64,000 nt of DNA, from positions 929,001 through 993,000 of the forward strand of contig JAQPZY010001256.1 of the NCBI GenBank assembly GCA_029931535.1. The letters run 5' to 3'. Positions 1 through 64,000 of the stretch are shown here, piece by piece; positions within the stretch are counted from its first letter, which is position 1; each line of letters opens with the position of its first letter. A program made the translations under genes and the position numbers. Source of the DNA: Margaritifera margaritifera (taxonomy: Eukaryota > Mollusca > Bivalvia > Unionida > Margaritiferidae). The notes under the pieces were generated by a model. That model was not told the DNA's origin. It worked only from the letters and a program-made list of their open reading frames with translations, and made no database searches.

Positions 1-30
1 AGAGAAGTAATCTTTTTCTAGAGATTGGGT

Positions 31-46
31 GGCCCTAAAAAGGACC
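31..46 (-). terminator. Histone-type 3' stem-loop for the leftmost gene
   Basis: On the minus strand GGTCCT-TTTT-AGGGCC forms a 6-bp stem (one U-G pair) with a 4-nt loop, followed directly by ACCCA. About 10 nt further on comes AGAAAAAGA (near 11-19), in the place of a histone downstream element. The hairpin begins 40 nt after the stop of the 86-520 gene, a spacing typical of replication-dependent histone mRNAs. A second inverted repeat (AAAGAAGTTT / AAACTTCTTT, about 57-88) lies between stop and hairpin. No AATAAA is seen here. Confidence 0.75.
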
Positions 47-85
47 GTTGGGTTTAAAGAAGTTTATATTTTTTAAAAACTTCTT

Positions 86-520
86 TTAGGTAGATGTAGC
101 CGTGGCAGCTCCAGCAGGTCGGCCACGTTTAGCGATAGTGGGTGGTCTTACCGCTTTCAGACAGGCAGGTCTCTTTCTACTGAAAGTGAAAGCAAAATCA
201 TCGCAGTCAATCTTACATAAGACTTCACCGTCAAATTGCTTGCTGGATTGCTGCTGAAGAAGTTGTTGTTGCTGCTGTTGCTGTTGCTGCTGCTGCTGCT
301 GTCTTTGTTGCTGCTGCTGTTGCTGATGTAGACGTTGTCCTGCTTCCCATTCTGTTCTTTCTCTAAGTATTTCTTCTCTCATGACTTCTTCTACTAGATC
401 ATGAGCCATTTGAATGAACGTCATGGTCTTTCTCTCTGGGTTGGTCTCCATCAAATGATTCTTCACCCTCATTATGTTCACCATAGCTTCATTCAACTTT
501 GTAATCTTGGTGGCAGCCAT
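86..520 (-). CDS. Q-rich small protein with C-terminal AT-hook-like motif
   Basis: A 144-aa protein of unknown function. The N-terminal 60 residues are predicted helical and charged; a polyglutamine tract follows (about residues 65-90), then a basic tail with KRGRPAG, the RGRP core of an AT-hook that binds the minor groove of AT-rich DNA. This suggests a nuclear DNA-associated protein (inference). I use the ATG at 518-520; the open frame extends 16 codons upstream but only to a TTG. A TATA box (598-606) lies about 80 bp upstream. It is the outermost gene of the left end, reads outward, and ends in a histone-type stem-loop. The polyQ run may vary in length between copies. Confidence 0.7.
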   Translation of the reverse strand: MAATKITKLNEAMVNIMRVKNHLMETNPERKTMTFIQMAHDLVEEVMREEILRERTEWEAGQRLHQQQQQQQRQQQQQQQQQQQQQLLQQQSSKQFDGEVLCKIDCDDFAFTFSRKRPACLKAVRPPTIAKRGRPAGAATATST

Positions 521-597
521 CTTCTTTTTCTTTCTTCTTGGAACACTGTTGAGATCTTGACGAGTCAACGAGAATGACTACACTGGCTAGTGAACCG

Positions 598-634
598 CCT
601 TATATGCTTAACGCGCGGACGCGATGGAAAACAT
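598..634 (-). promoter_or_regulatory. TATA box plus GC-rich module shared with the right-end gene
   Basis: On the minus strand the order is GTTTTCCATCGCGTCCGCGC (613-634 area), a 6-7 nt spacer, then GCATATAAGGCGG (TATA, 598-606). The same module with one substitution in the GC-rich block stands before the rightmost plus-strand gene at 19,039-19,074. Nothing else in the element has it, so the two outermost genes seem co-regulated. The GCGC core is reminiscent of E2F-type sites, but that is inference. Confidence 0.7.
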
Positions 635-851
635 GGTAAGATTTTTTTCAGATGATCGACAGGGAGATCATAGATAGATAGAGAGGTTTTTTAGATCGAT
701 AGAAAGAGAGAGAAAAGAACATATTCATTATTTTTTTTCAAATTTCAATAAAAAACTACAGAACACCATTTTTTTTCAAACAATTCACAAAAAATGATAT
801 TTATTCAACAAAAACTATGTTAACAATTAACAAGTAACTATGAAATTTTTT
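635..851. other. AT-rich spacer with minus-strand poly(A) signal
   Basis: No gene is seen. Minus-strand AATAAA at 800-805 lies 47 nt after the protease stop and probably ends the transcripts of the capsid/protease block. The rest is T-rich and GATA-rich simple sequence between two minus-strand transcription units. Confidence 0.6.
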
Positions 852-1418
852 TCAAACAGGAACATATTTACAAGGTTGACAACGTTGAGAAGGTAAAGTA
901 AATGTGAAACTTTCTACATCGACATCATTTTGATGTACATTACGATGGTGAGCTAAAGACAAGAGATAACCATAACGTTCACAAAACCATCTTTGTACTT
1001 TAGCATCATTTCTAACATAGTCACTATCAAAATAAGTGAGTAAATGTTCTAAAGAATATCCAAGACTGCGTTGATGAAGATAATGAACACAATATTGTCC
1101 ACACACCATTGAATCGGATCCTTGTAGTCTCACATTATTGAATCGAGTCGAGACGGCATTTCTTCTCATAAACTCGATAATGTCTTTTTCCAAAGGAGGT
1201 AATCCATATGAATCAAAATATTCCACACAGTGTTCATTGGGAAAGTGCACGGTAATCCAATGGCTTCCTGGTAGATGACTGTCGTCAGTATTGATGACAT
1301 AAGCATGAACGTTTTTTGGTTTACGATGAGGTAGTTCATCTTTAGCACATACCACAGGATTCCAAGAAGAAGTATAGGAACTACGATTCAATAAGTAATG
1401 AAGTTCCCTGGTATCCAT
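852..1418 (-). CDS. PRO: Adenain-like cysteine protease (maturation protease)
   Basis: A 188-aa cysteine protease of the adenovirus-protease/Ulp1-like fold, the usual Polinton PRO; adenain itself is about 204 aa. The catalytic set is visible in order: His53 in GSHWI, Asp69 in YFDSYG, Gln99 just before the loop, and Cys106 in VCGQYC. The known role of the family is cleavage of capsid and core precursors during virion maturation. The ATG is at 1416-1418. It follows a 191-aa conserved gene by 15 bp, in the same minus-strand block as the capsid genes. The frame is intact with all catalytic residues, so it is probably functional. Confidence 0.92.
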   Translation of the reverse strand: MDTRELHYLLNRSSYTSSWNPVVCAKDELPHRKPKNVHAYVINTDDSHLPGSHWITVHFPNEHCVEYFDSYGLPPLEKDIIEFMRRNAVSTRFNNVRLQGSDSMVCGQYCVHYLHQRSLGYSLEHLLTYFDSDYVRNDAKVQRWFCERYGYLLSLAHHRNVHQNDVDVESFTFTLPSQRCQPCKYVPV

Positions 1419-1433
1419 TTTTTTTCTCCTTCT

Positions 1434-2009
1434 TCAACAACAGAAATATTGAGTCAGCAATACACACCTGACTTTGAACTTGAATTGATCTGTCTTGTAA
1501 TTCCAGGAAAATTTATCTCGGATAGGTTTTTCACTCTGTTCAATGAGTCCTTCGATCCGTTTGATCTCCTTAGGAATGAGTGGAGGAGAAGAATATTTCT
1601 GCAAGATTTTATACCACTTTGTCAACACGTCTGTTTCTGAGATGTTTGACCAGGCATCTTCCAAAAATTCATCCAATTGTTCTTCGCCTGTTAACATCAA
1701 ACATTTGTCGTGTTGTATCTGACTGGGATGATCGGTTTGACATCCATAACATTGTTCTTTAATCAGTCTGTTAATGATGAATTTCAATTCCTCAGCATAA
1801 CAATCCACTAACTGTTTTTCGTGTTCTGGCCATCGAGAAGGATAAAATCCAACAAACTCGGTAACAACAGTATTAGTCTCTTCTTTTTTAGGTTCTGAAC
1901 GAATGACTTCGTCATCATTATCATCCTCTTTGGTGATAGTAGTTGGTGACTGGTGAATCCCTTCACAAAATCCCTCATCTATTTCCATAGTCTCTTCTCT
2001 GTTCTGCAT
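1434..2009 (-). CDS. Conserved Polinton protein with Cys/His cluster, function unknown
   Basis: A 191-aa protein. The first 50 residues are acidic and probably disordered. The middle (about 55-150) is helical and carries a compact Cys/His cluster, CYGCxxDHPSQxxHxxC (about residues 87-103), that could bind zinc. I recall similar small proteins next to Polinton capsid/protease genes but cannot name a function. The C-terminus is basic and ends in FCC. The ATG is at 2007-2009. It lies between MCP and protease with short spacers, which suggests a role in virion formation (context only). Confidence 0.75.
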   Translation of the reverse strand: MQNREETMEIDEGFCEGIHQSPTTITKEDDNDDEVIRSEPKKEETNTVVTEFVGFYPSRWPEHEKQLVDCYAEELKFIINRLIKEQCYGCQTDHPSQIQHDKCLMLTGEEQLDEFLEDAWSNISETDVLTKWYKILQKYSSPPLIPKEIKRIEGLIEQSEKPIRDKFSWNYKTDQFKFKVRCVLLTQYFCC

Positions 2010-2037
2010 CTTTTCTTTGTTTCTTCTTCTTCTTCTT

Positions 2038-3414
2038 CTAATAGTCTACAATGACTTCTCTCAAACTGTTGATCTCTAGAGTGTTATCAAACTCTGCAAA
2101 CAAGACGACGTTCACTGTCTGGGCTAGAGGTTGACCAAACTGAAGTTCCACACGAAGTGGTCCTGATTTTATAGGGTGGAAATGTCCTTCATCGCTACCT
2201 TGGTCCGGAGTGAAATCAAAGCCCCACAAGGCATACCCTCCTGCAAAATTCTCGTACGTAATACCGTGGCTACAGTCGCGGCTTAACTGTCCTGTGGCTT
2301 CAAACAGGCTCAAGTAAGATCGCAAGTAAGTTTTTGCGTTGGCGTCAAAGTCAGGTTCAAAAGGTCTGGTACACAAGGTCTTGCCATCTCGACTGACATC
2401 TAACTTGGTGACGTTAAAGTGCTGAAACTGGAACGGATTTTCATTGTAGACTCCATTGAAGGCTGCATTAGAAACCATACCAATGAATAAACGTTTAGGG
2501 AGCTGTCCTTGGAAGATGTGATCTTCGACTATGGATCGGAGTCCAGCGGCTGCAGTAAAGGTTTTCACTTCCACACGTCTAAGAGGATACTTAGCAGTGG
2601 TTCTGCTCAAGGATTGACTGATGTCGTTAGCTACTTTGGGTAAGATTTCTACACGTCGTACGTAAAGTTTGGCTTCTTGGATGATGGTTTTCCACTCGTT
2701 AGCATTAGCCATCAAATGGAAAGCGGCACTACTGCGATTCAGTCTCAGGCGTACATCAATTCCATTGAGTAAATACTTGTCTTGCAACCACATGTCCAAA
2801 TGTAAACGATCCATCAATTCTAAACTTCGCCCTCTGATTTTCTTTCGACGGTCGTTAAATCCCACATTGTGGGAGTCTGCTGGAGTTATATCTCTAACAA
2901 GATGACCCTGACCATCAGCAACAGCAGCAACCCTGGCCGGTACTGACAGTTCTGTGTCGTTGAACTTTTCCGAGGTGTCCGGTTTCCAGATCACTGAAGC
3001 ATCCAGATGACTGTTCTTAGCTTCTTTTCCATACGACAAGAGATTTTCCAAGTAAGCACGGTAAGGGTAAGTATCCAAACTGCTGCTGATCAGTTTGTTA
3101 TTCAAGTACAAATCTACTCCACTGAACAAAGAATGAAAAAAATTATTGACGGGAGCGACTCTGGAATCATCCGCAGGAAAGGTGTTGTCCGCCGTTTTCT
3201 TTACTTGAAGTTTCAGGTACAAGTAGGTGTTATTCAGATCGATGTAATCTTCGGTTTGTCCTTTGATTTCAAATTCGATAGGAGCTGAATCCGACAATGA
3301 CGATACAGGATGAAATTCTACCCATTGGGATTCTTGCATCGTCATCATGGTGGGACGCATAGAAAACAGTTCTAGTTCGGACTTGGTACATTCGCAAGAA
3401 TCTCGGTGCATCAT
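2038..3414 (-). CDS. MCP: Major capsid protein (hexon-like, double jelly-roll)
   Basis: A 458-aa protein resembling the Polinton major capsid protein, the family often auto-labelled F54H12.2-like in invertebrate genomes. Supporting features: an N-terminal SQWVEFHPVSSL segment, then IEFEIKGQTEDYIDLNNTYL, alternating beta-strand-like segments throughout, and YALWGFDFTPD near the C-terminus, all typical of this family. In the family, trimers of the double jelly-roll form the hexagonal capsomers of an icosahedral shell. I use the first ATG (3412-3414); the longer frame would start at TTG. It follows the 151-aa basic virion protein with a 10-bp overlap of its upstream frame extension only. Intact. 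Confidence 0.9.
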   Translation of the reverse strand: MMHRDSCECTKSELELFSMRPTMMTMQESQWVEFHPVSSLSDSAPIEFEIKGQTEDYIDLNNTYLYLKLQVKKTADNTFPADDSRVAPVNNFFHSLFSGVDLYLNNKLISSSLDTYPYRAYLENLLSYGKEAKNSHLDASVIWKPDTSEKFNDTELSVPARVAAVADGQGHLVRDITPADSHNVGFNDRRKKIRGRSLELMDRLHLDMWLQDKYLLNGIDVRLRLNRSSAAFHLMANANEWKTIIQEAKLYVRRVEILPKVANDISQSLSRTTAKYPLRRVEVKTFTAAAGLRSIVEDHIFQGQLPKRLFIGMVSNAAFNGVYNENPFQFQHFNVTKLDVSRDGKTLCTRPFEPDFDANAKTYLRSYLSLFEATGQLSRDCSHGITYENFAGGYALWGFDFTPDQGSDEGHFHPIKSGPLRVELQFGQPLAQTVNVVLFAEFDNTLEINSLREVIVDY

Positions 3415-3424
3415 TTTCAATGGT

Positions 3425-3880
3425 TTAATAATCAAACACGTCTAATTCTCTACCAGTTCTTCTTCTTTTTCTATTCTTTCTGGAAGTACTACTACCGTGT
3501 GTTCTTTTATGAACTTTGAAAGGATTTCGAGCTTTTCGTCGTCGTCTCTTTCTACCTTGTCCTTGCTGCTGTGAAGTAATGCCAGAGCCTGAAGCGTGAA
3601 GCGTATTTATAGGATTTTCTCGGAGACCTAAAAGATCTTTACCAGTAGTCATCAACACATTTTTGCCTGCTCTCAAAAAGGCTTCTTTTGGATTTTGTTT
3701 GTCAATGAGGACATTTTGCAAAAATTCTTTTCCTTGTGTCAAAGCAGCATCTTTTAAGGCATGAAATCCTCGAGTGACCATCGGTTTCAAAATAGGAGCT
3801 ACCGTCCGAAAAGCTGATTTTAACATATCTCCTAAACCATGTCCTCGTTGTCGAGGCACTCCTTGGTACACTGGATACAT
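3425..3880 (-). CDS. Basic virion (core/penton-associated) protein
   Basis: A 151-aa protein. The N-terminal MYPVYQGVPRQRGHGLGDML is followed by an amphipathic helix region (about 20-50). The last 45 residues are very basic (RKRRRRKAR, RKNRKRRRTG), suggesting binding to encapsidated DNA or nuclear import. The G-rich LGDML-SAFRTVAPILKP pattern resembles small Polinton/adenovirus core or membrane-lytic proteins (pX/pVI-like); this assignment is from pattern only. It sits between the major and minor capsid genes, which fits a structural role. The ATG is at 3878-3880. Confidence 0.7.
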   Translation of the reverse strand: MYPVYQGVPRQRGHGLGDMLKSAFRTVAPILKPMVTRGFHALKDAALTQGKEFLQNVLIDKQNPKEAFLRAGKNVLMTTGKDLLGLRENPINTLHASGSGITSQQQGQGRKRRRRKARNPFKVHKRTHGSSTSRKNRKRRRTGRELDVFDY

Positions 3881-3909
3881 TTTTTTATTTTTTTGAGAGA
3901 GGAAAGTTA

Positions 3910-4935
3910 TTAGAGAACTTGTTTTTTTCGAAAATGTAGTTTCACCGTGACTTTTCCTTGGTCAATGAATGGTACATCTTGTCCCAAATCTCCTTTTATA
4001 CTAATCTGGACAGTGTCAAAATACGATTTACTCACTGAATAATAATGAGGGTGTACAAATTCACGGTGAATGTGAAATGTGTTTCCACCTTCTTCGTACG
4101 CACCATCATTAGTATCCACTTTGAAAGGAATGACTCTTAGTAAGGGAGCTGAGGTGTGTCCCACCACGCTGTACTCTACCACATCGGAGTACACATACAT
4201 TAAATTTAATCCAATGTTCATTTCCACGGGGTCGCGAAAAGCTTCTGAAGATTCGATGTTGGTGCTGACAGGTGATAGATAACTTTTATCTTCGTTATTA
4301 CCACCCAAAATTTCATACAATCCAGCAGAAAATTCAATAGTCATAAATCTTCTCTCCTGATCGGGGATGCCTTTTTCTTTAGCTTCTTTGTCTGACATCA
4401 TGTCACCCGATTTTTCATCTTTCAGAGAAAATTCCATGTAGAAACGGCGTGCCACATCATTGTAATTGATGTTTACTATTTTTTTGTTCTCCATTAGGGC
4501 TTTACCAAATTGACGGTTAAAGGTAGCCTCAATAGTGTCCACCAAATGTCGAGCATTAAAATAATACCCCGTAGGAATTCTCAGGGCATACACTGCATAA
4601 GCCCCTTTGGCTCCTACCCCTCCATCCCATTTTTTGAAATGTCCCCGCATGTCATTTTTATTTGTTGGGTCTATTGCCCAGATTTTAGGATCATCTTTTT
4701 CCAAGGAATCTTGTAGTTTTTTGTTCCTAACTGTCACGATGATCTGATTTGATCTTTTGTTGATGTTTGTGATTTTCGTAGGATGAATGATTTCTACCAA
4801 ACCTACTTCCCAATGAGCATCGTGATCCAGTTGGAGGGCTTGAGGTAATTTGGTGGTAAAACAACATAAGCTGTTGTTGGGAAACACATCCATGGAACTG
4901 TCACTAGGTAACGTTAAATAAAATTGGTCATTCAT
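3910..4935 (-). CDS. Probable minor capsid (penton-like) protein
   Basis: A 341-aa protein beginning NDQFYLTLPSDSS and containing FTTKLPQALQL and HWEVGLVEI, the N-terminal signature of the Polinton protein family proposed to be the penton (single jelly-roll) minor capsid protein. Beta-strand-like segments prevail, and no membrane segments are seen. Its start overlaps the stop of the upstream membrane-protein gene as ATGA (4932-4935), an arrangement that allows coupled re-initiation; no TATA box is seen just upstream. It is next to the basic virion protein and MCP. Assignment as penton rests on family memory, not on a structure search. Confidence 0.7.
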   Translation of the reverse strand: MNDQFYLTLPSDSSMDVFPNNSLCCFTTKLPQALQLDHDAHWEVGLVEIIHPTKITNINKRSNQIIVTVRNKKLQDSLEKDDPKIWAIDPTNKNDMRGHFKKWDGGVGAKGAYAVYALRIPTGYYFNARHLVDTIEATFNRQFGKALMENKKIVNINYNDVARRFYMEFSLKDEKSGDMMSDKEAKEKGIPDQERRFMTIEFSAGLYEILGGNNEDKSYLSPVSTNIESSEAFRDPVEMNIGLNLMYVYSDVVEYSVVGHTSAPLLRVIPFKVDTNDGAYEEGGNTFHIHREFVHPHYYSVSKSYFDTVQISIKGDLGQDVPFIDQGKVTVKLHFRKKQVL

Positions 4936-5387
4936 AGTTCCAAAGTAGTGGATCTGGTGGTGTCCGAGGTATCACTCAAGTGGTGGACAGAAGAAGAAGG
5001 ATGTTCAAAAGGTTCCAAAAGAGGACTGGTAGTATTTTGGTGGTGGTAACTGGACGAAGAAGAAGAAGAAGAACGCCTGGCGTTATTGTGGTGACTGTTG
5101 TCGGTCGTGGTCGTAAATTTCAAAGAGGGACTAGGTAAAAGATAACCGATGCAACTGCTCAGTAAAATAGTCCACAATTGTTTGTCTCCTTGTTGTAAAC
5201 TCAAATTAGCAATGGCTGCTCCGATGACACAAAACACTACAATGATTTGGCAGAAAAAGACGATTTGATTTTTAGGCACACGTTCTCCACACCACACCCA
5301 AAGCGGTTGTTTTTGTAAATCTTGAAGAGAAGAACTTTCCGAAGGAGGAGGAGGAGTTGTCTGAGTAGCTACTGTGTTGAATGGCAT
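4932..5387 (-). CDS. Two-helix membrane protein of the capsid block
   Basis: A 151-aa protein. Residues 1-35 are proline/serine-rich; two hydrophobic segments follow (about 42-62, IVFFCQIIVVFCVIGAAIA, and about 72-87, LWTILLSSCIGYLLP), ending in a PSPSL motif. A long Ser/His/Thr-rich tail comes last. A two-helix protein with LLSS-GYLLP-P recurs beside capsid genes in Polintons; function is not established, but a virion or entry membrane role is possible. The stop overlaps the next gene's ATG by 4 nt. A TATA box (5418-5425) sits inside the end of the integrase gene, about 35 bp upstream of the ATG. Confidence 0.72.
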   Translation of the reverse strand: MPFNTVATQTTPPPPSESSSLQDLQKQPLWVWCGERVPKNQIVFFCQIIVVFCVIGAAIANLSLQQGDKQLWTILLSSCIGYLLPSPSLKFTTTTDNSHHNNARRSSSSSSSSYHHQNTTSPLLEPFEHPSSSVHHLSDTSDTTRSTTLEL

Positions 5388-5404
5388 GTTATGAGTTTTT
5401 TTTA

Positions 5405-6535
5405 CTACTTCTTTTTCTTTTTATAGTCGACGACTTGAGAAGCTGCAATCCAAGAATCAAAACTAGGAGGATATCCTTTCCAACGAACTTTGACTTCTTC
5501 TACTCGTCGTTTACCTACTTTGCGTGTTCTTTGTTCGAGAATGCTTTCGATGTCGTACAAGGTATCTTCTTTTTTAGTCACTCGTTGTAACTCAGGCAAG
5601 TAAAATGTTCCTTTGAGTACTTCACCGTTCATGTCTTCCAATTTATAGACGGGAGGATCACGTCCACGGACGGGGGTAGTGACACGAAACAATTCGGTAG
5701 TCCAGTTAGGTAAATAACCTTTGTCAAAAGTACGTTTGGTTTTTCCGATACGAACCCAATCTCCCGTCTTTAATAACTTCAACAAAGGTGTTTTCTTTTT
5801 CTTCTTTTTTTTGATCTGCTGGGGTGAACCAAATAATTTATCAAACACTGACACTTCGTTTTCAGGGCTGACCTCTTCGGGGGTACATCCAATACTACGA
5901 TGGTACGATTGATTGTACGCTTTGACCAAACGAGGTAACACGTCGATGTACTTGAGAGTATGTTGATGTGTAAAATATTTCCACATGCGTTCTTTCAAAG
6001 TTCTTTGAAAACGTTCCACGATACTGGCTTTGGTTTCAGGATTTTCGGTCGTAAAAAAATGAATGTGTCTTTGTTTCAATTCTTTTTGAAAAGCTTGGTT
6101 TAGAAATTCGGTACCTTTGTCCGTTTGCCATCGTAAAGGTTGACGTCCACTTTGTTTCAAGACCAATTTTAAGGCCCTTACCAATTCGGTACTGCTTTTA
6201 GAAGTCAAAGGTACGACCCAAGCAAATTTGGAAAACACATCAATGACACAAAACAAATATTTGTAACCACGATTGTAAGTAGCTAAATGAGAGACGTCCG
6301 CTAAATCGGCTTGCCATTGATGATCGATCCCTTCCACTTGAGTAGTACTTCTAGAAAATTTACGTCGAATGGGTTTGTGTAACGTGTACGTTGATTGTTC
6401 TTGTAACCATCGTCGTACTTCGGGTAAACGTACACTTTTCAATTGACTTTTAGCAGCTCGATATAATTTTTGAACTCCTCCGTAACCAGCAGCATGACCA
6501 GGATTGTAATAAATGTTAGCTAACAGTTTCTCCAT
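5405..6535 (-). CDS. INT: Retroviral-type DDE integrase with C-terminal chromodomain
   Basis: A 376-aa Polinton integrase that inserts the linear DNA into host chromosomes. The catalytic triad is visible: Asp77 in WQADLAD, Asp139 in QTDKGTEF, and Glu174 in ASIVER. The core spans about 70-230. A Lys-rich linker (about 240-250) precedes an SH3-like segment (TGDWVRIGK). A chromodomain occupies about 325-370 (YDIESILEQR, VRWKGYPPSFDSWIAA) and probably guides insertion to methylated histone. Only 6 bp separate it from the upstream gene, so they may share a transcript. The C-terminal DYKKKKK codons include TATAAAAA, which serves as the TATA box for the next gene. Intact. Confidence 0.95.
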   Translation of the reverse strand: MEKLLANIYYNPGHAAGYGGVQKLYRAAKSQLKSVRLPEVRRWLQEQSTYTLHKPIRRKFSRSTTQVEGIDHQWQADLADVSHLATYNRGYKYLFCVIDVFSKFAWVVPLTSKSSTELVRALKLVLKQSGRQPLRWQTDKGTEFLNQAFQKELKQRHIHFFTTENPETKASIVERFQRTLKERMWKYFTHQHTLKYIDVLPRLVKAYNQSYHRSIGCTPEEVSPENEVSVFDKLFGSPQQIKKKKKKKTPLLKLLKTGDWVRIGKTKRTFDKGYLPNWTTELFRVTTPVRGRDPPVYKLEDMNGEVLKGTFYLPELQRVTKKEDTLYDIESILEQRTRKVGKRRVEEVKVRWKGYPPSFDSWIAASQVVDYKKKKK

Positions 6536-6541
6536 GATTGA

Positions 6542-7144
6542 TCAATATTTGAACCAAGTTGTTCCAATACTCTTTTCTTCGTGAGGAAACTTTTTGGATT
6601 GACGTGTCCGACGTGCTACTGGGGTAAATGAAGAGGGAGTTCGATCATCAGGGGTCATCGGTTCTGTTTTGACTTCTTTCTTCACTTCTTTCTTTTTCTT
6701 TTCTGAGGATAAAGGGGTAGACCTTTTCTTTTTTATCCAATCCGGGGTGGCTAACTTTTTTATTTTTTTAAGAGGTGGAGTTAGTAAAAACTCTTCTTCT
6801 TCTTCTTCTTCTTCTTTTTCTTCTTTTTCTTCTTTTTCTTTTTTGATAGTCACTTTAGGTTCGCTTTTCATGAGAGCCTTAAAATCTCTCAAAGTGGGTG
6901 GAGCTGTTTCGTCGACTGCTTTTTGACGAAAGAGTTGTAGACGTTGTAAAAGTTGACCGTACCGTTGGGTTTTTTCTGTTTCGGACAAATCGTTACGTTC
7001 CATCAGGGATTGTATTTCTTGTTGTAACTGAGACATTTCGTTGAGATTAGGATTGACTGGTAAATGAGGTATCCGTTGTTCGTTCCAACGATGAAATTCC
7101 ATCCATCGTTTGTAAGGTACTAAAGTCAGTTTTCGTCCTTCCAT
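6542..7144 (-). CDS. Conserved Polinton protein with coiled coil and acidic/basic tail
   Basis: A 200-aa protein. The N-terminal KLTLVPYKRWMEFH is followed by a helical segment (about 25-85) rich in Gln/Leu with EIQSLMERNDLSETEK, a pattern I associate with a recurrent Polinton protein of unknown function. The second half is low complexity: a KEEKEE/poly-Glu run, then Lys-rich stretches with several possible nuclear localisation signals. I use the ATG at 7142-7144; the longer frame starts at TTG. A TATA-like element (7195-7201) lies about 50 bp upstream. Its stop is 6 bp from the integrase ATG. Confidence 0.7.
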   Translation of the reverse strand: MEGRKLTLVPYKRWMEFHRWNEQRIPHLPVNPNLNEMSQLQQEIQSLMERNDLSETEKTQRYGQLLQRLQLFRQKAVDETAPPTLRDFKALMKSEPKVTIKKEKEEKEEKEEEEEEEEFLLTPPLKKIKKLATPDWIKKKRSTPLSSEKKKKEVKKEVKTEPMTPDDRTPSSFTPVARRTRQSKKFPHEEKSIGTTWFKY

Positions 7145-7215
7145 TTCATTCAAAGGTACCAAAAAGGTGTGGTCATTTCAGAGAAGGGTGGTCCTTTTTA
7201 TCCTTCTTTTTTTTT

Positions 7216-7650
7216 TTATCGCATGACTCCTCCTAAAAGTGGTCCAGCAATCGTTCCTAACAAAGGAGCGGCTATTTTTAACAATGGTCCTATCAACATA
7301 GGTAGAAATCCACCTCGTTGTACCAACATTTTTTTCTTTTGTTGAAGAGGTATTTTCTTTTTCACCATTTGACGAAGAACATTCCGATGTTTCCCTAATT
7401 TTTGTTTCTGTATCTTAGACAAAGGTACCGTTCCTTTTAACACGTTCAAACAACATTCACACACGGTATCAATGATTTCTTTAGGAGCTGTTTGAATGAG
7501 TTGTTTTCGCATGGGAGGTTTGGATTTGTTCAGGACAGACAAGACATCCCAATGTTTCGCCAGACGAGGGGGAAGAAGTCGTCCTTTTTTGGTGGTTTTC
7601 TTCTTTTTTTGGTGGTGGTGGTGGTGGTGGTGTGCACGTTTGGGAGCCAT
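7216..7650 (-). CDS. Small virion-type protein with C-terminal hydrophobic Gly-rich tail
   Basis: A 144-aa protein. Positions 7-13 are a seven-His run, then a Lys-rich stretch. The middle (about 35-110) carries CECCLNVLKGTVPL, KHRNVLRQM and KKKMLVQRGGF. The C-terminus is a hydrophobic, Gly/Pro-containing tail (about 114-142). The middle aligns with the 8187-8606 gene (LLQGIIHIP, KHKSALSQL, KKQIILTPGG), so the two look like diverged paralogs. This family recurs in Polintons and is probably a small virion component; membrane interaction of the tail is inference. The TATA box at 7705-7711 overlaps the stop codon of the upstream frame. ATG at 7648-7650. Confidence 0.72.
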   Translation of the reverse strand: MAPKRAHHHHHHHQKKKKTTKKGRLLPPRLAKHWDVLSVLNKSKPPMRKQLIQTAPKEIIDTVCECCLNVLKGTVPLSKIQKQKLGKHRNVLRQMVKKKIPLQQKKKMLVQRGGFLPMLIGPLLKIAAPLLGTIAGPLLGGVMR

Positions 7651-7706
7651 CTTTTTTAGTCGGTAGAAAACAAGTCTGAAGTCTTTTAGCAGGGTACCCT
7701 TCTATT

Positions 7707-8186
7707 TTATACTGGAACACGTCTCCACTGATTGTCTGCACGACGTACCAACTTCACGACAGGTCTCACTTGACGTTGAGGTGTTTTCAAAGGACTAAAT
7801 CGACTCAATTCTTGTTTGGATAAATCTACTAAACTTTGTAAGATACCAGTTCTTTCTTGGACTTTGGTTTTAGGGGATGGTACTTTATTGCTAGCTGCTG
7901 CCATGGCTAAATCAGCTGAAGTTGACGGTCCCGACGGGGTCACTTTCGAAATAGGTTTCCATTTTTGCATTAAATTAGGAAACACTGGACTTAAGTCTGG
8001 TTTGACAGGCATCATGGTGAAAGGTGAAGAAGATGTGGACGCAAAAGGTGACCTTGTTACTAATGGGGTCTGTTGTTGTGGTAGTGTTTTTTTCTTCCTG
8101 GTTGCAGCAGTACCTCTTTTCTTCTTCTTCTTGGCACGACTTTTCTTTGGGGATTTCTTCTTTTGGGGGCTTTTCTTTTTTTTTTT
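7707..8186 (-). pseudogene. In-frame continuation of the 8187-8606 gene after a stop codon
   Basis: Directly after the TAA at 8187-8189 the same reading frame stays open for about 160 codons to 7707. It begins Lys/Ser/Pro-rich like the preceding tail and continues into a Pro/Ser/Thr-rich and then basic segment. The first ATG in it is at 8013-8015 (102 aa). Three explanations are possible: a nonsense mutation in a gene of about 300 aa, stop readthrough, or a separate small gene from 8015. Uniform composition across the stop and the absence of an ATG for about 55 codons favour one ancestral gene. Confidence 0.6.
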
Positions 8187-8606
8187 TTAGCTGACTTTCT
8201 TCTTCTTTTTCTTTGGACTTTTTTTCTTCTTCTTCTTTTTAGGTGATTTGGGTTTTTTGGCTTTGGCATCATTAGGATCCCATTTCAAAAGGGAACGAAT
8301 CATGACTCCTCCTAAAGAACCACTTCCACCAGGAGTTAAAATGATTTGTTTTTTAGTCCGTGAATCGATTCTAGGATCAGCCAGTTGTGACAATGCCGAT
8401 TTATGTTTTTGAAAAAAACGTTGAGTTTGATGAGGGATGTGAATGATACCTTGTAGTAATTGACGTGCTGTCAAAGTAAACCATCGTAACACTTCTTTCA
8501 GACTCGCTTCTAACAAATGAGCACGAACTTGTGCATTTTTTTCACGACTAATGCCATACAAGGCACGGATCAATTTAGCCGAAGGATGAGATTGAAAGGA
8601 AGTCAT
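8187..8606 (-). CDS. Basic virion/core-type protein with Lys-rich tail, possibly truncated
   Basis: A 139-aa protein. The N-terminal 110 residues contain LLEASLKEVLRWFTLTARQL, a GI-HIP segment, KHKSALSQLADP and a TPGGSGSLGGVM motif, a pattern shared with the 7216-7650 protein. The tail is histone-H1-like, with Lys runs broken by SPKK. The reading frame ends in TAA at 8187-8189 inside this Lys-rich region and then stays open to 7707. A role in DNA condensation in the virion is inferred from the tail. The TATA box at 8655-8661 is about 50 bp upstream of the ATG (8604-8606). Confidence 0.7.
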   Translation of the reverse strand: MTSFQSHPSAKLIRALYGISREKNAQVRAHLLEASLKEVLRWFTLTARQLLQGIIHIPHQTQRFFQKHKSALSQLADPRIDSRTKKQIILTPGGSGSLGGVMIRSLLKWDPNDAKAKKPKSPKKKKKKKSPKKKKKKVS

Positions 8607-8654
8607 CTTCTTCTCTCAAAAAGAGTGTGAGACAGAAATGACGTCGTAGGTTGT

Positions 8655-8661
8655 TTTTATA
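8655..8661 (-). promoter_or_regulatory. TATA box for the 8187-8606 gene
   Basis: Minus-strand TATAAAA(A) lies about 50 bp before the ATG in a short non-coding gap between this gene and the ATPase gene. Confidence 0.6.
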
Positions 8662-8673
8662 GTTTTTTTTTTT

Positions 8674-9417
8674 TTAAAAATGGACTGAAGGGGACGTGTA
8701 AATGACAGGACCACCTTCTTGACCCCAAGAGTGAAAGATACTGGCACGAAATCTCAAATAGTCAGGAGTGGTCGGTTTTAAGTCAATGAGTAAATACTCG
8801 TGAGGGGCTTGAGTGACATCGTCGTACGCATAATTCAGCCAAGGAGCTCCTAACTGTTTGGCTAACACTTGTACTTGAGATTTGTCTCTGGGGCTTTTAA
8901 ACAAGACCACGTAATGAGCATTCAAACTAATAGTTCGATGGGCTTTACTCTGTTGAAATAAATTTTGTGTAATGTAGACAATACTAGCATTACGATGGTG
9001 TCCTTTTCGTGTAAACCAAAGTTTAATTTCTTCTTCGTCTTCTCCTAACATGTCATCAAAAATAACTAAATGAGTTTGACTCACGTCAGACACAATTCCA
9101 TCGTCTTCGTGAGGAATACCATCCACAAACGAAATAGTTTCTCCTTGACTTTCTTTCAATAACGTGTAAGACGGTTGCCACTCTTTGTAACACCACACGA
9201 TACGTTGAGGTGGACGATCAAACAAATCAGCTTTGTGTTCGATCAATCGTTTGACAAATTCGGTTTTCCCTGAACCACTCGGTCCAGCAATCAACATGTT
9301 AAATGGATGGCGCAGATACAAAGCATTCCAACTTTGACGATCTAACTTTTCGTCAATCACTTTCACCACAGAAGAGGAGGAAGAGGCAGACGAGGTAGAA
9401 GAAGAAGATGTAGCCAT
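8674..9417 (-). CDS. ATP: FtsK/HerA-type genome-packaging ATPase
   Basis: A 247-aa P-loop ATPase, the Polinton packaging motor that would drive DNA into the capsid. After a Ser-rich N-terminus, Walker A is AGPSGSGKT (44-52) and Walker B is LVIFDD (117-122). The sensor-like YITQNLF follows, and GHHRN resembles the arginine-finger region of the family. The open frame extends 21 codons further to another ATG (9478-9480), but a strong TATAAAA (9465-9471) lies between the two. Only the ATG at 9415-9417 would be in the transcript, so I choose it. Intact, with length normal for the family. Confidence 0.93.
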   Translation of the reverse strand: MATSSSSTSSASSSSSVVKVIDEKLDRQSWNALYLRHPFNMLIAGPSGSGKTEFVKRLIEHKADLFDRPPQRIVWCYKEWQPSYTLLKESQGETISFVDGIPHEDDGIVSDVSQTHLVIFDDMLGEDEEEIKLWFTRKGHHRNASIVYITQNLFQQSKAHRTISLNAHYVVLFKSPRDKSQVQVLAKQLGAPWLNYAYDDVTQAPHEYLLIDLKPTTPDYLRFRASIFHSWGQEGGPVIYTSPSVHF

Positions 9418-9464
9418 GATTGAGGTAAGAAGATTTTTGAGAAGAAGACAAAAAACCCAAGGCA

Positions 9465-9491
9465 TTTTATACGTTTTCATACACGTTTATT
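9465..9491 (-). promoter_or_regulatory. ATPase TATA box abutting upstream poly(A) signal
   Basis: Minus-strand TATAAAA at 9465-9471 precedes the ATPase ATG by about 48 bp. Minus-strand AATAAA at 9486-9491 lies about 42 nt after the stop of the 9534-9701 gene. End of one unit and start of the next are packed into 30 bp. Confidence 0.65.
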
Positions 9492-9533
9492 TTTTTTTGT
9501 AAAACAAACCAACCCACAAAACAATAACATATT

Positions 9534-9701
9534 TTACAAATTTGCATGAAGAAGTGAATTTGTGAGAAAATATACAATTAAACCGAACACGTACACAATT
9601 AAGACTATCACTAAAACAGCTAAAGTTCTCTCTAAACAAGAAAAGGAACAACAATTGTTTTGTGTCCAAGTCATGAAAGACACCACTGTTTGTGGTAACA
9701 T
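9534..9701 (-). CDS. Small protein with C-terminal transmembrane helix
   Basis: A 55-aa ORF from the ATG at 9699-9701. A Cys-containing soluble part precedes one strong hydrophobic helix (about 30-50, LAVLVIVLIVYVFGLIVYFL), so it looks like a tail-anchored protein. The same frame is open upstream to 9881 (acidic, Thr-rich, Pro-rich) but has no ATG there. Two consecutive stops (9882-9887) separate it from the BH3-like ORF in the same frame. It may be the anchor portion of a once larger tail-anchored protein, as in Bcl-2 relatives; this is speculative. Confidence 0.4.
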   Translation of the reverse strand: MLPQTVVSFMTWTQNNCCSFSCLERTLAVLVIVLIVYVFGLIVYFLTNSLLHANL

Positions 9702-9884
9702 TCTTCTTCTTCTACTCGTCTTTTTTGAATTCACTGACGGTAGCGGTGGTAAAGAAGGGTGGTGTTCCTCCTCAAGAGGTATTGGAACCACAGCAGTAGT
9801 GGTAGTGGTGTCAGGTACTTCTTCTTCTTCTTTTAGAGTTTCCCATGGAGGTTCCCATTTTTTTTTTTCACTTTTAGAATGTTA

Positions 9885-10196
9885 TCAATAAGTGGTTGCC
9901 AAATCTTGGCTGAACTGGGCCACTTCTTGTAACCAATATTGGAAACCAAGGTTTCTCCAGGGTCGTACATCTTTCCAATGGAAAAGTTGTTGGTGTAACT
10001 CACTAGCAGTACACACTTCTTGAAATGTTTTATGCACAGATAAAGTGTGACGAATGTCTTCTTCACATGGAAGTTCGTCACTAATTTTCATTACCACTCT
10101 CAACGCTAAACGTACAATGTTTCTTTCGTGAACTGATAAAATCAAGTTTTTATAGTCTTCTTCTTCTACTAAGTCCGAAGAAGAACACACGGTCAT
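9885..10196 (-). CDS. Hypothetical helical protein with a BH3-like motif
   Basis: A 103-aa protein, mostly helical. The segment RLALRVVMKISDEL (about residues 29-42) fits the BH3 spacing (hydrophobic, x3, hydrophobic, x2, hydrophobic, small, Asp, x, hydrophobic). A Trp-rich stretch (WKDVRPWRNLGFQYWL) follows. I do not recognise the family. Its neighbours are a broken ORF with BH1/BH2-like motifs, a tail-anchor-like peptide, and two BIR genes, so an apoptosis-related role is a hypothesis. The ATG is at 10194-10196. Confidence 0.5.
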   Translation of the reverse strand: MTVCSSSDLVEEEDYKNLILSVHERNIVRLALRVVMKISDELPCEEDIRHTLSVHKTFQEVCTASELHQQLFHWKDVRPWRNLGFQYWLQEVAQFSQDLATTY

Positions 10197-10470
10197 ATTG
10201 TTTTTTGGTACTCAACAATTGAGTCCAAAACAACCACGGATCCTTCAAAAGAATCCAAGGCAAACACTTGTCCTCAAAAATATTCCACAACGAATGTCCT
10301 GGAAAACGAAATCCAAGATAAGTAGTCACTAAGACACATACCACATAACGTCCAAAATTTAATGGATACAGTTCTTGTATCACTTCTTTATATTCCTCTA
10401 AGGTCTGAATTTTATCTATGATTTACTTCCACGGAATCCGTTTCACAACTGGTGTGTAGAGTTCAGGCAT
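10150..10470 (-). pseudogene. Broken ORF with BH1/BH2-like motifs, paralogous to part of the F-box-like gene
   Basis: The frame from the ATG at 10468-10470 is interrupted by TAA at 10423-10425 and then stays open to 10150. Around the stop, RIPW followed by LEEYKEVIQELYP matches RIPW followed by IDEYQKLLEELSP in the 10517-11602 protein, so the two are related and the stop is probably a mutation. Further on, ELYPLNFGRYVVCVL resembles a BH1 segment (N-W/F-G-R) and PWILLKDPW resembles BH2. The Bcl-2 reading is weak; the paralogy is firmer. A TATA-like TATAAAG lies at about 10,480. Confidence 0.5.
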
Positions 10471-10516
10471 ACCCACTCCTTTATAGTCAGGCAGTAACTG
10501 TGTCACAGAATCCGTT

Positions 10517-11602
10517 TCACGAGTAGTAAAGTGATTTGAGACGTGCCGCCTCCTCTTTATAGGGATCGATGGCTAAGGTTGGTATCTTGGGTGGCATGTT
10601 TTTATAGCCAGGCTCCCAAGGTTGGTACCTTTTGAGACAGTCTCCTTCAGGATAGAAGTTGTGATAGAGGTTTCCCATGACCATTCTTCTATGCCCTTGA
10701 AAGAGGGTATAGCGTAAAAATCGAGAAATGACTTTGAGTTTACGTTTCACTTGAAATTTCACAAACTCTCGGTAAATCTGTTCGCGCACATTCAAAGGCA
10801 TGACACTAATGTACTTGGGTAAAATTTCCGATTTGGAAAGAAATACTTCTCTTTTGTATTCTTCACGATACTGGTGATAGTCATTGTTCAGAATCAAATT
10901 TCTGATGCGACGAAAGTAGCCATAGCCTTGAAATCGAGGAATCACTTGAAGTTTACGTTTCACTTGAATTTGAACCAACTCATTGTAAATCCGTTTTTGC
11001 AACTTTGAAGGCAAGTCACGAATGCGATCTTGTAGAGTAGGTTTCTTGGTGACAAAATACTCACACACAAACCAAACGGAATCGGTAGGTAAAGGATATC
11101 TATAGGATCCAACACCAGTTTCAGTGATTATCCTATCTAATTTCAAAACACAAAAAGACGATTCGGCTTCAGGAGACAGTTCTTCTAACAGTTTTTGGTA
11201 TTCGTCTATGTTAGTCACATTTTTTTCCTTCACTTCCTCCCATGGAATTCTATATTCCACTGCTACATTGTAGGTAGCCCCCACCAATGTCTTAAATTGG
11301 GGATGTAGATTTTCATCAATGTCTGACCATTTGAATATCTTCTTAGCTATCATTTGTCTTATTGTATTCAAATACCATTGGTTACAACAAGTCTGTCGTA
11401 AAGGATGTAACTCTTTTTTACGTTTCAGTTGAATGTGAACAAATTCTTGGTAAATCCGTTCTCGTAACTCCAAAGGTAATCCACGAATACGATCTTCTAA
11501 AGTAGGAATATACTGAAAAATACGTTCTTGTAACTCTAAAGGTAAACCACAAATAAGTTCATCTAAAGAAGAAGAATTATTCTTCTCCTTTTCCTCCTCC
11601 AT
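10517..11602 (-). CDS. Multi-repeat protein with F-box-like motifs
   Basis: A 361-aa protein with about four copies of a repeat of the form LPxELxxRIYxEFVxIQxKRK. They lie near residues 17-35 (ICGLPLELQERIFQYI), 36-65, 200-225 (IRDLPSKLQKRIYNEL) and 265-295 (ISVMPLNVREQIYREF). The LPxELxxxI core is that of an F-box, which recruits substrates to SCF ubiquitin ligases, but four copies in one protein are unusual. A central RIPW-EEY-EL segment is shared with the broken ORF downstream. I use the ATG at 11,600-11,602, 4 nt after the BIR gene's stop; an upstream ATG (11,630-11,632) would overlap that gene by 26 nt. Function unknown. Confidence 0.65.
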   Translation of the reverse strand: MEEEKEKNNSSSLDELICGLPLELQERIFQYIPTLEDRIRGLPLELRERIYQEFVHIQLKRKKELHPLRQTCCNQWYLNTIRQMIAKKIFKWSDIDENLHPQFKTLVGATYNVAVEYRIPWEEVKEKNVTNIDEYQKLLEELSPEAESSFCVLKLDRIITETGVGSYRYPLPTDSVWFVCEYFVTKKPTLQDRIRDLPSKLQKRIYNELVQIQVKRKLQVIPRFQGYGYFRRIRNLILNNDYHQYREEYKREVFLSKSEILPKYISVMPLNVREQIYREFVKFQVKRKLKVISRFLRYTLFQGHRRMVMGNLYHNFYPEGDCLKRYQPWEPGYKNMPPKIPTLAIDPYKEEAARLKSLYYS

Positions 11603-11606
11603 TGTA

Positions 11607-12095
11607 TTACTTCTTCTTGTTATCTGGCTCATCGTACCCGTACTCTTCTAAGGCTACTAAAGGTAAGAAGTGACAGTGCGGAGACCATCTGGCATGTTCA
11701 ATGTAAGCTGAGTCGGTAGGCTCCCAATGGCGAAGTTCCACACCGCAACTAAAACATTGAACTTTATCTCCTTCTCCCGTGTATTTAAATCCAGATCTAG
11801 CTAAACTTTCCGGTTTAGGTCCTTCTAGATATTTTGGCCACTTGTCTTTGAATGACTCCAGTCGACTTTCATACTTGGAATAACCAAATAAAGTCACAGG
11901 TATTCTGATATGCCATTTAGGCTCCACATCATTCCTCTTGTTGTCATTAACGTCAATTCCTTTAGTATTTTTTCCACTGAAACATAAAGGACGATCTGCC
12001 TCTTTAGAGTTGGATCGACGGGGAGTGACTGAATCAAAGATGTCACAACGTACGGCATCGCACTCAAATTCCTCAAAACTGGAAAAAATACTCAT
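11607..12095 (-). CDS. BIR-domain (IAP-like) protein 2
   Basis: A 162-aa protein with one BIR domain (about 70-150): ESRLESFKDKWP, then LARSGFKYTGEGDKVQC, then the zinc ligands Cys114, Cys117, His134 and Cys141 (CX2CX16HX6C), with the typical WEP and WSPHC. No RING is present. BIR proteins of viruses block caspases or pro-apoptotic IAP antagonists. The first 60 residues are acidic and unrelated to BIR. Its ATG directly abuts the TAG of the other BIR gene. A TATA box (12,167-12,173) is embedded in the end of that gene. Probably an anti-apoptotic accessory gene arisen by tandem duplication. Confidence 0.88.
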   Translation of the reverse strand: MSIFSSFEEFECDAVRCDIFDSVTPRRSNSKEADRPLCFSGKNTKGIDVNDNKRNDVEPKWHIRIPVTLFGYSKYESRLESFKDKWPKYLEGPKPESLARSGFKYTGEGDKVQCFSCGVELRHWEPTDSAYIEHARWSPHCHFLPLVALEEYGYDEPDNKKK

Positions 12096-12479
12096 CTATT
12101 TTTTTTTCTTCTTGCTCGGTTCACGTGAAAAGTCAGAATGAAGGTTAGGTTTGGAAGGGGTTCCTTTTTTATACCTGTCGACTGAACCATCCGAAAAGTA
12201 TTGTAAGGTAATCCGTGGAAACGCCAAAGAAAGGTAAACACAGTTTGGTGACCATCTGGTATGTTCCACGATAGCTGAATCTTTAGGACTCATGCGAATG
12301 CTTGCACCACAACTGAAACATTTCACTAAACTTCCCTGTCCAAAGTAAACAAAACCTGCTCTGGCTAAAGAGATGGCTGTGGGTAATCGATCCCCTTTAG
12401 GCCAATTTTTGAACGTCTTCAATCGACTGTCACACTCAGCATAGTCAGGCAAAACCCATGTTGTTGTTGTTGAAGACAT
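12096..12479 (-). CDS. BIR-domain (IAP-like) protein 1
   Basis: A 127-aa protein with one BIR domain (about 14-85): CDSRLKTFKNWP, SLARAGFVYFGQGSLVKC, zinc ligands Cys54, Cys57, His73 and Cys80. The spacing between the second Cys and His is 15, one shorter than usual, and the WEP of the groove is replaced by MSP, so the peptide-binding groove may differ from its neighbour. The Lys-rich tail contains RYKKGT, whose codons form TATAAAAAA, the TATA box of the next gene. Its own TATA (12,513-12,519) lies within the last codons of polymerase B. Sister copy of the 11607-12095 gene. Confidence 0.88.
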   Translation of the reverse strand: MSSTTTTWVLPDYAECDSRLKTFKNWPKGDRLPTAISLARAGFVYFGQGSLVKCFSCGASIRMSPKDSAIVEHTRWSPNCVYLSLAFPRITLQYFSDGSVDRYKKGTPSKPNLHSDFSREPSKKKKK

Positions 12480-12492
12480 CTTTTCTGTTTTT

Positions 12493-15400
12493 TCAAGAGG
12501 AGGGCTTCCTTTTTTTATACTTCTCCAAATCGGCGTGTCCGTAAGGTAAAGTAGTGTGATCTGGAAGTCTCACTCTTTTTTGGTACACGATACGATACAC
12601 TTTTTGAACAGGTCGAGTCACGATTTTATGATTTGGTAGGCGAACAATCTTGTGAGGTTCTAACGTGGCGACTTGAAAATCTTTCACTTGTCCAGACAAC
12701 AGAGCATTTTTTAAAACCTCAAAGTTCACGACTTGGTTAGTTCGATAGTTCAGAGTCAATCCTTTGACTTTACAGGAGGTGTGAAGTTGACCTTGAGGGT
12801 CTCGGTATCGGTACCCATAATTTTTAGGGCCACCGCTAGCAAAACTCAGGATGGTATCTTGAGGGTGCTCGTCTGTCCAGGCTCCTAATCGATCTCCTTG
12901 AATGGTAGGGTGGGGGTAACCGGGGCGATGAATGTAAATGCAACTGTCAGTATCGAAATACAGAACACGATCTCCCAAGACTTCTAATGCTTCGTCATAC
13001 AATTTCAAACGAGCATGAGCAGTCACGTAGGCGGCAATGACTACGTTACTAAACTTGTCAGGTTTCACAAACTTGGGTTCATCTTCAAAATTAACAATGA
13101 TCAAATCCTCACGGACGATTTCAACGTGCTTGACTAGAATACTTTTGTCGTCCACCAGTTTAAAGTAACGATAAGGATCGTCCACGTATTCCGTTTTGGG
13201 TAAGATCGTACGTTGAGCCATTTTTCCCCACAAACAATTCAACATCACTTTAGCAAACGATCTTTTTCCTTCATTTTTTTCTATGTCTTCTAAAGTGATG
13301 CCTTCGATGTCACGGTATTCTTCTTTGAATCGGACTTGGTCTTCGGGAGTTTGACACCACGAAGGATAACCACTAGCTTCTTGTTTCAGTTTAAGAAATT
13401 GGTTCACGTACCCCGAAAAAATGCCTGGATGATGAGTAGCGTCGTCCTTTTGGTATTGGGCTGTCGTTGGAAAGTGCCAAATTTCATACACATTCAATAA
13501 ACGGTATCCACGATCCAATGCCCGAAACAATTCGGCACTGACCCACGTTCCTATCATTGACCGTTCTTCCTCTGTGTGGTGACAGGAATGATCTTGGTTA
13601 CACATTTCGGCACACGTCCGACATAAAGGAAACATCAATTTTCCTTGACAATGGCAAGGTAAGATGGGATGAAACAAGTTTGTGGGAGGTAAAACTTTAC
13701 ATTTGATCAATCCTTCGTATTGACGAATCTGTTTTACGTCGATGTGCTCTGTTAAAATTTCAGGGTGTCCGGTAGGAAAACGAGCATATTTACACACCCA
13801 AGGATACAAAGAACACACGTCGATGTATTTGATTTCTTCTCCTTGGGATTCGTTCACGTCGTACAATAATCGAGTAGCATTGGTTCGTCCTCCAAATAAA
13901 CTGTGACGTGGATCTAAAGGTTCAATGTCGGCTGCGTCGTAACTTTGAGTGATGGTTTTAAATTCAGGATCGATTTTCAAACGTCGATCGTATTCGTGTT
14001 CCCACATTTCTACCACTTCGTAACCTTGACTTTCTAACTGAAGTCGTCGTTGACAAGTCTGTTCATATAACTGATCCATGGTAGAATCTGAATAAGGGCT
14101 TTTCATGTCTCGGACAGGATAACAAATAGGGCATCCGTGAAACAAACATCCCTGAAACTCATACACAATGTGTGGGTTTTCTAAATCCCAACCATCCACA
14201 GAATAACCTCCAATCTTTTTTTCTCCTCCTCCGTTTCTAGCATGTTGTATCCATTTGTCTTCTTTTTGACATAAGTAATGAAGCCAACGTAAAGCTTTGA
14301 CAGAATATTGACGACTAGCAAAAACCCCCGTGTTGGAGTCAATGATGGCGAGTTGGTTTTCGGGCATGAAATGTTGTCTGTAGACCAAGGAACAGGCTTT
14401 AGGTAAGGTGGATGCCTCTTTCAAAGGATCGACCTCTGCACTATCGAGAAATAACTCTCGAAATTTTCCACAACAACGTCTTAAAATATCTACATCCGAT
14501 CGACAATATTTGAGCATCTCTTCTTGAAAGTCAAAGGGATCGTTCTGGTGAACACGGTACCAAGCGTGAAAAGCTTCTCGCTGTTCGGGTCGCATTCCAT
14601 CGGGGTCATAATCATGAAGGTCAGGTAAATGAGGTAGGACGGCCTGTTGATTAGCTTCCGTGTTAAAGAAGTGAGGAAAGTAACCTTTGGCCATTTCTGT
14701 CATACCGAACGTTTTTGGCATGCGACTCAAAGGCATGGCCAAATAACTCATCGAATCTTTGAATTGAACTTGTCCTACTTTCATGTAGATGAGCTTTTTT
14801 CCATTCATGGTGACTTCAGGACGTTCGGTTCCATGGTTCAAATAATAATTAAGTAAAAACTGTCCATCGTATCCCGAAAAATTGTGAGCTATGACGGTCG
14901 CATACCGATGACAATCTCCGTAACGATGAATGTCTTCTTCGCTCCAACTGTCGTGGGTGGTAGGGTCTAAAACCCATTCAGCAAACTCCGACAAAGTATT
15001 CACTCCACGAAAGATTTTTTCACGTCCTCCTGGAATCCTACTACAATGAGGACAGTGAAAATGAATCGATTCTTGAATGCACTCATCACAAGCCCGATGG
15101 GCTACACAAAAATTAGGAATGTGAGTGCCTGTTTCTTGCATACATTCAAAATCAAAAAAGATGAAATCTACTTGTTTCTTGTTTTTCTTTATTTCTTTCT
15201 TCTCTATCTTGTCATGCTTTTGAATAAAACATCGATGATCAAAATCGACGATCTGATGACAAGTAGAACATTTTTTCTTGCCAGCACAAACGTGTCTCTT
15301 GGAGTTGTTGGAACGAATCAGTTGTCCACACGTAGAACACGATTGTAATAACTCACAAGCACATTTTTGTTGGTGTCGTCCTTGGGTCTTGCGATGTTGT

Positions 15401-16668
15401 TGGTAACAAGTAGGACTGACAAAACGGCGTCGACAGGTTTCACAATAAATGTGATGTTGTTGTGGCTCAGGAAGGCATGGTGGGTCGGCTAAACAGCCCC
15501 GACATCTTGCTCCACAAGTAATGTGTTTCTCCCGACTATTACACCCTTTGTTACATTTCTCACAGTAGTAAGAGTATCCCAAAAATCCAGTGATACTGGT
15601 AATGGTATCAAAATGTTCTTGATGGTGATAAAGATGAATGTATTTTCCCTCAGGAAAATTAGGGCCTCGAAACAATAGATCACCGCGCACTTCTTGAGGG
15701 TGAACTTTTAACGTATAATGAGGAGCCAAAACATCTTGAAGTTGCTGTAATTGAGAAATGCTACACACAGTCTCTTTAGGGATCCCTGCTTGTTTTAACA
15801 AGAGTTCTGCTTCTTTTCGTTGTTGGGGTCTTTGCGAATATTGAATGTTTTTCCAGGCTTTTTTCCATTCTTTGCTCTCGTTCTTGTTAGCATAGGTACG
15901 ACCCACCACAATAGCTCGAGCTAAGCACATTGAATCTTCAGTATTGTTAATTTGGACGACACTGTGTTTGGTAGTACGTAGATCATCCACCAATAAAGTT
16001 TTTCTGCTTCGTCCACTTCCTCGAGGTGGAGCAACATGGGTCATGTAAACGGTGGCCTTTCCATCGGTGATGGTAAATTTGTCATTGGATTGTTGTACAT
16101 GTTCTATTTTTGACATAACTTTGTCTGGCGTTAATTCTGCCGGGCTACTAAATTCAATCCAAACAGGACTCTTCAATTGGTCATGATGAATGGCTAGTCT
16201 CAACCGATCGTCTTCTTTGGCTCCACATTGCCGTTTTAAGTTCTGTAACACAGATTCCCACAAATTGGTAATGAACCGCGCCGCTTTCTCGGGAGGTACT
16301 TGAGACTTAAAGTCTTTGAAGTGTACTGTGTGAGTATACGCCGTGGTCCTAAATTTTCGAGAAGTGATTTTTTGTGTCTCTCGAATCCGATAGTAATTTT
16401 CAGGAGCCACGGTAGCGGTAGCGGTAGTAGTAGTAGGACTTTCTTGATCAGGGGTTCTGGTGTTGGTAGTAGTAGTGACTTTGGTTTTGGAAGTTTGGGT
16501 TTCAGGTTGTTGTTCACTCATTTCGTCTTCAAAGTCACTGGCATGGACTTGAGCCAGTAATTCCTCTAAGGGTGTTTCAGGAGGCACGGAATACCTTCGT
16601 CGCCGTGGCTTCTTGGTTTGTTCTTGTTCTGGTTCTGATTTATCATGGTTTGGGCGTGATCTTTTCAT
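12493..16668 (-). CDS. POLB: Protein-primed family B DNA polymerase
   Basis: A 1391-aa intact Polinton polymerase. Approximate residues: N-terminal disordered and basic; a Cys/His-rich zinc region at about 370-480 (CEKCNKGC, CGARCRGC, CETCRRRF, CSTCGQLI, CSTCHQIV). 3'-5' exonuclease motifs follow: FFDFEC (about 504), AHNFSGYDGQF (599), YCRSDVDIL (723). Polymerase motifs are DVCSLYPW (954), KVMLNCLWGK (1145), YFDTDS (1238) and KVKG (1302). It replicates the linear genome from a protein primer. I use the ATG at 16,666-16,668; the longer frame starts at GTG. A TATA box (16,716-16,724) lies about 50 bp upstream, within a divergent promoter shared with the CCHC gene. Confidence 0.97.
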   Translation of the reverse strand: MKRSRPNHDKSEPEQEQTKKPRRRRYSVPPETPLEELLAQVHASDFEDEMSEQQPETQTSKTKVTTTTNTRTPDQESPTTTTATATVAPENYYRIRETQKITSRKFRTTAYTHTVHFKDFKSQVPPEKAARFITNLWESVLQNLKRQCGAKEDDRLRLAIHHDQLKSPVWIEFSSPAELTPDKVMSKIEHVQQSNDKFTITDGKATVYMTHVAPPRGSGRSRKTLLVDDLRTTKHSVVQINNTEDSMCLARAIVVGRTYANKNESKEWKKAWKNIQYSQRPQQRKEAELLLKQAGIPKETVCSISQLQQLQDVLAPHYTLKVHPQEVRGDLLFRGPNFPEGKYIHLYHHQEHFDTITSITGFLGYSYYCEKCNKGCNSREKHITCGARCRGCLADPPCLPEPQQHHIYCETCRRRFVSPTCYQQHRKTQGRHQQKCACELLQSCSTCGQLIRSNNSKRHVCAGKKKCSTCHQIVDFDHRCFIQKHDKIEKKEIKKNKKQVDFIFFDFECMQETGTHIPNFCVAHRACDECIQESIHFHCPHCSRIPGGREKIFRGVNTLSEFAEWVLDPTTHDSWSEEDIHRYGDCHRYATVIAHNFSGYDGQFLLNYYLNHGTERPEVTMNGKKLIYMKVGQVQFKDSMSYLAMPLSRMPKTFGMTEMAKGYFPHFFNTEANQQAVLPHLPDLHDYDPDGMRPEQREAFHAWYRVHQNDPFDFQEEMLKYCRSDVDILRRCCGKFRELFLDSAEVDPLKEASTLPKACSLVYRQHFMPENQLAIIDSNTGVFASRQYSVKALRWLHYLCQKEDKWIQHARNGGGEKKIGGYSVDGWDLENPHIVYEFQGCLFHGCPICYPVRDMKSPYSDSTMDQLYEQTCQRRLQLESQGYEVVEMWEHEYDRRLKIDPEFKTITQSYDAADIEPLDPRHSLFGGRTNATRLLYDVNESQGEEIKYIDVCSLYPWVCKYARFPTGHPEILTEHIDVKQIRQYEGLIKCKVLPPTNLFHPILPCHCQGKLMFPLCRTCAEMCNQDHSCHHTEEERSMIGTWVSAELFRALDRGYRLLNVYEIWHFPTTAQYQKDDATHHPGIFSGYVNQFLKLKQEASGYPSWCQTPEDQVRFKEEYRDIEGITLEDIEKNEGKRSFAKVMLNCLWGKMAQRTILPKTEYVDDPYRYFKLVDDKSILVKHVEIVREDLIIVNFEDEPKFVKPDKFSNVVIAAYVTAHARLKLYDEALEVLGDRVLYFDTDSCIYIHRPGYPHPTIQGDRLGAWTDEHPQDTILSFASGGPKNYGYRYRDPQGQLHTSCKVKGLTLNYRTNQVVNFEVLKNALLSGQVKDFQVATLEPHKIVRLPNHKIVTRPVQKVYRIVYQKRVRLPDHTTLPYGHADLEKYKKRKPSS

Positions 16669-16715
16669 CTTCAACTCTGATTTGAAACTGATTGAGTTTT
16701 TTTTCACCCAGGTAC

Positions 16716-16744
16716 CTTTATATAGAGACAGAAGAGTATATAAA
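16716..16744. promoter_or_regulatory. Divergent promoter between POLB and the zinc-knuckle gene
   Basis: A minus-strand TATATAAAG (16,716-16,724) faces POLB, and a plus-strand GTATATAAAG (16,735-16,744) faces the zinc-knuckle gene. The two TATA boxes are about 11 bp apart, so the polymerase and the knuckle protein are probably expressed together. Confidence 0.75.
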
Positions 16745-16799
16745 GAGAGAGCTTCTTACCTTCAGAATCAGTCTTTGGTGATTGAACTTTCAAACTGTC

Positions 16800-17306
16800 A
16801 TGATGGAAGAGTCAAAAAGACAGATTGCTTTTTTGGTGAGAGATTTACAAACAGTGATTAGAAAGTATACTACGTACAGTAAGAGTAAAGACTACTCCTC
16901 CTCCTCTGTCACTAGAGATAAAAGTGACGATACTTGTTACATCTGTCAAGAGAAAGGACATTGGGCACCAGATTGTCCCAAACGTGAACAGAAAAAGAGA
17001 GATAAAGGGAAAGATATCTGCTATCATTGTAAAGGACCAGGACATTGGTCTTCGGAATGCCCTCAGAAAGAACAAGAAGAAGAAGAGGAGAGGGAGGAAG
17101 TGGATTCAAAATTAACAAACCTAGAAGAAGAAGAAGAACATATCATCAAGAAAAGTAAGAAGAGAGTAAGAAGAATGGAAGACGAAAGTGAGAATGAAGA
17201 TGAAGAAAAGGAAAACAGGATTCCTATGAAGACGAAACACAAGAGAGACAGTGAGAAGGAAATTCCAGTGTTTCAATTCAAACCACACAAGCATTACAGA
17301 AAGTGA
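16800..17306 (+). CDS. CCHC zinc-knuckle protein (two knuckles)
   Basis: A 168-aa protein. Two CX2CX4HX4C knuckles: Cys46-Cys49-His54-Cys59 (CYICQEKGHWAPDC) and Cys74-Cys77-His82-Cys87 (CYHCKGPGHWSSEC), a fold that binds single-stranded nucleic acid. The rest is highly charged, Glu-rich then Lys/Arg-rich. Divergent to POLB, so a single-strand binding or replication role is plausible but not shown. I use the ATG at 16,800 (a second ATG follows at once); the longer frame starts at TTG. No canonical AATAAA or histone-type hairpin follows closely. Confidence 0.82.
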   Translation: MMEESKRQIAFLVRDLQTVIRKYTTYSKSKDYSSSSVTRDKSDDTCYICQEKGHWAPDCPKREQKKRDKGKDICYHCKGPGHWSSECPQKEQEEEEEREEVDSKLTNLEEEEEHIIKKSKKRVRRMEDESENEDEEKENRIPMKTKHKRDSEKEIPVFQFKPHKHYRK

Positions 17307-17558
17307 ACTTTGTTTTTTCTTGTGTGATTTTGTTTTGGTGTTATATGTTATATTGCTGAATTTATTTTGTAAAAAAATTGGATGAATACACCAGACTGGA
17401 GAGAAAAAAAGTAAGTGGTTTTGTGTTATTTTGTTTTAGAGTAGAAATGCACGCACGCACGCACGCACTCACGCACGCACTCACTCATACTTGTACTATG
17501 GTGGTGGGATTTTTTAAAGTTTTAACTTGATTTTTTTTTTTTTTTTGGCAATTTGATT
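17307..17558. other. Non-coding spacer with ACGC/ACTC simple repeat
   Basis: No gene is seen. It holds a short (ACGC)n tract (about 17,448-17,480) and a T-run (17,530-17,546), and separates the 3' end of the plus-strand knuckle gene from the convergent minus-strand 17637-18311 gene. Confidence 0.6.
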
Positions 17559-17577
17559 TCTTTTCTAGAAATCTGGG

Positions 17578-17593
17578 GGCCCTTAAAAGGACC
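17578..17593 (-). terminator. Histone-type 3' stem-loop for the 17637-18311 gene
   Basis: On the minus strand GGTCCT-TTTA-AGGGCC (6-bp stem with one U-G pair, 4-nt loop) is followed by CCCAG and, some 10 nt later, AGAAAAGAAA. It begins 43 nt after the stop codon. The 5' flank CCCAAC is the same as at the 31-46 hairpin. A weaker inverted repeat (GTTTTTTG / CAAAAAAC) lies between stop and hairpin. Confidence 0.7.
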
Positions 17594-17636
17594 GTTGGGT
17601 TGTTTTTGTTTTTTGGTTTTCAAAAAACAAAACTTT

Positions 17637-18311
17637 TCAAATTAACTTCAAATGCCGTAGTCCTTTACCACGGCCCAATCCATATCCTGTTAATGCTGCT
17701 GCTACTGATGGTGTTTTCATTATGGTGGTAGTCACTGGTGGTGGTGGTGATATTGGTGACATGGGTGGTGGTGGTGGTGGTGGTGGCATCTCACTAGCAC
17801 TGGAAGGTTTAGAAGAAGAATGTTGTTTAGCCCGTGATGGTCTTTTCCGTTTAGGTGGTTGATGAGTTAAAGAATACTTATAGAAATTAGTCATCCATTT
17901 CAACTCATATAATACCTCTTCTAACAGACTTACAGTTCTTTCTTGAAGACTGATGCTTTCCATTCCTGTTTCCTTCTTCTTCTCCTCCTCTTGTAACTGC
18001 TGCTGCTGCTGCTGTCTGATTTCTTCTTCTTCTTTCTGTTGTTGTTGAAGAAGAAGAAACATTTCTTCCTCTTCCCGTTGCTTTTTGACAAAATTTTCCA
18101 TCTCTTCCATTTGTCTTCTTTTAAAATCATTCACTATTGGAACAGTAGTAGCAGTAGTAGTAGTAGTAGTAGTAGTAGTATTGTCAAACTCTTGATTTAG
18201 TAAATCTAACTCAAAGTCTTCCGGCCGAAAGTTCAATATTGCCGCAGCATTCATTATCGTTGCAGGATCACTCCAATACATTGATGTAGTACTTGTCTTT
18301 CCAGTCTCCAT
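17637..18311 (-). CDS. Low-complexity nuclear-type protein, function unknown
   Basis: A 224-aa protein. The N-terminus (1-45) has a FRPEDFELDLL acidic/hydrophobic stretch resembling an activation segment. A Thr run, a coiled-coil region very rich in Gln/Glu (about 65-115), a short conserved-looking helix (about 120-150), PPKRKRPSRAK (a likely nuclear localisation signal), and Pro runs follow. No known domain is recognised; a transcriptional regulator is possible. The ATG is at 18,309-18,311. Its promoter has a TATA (18,362-18,367), a CRE (TGACGTCA) and a CCAAT box, and the transcript ends in a histone-type stem-loop. Confidence 0.65.
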   Translation of the reverse strand: METGKTSTTSMYWSDPATIMNAAAILNFRPEDFELDLLNQEFDNTTTTTTTTTATTVPIVNDFKRRQMEEMENFVKKQREEEEMFLLLQQQQKEEEEIRQQQQQQLQEEEKKKETGMESISLQERTVSLLEEVLYELKWMTNFYKYSLTHQPPKRKRPSRAKQHSSSKPSSASEMPPPPPPPPMSPISPPPPVTTTIMKTPSVAAALTGYGLGRGKGLRHLKLI

Positions 18312-18361
18312 GAAGGCTGTCGAAAAAAGTAATAAACCCCCCCTACGAACGCTACGATACC

Positions 18362-18490
18362 TTTATACCCGAGATGACGTCACACCTCCGCTTTCTTCCC
18401 ATTGGAAGAAAAACCGAACCGACTTGTAACACGTGTTTGGATTGGTAGTTAATTTGGATCCATTTCAATCCGATCGTAAGGTATATATAC
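18362..18490. promoter_or_regulatory. Bidirectional promoter with CRE, CCAAT, E-box and two TATA boxes
   Basis: For the minus gene: CCAAT (18,411-18,415), palindromic CRE TGACGTCA (18,375-18,382) and TATAAAGG (18,362-18,367 core), in the correct order. For the plus gene: E-box CACGTG (18,430-18,435), ATTGG, and TATATATA (18,482-18,489). The two outward genes it serves both end in histone-type stem-loops. CCAAT plus TATA is also common in histone promoters, though not specific. Confidence 0.65.
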
Positions 18491-18554
18491 AACCGCTCGT
18501 TTCATAAATGCTTCACCGGTTTTCTCCAAGACGACCAATCCTAAAAACAAAATC

Positions 18555-18791
18555 ATGTGGGTTAGTGTAGAATCCTCCAACATTGTTTCAGGAATGCTGT
18601 TTAATCCAGCATTCCTGATGTATGTAAAAGTATCATGGACTAAAACCAAAATTACGGATACAGCTACATGGTATCGACAAACTTATGTGGAGAGACAAGG
18701 TTGTCTAAAGAGGGTTTTACTGTATGGACCCGAAGTTAGAAGAAGTTTAAGAAGAAAAAGAAAACCCTCTAGGAGATGCTCCTGTTGTTAA
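18555..18791 (+). CDS. Small protein with strongly basic Cys-ending tail
   Basis: A 78-aa ORF lying between a TATA box (18,482) and a histone-type stem-loop (18,822), which supports it as the coding part of a short mRNA. It has mixed beta/helix-like N-terminal residues, then RRSLRRKRKPSRRC, a likely nuclear or nucleic-acid binding tail. A 20-codon upstream ORF (ATG at 18,508, near the expected start site) overlaps its ATG and could limit translation. An antisense frame (18,449-18,649) is also open, so the identity is uncertain. Confidence 0.5.
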   Translation: MWVSVESSNIVSGMLFNPAFLMYVKVSWTKTKITDTATWYRQTYVERQGCLKRVLLYGPEVRRSLRRKRKPSRRCSCC

Positions 18792-18821
18792 AAAAAAAAA
18801 CAACAACAATAACAAAAAAAA

Positions 18822-18857
18822 GGTCCTTTTTAGGGCCACCCATTTTTCAAGAAAAGA
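18822..18857 (+). terminator. Histone-type 3' stem-loop and downstream element
   Basis: GGTCCT-TTTT-AGGGCC (18,822-18,837) followed by ACCCA (18,838-18,842) and CAAGAAAAGA (18,848-18,857). Order and spacing match histone pre-mRNA 3' ends. It stands 31 nt after the stop of the 78-aa ORF. Confidence 0.8.
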
Positions 18858-19038
18858 TTAATTATTTATCAATATTGCCTATATAAGTGTGTGTTTTTTT
18901 ATATGTTGTGTGTATATATTTTTTTGTGATAGTCTACCCCTCAAACAAAAAAACCTTCTCCCTTATATGTTTTGTGTGGTGTGAGTTTGATATAGAAAAA
19001 AGGATAGTGTGGTGTGGTTTTTTTGGAAAAAAAGGGGG

Positions 19039-19074
19039 ATGTTTTCCATCACGTCCGCGCTTCTTGCATATAAA
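19039..19074 (+). promoter_or_regulatory. Promoter module shared with the leftmost gene, plus TATA box
   Basis: GTTTTCCATCACGTCCGCGC (19,041-19,060) is followed by GCATATAAA (19,066-19,074). It matches the 598-634 minus-strand module over 19 of 20 bases, with a similar distance to TATA. It precedes the 19125-19670 gene by about 50 bp. Confidence 0.7.
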
Positions 19075-19124
19075 CCGGTGCCTTCCACAGTAGCGCCATT
19101 CACACTTTTTTTCACTCTTCAAGA

Positions 19125-19670
19125 ATGCTTGACATTATTGACAATCTACAGGAAGCCTGGGACTGGATGGTGGAAGTGAAGTATTATATGGAGAAAAGGA
19201 TGTGGTGGTATCCAGTCAGTTGGAAGTGGGTAATCCATCACTTTACCTACATTAATTTGATTTTAAATTTAATTCAAGAAGTGAAGAAGGAGGAGGAAGT
19301 TAAGAAGAGTAACAACTCCTCCTCTTCTTCACCTTGTCGAGTAGGACTTCTTAAAGAAGTCTTGGATTACATCCAAAAATTGGATGATCATTTAAAATGT
19401 ATCATCCTTACTCGACAAGAAGCGGCCCTGCTCAGAGTAGAAACTATTATTAAAAAAATTTTGGAACAGGAGGTCGCTAAAATCAAATTAATGTGGGTAA
19501 AGGGGAAAAGAGAAAAACAATTCAATCGTCTGAACTTGAACTGGATGAAAATTCAGGACAAGTTCAGACAATTGAATCATCCCGACTGGATACCTGAAAA
19601 GAAGAAGGAGGAGAAGAAGAAGTTCCACCTCCCAGGCTTTCTCACTCAATGTTGGAGAGGAAATAAATAA
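19125..19670 (+). CDS. Helical charged protein of the right end, function unknown
   Basis: A 181-aa protein, helical throughout. It is Trp-rich at the N-terminus (WDWMVEV, RMWWYPVSWKW), followed by a Lys/Glu/Ser linker (about 54-70) and long amphipathic helices (about 73-155) that may form a coiled coil. No known domain is recognised. The ATG at 19,125 is about 55 bp after a TATA box and within a short mRNA ending in a perfect histone-type stem-loop. It is the outermost gene of the right end and shares its promoter module with the outermost gene of the left end. Confidence 0.7.
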   Translation: MLDIIDNLQEAWDWMVEVKYYMEKRMWWYPVSWKWVIHHFTYINLILNLIQEVKKEEEVKKSNNSSSSSPCRVGLLKEVLDYIQKLDDHLKCIILTRQEAALLRVETIIKKILEQEVAKIKLMWVKGKREKQFNRLNLNWMKIQDKFRQLNHPDWIPEKKKEEKKKFHLPGFLTQCWRGNK

Positions 19671-19700
19671 AAGCTCTTCCTACCAAAACAAAAAACCAAC

Positions 19701-19734
19701 GGTCCTTCTCAGGACCACCCTTTTTCAAGAAAGA
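19701..19734 (+). terminator. Perfect histone-type 3' stem-loop with canonical downstream element
   Basis: GGTCCT-TCTC-AGGACC (19,701-19,716) is a fully paired 6-bp stem with a 4-nt loop. ACCC follows, and CAAGAAAGA (19,726-19,734) is the textbook histone downstream element that pairs with U7 snRNA. It lies 30 nt after the stop codon. This is the best of the four copies. Confidence 0.85.
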
Positions 19735-19777
19735 TTAATTCTATTTCCCTCCCTCCCGTTGTCCCTATAGAGATCCC

Positions 19778-19962
19778 CGCCATGTTAAACTCCCGTAAAG
19801 GCATATAGTGCCCCCGCCATGTTAAACTCCCGTAAAGGCATATAGTGCCCCCGCCATGTTAAACTCCCGTAAAGGCATATAGTGCCCCCGCCATGTTAAA
19901 CTCCCGTAAAGGCATATAGTGCCCCCGCCATGTTAAACTCCCGTAAAGGCATATAGTGCCCC
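19778..19962. repeat. Subterminal 37-bp tandem repeat, 5 copies
   Basis: Five nearly identical 37-bp units, each starting CGCCATGTTAAACTCCCG and containing GGCATATAGTG. A partial copy with GGCATATATA follows at about 19,967. The array is between the last gene and the inferred right terminus, so it may be part of the terminal inverted repeat. GCCATGTT fits the YY1 consensus GCCATNTT, giving five evenly spaced possible sites; a role as origin, enhancer or integrase-binding region is speculative. Confidence 0.85.
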
Positions 19963-19995
19963 CTTTTGGCATATATACCCCCCCTCAACTACTCA

Positions 19996-21780
19996 CCATC
20001 ATAAGGCGTCACTGTGTTATGATTCCCTTGGACAACACGTCGATGGTAGCATACATCAAGCGTCAAGGAAGTACACATGTTCCTTCTCTTTGCGTGGTAG
20101 TCTGGAATCTCCTCTGATGGGCAATCTCCTCGGACATCACTCAGAGTGAGCCATATTCCATGCAAAAGGAATATCCTGGCGGGATGCCTGTCTATACGGG
20201 TCGTGTGGTCCTCACGGAATGGTCTCTGCACGAGTCGGTAGCAGAGTAACTTTTTCAACCGGGGGAAGACCAGAAGAGGACTTGTTTGCTACGAGACTGA
20301 ACTACTGGCACCATCTTTATGTCTCTCCAGCACCAGACCACCTGGCTGGTGGTCTCTTTTAGTGTGAAGTGGGATCGTCAGTACGTTGACGCCTCCCCAC
20401 CTTTCGGTAATTCCGCGGGTTTTCCACCAAGTCAGGATCTCTACGTCTCTGCTCATCCGGATAGACGGGCCCCAACGGTCGTGGTTCAACAATTTACTCG
20501 GCCTGTTGGAAGACTGGCCCAGGAGATTACTATCGAGTAGAGATCTGCTGTCGCAGCACAGAGGATCTCTACTACACAGCAATCCACAGATTATTCACCT
20601 TCACGCTTGGCTCATATCTAACAATCGATCCGCGAATGCCAGTTTTCAAGCAAGGTCACCAACTGCATCACTCAGGCTAGGATGCAGTCTGTTTCTAAGT
20701 CTATGATGCAAAGTGGAGGATATTCTGTAATTGATGCAATAGAAAACGTGTTGATCCTAGCTCTCCCCATTAATTTCAGTTTGCAGACTTTCTTATCTTC
20801 CTTTTCAAGAAAAGAGAATGTTCAGTATCTACCATTAAGAGCGATATGGCAGCCCTTTCTAATATTCTAGTACTCTATGGGTTCAGCCACTGGTGCGGAT
20901 CCTCACCTTTCAGATCTCGTGATGTATTTTGAACTTCAGAGACTGGTTTCTCGCTCACTAATGCCTGGATGGAACCTTTCGCATGTTCTTTGGGCGTTAT
21001 CTAAACCCCCTTATGAACCTTTTAATGGAAGCTTCCTTCGAGAACCTTACCCTTCACACAGTTTTCATCCTCTCCTTAGCATCATTGAGGAAAAAGAGTG
21101 AAATCCACGCCTTGTCTGTGGAAAAGGGTTGTTTACAGTTCAGTGGTTTTGGCTAAAAAAATCAGCTACCTTCAGTAGCTCCTGTTCCTAGTGAGATTTC
21201 CCAGTACCAGTGGTATCTGTGCTGGGGATGACCAAGATAGGCTCGTTTGCCCAGTCAGGGATCTAGGGTATTATTTGGCCTTCTCTACAAGGAGAATAAA
21301 AATTCGGAATAGTCTCTTTCTTCCTCTCAAGGTTTCCTCTGATATTTCTGAGGTCACCATTTCCAGGTTGATTGTCCTCACTATCATGATAGCTTATCAA
21401 TCCCTCACTGTGACGGAGTTTTCTTGTATGTGATTTAAAGCCCATGACGTTAGGGCTTTTGCTGCATCTTGGTCCTACTTGAATCACTCCTCTTTGGATG
21501 ATGTCATGTGAGCATCCGTCTGGCGATCGCACTCTGCCTTTTCATCCTTTACCTTCGTTCTTTGGCGCAACAGAGCGAAGGCAATTATTCCTTGGGTCCA
21601 TTTGTGACAGCGCAACATGTGTCGAAACCATCTACCAGTTTGCAGTAGGAAACACACATGCAGTAAGAGTAAGTGCATTTTTCTTATACCAGTTGTTTTT
21701 GAGGCCATCCTCCTCCCTCCTAACTGGTAAATTCAGCAATGCAGTAATAGCAGCTAATGTATCACTGCTATTAAAATGAT
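19996..21780 (+). mobile_element. Decayed DIRS-type retrotransposon (RNase H and tyrosine recombinase part)
   Basis: Reading the plus strand in shifting frames gives DLFATRLN and YVSPAPD (about 20,275-20,330), as at the end of DIRS RNase H. Then comes MPGWNLSHVLWALSKPPYEP with SLREP-like residues (about 20,960-21,050), and a CPVRDLGYYL segment and a HDVRAFA-like segment with SLDDVM (about 21,250-21,510) of the DIRS tyrosine recombinase. Many stops and frameshifts show decay. A long T-run and G-run follow. The Polinton abuts or was inserted into it. Confidence 0.75.
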
Positions 21781-22663
21781 TTTTTTTTTTTTTTTTTTTT
21801 TGGGGGGGGGGGTAGATGTTTGGGGGGGGGGAACTAATTTTAATTATGAAATAGTAACCTGCTACCATTGCAATTGTTCCCTCCTCCTACCCTGCTCTGA
21901 TTTAATGTAGTCTCTGTCCAAGTCAGAAGAGGAAGATATTCCGTATGTTCGCTATGACTATGGAATCAGACTGGCATCATGTTCTTTTCGATTCTTAGCC
22001 TCCAATTACTAACTTCACCTAATTTCCTAATTAGATGAGGAAATATTTAGCTTGGACTGGGAACTTAGTGTCCCAGATAAGGTACGCAATTCAATAGTAG
22101 CAGGAAAAGTATGACGAAAATAAAATTAGTTTTACCAAGAACAGAAAGAAAAAAAATAAATAAATAAACCTAAAAAACAAAAAAAAAAAAAAAAAAAAAA
22201 AAAAATACGAAACTCATGGTGGCTTTTACAATAATTGAACTTGCCTCAGAAAAGAAACAAAGTAGTGAATGACTGATAAAATGATCACACAATTTATAGA
22301 ACTTCATTACATGCAGTGCATTATGCCTCATAAAATTTTTAGTCGATGAATGAGCGAACGAATGCATGGATGAATAACAAATGATTCCCAAAAAACATAG
22401 CGTACCGGCTAGAAGCAAATTTGTTGTACATGTCCTTTTTCCCCCGAGTACTTGGTGAAATTTCCATTTATTCCAGTTTCTAGTTTTTTTTTTCCGAATA
22501 TGTTGGTTGAAAGTTTTCAGTCCAGGCAAGGGTCTGCCAAACATTGGGTCCTCGCGTATAATTGGGACGTCGCGTATGATCTCTGTGTAACTCAGGTACA
22601 CTTCAAACAGACTACGTAGCAGCAATTTTACTCTTATTTAAGGTTTATGTCCCCATCTTGGTC
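21781..22663. other. No gene; poly-T/poly-G and poly-A tracts
   Basis: Poly-T then G-rich simple sequence (21,779-21,831), a 27-nt A run (about 22,179-22,205), and the first copy of a segment (GTATGATCTC...TACACTTCAAACAGAC, about 22,573-22,612) that recurs at about 23,027-23,060. No supported ORF. Confidence 0.6.
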
Positions 22664-22930
22664 ATTACACCGTGCATTTTAGCCATACGACATCAAATGA
22701 GCACAGCAGAAACTATACATTGTAATTAATTGAAACATTCCAAGTTTTAGCTCTCTATGTTTTAGAAACTACAAACAAATTAACTTGCTTGTTCAAGTGA
22801 CAGCTGATTAAACATTCTTACCTATTTCTAATTACAATAACTGATATATTCTTATCCGTTTTAATTAATTACAATGTATAGTTTCTGATATGTTCGTTTG
22901 ATGTCATATGGCCCAAACACATGGTGTAAT
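22664..22930. repeat. Inverted-repeat (MITE-like) unit
   Basis: Arms of about 70 bp at 22,664-22,735 and 22,861-22,930 are inverted copies: ATTACACCGTG on the left against CATGGTGTAAT on the right, and GACATCAAATGA against GTTTGATGTC, with AGAAACTATACATTGTAATT in both. No ORF is present. The short internal part and long imperfect arms fit a non-autonomous DNA transposon. Confidence 0.7.
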
Positions 22931-23124
22931 TGCACATGTCTTAATCCTCCTGTGACATTCTCAGAATCATTAACACATTAACATGATTAATTAATAAATC
23001 CATTTTCTCCAGTGTCTGGGAACAGTGTGTATGATCTCAGTGTACACTTCAAACAGACAACGTACAAGTAGATTTTCTCTGACTTGCATAATCCATAGAA
23101 GCATTAACACAATTAAATACTTCT

Positions 23125-23310
23125 ATGTTCAAAATCTTGTATCACACTGCACATAGTGCGTGGTTAGCAACCCAAAATCTTGTATCACACTGTACATAGT
23201 GCGCGGTTAGCAACCCAAAACCTTGCATCAAACTGCACACAGTGCGCGGTTAGCAACCCAAAATCATATATCACACTGCACATAATGCGCGGTTAGCTAC
23301 CCAAAGTAAT
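23125..23310. repeat. About 42-bp tandem repeat, 4 copies
   Basis: Units of the form CTTGTATCACACTGCACATA followed by GTGCGCGGTTAGCAACCCAAAA, four diverged copies. Confidence 0.75.
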
Positions 23311-23555
23311 TTGCAGACAAATCCGTGGGGGAAAAATCTCAAAGTTGTTGAATAAGTCGGGTTACTTGATTGATACTCAACAATGTATCAGAAACATTAG
23401 CGACGTATTTACACACACTAGGGTTCCGCCCCTCGTGGGTAATATGTCGCTAACATTTCCGATTCATTGTCGCGTGTCATCATGTAGCCATTAAGTGCAC
23501 ATTTTTAGTGGGATATTTCCTTAGTCTTACACGATACCAATGATACCAAGCTGTA

Positions 23556-23652
23556 AAATCATGGCGAGACAAGAACCACACATATTATAATCTATTTTTT
23601 TTTTATTTTTTTTTTTAAACAAGGTTCTAAAACAAAATATTTAAAAATGTTA

Positions 23653-23717
<65 letters not shown>

Positions 23718-23844
23718 GGTCAATAGCAATGTTAAATTAAACATAATCATGGCGAGACAAGAACCACACATATTATAATCTATTTTTTTTTAAATTTTTT
23801 TTTTTAAACAAGGTTCTAAAACAAAATATTTAAAAATGTTAAAT

Positions 23845-23899
<55 letters not shown>

Positions 23900-23914
23900 T
23901 TCTCTCTCTCTCTC

Positions 23915-23986
<72 letters not shown>

Positions 23987-24025
23987 CTGGTCAATAGCAA
24001 TGTTAAATTAAACATAATCATGGAA
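23556..24025. repeat. Tandem duplication with (CT)n tracts
   Basis: Two copies of a unit (ATCATGGCGAGACAAGAACC ... AACAAGGTTCTAAAAC ... (CT)n ... CTGGTCAATAGCAATG). The first has a (CT)n of about 60 bp (23,656-23,714); the second has about 140 bp (23,847-23,986) interrupted by G and TT. The arms are nearly identical, so the duplication is recent. Confidence 0.85.
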
Positions 24026-25900
24026 TCATGGCTCCGATGAACTGTTACAAAAAATTTACATGTTTTGAATCACCTCCTGTTTGTTCGTCATTTCGCTAGA
24101 CCTGTTTCCGACTCGGTTCGACGTACACGCTGGGGATTGATCGACACAAATTTATCATTATTTAAAATTTATATACGACAGTATGGTCTCTTTAGTTAAC
24201 AATGGATTCAATTTAAAACACAATTAATATAAATATCAGTGTTCATAGTATTAACGGGTAATGTTCAACAGTGTTCATAGTATTAACGGGTAGTGTTCAA
24301 CGGTGAATAGTCTAAAAATATATGAAACATATAAAACTGTATATTTTGTAATTTATAAATATCTGGACGAACTTGTTACTTATATACTGTTTAATTTATA
24401 TTATGACCCTGATTTTTTTTACTTATACTCGTAAATAACTGACAGAAACATAGTTTAAACAACAAAAAGGTTGGTCCAGTGTTTGTAGATAAGCACAGAA
24501 CAAACTGATTTTTTTAAAAAAATAATGTATTTACTCATTGTTTTTCATTCTTTGTCATCTACTAAAAGTATCTAAAATGATAAAGAAACAAAACGCTCCC
24601 TGTAAACGTGGGCTGAGTACAATTTTGAACGCAGCCAAATTTAACCTTATTCAGGCATATACACATGCTATTATTTTCTAACCTTCACCTGCAACTGACC
24701 TTCTATCCGAGTCGTGAACTCGTCTTGAAATGACTGTTGTAAAGAATTCCCAGTACAAGTTCAATGGAACACCTGTCAGCTTTAAAAAGTACCAAACAAA
24801 AGTTATGAACTTCCTGTAAATGACTCCATCGGACTAAAAAAGTAAATAAATTGTCTTCAATGAATCAGAATATAAATGTTGACGCAAGTGTTATTTCCGG
24901 GAGCACATGGAATAACTGGACAAGACCGATTTGCAGCAGGTGCAGCTTTGTTAACAATTGGTTTGAGGATTTACCTGTACAGCGCAAGCTATCTGCGTGT
25001 GATCTTCATTGTAAGTCAGAGAAATGTACATGATTGATTATGTTTTGTACACCTGTGGTTTAATATGCAAGGAAATTACTATTTTCCAGGTAATACAATC
25101 AGTTTCTTTGCTTCTGATTACAGGTAAATAATATCGCTTGTTTCTTGGATACACGTGCTGGTTTTTCAGGTCTTTTTTGTGTCAGTGCACTTAAAACGTA
25201 TATTACCACGAAAACCATAACTTCATATGATTTATGGAAAGATAAGCCATTTTCTAATTTTATTTTATTATTATTAATATTTTCTTTTTTGTTGTCAAAA
25301 TGAAATAAAATATGGAAACACTGCCTTAAAGGTGTAGGCAGCACACTATTGTGTCAAAGGCAAATGGAGTCAAGGAATAAGTGTTTGAGTTGACATATAT
25401 GTCTTCTTTTCTATCATGAGCATATTTATTGTATTAAAATACACTGATTTCTGGATGCAACTAATAAAATGTGCATTTTACTATCTGAGCTTTCAATTTA
25501 AAGCCGGTTTTGTTATTATATGTTTTAACTATCCTTATTTGGAAATGATCCATGCTGCAAATACAAAGCACATGCATCATGCACTTAAAAACCGTACTGA
25601 CCATGGCACAAAGCCAGAACTGACTGTTGAGAAAAGTGGACATAATCTGCAGAGAGAGGGAGAGAGAGAGAAACTCAAACATCCAAGATTTAAAAAAGAA
25701 AATGATATAAAATTACAAACTTCTTGGCTAGTTTCGTATGCCGATACTACTATGAGGATTTGTAGGTTTCCTAAATTAAATACATTTTGAAAACACTTGA
25801 AAAAACCAGGAAATCATTGGAAGTGTTGTGTGTGTGTGTGTGTGTGTGTGACACTGTATAAATCTTAAGCATATAATCTTAAATACAAAATCTTTACGTC
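24026..25900. other. No supported gene
   Basis: AT-rich intergenic DNA with a 33-bp direct repeat (GTGTTCATAGTATTAACGGG at about 24,240 and 24,272) and a (GT)n tract (about 25,828-25,850). Short open frames here lack any recognisable domain. Confidence 0.55.
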
Positions 25901-25902
25901 AG

Positions 25903-26355
25903 TTTTGACACCGATGCCATGTCTCGCTGTCCTTCACGTCAGTGTTGACCCTACGCTTCCATATCTCGCTGTCCTTCACGTCAGTGTTGACCCTACGCTG
26001 CCATGTCTCGCTGTCCTTCACGTCAGTGTTGACCCTACGCTTCCATATCTCGCTGTCCTTCACGTCAGTGTTGAACCTACGCTGCCATGTATCGCTGTCC
26101 TTCACGTCAGTGTTGAACATACGCTGCCATGTCTCGCTGTTCTTCACGTCAGTGTTGAACCTACGCTGCCATGTCTCGCTGTCCTTCACGTCAGTGTTGA
26201 CCCTACGCTGCCATGTCTCGCTGTCCTTCACGTCAGTGTTGACCCTACGCTGCCATGTCTCGCTGTCCTTCACGTCAGTGTTGACTCTACGCTTCCATAT
26301 CTCGCTGTCCTTCACGTCAGTGTTGAACCTACGCTGCCATGTCTCGCTGTCTGTT
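25903..26355. repeat. 42-bp minisatellite, about 10-11 copies
   Basis: Units of the type CTTCACGTCAGTGTTGACCC followed by TACGCTGCCATGTCTCGCTGTC, 42 bp long. Because 42 is a multiple of three, several frames on both strands stay open through the array; these are consequences of the repeat length, not evidence for a gene. Confidence 0.92.
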
Positions 26356-26359
26356 AAAG

Positions 26360-26998
26360 CTTGCAAGACAATTAGAACATGACAACTGTAAATTTTTCTC
26401 TCAATACAGTATACTTTTCAAACACACTAAACAAGGCTTTTTTTCCTCCCTCATTTATTTATTTCATAATTTCTCAGATAGACAGGTAATTTAAGCCAAG
26501 TTCTGATTGCTGATTCGATCGATTCCAAAGCTACGTCCACATGCTGATATATTTCGTCTTGTTACGCGGGAGTGACTCAGGCGTGTAAATTACATACGTA
26601 TTTATAGCTGCCGGCAATGTGGCATGTTACAATATATGTCCAGGTGATTGTTAAGTTAGTAAGTATGTGTGCTGCTCAGTATAAGGGTTTCTAATTCTGA
26701 TTCTGTTTGTTTCCCACAAACAATCACTTTTAATTAAGTAAGGTTACCAACATATCCGCGATCACCAGGATTTAAACCATTCCAAGTCTCGAAGATCTCA
26801 GTAAGCAAGGATAACTACATGTCACATACGGATTTTTCAGCATAGCATTACGTTCTGATTGGAAATATTGCAGATCATTGTGAACCTTTCGACAGCACTG
26901 ACATCACCTGGTCCTGTTACAAGGGAATAAGAGTCATTTGGTGCTATTTGTGGCTACTTGCATCGGTGGACAGTGGCGTTCTCTGCGTGTATGTATAA

Positions 26999-27052
<54 letters not shown>

Positions 27053-27795
27053 CAAGCATACAGACGATTGCTTCTTGAATAGAACGACTTTTCTCTTTTT
27101 TTTTCTTTATTTGTATTCTTTTTAAACACTAACCAGAATTAATTTGTCAGATATTTAAATCAAATCATCATGACAATTCCTGTTATTTAACTCATCATAG
27201 ACTAGCTGTCGTGTATTTACATATGAAGTAAACTAATACCAATGTGAAGGCATACAAACTTGCCCCCCCCCCCCCCAACAAATAAAAACTTGACGATGTA
27301 AAAAATGAAACTTAGCGATTAAATAATAAAACGGTCATTTTAACTTTGTGCGTGAATTTGTTATATTAGTTGTAAATATGATGACATATCCGAGTTGTGT
27401 CGTAAAATGCAAGATGCAATGGCAAAGGCCCGGAAAAAAGCGTGCTTAGCTATTCGCTTTTCTGCATGTGCCCCCCCCCCCCCCCCCCCCCCCCGCAGCT
27501 TAACTTGCGCTGTTTATTCACGACGGTGAACATTTTTATTATTGACAATATATATGTAACAAAATCTTATTTGTACATGTTCCAGGGAAAAAATCTGTTT
27601 CTATTATAATTTAAATACATATATGTTGAGATTATTGTTCTGTTCTTTTACATTTTTTCCACTTTTATTACTTAATATAATACATAACTTTCGCTTTATT
27701 ATGTTTATAACCGATTATATGTTTTTGCTGTCTCTTCATATTTGTATTTTTTACTTTTTTGGCCGCGTCAAGGCGCTGAGTATTAATTTTGAAAG
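26360..27795. other. No supported gene; (GA)n and poly-C tracts
   Basis: (GA)n at 27,002-27,051, C runs at about 27,264-27,277 and 27,471-27,494. Otherwise AT-rich unique-looking DNA. Confidence 0.55.
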
Positions 27796-27799
27796 GTAT

Positions 27800-28337
27800 C
27801 TCAGCAAATAAAATGTACTCAGTTAAAATGTACTCAAATCAACAATTAAAATGTATTCAAATCAGCAATTAAAATGTATTCAAATCAGCAATTAAAATGT
27901 ATTCAAATCAGCAAATAAAATGTACTCAATTAAAATGTACTCAAATCAGCAATTAAAATATACTCAATTAAAATGTACTCAAATCAGCAATTAAAATGTA
28001 CTCAAATCAGCAATTAAAATGTACTCAATTAAAATGTATTCAAATCAGCAATTAAAATGTACTCAATTAAAATGTATTCAAATCAGCAATTAAAATGTAC
28101 TCAAATCAGCAATTAAAATGTACTCAATTAAAATGTACTCAAATCAGCAATTAAAATGTATTCAAATCAGCAATTAAAATGTATTCAAATCAGCAATTAA
28201 AATGTACTCAATTAAAATGTATTCAAATCAGCAATTAAAATGTACTCAAATCAGCAATTAAAATGTACTCAATTAAAATGTATTCAAATCAGCAATTAAA
28301 ATGTATTCAAATCAGCAAATAAAATGTACTCAAACTC
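27800..28337. repeat. 23-bp / 15-bp compound minisatellite
   Basis: Mixed array of AAATCAGCAATTAAAATGTACTC (23 bp) and a shortened AATTAAAATGTACTC (15 bp) in irregular order over about 540 bp. Confidence 0.92.
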
Positions 28338-30000
28338 AGTATAAGAAAGGAAACTGGCTGAAGTGACACACTAATAGACCGGTGCAGAACTAAATTATTG
28401 TCTCATGTCAGTGTAGGCAGAGCATTGGTTTTTTTTTTTTTTACGGAAGTGTCTATTTGCACGGCCGCCGTGTGCCAACTTTTAAAAAGACTATTCGTAC
28501 AGCAGCCGTTTGACCACAATACCTTTGAATGAATTTGGGACGAGTCCAAAATATTCCGAATAATGTAAAGTCAGATAAACCGAACATATAGATAAGTTTC
28601 TGGTCAGAAAGTTGACGGTCAACGAGACACCTACTCCAATAAATCAGCCCCTAAACCTGTATTCATATTAATGGGTGGTTCCCCAACAATACCATTACAG
28701 GTTTGGGGACCAAATTTATCAGACAACAACACACCATAAAAAGGAAATTGTTTGATTATATTTTATTTGCCGTGCATTAATTTTTTTAACGCGCACAGTA
28801 AAGGTTAATACTAAAGACAAGGAATATTGTATAAAGTAAAGATCGTGCAGTAGCTGGTTAAGTTAGAAATTAGCAGACGACAGTTAACGTGAGAAAAAGT
28901 CAGCCATGTTTTGCAAGTCATTCTGGGTAATTTTCTACGTGAGATTATGGATACTACTGGTAAAATCTGCTGAAGTTTGTATTACTGCAATGGGTGAAGT
29001 AGTAAAAGCAAAACATGGCACCCAAGGCCGGATTAAGGTGGTAGAAGGCCCTGCAGCAATTCAAAAAGAGTGGGCCCCCCTAATACCATTTAACTTCGTT
29101 GCGGATGCACGCCCCTCCCCAACCCCACCCCTGGTGGCCGGGTGAGGGTGGGCGTTGAGCTCTAGAGCAACTGCTCCATTTGCTCCTCCTTTAATCATGC
29201 CTTGATTGTACCAGTTTTACCTACATTGACTTGAAAAATTGGCAGATCAGGTACACGGCAGACGTAAGAATATCTTGAAGAATATTTGGTACGCAAAGGC
29301 CGTGCGAATAGCCTGCTGCAGATCATGTACACTGTTGCCGTGCGAATAGTCTTTTTTGAGTTGAAGTACACGGCGGCCGTGCAAATAGTCTCGGCCTTTT
29401 CTTACAGCAGTTTCAGTTGGCTAAGTAAGTGTCAATCGCAGAGTGGTGCAGAATCAAATTGTGTATTTTTTGTGCTCGCAAATGATGCCTATGTGCTGGC
29501 ATGCATATTTCTGAGGCCATGTGATGTAAGTTTACGTTTCGTTCGGATATTTCAAAATATCCGTTGTATCTTCATTCCTAATGCTATAAAATCCATATGA
29601 TCTGCATCGGTCAGTTTTGACAATAACTGCAATCACGAGTCATTGGGCATACAACGATGAGGACATGCATAAATGTGGCAACCTGCGATATCACTAACGT
29701 GTCCCGTTACAAGTCTCGGACAGCTATTTGAATTCGGTGTATGTCATCATATAAGCTATTTAAAAAAATAAAATATTAAAGCTTTATAAATTGTTCCTGA
29801 ACATCATTTTGCAGTTTCTCTGACACAAAGAGAAAAAAGAAAAACATACCTTGTTGAATACTTTAATAAAGTTATAGTTTCTTGAAATGGTCCATTTTCC
29901 GTCATGGTACTAGAAGTGCCTTCTGCGCCTTACTTGCAAGAAATCCATATCCATTATTCAGCCGATAGTTGCCATTAGCTACAATTCGGACCACCTCGAC
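28338..30000. other. No supported gene; short CACGGCNGCCGTG-type repeats
   Basis: The motif GTACACGGCGGCCGTGCAAATAGTC and variants occur around 28,455-28,505 and three times at 29,290-29,390, suggesting a degraded dispersed repeat. The ORF at 28,906-29,145 has no recognisable domain and is not called. Confidence 0.45.
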
Positions 30001-30250
30001 TATTTCCAAAACAAGGATGGGCCGAGAAATTGCGAATGCATTATACTATTTTTTTCATTCGTAACTTCTCGGCAAAATTCCTACGGTCAATCCAATCGTA
30101 GAAATAGTCGAGGTGGTCTGAAGAAATTACGGTTAGTTTTTTGTGAAGAAATTTGCAGCGAACAAAATGTATGATATTTCTGCAAATTACTAGGACGATA
30201 TACATCCGAGGCACATTTTAATTTAACAAAAATAGCCGAGGTGGTCAGAA
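29988..30250. repeat. Hairpin-forming inverted repeat with a third copy
   Basis: GACCACCTCGACTATTTCC (about 29,990-30,008) is inverted at 30,101-30,119, and a third diverged copy (GCCGAGGTGGTCAG) stands at about 30,235-30,249. Probable remnant of a small inverted-repeat element. Confidence 0.55.
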
Positions 30251-30259
30251 TGATCTATT

Positions 30260-32725
30260 ATTTTAATAGCCAGTCTGGTGCTAATGTTCCAATAATGTAC
30301 TATAAATATATGCCAGTGCATGAAACAATCTGAAGCACTTTGCATTTTTCTAGGTTTTATTATATGCAATTGTGTCATACCAAAACGCATGTATGTGACT
30401 AGAGTTTGACTTATTGTACTTTGCGATATCTTCTCACTGAAAGATAATCCAATGTGTGCATTGATTATTATATATTATTATATAGGGATTTCTTAGCCGT
30501 GGAAATCGTCAACAAATTTAAGACAGAAAATATCCCACCTTACAGTTATGCAACAGATTCTCAACATGAAAAGAATATTCCAACTTCAAATGGACTACCT
30601 GACCTACTTCTTCTGCCCTCTGCCACTTTAAAAAGAAATACTTTGTTTATTTCCAAACTAAATAAAGAATTAAATATAGCTGAGCCTTTACACTTTTTGC
30701 AAAGCTAATATATGTGCAGTTTTAATTTTGCTGCTCATATTTATGTTTATATCCCCTCTTACTATAAAAATAGTTGTAGAAAATGAACAATTGAATTGAA
30801 TTGAACATTAATTCAGGAATTATTGCGTAAACGGTATTGATAATATGACATCAAACTTAGTCTCAGACTCATATCGGGATAATACACGGCTTGCTGTGTG
30901 CAAACGGTTTCCGGAGCTCGAGATTTCAAAGTATTTACAGAGTATAGACACGGTTTTCTAATTATCGCCCGTTGTACTGATATCGCTCCCTAGGTGCGTA
31001 GCAGTAACGTCCGCCATATCACTAGTGAAATAGATTGTAAACAAAGCGAAATGGTGCGTACAAATACCCATAAAGGACTCTACTGATTGCACAAATTTTA
31101 AAAGAGAGCATCTACATTCCATATTTGTAGGAAACAAATTCACAAACCACGGACTTCAAAGTGAAGTGGCAGCAAAACAATATTTAAATTCTCATGGATA
31201 TTCTGTTATTAAAAAAGGACGGCATATTTATGTGCAGGAAAACTAGTTGTCAGCTAGCCCAGGTGAAAATTTAGATGAAAACACGCTGCTTGAAATTATA
31301 AGTCCAATACCTACTAACTGGACAACATTGGATGAACTTTTCTTCAAACATAAAGAGTGGCAATGACTCTGGTTATTAAGAAGAAAGGGAATAAGAGTGT
31401 TCTATATGCAAATACAGATGACAATATTTTGCACTGGTCCTAGGAAATGAAAAATTTCTTTTGGCTTAGTGCAGATGACCACAAGTTTGTGAATGTAGAG
31501 TATGATGAAAATTATGTAAATGGACATGTTACAAGACTACATACATTTTTATGCATAGAAAATGATGTCACGCATAGTTGATGAAATTGAAGAAGATCGC
31601 TTAGTGTTCAGTAAGACTTTCAAAACATGTATGCGTCTGTGACTATAAATGTATATAATTATAGTTTTATGTTGGTTCTGATTTTTTAAATCATGTTATG
31701 ATGCTAATGAATGAGTCATTTATTTAAATTATAGATTTGGGAAAATAAAATTTGTCATTTTATGTGTTGATTCAAGTTTCTCCTTTAGTCAAGTGAAAAT
31801 ACATTAACTCATAAGAGTTTCTTCGGGCCTAGAACATAAATTTCCTTGTAGCAACAAGGACTAGTAGATTTTAAACTTACTAGCCCTGCTGAAACTTCAC
31901 TAGTCCTTCCCACAAAACAATGTTAGTTACATATATAGATTAACAACACTCCATGCAGAAGGTAATTTAAAATCCGCTTTTTCAACTATGAATTTATCAC
32001 TTGCCGTCCACCAAATGCCTTTGAAATAAACATGCTTTGCTCGTGTGGAGATATTCCTACCATATTCTTGGCAGTGTTGTGCGATTTATAATTGCCACAA
32101 GTCTCACCTCTACTTTTGAGATATGAGTAAAGTTGGCCTCTGAATAAATATATGTGCCCAATTAATAATGCATGTAGTGCGGGGTAGTTTTTTCTGAAAG
32201 ATTCTGGTCAACAGTCTCTAATTATTTCTCTTGTAAGTCATATTATCAGTGATTTCAACTTATCTGCTAGGATTGGAATCTTCTGACGGCAAAGACTAAA
32301 ATTTAAGTGGAACCAAACACTCACAATCTTCATGCACTTGTCCGTGTATTTCACACATTGATTTCTTCCATAAATTGTGTTTGCGACGATTATTTGATCA
32401 TCCATTAACGGAACATGAACTACCTCCATCTTTTTAATATTTTCCATCGCTATCCATCTGAAGTTTTAAGATAAAACGAGCAAAGATAAAATGTAAACAA
32501 AAAGACTGATATTGTTTTGATCGCGGCACGTGCGGTATCTAATGTTCATTTCACTATCGTTATGGCTGACGCATCACGTGATCGGTTAATGGCAGCGCTC
32601 ATGAAACTGGGGTCATATACAGATCATTGTGTCTATAGGTATGTAAATTTTACACCAAAATACTTATATGAAAAAGTTTTGAAGAAAAAAAAAGTAAAGC
32701 AGCATGTCAAATTCCGATGTTATAG
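30260..32725. other. No intact gene; decayed coding-like stretch at about 31,080-31,560
   Basis: On the plus strand, broken frames read SEVAAKQYLNSHGYSVIKKG (about 31,160), then PTNWTTLDELFFKHKEW (about 31,305), and after a shift MTLVIKKKGNKSVLYAN (about 31,365) and LVLGNEKFLLA. These look like one decayed protein gene with several stops. I do not recognise the family. Confidence 0.35.
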
Positions 32726-32730
32726 TACAC

Positions 32731-32870
32731 AGGGAGTCACTGTGGTTCAGTGGCTAGCGTGCCGAACTAATGGTCGCGAATTCGAATCCTGGTCAGATCA
32801 AGCTGGGTGGGCGTCTCTGGTGTGTCTCTGGGGAAGTCACTTTACTCCCATTGCCTCGACACTATAGTAA
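32731..32870 (+). repeat. tRNA-derived SINE
   Basis: An internal RNA polymerase III promoter is visible: box A-like GTGGTTCAGTGGCTAGCG (32,742-32,759) and box B-like CGAATTCGAATCCTGG (about 32,776-32,791). A non-tRNA body follows (GGGAAGTCACTTTACTCCC, about 32,831-32,849). It does not fold into a functional tRNA. Confidence 0.7.
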
Positions 32871-34960
32871 AACACCGACTCTCCGGATCCATCGGGGGAC
32901 ATAGATTTAGTCCGGATGATCGAATTTTGGTTTATCAAATAGAACAGTGAATAGAAGTATCTTGATTAAATTGATTCGAGAATCGTACGTTTGACTGTAT
33001 ATGTATCAGTAATATAGTAAATATTGATATTTTGTAGACATTTGACGTATTTAAGAGCAGAAAAGTAGAAAGAATACAAATATTACTTAGATAATTTAAT
33101 ATTACCAAAGTGTACATGTGAACACAAGTGTCAAAGGGCTTTGATTAAGATAAACTCAGCTGACATTGATTCCTTTCACACACGTGCGGGTAGGTGATTA
33201 ACTTTTATCACCCGTCAAGTCACCGATGATCATTGATCGACAGTTAATTACATAGGCTAGGCTTGGATTACAGAATGTCTTTGATCTGACCGTTATTGGT
33301 TTTTAATCATATTTGATTAGTTTCGGATTTATGTCCGACAACTTACATATTGTCATAGCTACAATTACTTAGCGACAATTGGGTGTAAGAATAAACTTCC
33401 TCACTTTCTATCTCATTTTCTACCCCCCCCCCCTTCTTAATTACGTGTATTTTCACTTTAAAAACGATAATTTAGTTATTCGTAATAGCATTGCAATTAT
33501 AATTGTAAGCGGTTATATTCGAGTGTACTTGTTTCTATTTTTTTCTTGCAATGCTCTGTGTTTGCGTCGTGATCTGCAAATTAGTTCATTTCATGATACA
33601 TATAAATTGTAATTAAAAAAATGTAGGAGAACACGGTAGTAGTCCGTAGAAGAGAATACTGCTAAAAATCGTCGAGCGGTTAATCGACGTTTTACTGTAT
33701 GTAGCCTTTCATGTGTTCATGTGCAATTAAACACAAAGCAAACAAAAACGTAATCGTCAAGCCAGGCTGAACCTGCCCGATCATATACATCAAACTGGAC
33801 TAAACCTACCCAGTCAAGTATGTAACAGTAGAATGTATTTGTAACGCCTACGGTTGAGGGAAAGATAGATGTTGTTTTAAAAAAATTCTAAATCCTGTAT
33901 CATGTGTGATTGATTAGTTTGAAATAGAACAGTGTTGTGCTCAGAGGTGTTTCCGTCTTGGTAACAAAACATGACATCAGAAGTAGCCCACTGTGGAGTT
34001 GTTCATGCAGAAAATGATTGATTCTTCGACAACCTTATGTATGTATGTATGTATGTATGTATGTATGTATGTATGTATGTATGTATGTATGTACAGATTT
34101 AACGGCACATCAGCACAATCGTAGCTATATAGTGCAGAGTCAGTGGTGGTAAAAATGGTAAAGGTAGAAACTGATAAAATCTTTAGGACGATAAACTGTT
34201 ACAAGTAAATATTAACATGTATTTTTTATTCGTCACAGGTTAAAATGTAAAGATGTGGAAATTCTTTAAAACGAGATTAAAAATAAAGGTTAAAAAGGTA
34301 TACTCGTAAAAACAGAGTCAATTCTTGGTATACATAAACCTTGTTCTTTTAGAAAGTCCAAGAATTTCTTCTCGTGGCACATATTGAGAAAGCTTGGGAT
34401 TTAGGCTTGATCATGAATTAGTTGTAGGATTATCAAAGTGCTATAGTAAAAATACATTTACTCTTGTTCCGACAGGTGTGAACATACCTGAGACATTTGA
34501 TGGAATGTAACAATGTATGTTTGTCTTTATTACATACTTTACAAAACCAATAAAATCGTGCACATATTGCACGTTTTAAACACGTTTTTATTGTAATAAT
34601 TGACGTAAATATATTTATCTAATACTTATTTCTGTGAAAATCAATTTCCGAATGTTACATGAATTAATTATATTTTCAGTCTAAGTCCCATGTTGATTAA
34701 AACAAAAAAAACAAAAACAAAAAAACCTCGCCAGTGTTTAAAAATAGTGGATCATCAGCTGTGTACATACATGTTTGTACCAACCTTTCCATGGTCGATT
34801 AACCTGACTGCCAATGAGTGACCAACATCGCATGACTCAGTCCGGCAAATCATATGTTCCGGATTTTGTGGGACATAATAACATGATTTGATAGACTAGG
34901 TCACGTGACGTCGGTCTCACATTAACGATATGGTTGCGGTTAATGAATGATGATTTTGTC
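32871..34960. other. No supported gene; (TATG)n microsatellite
   Basis: AT-rich DNA with a (TATG)n tract at about 34,036-34,092 and a C run at 33,423-33,433. No domain-bearing ORF. Confidence 0.55.
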
Positions 34961-34964
34961 CTTA

Positions 34965-35330
34965 ATTTGGAAGAATGCATTAGAATAGCGTGGGTTTACA
35001 CTTTATTTGGAAGAATGCATTAGAATAGCGTAGGTTTACACTTTATTTGGAAGAATGCATTGGAATAGCGTGGGTTTACATTTAATTTGGAAGAATGCAT
35101 TAGAATAGCGTGGGTTTACACTTTATTTGGAAGAATGCATTAGAATAGCGTGGGTTTACACTTTATTTGGAAGAATGCATTAGAATAGCGTGGGTTTACA
35201 CTTTATTTGGAAGAATGCATTGGAATAGCGTGGGTTTACACTTTATTTGGAAGAATGCATTAGAATAGCGTGGGTTTACACTTTATTTGGAAGAATGCAT
35301 TAGAATAGCGTGGGTTTACACTTTATTTGT
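34965..35330. repeat. 40-bp minisatellite, 9 copies
   Basis: Units of TTTGGAAGAATGCATTAGAA followed by TAGCGTGGGTTTACACTTTA, nine almost identical copies with A/G variants at a few positions. Confidence 0.93.
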
Positions 35331-36031
35331 CTGAGTTGAATACTGGCTGAATACATCTGTCTGTCTGTCTGACACACACCAGCAATTTGCTTTATATGTA
35401 TATTAAACTGTGAAAGCGTATGGCTGTGCGCATTTAAAGCTATCTACATACAAAGTACACCTGCTCAATAAAGACAACACTTATTAACCTGTTGTCTTTA
35501 TATTCTTTACATATATAACCTCATTATAAACGACACTTGTCCATGAAGGACTAGATTTAATGGTTCTTTCGGTGTTTTTATGGACAAAATTCATTATGTG
35601 AAGGAGTGGTTTGGTTTACAGTGGACAGTCTATTAAACTTAGTATAACCAAAATAAGTTTGGTATCTTCTGTACTTAGTGTGATTTAAATCTGATATGGG
35701 TTTACTCCTGCATATACGGTAATTTTTGTTCTTCCAAATTATTGTAATTTCTCATATTTCAATTCCACTTAAAACGATTTTATTGGAAAGGTATAAAATA
35801 AACAGGGTTAGATGAGTTCCAACAGGTTCTAGTCAACCAACATCTTTCATTCTTAGCTGCACAATAGTGCGCGTATTAACTATATTTGATACGTACAAAG
35901 CGTTAGAAACGCTTTAGTGATTTAAGAAAATCCAGCGTTTTGAATTCATAAACACGGAATATGCAAAGAAATCTTACATAGTCTTCATGTTTACAAATGA
36001 ACTTTTTATGTTTAATAATTCATGCAAGTGT

Positions 36032-36032
<1 letters not shown>

Positions 36033-36103
<71 letters not shown>
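36033..36103. repeat. (AT)n microsatellite
   Basis: About 70 bp of pure AT. It is followed by GTGCTCAAA; the inverse arrangement (TTTGAGCACT before (AT)n) is at about 38,092-38,177, so both tracts may be ends of the same dispersed element. Confidence 0.85.
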
Positions 36104-36105
<2 letters not shown>

Positions 36106-36411
36106 TGCTCAAAGAAAAAACATTTCAGACACAGGCGCAGGGCTGGTGACTTAAAACAAATCACAAGTCTGACTCAAATTTCACAAGCCCTGACTCCAAT
36201 TTCATGTGCCCTGACTCCAGTTCCATGTGCCATGATTTCAATTCCATGTGCCCGAAAGGGTCCTATGTTTTTACTAGTATTTGTCACACAACATTGCAAT
36301 TGCTGTACTTTAAATATAAAAAGAAATAAACAAAATCATATTAAATTGACTTTTGTGTTTATTCAGATCTCAAAATATTTCACGTCCTGATGTCAACCAT
36401 TGTCCAATTGC

Positions 36412-36675
36412 TCAATCTATGTCCTTCTTACTCGTTGGATCAGCAGTGTTGATGCTCATTAGCATCTGAAGCGTGTTTTGCTTTATACATTTTCTCTTTA
36501 CACTTTTGATGTTGTTCAGGAGACTGAACCCGCTTTCACATTCTGCTGTAGAGGGGCTCAAAACTAAAATTATTTCCAACAACTTTAAAATGTTGCCATT
36601 TTCAGGTGTGGAATTCCTAATGATTGTGGCATACACCTCTGCTTTTGTGATCTCTGAATTTTTGTAGGTCTTCAT
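36412..36675 (-). pseudogene. hAT transposase C-terminal fragment (dimerisation domain)
   Basis: An 87-aa frame contains LSPSTAECESGFSLLNNIKSVKR, the signature of the hAT-type C-terminal dimerisation domain (also found in ZMYM/ZNF862-like host proteins). Upstream minus-strand sequence to about 36,860 gives only broken frames, and no catalytic part is found, so this is a fragment. Confidence 0.7.
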
Positions 36676-36869
36676 GTTTTCTTTAAGTTGATGTACTGTC
36701 TGTGTATTGCGTCATGATATGTAGGAAAGAGTGGAGCAAGTGCTCCAACATTTGCTGAATTTCATCTTTCCCATGTCTAGACAGTTTGCACGTTTCCTCT
36801 ATAAACTCAGTGTAATTAACAGCTTGAATGGAGTTCAGGGGGGCTCTGATTGAAGTTTAAAACAGAAAT

Positions 36870-38095
36870 AAATTTGGAGAGCCATGGATCCTTTTTATAT
36901 CAATTAATAAACACAAGATCTTTAAGGTTCGTAATTGAAATGTGTCAATGTGGTCAGGTATGCACATTAACTCAAATTCAATTAAATATTAATTGTTACT
37001 AATATAGTATAAACATAGTCTGCACCTTAAATGTCATCAAAAAACATCCAGACGATAGTTATTGATTGCTATGGACTTTTACAATGGTGACCAGGTACAA
37101 AACTGGGTAAAGTAAAGAGGACGTCGGTCAATCATAACAAATAACGGTAGTATTCATTTTTTTTCTTCAAAACACGTGCAGCAATCATTGCGACATCACA
37201 GCGCGTGACATTCAATCCGGTTTGTAATGGATCGCAGCTCTAGGTTGACCTCGTCCAAAAATGTCCACGTAATTTAACATTGATTTTGCTGTATTTCTCG
37301 GGGAGTGGTTAAAATGAGGAATCCAAGGAATATGGATGTATGCGGATCTAAATAATGTAAATAATCGCCATTTAAAGGTATGTGAAATCAAATTCTAGAA
37401 AACTACACCCATTGCTGAAATAGTCGGTACTGAACGCCTGCCTACACGACCTGCATGACTTGTTCTTTTGTTTATATCAAAGTAAAGCGGATGCGTCACA
37501 ATGACAGAAAACACATAATCCGGATATCAATATAATCTACGGCTACCAACTCTTTGAAGTAAATGTATGAAAACAATGTAATAATCTCCGATTCTTCAAG
37601 GTGAAAAACATTTTCTTGGATGCTCTTATAAGTGGCTAATCCCATAGCTTAGCTTAATTGTCATACAATCTCATATGTGCCGCTTAATGCGTGTAACCAG
37701 TTTTGCATTACTATAGTGTAAACGTTAGCAAGGGATAGGGCAATTAGTATTCATTAATGCCAAGTGAGCACTAATTAAAGGTGACGCAGGCAATATGTTC
37801 CCCATTCATAGGTCACATGCTTCGCTTTGTACACAAAGTTTACAGCTTTCGATATAAGTACGGCAAGTAGACGATCTTCGTAATGGTATGGGGTCTACAT
37901 GTGAATAAATACTAATAATTTACTAGTCTTTCAAACAACTTCAAAATAAAATTCCGCATTTAATCAGCTCGATCGAAGTTTTCTCAGGCAAATTAAATTT
38001 TGTTTATTCGACAAGCCCGACGGGCACTTCACTTAGAATACAAGAGGGGCCCGATCTGAAATTAATGGGGCCCCGGACGGGCCATCGGATATTTT
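36870..38095. other. No supported gene
   Basis: AT-rich intergenic DNA. No repeats of note and no ORF with a recognisable domain. Confidence 0.5.
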
Positions 38096-38098
38096 GAG

Positions 38099-38100
<2 letters not shown>

Positions 38101-38177
<77 letters not shown>
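38101..38177. repeat. (AT)n microsatellite
   Basis: About 76 bp of AT, adjacent to the 3' region of the Penelope-like element. Confidence 0.9.
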
Positions 38178-38180
<3 letters not shown>

Positions 38181-38225
38181 GCACACACACATTTTTAACA
38201 GCGTAAATTCAAAACGGTTTCCCAA

Positions 38226-38254
38226 CGTTTCGAGCTAAACAAGCTCTTCGTCAG
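38226..38254 (-). ncRNA. Hammerhead-ribozyme core in the Penelope-like element
   Basis: On the minus strand CTGACGA, then a stem II AGAGC-TTGTTTA-GCTC, then GAAAC: the conserved core CUGANGA / stem II / GAAA. Hammerhead motifs are known in the terminal repeats of Penelope-like elements. Stems I and III and the cleavage site are not clear from inspection. Confidence 0.6.
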
Positions 38255-38591
38255 CTTATATATACAAAACAAACTTTAAAACTTTAAACACTAAATCTAC
38301 GAACAATTCTGGCATGCTAGAATCAATAGGTGGAATTTACAATAAGAGATATAAAAAAAGAAAATTGTGCAACAATAATAAACGAGTGGGTTTTATGTCT
38401 TTATCACATAGAGAACCAACATGTTTTGACCTAATTCCAGGATGTGAACAAAGAACGGAAACACAGCGTGACAAGCAATCAACGCCATCTACAATATTTG
38501 CTAAAGAAATTATATCCCGGTAGAGTTATGCATGGAGGTTCTAAAGGAAAGATGCCAAGAGAATTGTGTAGCGGGATAATGGACACAAACT

Positions 38592-38594
<3 letters not shown>

Positions 38595-38627
<33 letters not shown>

Positions 38628-38690
38628 TAAAAATAAAAAATATAAAAAAAATTAAAAAATAAAAAAATAAATAATAATAATAATAAATGT
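38595..38690. repeat. (AAT)n microsatellite and A-rich tract
   Basis: (AATA)n/(AAT)n at 38,595-38,625 followed by A-rich DNA; lies within the PLE region and may be a later expansion. Confidence 0.75.
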
Positions 38691-40270
38691 AATTACTTGG
38701 GTAAACATTATCGCAAACACTGCGTACGGGTGAAAAACTGATGACTGGCTGTAATTTTGACAGGACTGCAACTGGAAGGTTAGCTATTTTTATTTAGATC
38801 GAACTATCCATGAGTTTTCAATAGTAGTAACAAGTACGTATGCATTCTATATCAGTCCACCCCAGGTTTTATTAAATCTGTAGTATCTCGAGGAACTCGA
38901 CTGAATGTCCAGTCGAGTTGCTGTGGTTGGCGACTTTCGCGTAGATTTTGTTACGAATATGGTTTTTGTGATTATTCATTCGCTTTCTGAAATCAACGGT
39001 TTCGCCAACATATTGAGTGGCACAGATCTTGCATGTCAGAAGATAGAATAAATTCTTGACTCGACATTTTAACTTCTGATTGATCGTGTAGCTAACTCCT
39101 GTTATAGAACTTCTGCAAGATTCGGTCTCGGGGACATATTTGCAAATTAGGTATCGCTTGTCTTTCCAACAGTATCTGCCTGAATCTGTGGTCTTGTTTG
39201 AAGTTGCCTTGATTCGTACCAGCTGGTCCTTGAGATTTTTAGGTCATCGGTACGTAACCATAGGAACTTCTTGAAATATACCATTCAGACGTTCGGATGA
39301 TTCAGTATGGTGCCAAGGCTTCTGAATGATCTGTTGTAGGTTTGGGGCATCGGGATGGAAAGTTACCACGAAGGGGACACGCTTGTTGGTTTTCTTGCTT
39401 TTATATTTCAGGAGGGCTCCTCTATTGGGGAGTCTAATTTTGTTAATAGCCTCCACAATGTAGCTCCTTCTGTATCCTCTCCTTCTAAGGTGTCCCTTGA
39501 GCTCTCCGAGTCTCTTTTCAAAGGATTAGAGCATATGCGTTTGGTACGAACGCACATACCGTAAGGGAGATGTTTTATTACGTGCTGGGGGTGGCAGCTA
39601 TTCGTAAGAAGATACTGGTGAGAATCAGTAGGTTTAAAATACAGGTCAATTCTATGTTCTCCTCAAGAAGCGTAGATTGAGTATCCAAAAAGATACTGGA
39701 CCTGTTTGATGGCTCCGACATAAATTTAATCGTAGGATGGAAGTTACCGCCGAATTTTAAAAAAATTATGAAATTGTCGCCCGTTTTGATCCATTTCTAT
39801 TCTATGTCATCAATGAATCTACACGAACTTAGATGTCTATAGGGTACATCGTTGAGAAATTTTTGCTCGAATCTTCCCATGAATATATTGGCATGCGAAG
39901 GTGCCATTTTAGTGCCCATTGCAGTCCCATTCATTTGTAGTAAGTGTTGATTGTTGAATACAAAATTGTTAAACTTGAGAACATGTGTTAAAAGTTTGAC
40001 CAAAAAAAAAAAAAAAACGTTGGTAAGGATCAGGCCGACTATCCCATGCTTCCTCACCTTCCTCGTGTGGGATGTTGGTGTATAAGGAATATACATCCAT
40101 GCTGACGAGGAGAGTGTTATATGGAAGGTCATTTGCTGGTGTTTGTTGAGATAGTCCGTGGTATCCTGGATATATGAAGGTATTTTTTTTTCAGTGGAAT
40201 GGTTGTTTCCGGAAATGATTGGATTCTCTGGGTTTCCTTCTTTGTGTATTTTAGGGAGTAAGTAAAATTG

Positions 40271-40272
<2 letters not shown>

Positions 40273-40334
<62 letters not shown>
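40273..40334. repeat. (AT)n microsatellite at the PLE truncation point
   Basis: About 62 bp of AT marking the point where reverse-transcriptase coding similarity ends. Confidence 0.85.
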
Positions 40335-40340
<6 letters not shown>

Positions 40341-41011
40341 GTTTAGGCAGTTAGGTAGATAGGTAGGTATGTATAAGCATATAACGATGTTTTTGGCACA
40401 TCTGGGACCTCAAATATCGATCAGTTCATTTGAAAATAGCGACCGGGATATAGCTCGTCACTTTCCGTAAACGCGAAAGAAATTCGGATAGTGTTCATCG
40501 GAGTGATTTGCATCAAATCGGCGTAAAAGGTTGCCGGAAATAAAGCTGTCTTCCACAAAATGAGAGGATAGTGTTTGTCACCATAGCAGCAAGTATGACA
40601 TAGTTAATTTTCCAAGAATAGTTTTAGATATGACGGACGTGCACTTCCCAAGTTTATTTCCCGTCCGACGGAAATGGGCGAGCGATATTGCGATTGTTGC
40701 AAAATAGGAGTTCGGTGTCATTATACTACACATCTGTAATAAACCTTTCTGTCTGGAATACTGTAACAAAAAATAATAATCATGAGCAAAATGCAAGGCA
40801 CGTGCATGACATTTAGAGTCTGAATTAGCTGAATGTAATGCACTGAACCTCAAGTTTGTTAAAGTCAACCAACTTGTGTCCTCTGTACTTATTGACATGA
40901 TGTAACCGGTGGTTGCAAACATGGGCAATACTATCTGTGTCGGCCTGTATAGTTAGAAAATTGGACAAAAACAGATGACTGTAGAACTGTAGGTGAAAAT
41001 GAAACATACTT

Positions 41012-41440
41012 TAGGGGCCGTCCATATATGACGTCACTCACCAAGGGGGGAAGGGGGGAGGGGGTCCGACTTGTGTGATGATGTGTGACAATAGGAGGGG
41101 GGGGGGTTGAAAAATTAGACCTCACAAAAACACAACTATAATTTTTCTCTTTAGTATAGGTATCCAGTGGACTAAACCAGGATTGATCAAGATATTTTTT
41201 AAAGGATTAAATAATTCAGAACGCGGTGTTGTATTGTTGTGTGTTTTTCTAATACAAAGTGATTTCATACCAATTTTATTTGTGAAATTTTTTATTCGGG
41301 GGGTTGGGGTGGAGGCAAACTTTGTGACGTAATATATGAGAGGGGGTCTGAGTTTTTTGTGACAAAATGTGACGAGGTGGAGGGGGGTAGAAAATCAGCC
41401 AAACTTGTGTGACGTCATATATGAATGGCCCTTTATACGG
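41012..41440. repeat. MITE-like element with terminal inverted repeats
   Basis: Left end AGGGGCCGTCCATATATGAC-GTCAC (41,012 on) is matched inverted by GTGACGTCATATATGAATGGCCCT (about 41,410-41,434). The inside is G-rich and has subterminal copies of TGTGACGT-type sequence. No ORF is present. The target duplication is not resolved. Confidence 0.7.
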
Positions 41441-41973
41441 TGCTATATTACCAATCTATGTAACATTATGCAAGGTATCGTATCAATTACCAGTGTTAGG
41501 AATGTCCTTGTCAGACACGTCAATCCCCCCCCCCCCCCCCCCCCCCGGCATCCTGCAAAGTTTGTACAGCACAGTACGTTGCTAAGCCTTTTCACAAATC
41601 AACAATTTTTCACAACTTGCAGTGACAATAGGGTGTGATACCTGAGGACATTAATAACGCATTTGGAAACAGGAAAAATACTTTTATAGTCATAGTAATA
41701 TTAGTAGTAGTATCATAAGTAGGGAAATATATCCTGTGCGCACATAACTGAGAAATTTGTTATAAGAAAAGAATTTAAAATTTAATATTAAATATTTAAT
41801 CGATATTTTTGTTTAAAGCAGAAACTATTCCCCTTATCCACGACCATAAAAGTGTGCGCAATGATGTCGAGCGATAAGTTAATACAACCTAGTTCCCCAT
41901 ACAAAGAATGACAATTGTACCATTGACAAAGACATAGAAACAATACAAATTAGGTCAGTATAAGGAACAACTA

Positions 41974-42034
<61 letters not shown>

Positions 42035-42299
42035 GAGAGGGGGGGGGAATATTACCGTACATATTAGAACGTTATGGTCATTGAGTGCAAGATAACAAAA
42101 TCATAACTTTATATCGTTCTACCTAGAATGATATGATGAATAAAATTAAACTACATGGGACGTGAATTCAGTAAACAGTACATTATATAGCTAACGTAAC
42201 AAGGCTAGAAGTAACATGGAATAAGCATTTAACAAGTTTTAAGATAGAAACAAAAGAGAAATTATACCTTGCATTGGTGGTTTGAAGCGCAACACAGAT

Positions 42300-42300
<1 letters not shown>
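41441..42300. other. No supported gene; poly-C and (GA)n tracts
   Basis: C run at about 41,525-41,546, (GA)n at 41,978-42,031 followed by G-run. Otherwise AT-rich. Confidence 0.55.
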
Positions 42301-42615
<315 letters not shown>

Positions 42616-42977
42616 TAGATAATCTGAGTAAAACAGTATCTCCCGTGCTTTTTTAGTATGTATCACCTCCAGATTTCCAACATCACTATACCCTTCATAG
42701 CCGCACCCGAAAGGGTGATTAAAATGTATAAATCTTAGATACACCTAAACAACTCCCTTAAATAATCAAAATGTATAAATCTCGATACACCTAAACAACT
42801 CCCTTAATTAATATCAATATCTCAAAGTTGAGCCTTCTTATATGTATAGCTTGGCGGGAGTTGAATGACATTAGGAACTCGAGTATATAGATGCTAAATG
42901 CGCAGGCATGCGCATAGGGGTAGGATATTTTGTTTCCTTTTTCCCTAGTATATTTTGTCTTTTTTTCTGTTTTACAG

Positions 42978-43206
42978 ATTGAACCAGGCAAGTAACAATG
43001 GGCATGATAACGAACGGAGAGATAAATAATGGAAACATCCAACAATCCCCTGAAAAGTCCGACCAAGGAGATTCGGAAACCATACACGTAAAAGATGGCG
43101 ACGGGTCGAAATCGTCTGCTACCTCCACAGAACTTGTCAAAAGACAGTCCGTACTCAAGAAATTCCGGAATGGAATGGTTCACTTTCTTGAAAAAGTTTT
43201 ATATAG
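42978..43206 (+). CDS. PTCHD-like: Patched-domain protein, exon with start codon (CDS from 42,998)
   Basis: A pyrimidine-rich acceptor (TTTTTTCTGTTTTACAG, ending 42,977) opens an exon with a short 5' UTR part and the ATG at 42,998. It encodes a 69-residue hydrophilic cytoplasmic N-terminus rich in Ser/Asp/Lys, ending KKFRNGMVHFLEKVLY. The donor is TATAG/GTAATA at 43,206/43,207, phase 2. Joined with the next exon it makes codon AGC and runs straight into the first membrane helix. An upstream non-coding exon is implied by the acceptor but lies unseen. Confidence 0.75.
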
Positions 43207-45919
43207 GTAATACGAAAATGTATGGAGTAAAAAATAAAGTGAAATGAATGGCAAAGAAAATTACCCAAACACCGACAAATACCATATTTTTTAATCGAAT
43301 ACTGCGCACCGTATATATCCTAATGCTACATCAAGACGCAAGTAGTACGGTTGTAACCAGATAAAACCATAACTGAGTTTGTCATAAATTTGACATGAAT
43401 AATAAAATCTTATATGCAGTGACTTGGGTGTCTGCAGCCTAGTAACGATTATTATTACGTATCTATTACATTTCTCAGCCTATCGATGTAGATCATTCTT
43501 CTGAATGGAAAATAAACTTTAGAATAACAAAAAGGAAAAATGCAATAGTAAATTATGAATGCAAAAAATTATTATAACGTTAGGTAATGAAACTACACTT
43601 AAATCAAAATTACATGATAAGAACATGTTTTGAAATATTTATTTTTATCAACAAGAGATTGTAAAGAAAAGAAATATCACACTGAAAGAATTTGTACCTA
43701 ATAAATCAGTGTCTTCGAGTGTGAAAAATATCACATTGAAAGTATTTTGCCTAATAAATTTTTATTTTCCAGCGTTAAATTTATTGCACTAAAAGAGTTT
43801 TTACCTAAAAAAAAGGAACATATTCCAGCCAGAAAAATTCTTCTATAATTTTTATTTTTTAAAATTTTTCTTTTTTTTTATTATCTAGGAATTTTTTCAG
43901 CGTTAAAAATAGCGCATGATCTCAAGCAACTAAGTTTACGAGCTACATAACTTGACTGTATGATTTGGAATATTAAATACCGTATTTAAAAAATAAATGT
44001 CGCCGATTGGATGAAAATAATGAAGGGAAATAGTTACGTAATTTTTTTAGAACAATCCTACGTATGGGTAAATTGTACGCAATAGTAGGCTTGAACCCAA
44101 AACCATTTTCATTTTATCGTTGTCGCCACGCAGGTACTACCATATCTAAACGGGGAGGTCTCTATCAGGCCGAATTTTGATAGAGGGGGCCCCTAAAAGG
44201 AATATTTCTCAAAAAGGAGCCGCGCAGCATATAGTTTTCATCGTTTTAAAAATTAATATCTTCGAAATATGGTGAATTTTCAGATTTTAACATTACGGTC
44301 TATGGCAATTGAACTAGTTGTCTGTGCCCTAAAGCAACAATTGAAACTAGTGGATAAAGAGACTTGTAAAATATGCCCAGTTACTTCCTCACCGTTTTAT
44401 CGGACATTTAGGGTGAAGTTGTTTTTAATATTTAAAAATAAGTTCTATTGTGTAAGTTTTGAACCCTTTTACTTACAGCACAAATATTTAGCTAAGCTTG
44501 ATTTTAAAATGTGTATCCTAAGATATCTTAATGAAAAGACGTGTAATGCATTTTGTTAGCAACGCTCTTAATAGCGTATGACCCCCAAAACCTACATGTA
44601 ATAAGTTTGATCCCAAAAATCTACATGTAATAAGTGATGGAGCCCAAATATCTACCTGAAATAAATGTGACCTCCAAAGTCTACATGTAATAGGTTTAAC
44701 CCCCAAAATCTACCTGTAATAAGTTTCGAGCACATATATGTATGATTAATAATTCTTGACTTTCAAAAGTGGAACTAGATGATGACAATTAATAACGGTT
44801 AGAGAAGAAATGCGTACAGTTTTTAGGCTAACGTCTGTCTAAAAATATTACAATTTCCTTATTTTGTCAAACCAGGTACATGTAGCAGCAAAAAACAATA
44901 GGACCACTAAAAGAGGTTATATGGTCACTATCTGTTAAGTCTGGTATCTTGCTTTTGTAAATAGCAATTATTTTCTGCTAATTTGTTCTGATTGTTCTCT
45001 AATTTACATCCATTTCCTCAATTGTTTGCCTGAGTTTATTACGAGTGGATATATCTCACCCTCGGATACACTCAACTGGTCAAGCAAACAAAAAATTCCT
45101 ATTGAAAATTGACAAAATTAAAAAAATTTCATTTCATTAATGCCGAAAAAAACCGATTGGTTTCACAAAGCTAGTGCAAATTAGTCTTTGAGGAAGGAGA
45201 AGTGGGTTCCGAGATTTACTTGCCTTTTTTTTTACTGCAATGATCGAATGCTCACACCTCTTTTATAAACATTTTCCATACATGTCCCTCCAAAGCAAGA
45301 AAGAAAAATGCCACCGATAGGATGGAAGCACTTTCAATAACGTTGAGTAATTTAAAAAAAACTGCTAAACTTTCTAATGTTTTATATCGACTAGGAGCCT
45401 AACACAGATTACCTCCCTTTTGTTAGAGTCCTGATGCAGTGTGCGTCATTATTCATTTAGATTAGGATATACACTACATATCCATATAGGAACCAATTAC
45501 TTCTTTCTATTTATATCAAGAAGCTTCTCGGGGAGGGGGATATTATATTCTGTTGTTGTAAATTGTATCAATTTATCATTACAGCCACTACGAAATTGAA
45601 ACAAATAGCTCGATATCTTCAAAACGGTAATTGCAAGACAACTATAGTTTTTTTTCTCTTGTTCGAGGAAAACAACTCTTGGCTATGAATACTAATTATG
45701 AAACCAAAATTTGATCTGAGGTTGCAGGCAACTAATTATTGTACGAGCTATTGAAGCAAACAAAGTTACTGATAGAAAAATGATGAATTATATCTGTTTG
45801 AAATTGTATGTTTCCAAAAGAAAGTTTTATATACAGAAATTAACATCCCCATATTACTGAAGTGCAATTAATATCATAGAATGATTGAATATTTAGCAAG
45901 TGAATGTATTCAAACACTC

Positions 45920-45956
<37 letters not shown>

Positions 45957-46031
45957 AACTTATTAAGTACATGTAGCTTGATTTCTCTTCATTCAGGACT
46001 ATTGACGTATCACCAGCGCCTAGATAAGCAC

Positions 46032-46066
<35 letters not shown>

Positions 46067-48009
46067 CAACAACAGGTAACTAGTCATAAATTTAGGGTGT
46101 CTGTAAAAATAGATAGTAAAGCTATGAAAATTTGAATTCGTGCATGGTATGTAGAAAAAAAAACTACGTATATGTTTAACCATAATACCTGATGTTTTTG
46201 AAAGGTTAGAAGGACTTAGCGCTTTACATTTATTTACGTAATGATTCATAATAGTTTGTGATACAGATTGGTCGATACTGATTATGCTTCCTTCTAAACC
46301 AATAGGTAAACTTGAACATCGGTCTTATTTTTAGCATTATTCCAACATCCTGTGAGTTTTGATCGAATCTTTAAAGAGTAGGCGTGCAGAGAAAAGGCGA
46401 CACAATTCGTATGACTAGAACCATTACTTCGTACACTCTATGTTCATGAATAATGTCTTCCATTTGTCTTGTATTGAAATCAGATAGTAAAATTGTACTT
46501 GCTAAATCAGTCAAAGGTACTTTTGCCCATAGCATTATTTTTACAACCGTTCATACAATTTCTCCCAATTATTTACTGAATGGTGTATCAACAGGATATA
46601 AAATGTCATAGAATTCACTTCCTTTCTATTTTGTATTCTATATAGCAAATTAATGCATCTTAGGTAAATATAGCTGCAAGATGGTTGTAGAAAGTTTTTA
46701 ATATTAAATAATTTTCATAGACTGTAAAGTAATCATCATGCTATTTATCTTCTCTACACATAATATTACCACTCTGTACATAATATTACAACTCTATACA
46801 TAATATTTCCAATCTGTACATAATATTACCAGTCTGTACATAATATTACCACTCTATACATAATATTACCATTCTGTACATAATATTACCACTCTGTACA
46901 TAATATTACCACTCTGTACATACTATTTCCACTCTGTACATAATATTACCACTCTATACATAATATTACCACTCTGTACATAATATTACCACTCTGTACA
47001 TTCTATTTCCACTCTGTACATAATATTACAACTCTATACATAATATTACCACTCTATGCATACTATTATCACTCTGTATATAATATTACCACTCTGTACA
47101 TACTATTTCCACTCTGTACATAATATTACGAGTCTATACATAATATTACCACTCCATACATAATATTACCACTCTATGCATAAAATGACCACTCTATACA
47201 TAATATTACCACTCTGTACATACGATTTCCACTCTATACATAATATTACCACTCTATGCATAATATTACCACTCTATACATACTATTTCCACTCTATACA
47301 TAATATTACCATTCTATGCATAATATTACTATTCTATACATACTAATTCCACTCTATGCATAATATTACCATTCTATGCATAATATTACCACTCTATACA
47401 TAATATTACCACTCTATACATACTATTTCCACTCAATACATAATATTACCACTCTATGCATAATATTACCACTCTATACATACTATTTCCACTCAATACA
47501 TAATATTACCACTCTATACATAATATTACCACTCTATGCATACTATTTCCACTCTATATATACTATTTCCACTCTATATATACTATTACCACTCTATACA
47601 TAATATTACCAGCCTTTACATAATATTACCACTCTATACATACTATTTCCACTCTATACATAATATTACCACTCTATACATACTATTTCCACTCTATACA
47701 TAATATTACTACTCTATGCATAATATTACCACTCTATACATACTATTTCCACTCTATATATACTATTACCACTCTACACATAATATTACCAGTCTATGCA
47801 TAATATTACCACTCTATACATACTATTTCCATTCTATACATAATATTACCACTCTATGCATAATATTACCACTCTATACATACTATTTCCACTCTATATA
47901 TACTATTACCACCCTACACATAATATTACCAGTCTATACATAATATTACCACTCTATACATAATATTTCCACTCTGTACATAATATTATCACTCTATCTC
48001 TCACCTCAG
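43207..48009 (+). other. Intron 1 of the Patched-domain gene
   Basis: 4.8 kb, AT-rich. It contains a 5-copy diverged 33-bp repeat (44,577-44,725, CCCAAAATCTACATGTAATA units), (GT)n (45,926-45,955), (AAT)n (46,034-46,061) and the 20-bp minisatellite at its 3' end. No other gene is supported. Confidence 0.65.
46755..47994. repeat. 20-bp minisatellite, about 60 copies
   Basis: Units TAATATTACCACTCTATACA with variants (TACTATTTCC, ATGCA, CTGTA), 20 bp in register for 1.2 kb. It stops about 15 bp before the acceptor of exon 2, so it forms the branch-point region of intron 1. Confidence 0.96.
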
Positions 48010-48256
48010 CATCGGCTTGCTAATCGCAAAGCACCCAATAAAGACGGCTGTGTTAGTTCCTATACTATGTATTGTGTGTGCCGTGGGCTTCATTCGTTAC
48101 CGACTGGACGAAGATTTTGCTAACCTCCTCTTACCCCCTACATCCCGCATCCACCTGGAGAAACACTGGATTGAGAAAAATATCCCGCTCTCCTTCCGTC
48201 CCGTCAGGATGATCTTCAAAGCAGACGACGTTTTAACAAAAGATTTCTTACTGAAG
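48010..48256 (+). CDS. PTCHD-like: Patched-domain protein, exon 2 (first membrane helix)
   Basis: Acceptor CTCTCACCTCAG/C at 48,009/48,010; donor CTGAAG/GTAATT at 48,256/48,257. It begins in phase 2 and ends in phase 0. It encodes IGLLIAKHPIKTAVLVPILC, the G-xx-I-xx-HP motif and first helix of Patched/Dispatched-type proteins. The following extracellular segment (RLDEDFANLLLPPTSRIHLE) matches the D-x-LW/L-PxxS region of PTCHD members. Confidence 0.85.
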
Positions 48257-48684
48257 GTAATTCACATATCTAAAGAGAAAGAGTCTTTCATAAAACCTTG
48301 ACAAATTACCTATTTTATAAGTTAATCAGGTAGCTGCGCACGTATCATTGTACATGTGTTTGTGTCCAACTGTTTTTGCATGTGCTTATTTGATGGTGAT
48401 TATTTCTGTCCTGGGCTTATTGTATCTGCATTCCAACTTTTATGAACGTATAACTAGCGCGAAACTGTAGATGTTGTACTCGTCTCGTGCCTTTTAACCT
48501 GGCAGGAGGAAAATAAGAAAATGAATCATATAAAAGCAAAATATGATTACTTCGCTTCTATAAATTCTGTGCTTGAGAGATCAACTGGTCCAATATCCGT
48601 GTAACTTGTTTACCCATAAATTAGTACAAGTGCATGTGCTAACAGTGCTTAGAAGAAGCGAGTGTTTAAGCAGGGATATATTGA

Positions 48685-48845
48685 GGATATGTTCTTTTCC
48701 TACGTTAATACCGGATATATTTCATCGTGTGGTACAAAAAACGGGATATTTTAACGAGTGGCGATTCCACGAGTTAAAATATACTGTTTTTAGTACCACA
48801 AGATGCAATATATCCGGTATTAACGCAGGAAAAGAAAATTTTCTT
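48685..48845. repeat. Palindromic inverted-repeat element
   Basis: Arms TTCCTACGTTAATACCGGAT / ATCCGGTATTAACGCAGGAA, with GTGGTACAAAAAACGG / CTGTTTTTAGTACCAC further in, fold into a long hairpin around about 48,766. A related palindrome with GGATATATTTCATCG is at 49,511-49,615. Confidence 0.75.
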
Positions 48846-49146
48846 TTTATTATATACCAAAGTTGCTCTAGAATCGAAGCTTAGAAGATTAAACTCACTA
48901 TTCAGCACCACACTCCACCCCCACCCACCCCTTTTATCACCTCACTTTCACAGGCTGGTCATATAAATATCAGTGACTTAAGATAGCGGTAAAATTTTCT
49001 TTTTATTATATACCAAAGTTGCTCTAGAATCGAAGCTTAGAAGATTAAACTCACTATTCAGCACCACACTCCACCCCCACCCACCCCTTTTATCACCTCA
49101 CTTTCACAGGCTGGTCATATAAATATCAGTGACTTAAGATAGCGGT
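48837..49146. repeat. 154-bp tandem duplication
   Basis: Two practically identical copies (TTTTCTTTTTATTATATACC ... CAGTGACTTAAGATAGCGGT) in direct order. The first copy starts at the edge of the palindrome, suggesting recent slippage or unequal crossover. Confidence 0.9.
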
Positions 49147-49484
49147 ATGATTGGGTTGACTAATCTGTCGCAGTAAATTATATTTTTGACATTTTGTAAA
49201 CTATTTGATCATATTTGACCACAAAGCAAGTCCGATTCATTAATGCATCACAGCGGGTTTATCATTGTTGTCAAGGAAGTAAGGGGAAATAACTTCATAG
49301 AGACGCGAACGGCGTCGACTAAAATTTCGTCTGCAAAAATTAATTTCTATGTCTGAAATGTAATGCAGTTTCTATTTATTTGTTCTAGCTCACAAAATGC
49401 TCGTTTTTGTTGCTGCAGGTATAACTTCTGTAGGCGCACACAATCCAGCGTCGCATGGCATGATGGGAAATCTTATATTTTCAC

Positions 49485-49620
49485 ATGTGAAAATATAGAG
49501 AGGATATTTGCTTGAAACGAGTGAATAACGGATATATTTCATCGAGTGGGTGAAAATACTTAAGTTTTTCACACACGAGATGAAATATATCCGTTATTCA
49601 CTCGGAGAAAGCAAATATTC
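49485..49620. repeat. Second palindromic element related to 48,685-48,845
   Basis: Arms GAATAACGGATATATTTCATCG / GATGAAATATATCCGTTATTC (about 49,520 and 49,578) with GAGGATATTTGCTT / AAGCAAATATTC outside. It shares the inner ATATCCG motif with the first palindrome. Confidence 0.75.
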
Positions 49621-49848
49621 TTTTTATTTTATGCTCAAGCGTATTGTCTAGCAATTTGTATAACACACTGAAGTAGATGATTTCTTACTCCATCCCGCGC
49701 GATAATGTCAGCGGTTTGCCGTTTATGTTTTGCTCTGTTTTGTGTATATTTGCACATAAAATATCAGTAGTTACATAATGCTTCTTCCCAATTCAAGGTA
49801 AAATATCAGATAAAAAGAAAATGAAACAAAAAAAAATGATGTCTGTTG

Positions 49849-49917
49849 CTGGATTTGAAGCCGGTTCGCCGGGATGCGAAGTGGCCATCTATACCACTAC
49901 ACCATGCGAGCTATTGA
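49849..49917 (-). repeat. tRNA-like segment (pseudogene or SINE head)
   Basis: On the minus strand GCTCGCATGGTGTAGTGG (box A-like) and GGCTTCAAATCCAGC (box B-like) have tRNA spacing, but the anticodon stem does not pair, so it is not a functional tRNA. Confidence 0.45.
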
Positions 49918-50661
49918 CTTGTAGTGAAAAAATATCATGATATTTTTTCACTGCAGTGAAATATCACAATTATATCACTCAGAAAATCCAGTATTTCACT
50001 GCCTAACATAAAATAAAAGGATATATTTTTCACATGTGAAAATATAGGAATGAAAAAATATGAAAATTATTTCGCCAATAAGTTTCTTTAGTTCACACTA
50101 AAGTATATAATAAAAATCAGTATTGCTTTTATATTTCTCCTTGAAACACTTTCCGCGATCACATTAACGTTAGGAATAAGCTTGCTACTCCCGAATCCAG
50201 CCTTCCTAAAAAGACGAAAATAGTCATTTCTGTCTATATCATATATACCAAGGGGATTAACTCTTGTTCATTATGTTCCCTTTCCGCCACCAGGTGTCAC
50301 TAGTTTAATCTTTCACTTCAGAACAGACAATGTCGTACTAATACCTCCCAAAAATCCTGCTAATATCTCGTGGTTTTCAACCATCTAACCCGGAATTTGG
50401 GTTTTTATTGTGCAATAACGATTGTACTACAGGTTTTTATTTCGACCAATTTTCGTGAATTTTTCACATTTACAGACTTTGTTTATTCTTACCATATGTT
50501 CAAACACGGTATCGCTGATGCATGTTGTGATTCATGTTTTCACGCTCACTGCCTGTTGTTCGCTCACTCGGTTTAGTAACGGGTGTTATTATTTATGACT
50601 TTTCTTTATTAACACGTTGAGTTATTAATGTATTAATTTTTTCGTTGTTCTTATCGTTTCA

Positions 50662-52512
50662 ATGAACATGACGACGAAGTGTTCTAAGTATAAGAAATTC
50701 AAGGCAAAGGAGAACACGCATGATACATGCCTCGCCTGTACTAAATGTACTTCCTTGCTCACATGTGGTGTATGCGCCATGTGGTCGGAAGATACCTTGT
50801 CGACAGTTCCGCGGGAGAGTGTCAAAGGGCAAATTTCGCAACGAGCAGACAGATGTGTTGAGTATTCACTCTAAGACGGAATCACTTGCGAGTCTAGTGG
50901 GGGTTGTTGTTGGCCCCCCCCCCCCCCCCACACACACACACACATGTAAGCCGAGATTTACACAGCTATCGGCTACCATCACATCAGCGGATGTGGAGGA
51001 GAAAAGCGCTGCAGTTTTGCAGTCCTCACAGCTTTCTACACAGTCGTTCGAGTTAAAGATGCGTCGTCTGGCACAGGAGGCGACGACGCAATTACTTAAT
51101 TTAGGGCAGTTTCTGCCCATTTTCCCTCTCATACATCAATAGATAGTTTTGACAACATGGGTGAGTGTCCCCCCATTTTGAGACAGCCCAGTGGGCGTAA
51201 GTCCCCCCGCATATCCGAGCATGGCCTTCAGGCCTGTAAGTTCGTGCGCATGGGGTTTCTACCGGATCTTAATGATCTATTATAGATTGGTCATATTGGC
51301 AACCCATACATACAGGCATATGAAGCCGCCAAACATGGATAATTACGGGGATCTTACTGATAGATTCATCATATAGGTATAGGAACGATAGAATTGCCTC
51401 TTCCGTGCCGCCAGGCATGTTTTATGCCGAAATAGAAACCTACCTAGACCAGGAGAATACACACAGTGAATGTGATGATAATCCTGAAAAGCTGATGTAC
51501 TCAGATCCAACGATGGAAAGGACTAAGTTCAGCTTTAAGGCTGCGGTAGAAGACATTTACCGGGTGTTGCCGGCTTCGGAATGTTCTTCAACCCCTACCG
51601 CCACGCAAGCCTATGAGGTCAAGGCCTCGGTTGATCTAGACGAGGAGGACGAAACTCCGTCCTTCCGCAGTCATCAAAGATCAGAGAAAACACTGATCGT
51701 CTGTCCGGCAAAATATGCGATCCGGGAAATTCTGATGCTTTCTCTTCAGAAATCCAAGTACTATCAACGTTTTCATAGTGCTGGGACAAAACGCACTCAG
51801 ACGTCTTCCACACTGAACTCCCATCCTTAGACAAACATTCGGCGGCTGTCAACATGTCTGCTCCAATCTTATACAAAATTGATAAAAATGTGTTTGATGC
51901 CACATGGAAGCTGGTATTTAATATCGTAGTCACGTCTTCAATGTTGGGCTTAGCCTCGTTAGAGATTTTCCGGCTCACCTAAAAGTCAGGGAACGAACAC
52001 GCCTGGGAGTCGACGGCCAGAATTGCGAGAGTCATTAACAGAGCAGCTCATCATTCCATGGCGAATGCGCTAACTGTCTCTGCTAATCTGGACTTAGCAC
52101 GACGTGACGCATGTATACGTTCCACGTCGCTCAAACCGCATCATGCCCTGATATTGCGGACGACACCATTTGGGTCGCCGTTAGTCTTGGAGGCAAGATT
52201 GAGAAAGTTAGGAGACAGGAAGCTCAGGAACTGCCCCTCCATCTTGCCGCCCAGCCACAGTCATTTAAGCCCAGTCAGTCTCTACCTCAAAGGAGTGACG
52301 ATCGGAGACAAAAAGAGAAGGGATCGTTCACAAACCAGAATTTGTTTCGATCCCAGATAAATGTCAGGAGACAAGAACCCAACCAGCTTAGAAGGCAACC
52401 TTATAGAGGGGCAAGAAACAGGGTGTCTCGTCCCCCATGCCTCCTAACTGTCGCCGTTGACTCGCCGCCCCAACCGTCCCCAGAAAGCCTACCGGTGGGC
52501 GCAGACTTTTGA
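50662..52512 (+). pseudogene. DIRS gag-like ORF, broken
   Basis: Overlapping plus-strand frames from the ATG at 50,662 (Cys-rich CLACTKCTSLLTCGVC) through 51,405-51,830 (acidic, DQENTHSECDDNPE) to 52,058-52,360 (NALTVSANLDLARRDA, as in DIRS Gag C-terminus). Frame changes and stops break it. Confidence 0.6.
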
Positions 52513-52552
52513 AATTCAGCTCTTGTTGGATCGCTCTATTTTCGCAAAATGA

Positions 52553-53540
52553 GTGGGTGATCCAAGTAATTTCGAAGAGGCCTCGAATTTCATTCATCCA
52601 ACCCCCTCCTCTTTCCTCATCTCCCCTCATGACGGACATATCATCAGATTCGAAGAAGGAAGAAATTATGTAGTAGGAGATCTGGTCGTTAATCGACGAG
52701 GGGGCGGTAGAGATTGTTCGAAAACCACAATCTCCGGGTTTAATTCCAGGCTCTTCCTAGTACCCAAGGCCAACGGCAAGCTCAAGCAAATCATCATATA
52801 CAGTTCCGCCGAAATTCAAGATGGAGACGGCACGATCGATCCGACTCTCCATCAAAAGGGACGAGTTTGCCATCAATCTCGATCTGACTGATGCACACTT
52901 TTACGTCCCTATCCACCCAGCGTAACGGAAATTTCCATCCCTGTGTTTTGTCCATCTGGGTATGAAATTTATCACCAATCTTAATCTCGTACGACTTCTC
53001 CACGTTCGCGTGGTAAGGATCGTTGAACTCGTAGAGTCAATTTCCAACAGTAACCGAATTGCAGCGAGAGAGAGAGTTTTCGCGGCTCCTCTGATTATTC
53101 AATGCGGCAGCAGATCTGATCCCGTTGGGCCATCTTGTCATGCTCCCCTAACAGATGACCTTGCTGGCTCAATGGCGCCCCTTTTCCAGTTCACTCAATC
53201 AAAAGGTCAGGATCACGAACGAGGCACTATCATTCCTGCGTCAGTGGCCCAGCCACGGTTGGCTCGCAACAGGAATTCTTCTGGAGTGGCCCCAACCGGA
53301 AGTTACAGTATGCACGGATGCCAGTACGGACGGTTTGGGTGCCCACTGTTTCCGGCCGTCGATACGGAAAGCGGCAAGTGATGGCTGGAGGAAACGCCTT
53401 TCCATATCAGCCTTCTGGAAATGAAGGCTATAATCAACGCCTTTCAGTTCTGGAAGGTTCATCTCTGCTGGAAAACAGTCCTAATCATATCTGACAGCTC
53501 AGTGGTGGTGATCTACCTCCTCAAACAAGGGGGAACCATA
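52553..53540 (+). pseudogene. DIRS reverse transcriptase/RNase H remnant
   Basis: Frames in series: SRLFLVPKANGKLKQ (about 52,740-52,785), INLDLTDAHFYVPIHP after a shift (about 52,870-52,920), then RNase H motifs TVCTDASTDGLGAHC (about 53,305-53,350) and LIISDSSVVVIYLLKQGG (about 53,480-53,530). The YxDD box region is not found, so part of the RT palm seems deleted. Confidence 0.7.
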
Positions 53541-53583
53541 TCACCCGACCTGTGCATTTTGGTTTGGTAGTTTCTGCTACAGA

Positions 53584-54174
53584 ATGGTCCATCCATCAAG
53601 CTGTCTTTCATTGGATTTGAGCACTTTGGGGGCGTCCGATGATCGACCTTTTTGCAACAAGGTGGAATCGCAATTGTCCACCTTAGTCTCTCTAATTCCG
53701 AACCTAGAAGCTTGGGCCGTGGACGAATTTTGCAATCAGTTGGGAAGGGTTGTGATCCTTTGCCTACCCACCCACGGTCTTGGTATCGATCATAATTCAG
53801 AGCTGAACGGTCAGAACTGCAAGATAATTCTGATAGCGCCTATCAGATGGGACAAGTCCTGGGTCAATGATCTATGCGATCTGACGATAGAGATGCCCAG
53901 GAAGATTCCGGCCAAACCGAATCTTCTCAAACAACCGCGGTCACAGGTGTTCCACCACTGTCCTGATTGGATTTCAGCTCATGAAATTAGAGCGATCTCT
54001 TCGAACCTCGCTTTCAAACGTAACATTTCGATCCGAGACATAATAGAAGCCGTTGGCTGGCACGCAGAATCAATCTTCTCTAGTTTGTATCTCCGGGATT
54101 CTGCTTCACAGAGTCAAACCTTGAATTTGGTGGGTCCAGTGGCTGCTGCCCAGATGACCACCAGACCCAGTTAA
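53584..54174 (+). pseudogene. DIRS RNase H end fused to recombinase C-terminus
   Basis: A 196-aa frame. The first two thirds contain PNLEAWAVDEF and CKIILIAPIRWDKSWVNDL with LLKQPRSQVFH, the end of the RT/RNase H protein. It then jumps to AHEIRAISSNLAF and RDIIEAVGW-FSSLYLRD, the final segment of the tyrosine recombinase. The recombinase catalytic core between them is missing, an internal deletion of several hundred bp. Confidence 0.75.
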
Positions 54175-55793
54175 AATCAACACAGCCTCCTCAGGGGCAT
54201 ATTCAGCGCTTTCGCTGGATTCGCCCGTAAAAAAAGTGTGTCTGTAAGACGAATTCAGTAATCATCTTCTTAGCCGGGTATAGTTGTTACGGATCACGTG
54301 ACGGTCGGCTGTATTGCTTTCAAATTAGAAGAGCGGGTTTTCTTTTATATTGGGAATCCAACCTTCTTCCCTCGAAGGATGCCCGGGGTATAGGTAGGAT
54401 GCTCAGCATTCGCTCCTCCTATTACGTATTCTCCTAACGTTAATGTGATCGGGAAACGTATTGAAGCAGAAAGGAAATTTTTAAGCAAATTATGTTTCTC
54501 CGAGAATACTTACCCGATCACTTTACTTTAAAAACCCTCCCAGCCTCACGGCCATGGGATCATTCTCGTTGATATATCGCTCAGCTTAAAACTGGCGACA
54601 CCTGGCGTCGGCAATGGCAGGTAATGGGCAAGATGCCCTTTGTCTATATGAAACAGACAGAAAAGACGATTTTCGTCTTTTTAGGAGGGCTGGATTCGAG
54701 AGGTAGCAAGCTTATATTCCTAACATTAATGTGATCGGGTAAGTACTCTCAGAGAAACATAATTTACTTAAAAATTTGCTTTCTACTTTAGCAGATATAT
54801 TGTGATAGATTATGTCAGTCAGTCCATTCCATTTTTCGTTGTCATTTACTCATTGATACAAAACATATTACAAACATATGATCATCCTCTTTCAAGCGAT
54901 GTAGAATGAGTTAAGCTCGAAAGCTTGCAACCATCGCAATCGCATTCTCAACACCTCCACTCACCCACCCACCCCTGGCCTGCATCCTGGATCCCAACTG
55001 TGGACCTTCTCTTAAAGACCGAGAGTCTTGCCCATGGAATAATTAAACATAAATAAAAATTAAGTAAATAATTCAGACATTTACACAGAACTTAATACAC
55101 AGAAATCATAATCTCACGCAAAATTTGAAACATTATTTTATGGAACAAAAATAACCAAGGAGAACATTTTAATGCAAGTGTTCACATTATGCAAATGTTC
55201 TCAAAATGCAAATGTTCTCAACAGTTCTGAAGATATTTTTCTTTGAGGCTTGAAAAAATTATACCTTCACGACCAGGACCAGAAACTGGAGGTTCCGTAA
55301 GCAGTCACACTCATTATAGAAATCTCAGTAAGAGATTAAATAATAAAATTCCTCAACACCAAAGAAGTAAGAATCAAAAAGTGTATTCATAAACAGTTTA
55401 TGACTCGGAAGTCTGCATGCCCGTTGAGACGTTTACGCCACCGGTTGATAACATATTTGCTTTGTTTTTTTCTTCAAATATATCCTATTTATTCCGTAAA
55501 AGGTATCAAGGATAAAACCTCTGATAGAAAAGTAAAGACGTTCAAAGATTTAATAACGTACATAGAGCTGAGAGTCACACTGGGTCAATAAATACAATAT
55601 TGACAGCGATCCCTAGAACTGTCGCATTATGTCAAGGACAGATTGGATAAACAATACCTACATTCCTAAGTAAAACACACAAGTTGTATACCCGAGAAAT
55701 ATGACGAGGTGAAATTTGAGTGGGACTCGGAACTCAAAAATTTTATTGCTTGCAGATAAATTTAAACTTTTAAAATTTTTAATTTTCTTTCAG

Positions 55794-55856
55794 CTGTTAG
55801 AGGTCCAAGAGAAGGTATCAAAACTTGTTACTTCAGGAAATGCCACATATGAACAC
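55794..55856 (+). CDS. PTCHD-like: Patched-domain protein, exon 3
   Basis: Acceptor TTTTCTTTCAG/CTG at 55,793/55,794. It encodes LLEVQEKVSKLVTSGNATYEH, a 21-residue helix with an N-glycosylation sequon (NAT), as in the extracellular loop of Patched-type proteins. I choose the donor CAC/GTATGT (55,856/55,857), which keeps phase 0 and joins the next exon in frame. The alternative GAAG/GTAAGG at 55,867 would shift the next exon into a stop. Confidence 0.7.
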
Positions 55857-56421
55857 GTATGTGGAAGGTAAGGGAAACATTCGGAAGAATTTGTTTCCAG
55901 AAGATTTTAAAATGCTCTAAAAGTGCTCATAAGGCATATCAGAACTTAAATTGCCAAAACGTCCAAATCTCTAATATCTCGACATCTGAGTCTTGATTTG
56001 CCTATGACTACGAATAGGGAATAATTGTCATCTCGACTTTGTCAGCCTCAGCATGTCCACAGGATTTCTGATATGTCACGTCCAAAAAAACTTTAAATGA
56101 TCAGAAAATTGCATGGACAAGCAAAAAGACAAATTGGACCCTATTAAGCAACGGGATCACTGCGCCCGCCCCCCCCCCCCCCCACACACACACAGAAAAG
56201 CTTTGCGACGAATGTTGCATGAATTATAAATATAAATATAAAACTGTGTATTTTATAGTTTAAACTTGAACATGAAACTTAAATTCGATCACCCATAAAA
56301 AACAAATTCATAATTTAATCATCGTCATGCCTAGTTATAATTGCTTTCAAATATCTCCATGTAATACTTGTTGGGTGCAGTTATGTGATATTTTCTTTGA
56401 CAATTGATATGTTGATTTTAG

Positions 56422-56556
56422 GATGATGTCTCTTTATTTAGAATTAATGGAAAATGTTACGTGACCAGCCTGTTGGAAATATGGGGTTACGACAGAGGTA
56501 GAGTTATGACGACCACAAAGGAAGAGATAGTCCAGAAGGTGCACGTAACGGAAACA

Positions 56557-56558
<2 letters not shown>
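56422..56558 (+). CDS. PTCHD-like: Patched-domain protein, exon 4
   Basis: Acceptor TTGATTTTAG/GATGAT. Encodes DDVSLFRINGKCYVTSLLEIWGYD and continues to HVTET; the C-x3-S-LLEIW element is typical of the first extracellular loop of PTCHD proteins. The donor ACAAG/GTGTGT is phase 2 and is also the first repeat unit of a (GT)n microsatellite. AG joins C of the next exon to give Ser. Confidence 0.78.
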
Positions 56559-56602
<44 letters not shown>

Positions 56603-56635
56603 GCGCGCGCGCGTGTGTGTGTGTGTGTGTGTTGC
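56559..56635. repeat. (GT)n microsatellite beginning at a splice donor
   Basis: (GT)n from the donor at 56,559 to about 56,600, then TTAGCGCGCGCG and a second (GT)n to about 56,632. The 5' splice site of intron 4 is part of the repeat. Confidence 0.85.
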
Positions 56636-56999
56636 ACATTCACAGATGTGTCTATGTGTTTGATGTGATGTGTTTCACTACTTTGTGTCTTCAGGCACGT
56701 TCATTACTGAAAGTAAGTAAAAACGGGGAAACATGAAGAAAAAAAATAAATAAAGAATTATAACAATAAATGATCTATTTTGCTGGGTTTTTATTCTCCT
56801 CTAAATATTCGTTCTTACGACTTCTTGAAAACTTTACGGTTACAGTGCAACAATAAAGGCCATCTCATCGTGTCAAAAAAGAACGTGAAAGTACCTATTT
56901 TGGTGGTTGCAATATATACACCAAACTACATACGTGTTTTGTTCTGAAACGGCGAATAGAACGAGTTTGACACGACGGAGTAGCGTGAGCGCAATACAG

Positions 57000-57335
57000 A
57001 TATATTTAGATATGTAGTATGAATGGAATACATATCTATTTAGTTATGTAGTATGAACGCAATACATATATATTTAGCTATGTAGTATGAACGCAATACA
57101 GATATATTTAGCTATGTAGTGTGAATGAAATACAGAAATATTTAGCTATGTAGTGTGAATGGAATACAAATATATTTAGCTATGTGGTATGAATGGAATA
57201 CAGATATATTTAGCTATGTAGTGTGAATGGAATACAGATATATTTAGCTATGTAGTATGAATGGAATACAGATATATTTAACTATGTAGTATGAATGGAA
57301 TACAAATAGATGTAGCTATGTAGTATGAATAGAAT
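57000..57335. repeat. About 34-bp minisatellite in intron 4, 9-10 copies
   Basis: Units TATGTAGTATGAATGGAATACAGATATATTTAGC, moderately diverged. Confidence 0.85.
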
Positions 57336-57949
57336 ACAAAGAAAATTTAAATTATACAAGTTTGAATTGGCATGTATAAAAATATCGACGCGTGGACGTC
57401 AGTGAAAACACTTAAATAGTTCAAGTCCTGGTATGAAGAAATACGGATTGAACACACGTATCGAACATCAGATCAACCATGTTAGATTAAATGAATATAT
57501 AGTAAAACAATTTCGCCATTGTGAGGTCGGGAAATATTTGCCTATATGCTTGCAAATTTTATCCCCAAACAAACGTTTTAAATTACTTCACGTTCTACTA
57601 TTTCTAGTAACATCATATAACACGTTGTCCTCCCCACAGCTGGACATATGGGCCGTTTTGGGCGAACAGTTTGCCCAAACGTCAAGAATAAATTATCGAA
57701 TGTTCTCGTTTGAAATCACCCAAACCTCAAGAATTTACCCCCAAAGGACATTTGCAAAATGTTTATAATTTGTCTATTCCTTCCTCCTTATTCTCATTTA
57801 CTCCCGCTTCAGAGCAGTGTGAGATTTCAGCACGATAACTATACTGCAAACAATGCTTTTGACGTTAAAGCGAGTGATTGTAACAAGAACATCTTTGGCT
57901 GATCATGAACGGGCCAACCAAAAGCTGTTATTCATTAGCTTTGTATCTC

Positions 57950-58195
57950 TAGGGGTTGGGGTAACTTCAGACGGGAAATTCCTGTTATATCTCCAGGAGC
58001 TGGGGGTAACTTCTGAGGGCTAATTCCTGTTATATCTCCAGGAGCTGGGGGTAACTTCTGAGGACTAATTCCTGTTATATCTCCAGGAGCTGGGGGTAAC
58101 TTCTGAGGACTAATTCCTGTTATATCTCCAGGAGCTGGGGGTAACTTCTGAGGGCAAATTCCTGTAATATCTCCAGTGGTTGGGGGCAACTTCCG
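57950..58195. repeat. 45-bp minisatellite in intron 4, 5-6 copies
   Basis: Units with CTCCAGGAGCTGGGGGTAAC followed by TTCTGAGGACTAATTCCTGTTATAT. Because 45 is a multiple of three, an antisense frame stays open; no gene is implied. Confidence 0.88.
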
Positions 58196-58380
58196 AAGGC
58201 AAGTTTCTCTAACAAGAAGTAGAAAAAGAAAAAGAAAGCTAATTCCGGCAACACTCGTCGGTTGATGTAATAAAGTAACTAAAACTTCTGACTTGGTCAT
58301 TCTGTTCAGCCATGTAGTTCTCCATGACATAATCTAAATATGACTCTATGCTCACCTGACCCTTTATATTATTATTCTAG

Positions 58381-58504
58381 CCCAGTGTACCTGTCCCCAT
58401 TTTATGGCTTCCGCCTTCTTGGAGAACAACAGACGGACAAACAAGGCCGAATCTATAAAGCTTCTGTCACGACGATCACGTGGCTTCTCCAAACCAACGC
58501 TTCC
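58381..58504 (+). CDS. PTCHD-like: Patched-domain protein, exon 5
   Basis: Acceptor TATTATTCTAG/C; donor GCTTCC/GTGAGT, phase 0 at the end. Encodes PVYLSPFYGFRLLGEQQTD, then GRIYKASVTTITWLLQTNAS. The GxxLGG/GEQ and A-xxx-T-WLLQ elements match PTCHD extracellular sequence, with a possible sequon at the end. Confidence 0.82.
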
Positions 58505-59165
58505 GTGAGTTCATCGGTTCCATTGTTACGTTATATAAAATGTATTGCGTGAGAGGACTTTATTCCTGTTATACGTTAAAAATGCAGTCGACATCTTCAC
58601 ATTGGAACGTTTATAAACATTTTTTATTTGTTGTAATTCTACGTTGAAGCTTCCAAAAAGTATTGTGGTTGTATAGACACGTTTAAAGTCTCATGTCAAT
58701 TTATGGAATGTGTTAATTGTTTTTCAAGCAGCACTATTTGCAAATTGTTCTATCCATTATAACGATTGCTAACTGCCCAAAATAGCTCAAGATTCATTTA
58801 AACAGTATGACTTATCTGTGATAATTCTTCTCTTTACCAAACTTCTAATTGATGCAAACAATAATATCCTGATATTAAGAGAGTTCATTTGCGAGTATGT
58901 GGGCCTTAGGCCTTGGATGTGGGATTTAGATGTGGGTCTTGGACCTTGGACCTTGGACCTTGGATGTGGATCTTGGACCTTGGATGTGGGCTTTGGACCT
59001 TGGATGTGAACCTTTGATTGTCGGCCTTGGACATTGGATGTGGGTCTGTGATGTGGGCCTTAGATATTTAATTTCTAGTTCACAGCGCTATCTGACATAT
59101 ATGCCCAAACAATTATGAAGGACTTCTACTCTGTTATTTTAGCAGTATATATCTGAGAAGGTCCA

Positions 59166-59600
59166 TATCTTCAAGGAACCATTATTTCTAGATATGGTAA
59201 ATAGTATGCTTTCAAAAAGTGTAACACGGAACCATTATTTCCAGCTATAGTAAATAGTATGCTTTCAAAAAGTGTAACACGGAACCATTATTTCTAGATA
59301 TAGTAAATAGTATGCTTTCAAAAAGTGTAACACGGAACCATTATTTCTAGATATGGTAAATAGTATGCTTTCAAAAAGTGTAACACGGAACCATTATTTA
59401 TAGATATGGTAAATAGTATGCTTTCAAAAAGTGTAACACGGAACCATTATTTCTAGATATGGTAAATAATATGCTTTCAAAAAGTGTAACACGGAACCAT
59501 TATTTCTAGATATAGTAAATAGTATGCTTTCAAAAAGTGTAACACGGAACCATTATTTCTAGATATAGTAAATAGTATGCTTTCAAAAAGTGTAACACGG
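59166..59600. repeat. 53-bp minisatellite, 8 copies
   Basis: Units of GGAACCATTATTTCTAGATA then TAGTAAATAGTATGCTTTCA then AAAAGTGTAACAC, almost identical. Confidence 0.94.
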
Positions 59601-59807
59601 TCGTGCAGATGAAGAAAAAGGTATATGACCTTTTAAGAGATGATGGAAGTTACTGTGTTTACATTTTGAAGATAGAATACGAATTAAAATTCTCTAACCT
59701 GTATGATAATATTACTTATTCGTATTTTAAAATTATGTTAATGTTATCAAGCATTCTCCTGTAGAATCCTTGAATAGCGCTATCCGCTCTGTTTGGTGTA
59801 TATTTGT

Positions 59808-59932
<125 letters not shown>

Positions 59933-60028
59933 CACACACACAACGGTAGATACTGGTTTACACTGTTCTTAGTTGTTTAACTTGTTATAGAGGCAAATAT
60001 GTAACGTTTGTAATATTTTGTTATGCAG

Positions 60029-60126
60029 ATCCACGATGAAATAATCGATTTCGAAAGGAAAATGGTGCGAATCGCAGAAGAATATGACCAGCACTTTGAG
60101 AAGGTTTATATTTTCAACCTTAACAG
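60029..60126 (+). CDS. PTCHD-like: Patched-domain protein, exon 6
   Basis: Acceptor TTGTTATGCAG/ATC; donor CTTAACAG/GTATAC, phase 2. Encodes IHDEIIDFERKMVRIAEEYD and then HFEKVYIFNLN, a helix leading to the second membrane domain. Confidence 0.8.
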
Positions 60127-60833
60127 GTATACATATCTATAATCACCTGAAATCATATTACAGTTGTATGCAATATTGTGTTACCCTTGTCCGTCCGTAC
60201 GTCGGTCACACCTGGTTAACTTGCGCGTTTAGGTCAATTTTTTTTGACATAGTTCCATGAACTTATTTTTAGTTTTCATCACGATATTAGGTCTTATACT
60301 ACTACTACTACTACTACTAATGCTAATGATAACACCTGATTAATTTGTGGGTTCAGGTCTGGGGTTTTTTCAAGATATTGGGTACTATACTACTACTACT
60401 ATTACTTTTATGCAGAGGTTATTATGTACATTGTTTATGATTAGTTGTTTTTTTATGTTTTTTTTTAATAAGCATACTTCCCTTAATTTGTTTCGTTTCA
60501 ATCAATGCGTGAATATTAAAAACTTATACAACCTCACAATCTTTCTCAGTGCCTATTTGCCTATTTGCCTATTTGCCTATCTGTCTATTTTTTTGTTTAT
60601 TTTGTGTCTGAAAGTCTTTGGAAGTGTTATTTTGTGTCAAGATTCAAACTTAGACTAAATTCATAGGAAAGTAGGTGATTTTTTCCGAACAAGGAAATGA
60701 AATCACTGGTCACAAAATATTGGTATCTTGTATTCTCTTTTTTGATTATTTCTAAAGTGGGTTTTCAACTTTTTGTATACTTTTCCCATCTGTTCTATTT
60801 TTACTTGATTTCTATTTTTGTCATCCTTTTCAG

Positions 60834-60954
60834 CTTTGAGGAGTCTTTTTTCGACGCTGTGAACAAGGATGTACTTTTGCTGGCGTTTGGGTTTCCGTTG
60901 GTTCTCCTATATCTCGTGGTCTCACTGGGACAGTGTAATTTACTGGAACACAAG
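60834..60954 (+). CDS. PTCHD-like: Patched-domain protein, exon 7 (start of sterol-sensing domain)
   Basis: Acceptor TCATCCTTTTCAG/C; donor CACAAG/GTGAGA, phase 0. Encodes FEESFFDAVNKDVLLLAFGF and PLVLLYLVVSL, then GQCNLLEHK. The pattern E-x4-A-VxxDV-LL...YxxxxLGxCNxxEHK is the second helix region and opening of the sterol-sensing domain in PTCHD proteins. The remaining exons are beyond the window. Confidence 0.88.
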
Positions 60955-62544
60955 GTGAGATAACGCATTCGACAGTTCTTTTCCTGGCTCTAATTATCCT
61001 TAATTACATAGGTAGCCACATGTGAAGTTATACTTAACGTTACTTCTTAAAATAATGTTTATGCACTTTTAACATTTATGCCGAATCAGTCTTCTAATAT
61101 CATTAGATGTAACAATAATTAGAAGCTTTATACTGGCACGAGAAATTAAATTAGGACATTTAAGTTTTGTTCGTTTCTTTGTATATTACAATTCATAATA
61201 TTAACATATGCGTCACGAGTTTATTTACTGAACAGTGGTCTGGAATTATTTTTTTTTATAGTAATCCTCATCCCGTCTAAATTTGCAATCTAGAGTTGTT
61301 GGGAGGAATCCAACGTGAAAATTTTGCACATGATGACATTTTAGTAAACTTAAAAGCTAATGGCCTTCCCAATCGGAATACTCTCGGGTCTTTCCATCAA
61401 TGATTGTCAAAGTTTCAGCTGAAAAGCCACGAGATATTCCGATTGACGTCTTTCTCAAGCTTGATCGAGCCTGGAACTTATTCAAGTTGTCATGGCAAGA
61501 AGCGAAGGAGGAGGCGTGATTGCCCCTGGATGGGTTGCCAGTCAATTGCGGGTTATCTCCTCCAGTGGGTACTGGTAACCATTCACAGTCGCGTCGACTG
61601 GAGCAAGAAAGGCTATGTGCCTTGCTTAAGGACACAACAATTACAATCTCACAATCATACGTCAAGAGTATGCGGAATACTTCGGGATTTTGGGCAGTAG
61701 CTTTATGTCTCAAGCCAATCGCAGCAATCGATCTGATTGTTTTAAAAATTCAGAGTCACTCAGACAAGACAAATAGCTGAGATAAATAGATACTAGTTCA
61801 CTGTGTCTTTGGAGAGCTGCATAGTTGTCGCAAAAAAGCTGCGTATAGTAAAATATGAGGGAATATTTTGCTTCGAATCGGACGTCGCCGTCGTGAAAAA
61901 AGTGCCCGTTGTGAAGGTACTGCAATTTAGCGGTCTTAAATTGATCACGTGAAAATAAATCACGTCAAAATTAATTAAAGTAAATATGGCCAAAATTGTT
62001 AGCATTTCGTGAAACTTTATTAATATTTGCTCACAGCATGTATGGTTAATACATAGATATATAGGTAGTATCCAAAATAAATTTGTCTTTTTTTTCCCCG
62101 GATGTGCTCTATCTTTGGCACCAGTTTATCAACTGAGTAATAAATAAACAAGAGTAACATTGGTACATTGAGAAAAGTACAAAAAGAGGACACGAGTGAA
62201 ATTGTGTGGAACACTGTCTCTCTCAAATTCTTAAAATCAATCCAAATTAAAGATATTTATCTTCTTTCATGCTCATAATTGATAAAATTTTTATGTTTTT
62301 TGCTGAGAATGAACCAACAGGGAATTCTGTAGAATGCTATGTTTCGCCTGCTACACCGGTAAATACTCCAAAAACTTAGCAAAGCCACATTAGCAACAAA
62401 AATAGGTCATTGCAACCACAATTTGATTTTGATGGGTGCTACCATAAGTGATAAAGGTGAATATACACATCAAGGTGAATAGGCACATCAAGTTTTATGA
62501 CCATATATGCAAAAATGTACAGGAAATGGAGCTACATGTAAATG
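60955..62544 (+). other. Intron 7 (5' part), no further exon seen
   Basis: AT-rich. The dispersed repeat at 61,521-61,655 is the only notable feature; no exon with acceptor/donor and PTCHD similarity was found. Confidence 0.5.
61521..61655. repeat. Dispersed repeat of a type common in marine invertebrates
   Basis: GGGTTGCCAGTCAATTGCGG ... ACCATTCACAGTCGCGTCGA ... TGTGCCTTGCTTAAGGACACAACA. I recognise the CCAGTC-ATTCACAG-GACTGGAGCAA-GTGCCTTG-AAGGACACAACA pattern as a frequent interspersed repeat, but cannot name the family. Confidence 0.5.
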
Positions 62545-64000
62545 TACAAAATGAAAATATTTAATAGTAGTATAAGACCCAATGAAAATATTTAATAGTA
62601 GTATAAGACCCAATGAAAATATTTAATGGCAGTATAAGACCCAATGAAAATATTTAATGGTAGTATAAGACCCAATGAAAATATTTAATGGTAGTATAAG
62701 ACGTAATGAAAATATTTAATGGTAGTATAAGACCCAATGAAAATATTTAATGGTAGTATAAGACGTAATGAAAATATTTAATGGTAGTATAAGACCCAAT
62801 GAAAATATTTAATGGTAGTATAAGACCCAATGAAAATATTTAATGGCAGTATAAGACCCAATGAAAATATTTAATGGTAGTATAAGACCCAATGAAAATA
62901 TTTAATAGTAGTATAAGATCCAATGAAAATATTTAATAGTAGTATAAGACCCAATGAAAATATTTAATGGCAGTATAAGACCCAATGAAAATATTTAATG
63001 GTAGTATAAGACCCAATGAAAATATTTAATGGCAGTATAAGACGTAATGAAAATATTTAATAGTAGTATAAGACCCAATGAAAATATTTAATGGTAGTAT
63101 AAGACCCAATGAAAATATTTAATGGCAGTATAAGACGTAATGAAAATATTTAATAGTAGTATAAGACCCAATGAAAATATTTAATGGCAGTATAAGACGT
63201 AATGAAAATATTTAATGGCAGTATAAGACGTAATGAAAATATTTAATGGCAGTATAAGACGTAATGAAAATATTTAATGGCAGTATAAGACGAATGAAAA
63301 TATTTAATGGCAGTATAAGACGTAATGAAAATATTTAATGGTAGTATAAGACCCAATGAAAATATTTAATGGTAGTATAAGACGTAATGAAAATATTTAA
63401 TGGTAGTATAAGACCCAATGAAAATATTTAATGGTAGTATAAGACGTAATGAAAATATTTAATGGTAGTATAAGACCCAATGAAAATATTTAATGGTAGT
63501 ATAAGACCCAATGAAAATATTTAATGGTAGTATAAGACCCAATGAAAATATTTAATGGTAGTATAAGACCCAATGAAAATATTTAATAGTAGTATAAGAC
63601 CCAATGAAAATATTTAATGGTAGTATAAGATCCAATGAAAATATTTAATGGTAGTACAAGACCCAATGAAAATATTTAATGGTAGTATAAGACCCAATGA
63701 AAATATTTAATGGTAGTACAAGACCCAATGAAAATATTTAATAGTAGTATAAGACCCAATGAAAGACCCAATGAAAATATTTAATAGTGGTATAAGACCC
63801 AATGAAAATATTTAATGGCAGTATAAGACCCAATGAAAATATTTAATGGTAGTATAAGACCCAATGAAAATATTTAATGGTAGTATAAGACCCAATGAAA
63901 ATATTTAATGGCAGTATAAGACCCAATGAAAATATTTAATGGCAGTATAAGACCCAATGAAAATATTTAATGGCAGTATAAGACCCAATGAAAATATTTA
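62545..64000. repeat. 31-bp satellite, about 47 copies, running off the window
   Basis: Units AATGAAAATATTTAATGGTA followed by GTATAAGACCC, 31 bp. Variant positions alternate: GGTAG/GGCAG/AGTAG and GACCC/GACGT. The variants form higher-order blocks, for example a run of CAG-GACGT units at about 63,180-63,330. Two irregular junctions occur (about 63,290 and 63,761). Confidence 0.96.

Follow-up and report, generated by a model that had tools for sequence, protein, structure and literature searches.

Five small non-histone genes (g0 to g4) of a Polinton/Maverick element in the bivalve Margaritifera margaritifera end in the manner of replication-dependent histone genes, and judging from the sequence we consider it probable (about 0.85) that the host SLBP/U7 machinery processes their transcripts into tail-less, S-phase mRNAs. 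A preliminary description of the window, i.e., the whole 64 kb stretch of DNA that was analysed, had counted four such genes; all four are hairpin-ended, and the count was too low, as with g0 the element carries at least five. In the best reading of the data, the element has taken over the S-phase histone programme of its host for its 3' ends and, in part, for its promoters.

The Element and Its Genes

The element is a virus-like DNA transposon of 21.2 kb, most of which lies inside the window. Its terminal inverted repeats start with AG and are flanked by the target duplication CACCAT (L015 8745-8750 and window 19994-19999), which has the 6 bp length of Polinton/Maverick target site duplications. 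As expected of this group, it encodes a DNA polymerase B, a retroviral-type integrase, a packaging ATPase of the A32 type and a probable capsid gene, so named after its homologues, which among the best 120 of 629 are bivalve F54H12.2-like proteins wherever named, except for one MAG protein. The 3' regions of the element are AT-rich and repetitive.

L015 8751-9040, left of the window: left terminal inverted repeat, partner of the right one
19668..19993: terminal inverted repeat of the right end, containing 37-bp tandem units
2038..3414, minus strand: probable major capsid protein (629 homologues at E <= 0.001)
5405..6535, minus strand: integrase with chromodomain, a Polinton core gene (Pfam rve and Chromo)
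12493..16668, minus strand: DNA polymerase B, a Polinton core gene (Pfam PF03175, 1.8e-37)
16800..17306, plus strand: CCHC zinc-knuckle gene (Pfam), used as neighbour control and blind bait
L015 9301-9038, minus strand, 0.7-1 kb outside the left end of the window: g0, the fifth hairpin-bearing gene
86..520, minus strand: g1, 144 aa, helical/polyQ with a basic tail
17637..18311, minus strand: g2, 224 aa
18555..18791, plus strand: g3, 78 aa, very basic (pI 10.4)
19125..19670, plus strand: g4, 181 aa, basic, modelled as helical at low confidence

The earlier statement that no histone is encoded agrees with the Pfam search, in which g1, g2 and g4 gave no histone match. The polyQ part of g1 showed a weak, sub-threshold TFIIA match, and a database search found no protein relatives of g1 and g4. 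That g1 or g4 might be an unrecognised histone was considered and is unsupported, the single-sequence models consisting of helices only, in the case of g4 at low confidence.

Histone-Type 3' Ends in the Window

The hairpins lie where they had been placed in the preliminary description, 39, 43, 30 and 30 nt past the stop codons of g1, g2, g3 and g4, and the histone-like order of hairpin, ACCCA (CCCAG in g2) and purine-rich element holds in the sequence.

L015, from 9009, minus strand: g0 stem-loop, at the inner edge of the terminal inverted repeat
31..46, minus strand: g1 stem-loop GGUCCU-UUUU-AGGGCC (RF00032 31.6 bits, E 1.2e-5, below the gathering score)
11..21, minus strand: g1 purine-rich element CTAGAAAAAGA, downstream of the hairpin
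17578..17593, minus strand: g2 stem-loop GGUCCU-UUUA-AGGGCC, then CCCAG (RF00032 23.5 bits, E 0.012, below the gathering score)
17559..17568, minus strand: g2 purine-rich element CTAGAAAAGA, downstream of the hairpin
18822..18837, plus strand: g3 stem-loop GGUCCU-UUUU-AGGGCC, then ACCCA (RF00032 35.8 bits)
18848..18857, plus strand: g3 purine-rich element CAAGAAAAGA, downstream of the hairpin
19701..19716, plus strand: g4 stem-loop GGUCCU-UCUC-AGGACC, then ACCCT (RF00032 35.2 bits)
19726..19734, plus strand: g4 purine-rich element CAAGAAAGA, downstream of the hairpin

Scoring with the Rfam histone stem-loop model RF00032 (gathering score 34), which had been proposed as a check, matched all four sites; two pass the cut-off (35.8 and 35.2 bits) and two miss it (31.6 and 23.5 bits), and in g2 the usual ACC after the stem is absent, CCCAG standing in its place. 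In the whole window, no Rfam family scores above threshold except at the stem-loops of g3 and g4, whose E-values over all Rfam are 3.4e-7 and 5.4e-7. The motif GGYYYTTHTNARRRCCACC, allowing at most two mismatches, has four matches in the window against 0.31 expected, a number reached in none of 100 shuffles. No RF00032 match lies near the end of the DNA polymerase B gene, and no stem-loop was seen for the integrase gene (RF00032 scan) or the probable capsid gene. Within one element the hairpins of g0 and g4 are not independent of each other, because each lies where a terminal inverted repeat meets the interior of the element.

Conservation Among Copies

A narrow version of the motif is matched exactly 4,171 times in the host genome, compared with 37 times for a reversed control. 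None of 19 single motif sites examined showed a histone signature in the upstream open reading frame, so that these sites could not be taken as host histone genes; 15 lie beside recognisable Polinton genes and four (L021, L024, L031 and L032) beside none that can be named. Among copies fetched with the narrow hairpin motif and counted as distinct 3' flanks, the hairpin is present in 71 of the 79 flanks of the five recurring non-histone genes (g0 17/20, g1 17/18, g2 15/16, g3 13/15, g4 9/10), the hairpin being damaged in some copies, and in 0/9 distinct flanks of the CCHC gene. A blind sample, in which copies were picked independently of the hairpin with the CCHC gene as bait, yielded it in 20/20 copies for g2, always at the same place, in 10/10 for g3 and in 6/10 for g4; of the other g4 flanks, three, all of a single subfamily, have a five-base loop, to which SLBP binding may be weak, and the last carries unrelated sequence.

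In hairpin-bearing copies the stem-loop begins 12-46 nt past the stop codon, and in 70 of the 71 flanks the purine-rich element lies on its 3' side. RF00032 gave 20 above-cut-off matches in 17 of 20 other element-end stretches (up to 41.6 bits), corresponding to 20 of the 46 sense-strand hairpins there. Loop position 3 and the AA ahead of the stem are conserved, although the search pattern did not require them. The hairpin letters stay nearly constant while the flanks diverge, and stem pair 3 varies (C-G, U-G, U-A) with changes on both sides; the arrangement is conserved across subfamilies.

Six partial relatives were found in MAG contigs, and RF00032 at E <= 1 had no match in five of them, which are distant relatives from other hosts and in several cases incomplete. 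A looser hairpin pattern applied to the six MAG relatives hit one palindromic place in L002, on both strands and without histone flanks. The IMG/VR search with the DNA polymerase, the capsid alignment and the motif CCAANGGYYCTTYTNAGRRCCACC returned no locus.

Likeness to Host Histone Genes and U7 Pairing

The H3 and H4 genes of the host show the same arrangement of stem-loop and downstream element, with CAAGAAAAGA or CTAGAGAAGA; the latter is the purine-rich element of host H4 and stands at a spacing like that of g1. Of 11 host histone loci searched with RF00032, 10 yielded a total of 15 matches (34.4-40.6 bits), and beyond the hairpin all 17 g1 flanks resemble a host flank more than any of 200 shuffles.

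Pairing of the downstream element with U7 snRNA is suggestive. The U7 candidate L078, which is below the Rfam U7 cut-off, pairs with the element flanks better than with shuffles (the CCHC control, a longer stretch, gave -6.1). The candidates L075, L077 and L080 fitted these flanks less well than L078 and were set aside; for host H3, however, the pairing of L077 and L080 is good and exceeds that of L078.

H4-Like Promoters

A GTCCGC box lies shortly ahead of the TATA box in g0, g1 and g4.

614..620, minus strand: GTCCGCG box in the promoter of g1 (copies with the box have it 16 nt ahead of TATA)
19053..19059, plus strand: GTCCGCG box of the g4 promoter, with TATAAA at 19069-19074 and CCATTC at 19096-19101

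Within 200 nt upstream, GTCCGCG occurs in 12/19 copies of g0, 13/16 of g1 and 22/25 of g4 (expected 0.01-0.16) and is absent from g2 (0/12), g3 (0/17) and the CCHC gene (0/9); it is present in all three distinct host H4 promoters. In the g0 of the element studied here, GTCCGCG forms the distal, H4-like box, the proximal box being GTCCGCA, and an 18-base stretch identical to a host H4 promoter lies distally, some 204-226 nt upstream of the start codon. In the 436 kb examined, TTTCTTTTAGGTCCGCGC is present at 18 loci in Polinton stretches, at 9 host histone loci and nowhere else, and five further host histone loci carry it with one changed base. The closest known counterpart is the animal H4 promoter with its HiNF-P site: GTCCGCG precedes TATA in the element as in host H4, and TTTCTTTTAGGTCCGCGC is letter-identical in the g0 upstream regions; the spacing differs, the proximal box standing 14-16 nt before TATA in the element and 21-23 nt in host H4. 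These promoter data give an added reason to expect S-phase control, since the box in g0, g1 and g4 and the H4-identical stretch of g0 suggest that transcription, too, is probably tied to G1/S.

Proposed Mechanism and Alternative Explanations

The element carries histone-type 3' ends, composed of stem-loop, ACCCA and a purine-rich stretch to which U7 snRNA may pair, and we propose that host SLBP and the U7 snRNP cut the g0-g4 pre-mRNAs there, just past the stem-loop. Cleavage would produce mRNAs that lack a tail and whose stability and translation are largely limited to S phase, and the terminal proteins, possibly DNA-binding or regulatory, would probably be made during host replication. We give somewhat better than even odds to a wider version, in which the element mimics the whole control package of a histone gene (H4-type box, TATA, SLBP/U7 3' end) and joins the S-phase histone regulon of the host, perhaps even at the histone locus body, and in this way sets the timing of its own replication proteins; the odds are raised by TTTCTTTTAGGTCCGCGC being common to Polinton and host histone loci.

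That the pattern arose by chance or low complexity might be suspected from AT-rich, repetitive 3' regions, but we take this as refuted by the genome-wide count of 4,171 against 37 and by the blind copy samples; the four motif matches were moreover matched by none of the 100 shuffles, and over all Rfam the g3 and g4 stem-loops have E-values of 3.4e-7 and 5.4e-7. It is very unlikely that the hairpins serve the transposon as DNA elements (ends, replication or packaging signals) rather than as RNA 3'-end signals: the position of the g0 and g4 hairpins at the inner ends of the terminal repeats would fit such a role, but those of g1, g2 and g3 lie outside the repeats, the distance to the stop codon and the 3' side of the purine-rich element are kept, and the arrangement is identical in host histone genes. 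A captured histone 3' flank that spread with the element and no longer works, poly(A) sites being used instead, would account for the resemblance of the g1 flanks to host H3/H4 flanks, for the AATAAA at the g4 stop, and for the five-base loops and damaged hairpins; we regard it as improbable, since the hairpin letters are nearly fixed amid varying flanks, with pair 3 changing on both sides, and the hairpin stands behind five different genes.

A dual mode, in which dividing cells make tail-less mRNA and other cells make polyadenylated mRNA, is a tentative alternative that we hold to be rather doubtful. In cells that do not divide, animal histone transcripts can receive poly(A) tails, and AATAAATAAA overlaps the stop codon of g4, so that polyadenylation is possible at this gene; against a dual mode, neither AATAAA nor ATTAAA occurs in the 160 nt after g2 and g3 or in the 85 nt after g1. 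The contrast with polyadenylated genes is weak, because AATAAA lies within 160 nt past the gene end in just two of the 18 other genes; one such signal stands about 46 nt past the last gene (852-1418) of the leftward block.

800..805, minus strand: AATAAA

Histone-style processing by host SLBP and U7 thus stays our preferred reading. If it is true, g0-g4 would offer naturally occurring SLBP/U7 substrates other than histone mRNAs and point to a way in which Polintons couple the expression of their genes to replication of the host DNA, and poly(A)-selected RNA-seq may miss their transcripts.

Comparison With Known Systems

The SLBP/U7 route of animals is generally regarded as reserved for replication-dependent histones, and we know of no precedent for a transposon, present in many young copies, that would employ it for other genes; a literature search, with most subscription journals outside its coverage, found no report of histone-type 3' ends in Polintons. 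The sites share with the metazoan histone 3' end (RF00032) a six-pair stem with a U-rich four-base loop shortly past the stop codon (12-46 nt), CCAA before and ACCCA after it in most sites (CCCAG in the g2 of the window), and a purine-rich element about 10 nt further on; unlike it, they follow non-histone, transposon-encoded genes. The element resembles Polintons/Mavericks and adintoviruses in its DNA polymerase B, rve integrase with chromodomain, A32-type ATPase and probable capsid gene and in its terminal repeats and target duplication, but differs from those known in the histone-type 3' ends and H4-like promoter boxes of its terminal genes. The giant viruses with histone genes, Marseilleviridae and Medusavirus, offer a parallel in the viral use of histone biology; they encode histone proteins, whereas the element described here appears to borrow the control signals of histone genes only.

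The histone-type 3' ends and the element that carries them

The preliminary description held that four Polinton genes end in a histone-type stem-loop followed by a purine-rich element, and all four sites were located in the window by a covariance-model search with RF00032, the Rfam histone 3' stem-loop model. Two of them exceed the 34-bit cut-off and two score below it (31.6 and 23.5), the former being the sole above-cut-off matches of any Rfam family in the whole 64 kb. A relaxed hairpin pattern matches the window four times, against 0.31 matches expected by chance, and 0/100 shuffles reach this number.

Matches to RF00032 in the window (covariance-model search)
18817-18862, + strand: 35.8 bits, 3' of gene g3
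19696-19740, + strand: 35.2 bits, 3' of gene g4
51-6, - strand: 31.6 bits, 3' of gene g1
17598-17553, - strand: 23.5 bits, 3' of gene g2

Each stem reads GGUCCU/AGGACC or GGUCCU/AGGGCC and encloses a loop of UUUU, UUUA or UCUC. Next come ACCCA, ACCCT or CCCAG and, about 10 nt further, the purine-rich element, which reads CAAGAAAGA, CAAGAAAAGA, CTAGAAAAAGA or CTAGAAAAGA. The stop codon and the hairpin of g2 are separated by an AT-rich inverted repeat (17594-17636(-)), whose outline is kept in the copies L083-L102 while its letters vary.

Terminal inverted repeats begin with AGTAGTTGA at position 8751 of the window's left flank (L015), finish at window 19993, and have CACCAT on both flanks as a 6-bp target duplication, so that the copy measures about 21.2 kb and begins 1.25 kb left of the window. 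The part left of the window contains g0 (87 aa, L015 9038-9301(-)), the fifth gene with a hairpin; its C-terminal motif SCPACRAKPGRC is common to both subfamilies compared. Of the five hairpins of this element, two (g0 and g4) lie at the inner margin of the inverted repeats and three (g1, g2 and g3) do not. Within the inverted repeats 37-bp tandem repeats occur (window 19775-19963, L015 8784-8944). Pfam recognises a DNA polymerase B of viral type, an integrase (rve) that carries a chromodomain, an ATPase of the A32 type and, side by side at window 11607-12479(-), two genes with BIR (inhibitor of apoptosis) domains. For the 458-aa protein at 2038-3414, which we take to be the major capsid protein, 629 homologues were found. 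With the exception of one MAG protein, all those that bear a name among the 120 listed are F54H12.2-like proteins from Mercenaria, Ostrea, Crassostrea and Saccostrea, and these relatives point to a bivalve or other mollusc as host. A 371-aa protein (window 10517-11632(-)), possibly F-box-like, contains three or four LPLELxxRIYxEFV-like repeats and matches no Pfam family above cut-off. The open frame at window 25914-26357(+) consists of a short repeated unit, LPCLAVLHVSVDPT, and is a minisatellite. The g1 and g4 proteins are orphans, having no relatives in homologue searches. The proteins of g0, g1, g3 and g4 are basic and that of g2 is not; to judge from composition, the basic ones would in part suit DNA binding.

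Distribution and conservation of the signal

Throughout the 2.45-Gb assembly the exact pattern GGTCCTNNNNAGGRCCACC has 2024 + 2147 matches, compared with 23 + 14 for the reversed pattern, and among about 100 matches listed many are ordered (-)(-), 16-20 kb, (+)(+), as expected of Polinton ends. We examined the left flank of the window and 39 stretches around such places, in which the hairpins are preceded by five recurrent gene families. Among distinct 3' flanks at these motif-chosen loci (tblastn over L007-L054 and the window), the hairpin is present in 17/20 for g0, 17/18 for g1, 15/16 for g2, 13/15 for g3 and 9/10 for g4, in total 71/79, and 70 of these 71 also have the purine-rich element; flanks of the CCHC zinc-knuckle gene, used as a control, have it in 0/9. 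In some of the eight g0-g4 flanks that lack it the hairpin has one or two altered bases, in others it is gone. Because the loci were motif-chosen, flanks without the exact seed pattern were checked separately, and 20/28 contain another hairpin form. Elsewhere in the same genome RF00032 gives 20 above-cut-off matches spread over 17/20 Polinton stretches (top 41.6 bits); as 46 sense-strand hairpins were counted there, 26 fall under the cut-off.

A sample blind to the hairpin was obtained by picking copies by the CCHC gene alone (150 scored among 11,155 first-look candidates). These are 90-100% identical to the window's gene, with inner stops in only seven by hand count, and the family therefore looks young. 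The g2 end carries the hairpin and CTAGAAAAGA in all 20 of the copies read from these 150. The g3 and g4 ends were read in ten + strand copies, most of which closely resemble the window's copy; the hairpin follows g3 in 10/10 and g4 in 6/10. Of the other four g4 ends, three, from one subfamily, have a loop lengthened by one T, and one is unrelated in sequence. L044 and L109-L111 form a near-identical subfamily with a five-base g4 loop.

Stem invariance means little, since the search pattern fixed most stem letters and allowed only C or T at loop position 1. T occupies loop position 1 in 72 of 73 distinct sites and position 3 in 71, and AA precedes the stem in 73/73; this set excludes 22/96 rows that had no gene label, many of them wrong-strand readings. 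In 23 sites hand-picked for variety (21 element, 2 host), pair 3 is C-G, U-G or U-A, with both-sided change in 7/22 distinct rows, pair 4 has two non-pairing cells, and 9/500 shuffles score at least as high. Five distant relatives in MAG contigs, most of them partial pieces, gave no RF00032 match, so that histone-type ends in Polintons may be lineage-specific, the hairpin data coming from one species.

Likeness to host histone genes

Host histone genes (150 scored among 645 candidates) are arranged in clusters with repeats of about 8 kb. The 3' ends of H3 and H4 consist of GGCCCTTTTTAGGGCC or GGCCCTTTTAAGGGCC, ACACA, and then CAAGAAAAGA, CATGAAAAGA, CTCGAAAAGA or CTAGAGAAGA; the hairpin begins 28-35 nt past the stop and is found in 4/5 distinct H3 and 3/3 distinct H4 flanks. 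RF00032 scores 34.4-40.6 bits in 10/11 loci scanned (of 20). The flank 3' of the hairpin resembles the host flank above all 200 letter shuffles in 17/17 for g1, fits more weakly for g2 and g3, and is at shuffle level in several g0 and g4 flanks, the likeness coming partly from the purine-rich element itself. This likeness suggests that a histone 3' flank was probably captured and then spread among the element's genes.

The host U7 search gave no match above cut-off. Candidate L078 (25.7 bits, below cut-off) contains ATCTTTTC and then the Sm-like site AAGTTTCTCTAG, and its 5' end pairs better with the downstream elements than with shuffled flanks. Because L077 and L080 pair better than L078 with host H3, and the CCHC control flanks reach -6.1 over a longer stretch, this pairing is no more than suggestive. 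L075 has the highest score of the candidates (29.4 bits, also below cut-off) but does not fit the element flanks.

H4-like promoter sequences

GTCCGCG lies within 200 nt upstream of g0 (12/19), g1 (13/16) and g4 (22/25), with expected numbers of 0.01-0.16, and is absent from this interval at g2 (0/12), g3 (0/17) and the CCHC gene (0/9). Its distance to the TATA box is 14 nt (g0) or 16 nt (g1, g4) in all but one of 47, and in the window it occurs only in the g1 and g4 promoters. The 3/3 distinct host H4 promoters carry GGTCCGCGC 21-23 nt upstream of TATA; none of four host H3 promoters has the GTCCGCG box, and they contain CCATTC, resembling a promoter site of g4 (23/25), g1 (8/16) and g0 (1/19). 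Within 350 nt upstream, g0 has a second, distal box, GGTCCGCG, 204-226 nt before the start (16/19), which is found at g1 in 0/16, g2 0/12, g3 0/17, g4 3/27 and CCHC 0/8. The g0 of the window's element has this box (L015 9514-9497(-)) and GTCCGCA as proximal box. In a non-random sample of 436 kb the distal box, as TTTCTTTTAGGTCCGCGC, occurs at 18 Polinton loci, 9 host histone loci and nowhere else, and with one altered base at five further host histone loci. The divergent genes g2 and g3 have a common promoter region (window 18311-18555), with TGACGTCA upstream of g2 in 12/12 and of g3 in 17/17 distinct copies; it is found at g0 too. H4-like promoter pieces stand at three of the five genes, and the strongest indication that the element took over sequence from H4 promoters is the distal g0 box, common with host histone loci.

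Proposed mechanism and known systems

At the level of sequence, the 3'-end signal is present, spread over five genes, conserved and host-like. Transcripts of g0-g4 would be cleaved by SLBP and U7, giving mRNAs without poly(A), and expression would be expected in S phase. The HiNF-P site contains GTCCGC. According to a review (PMC5706932), HiNF-P binds the promoter element specific to H4 and brings in NPAT at G1/S. Histone mRNAs with the stem-loop are described for another bivalve, Lucina pectinata (PMC6210712).
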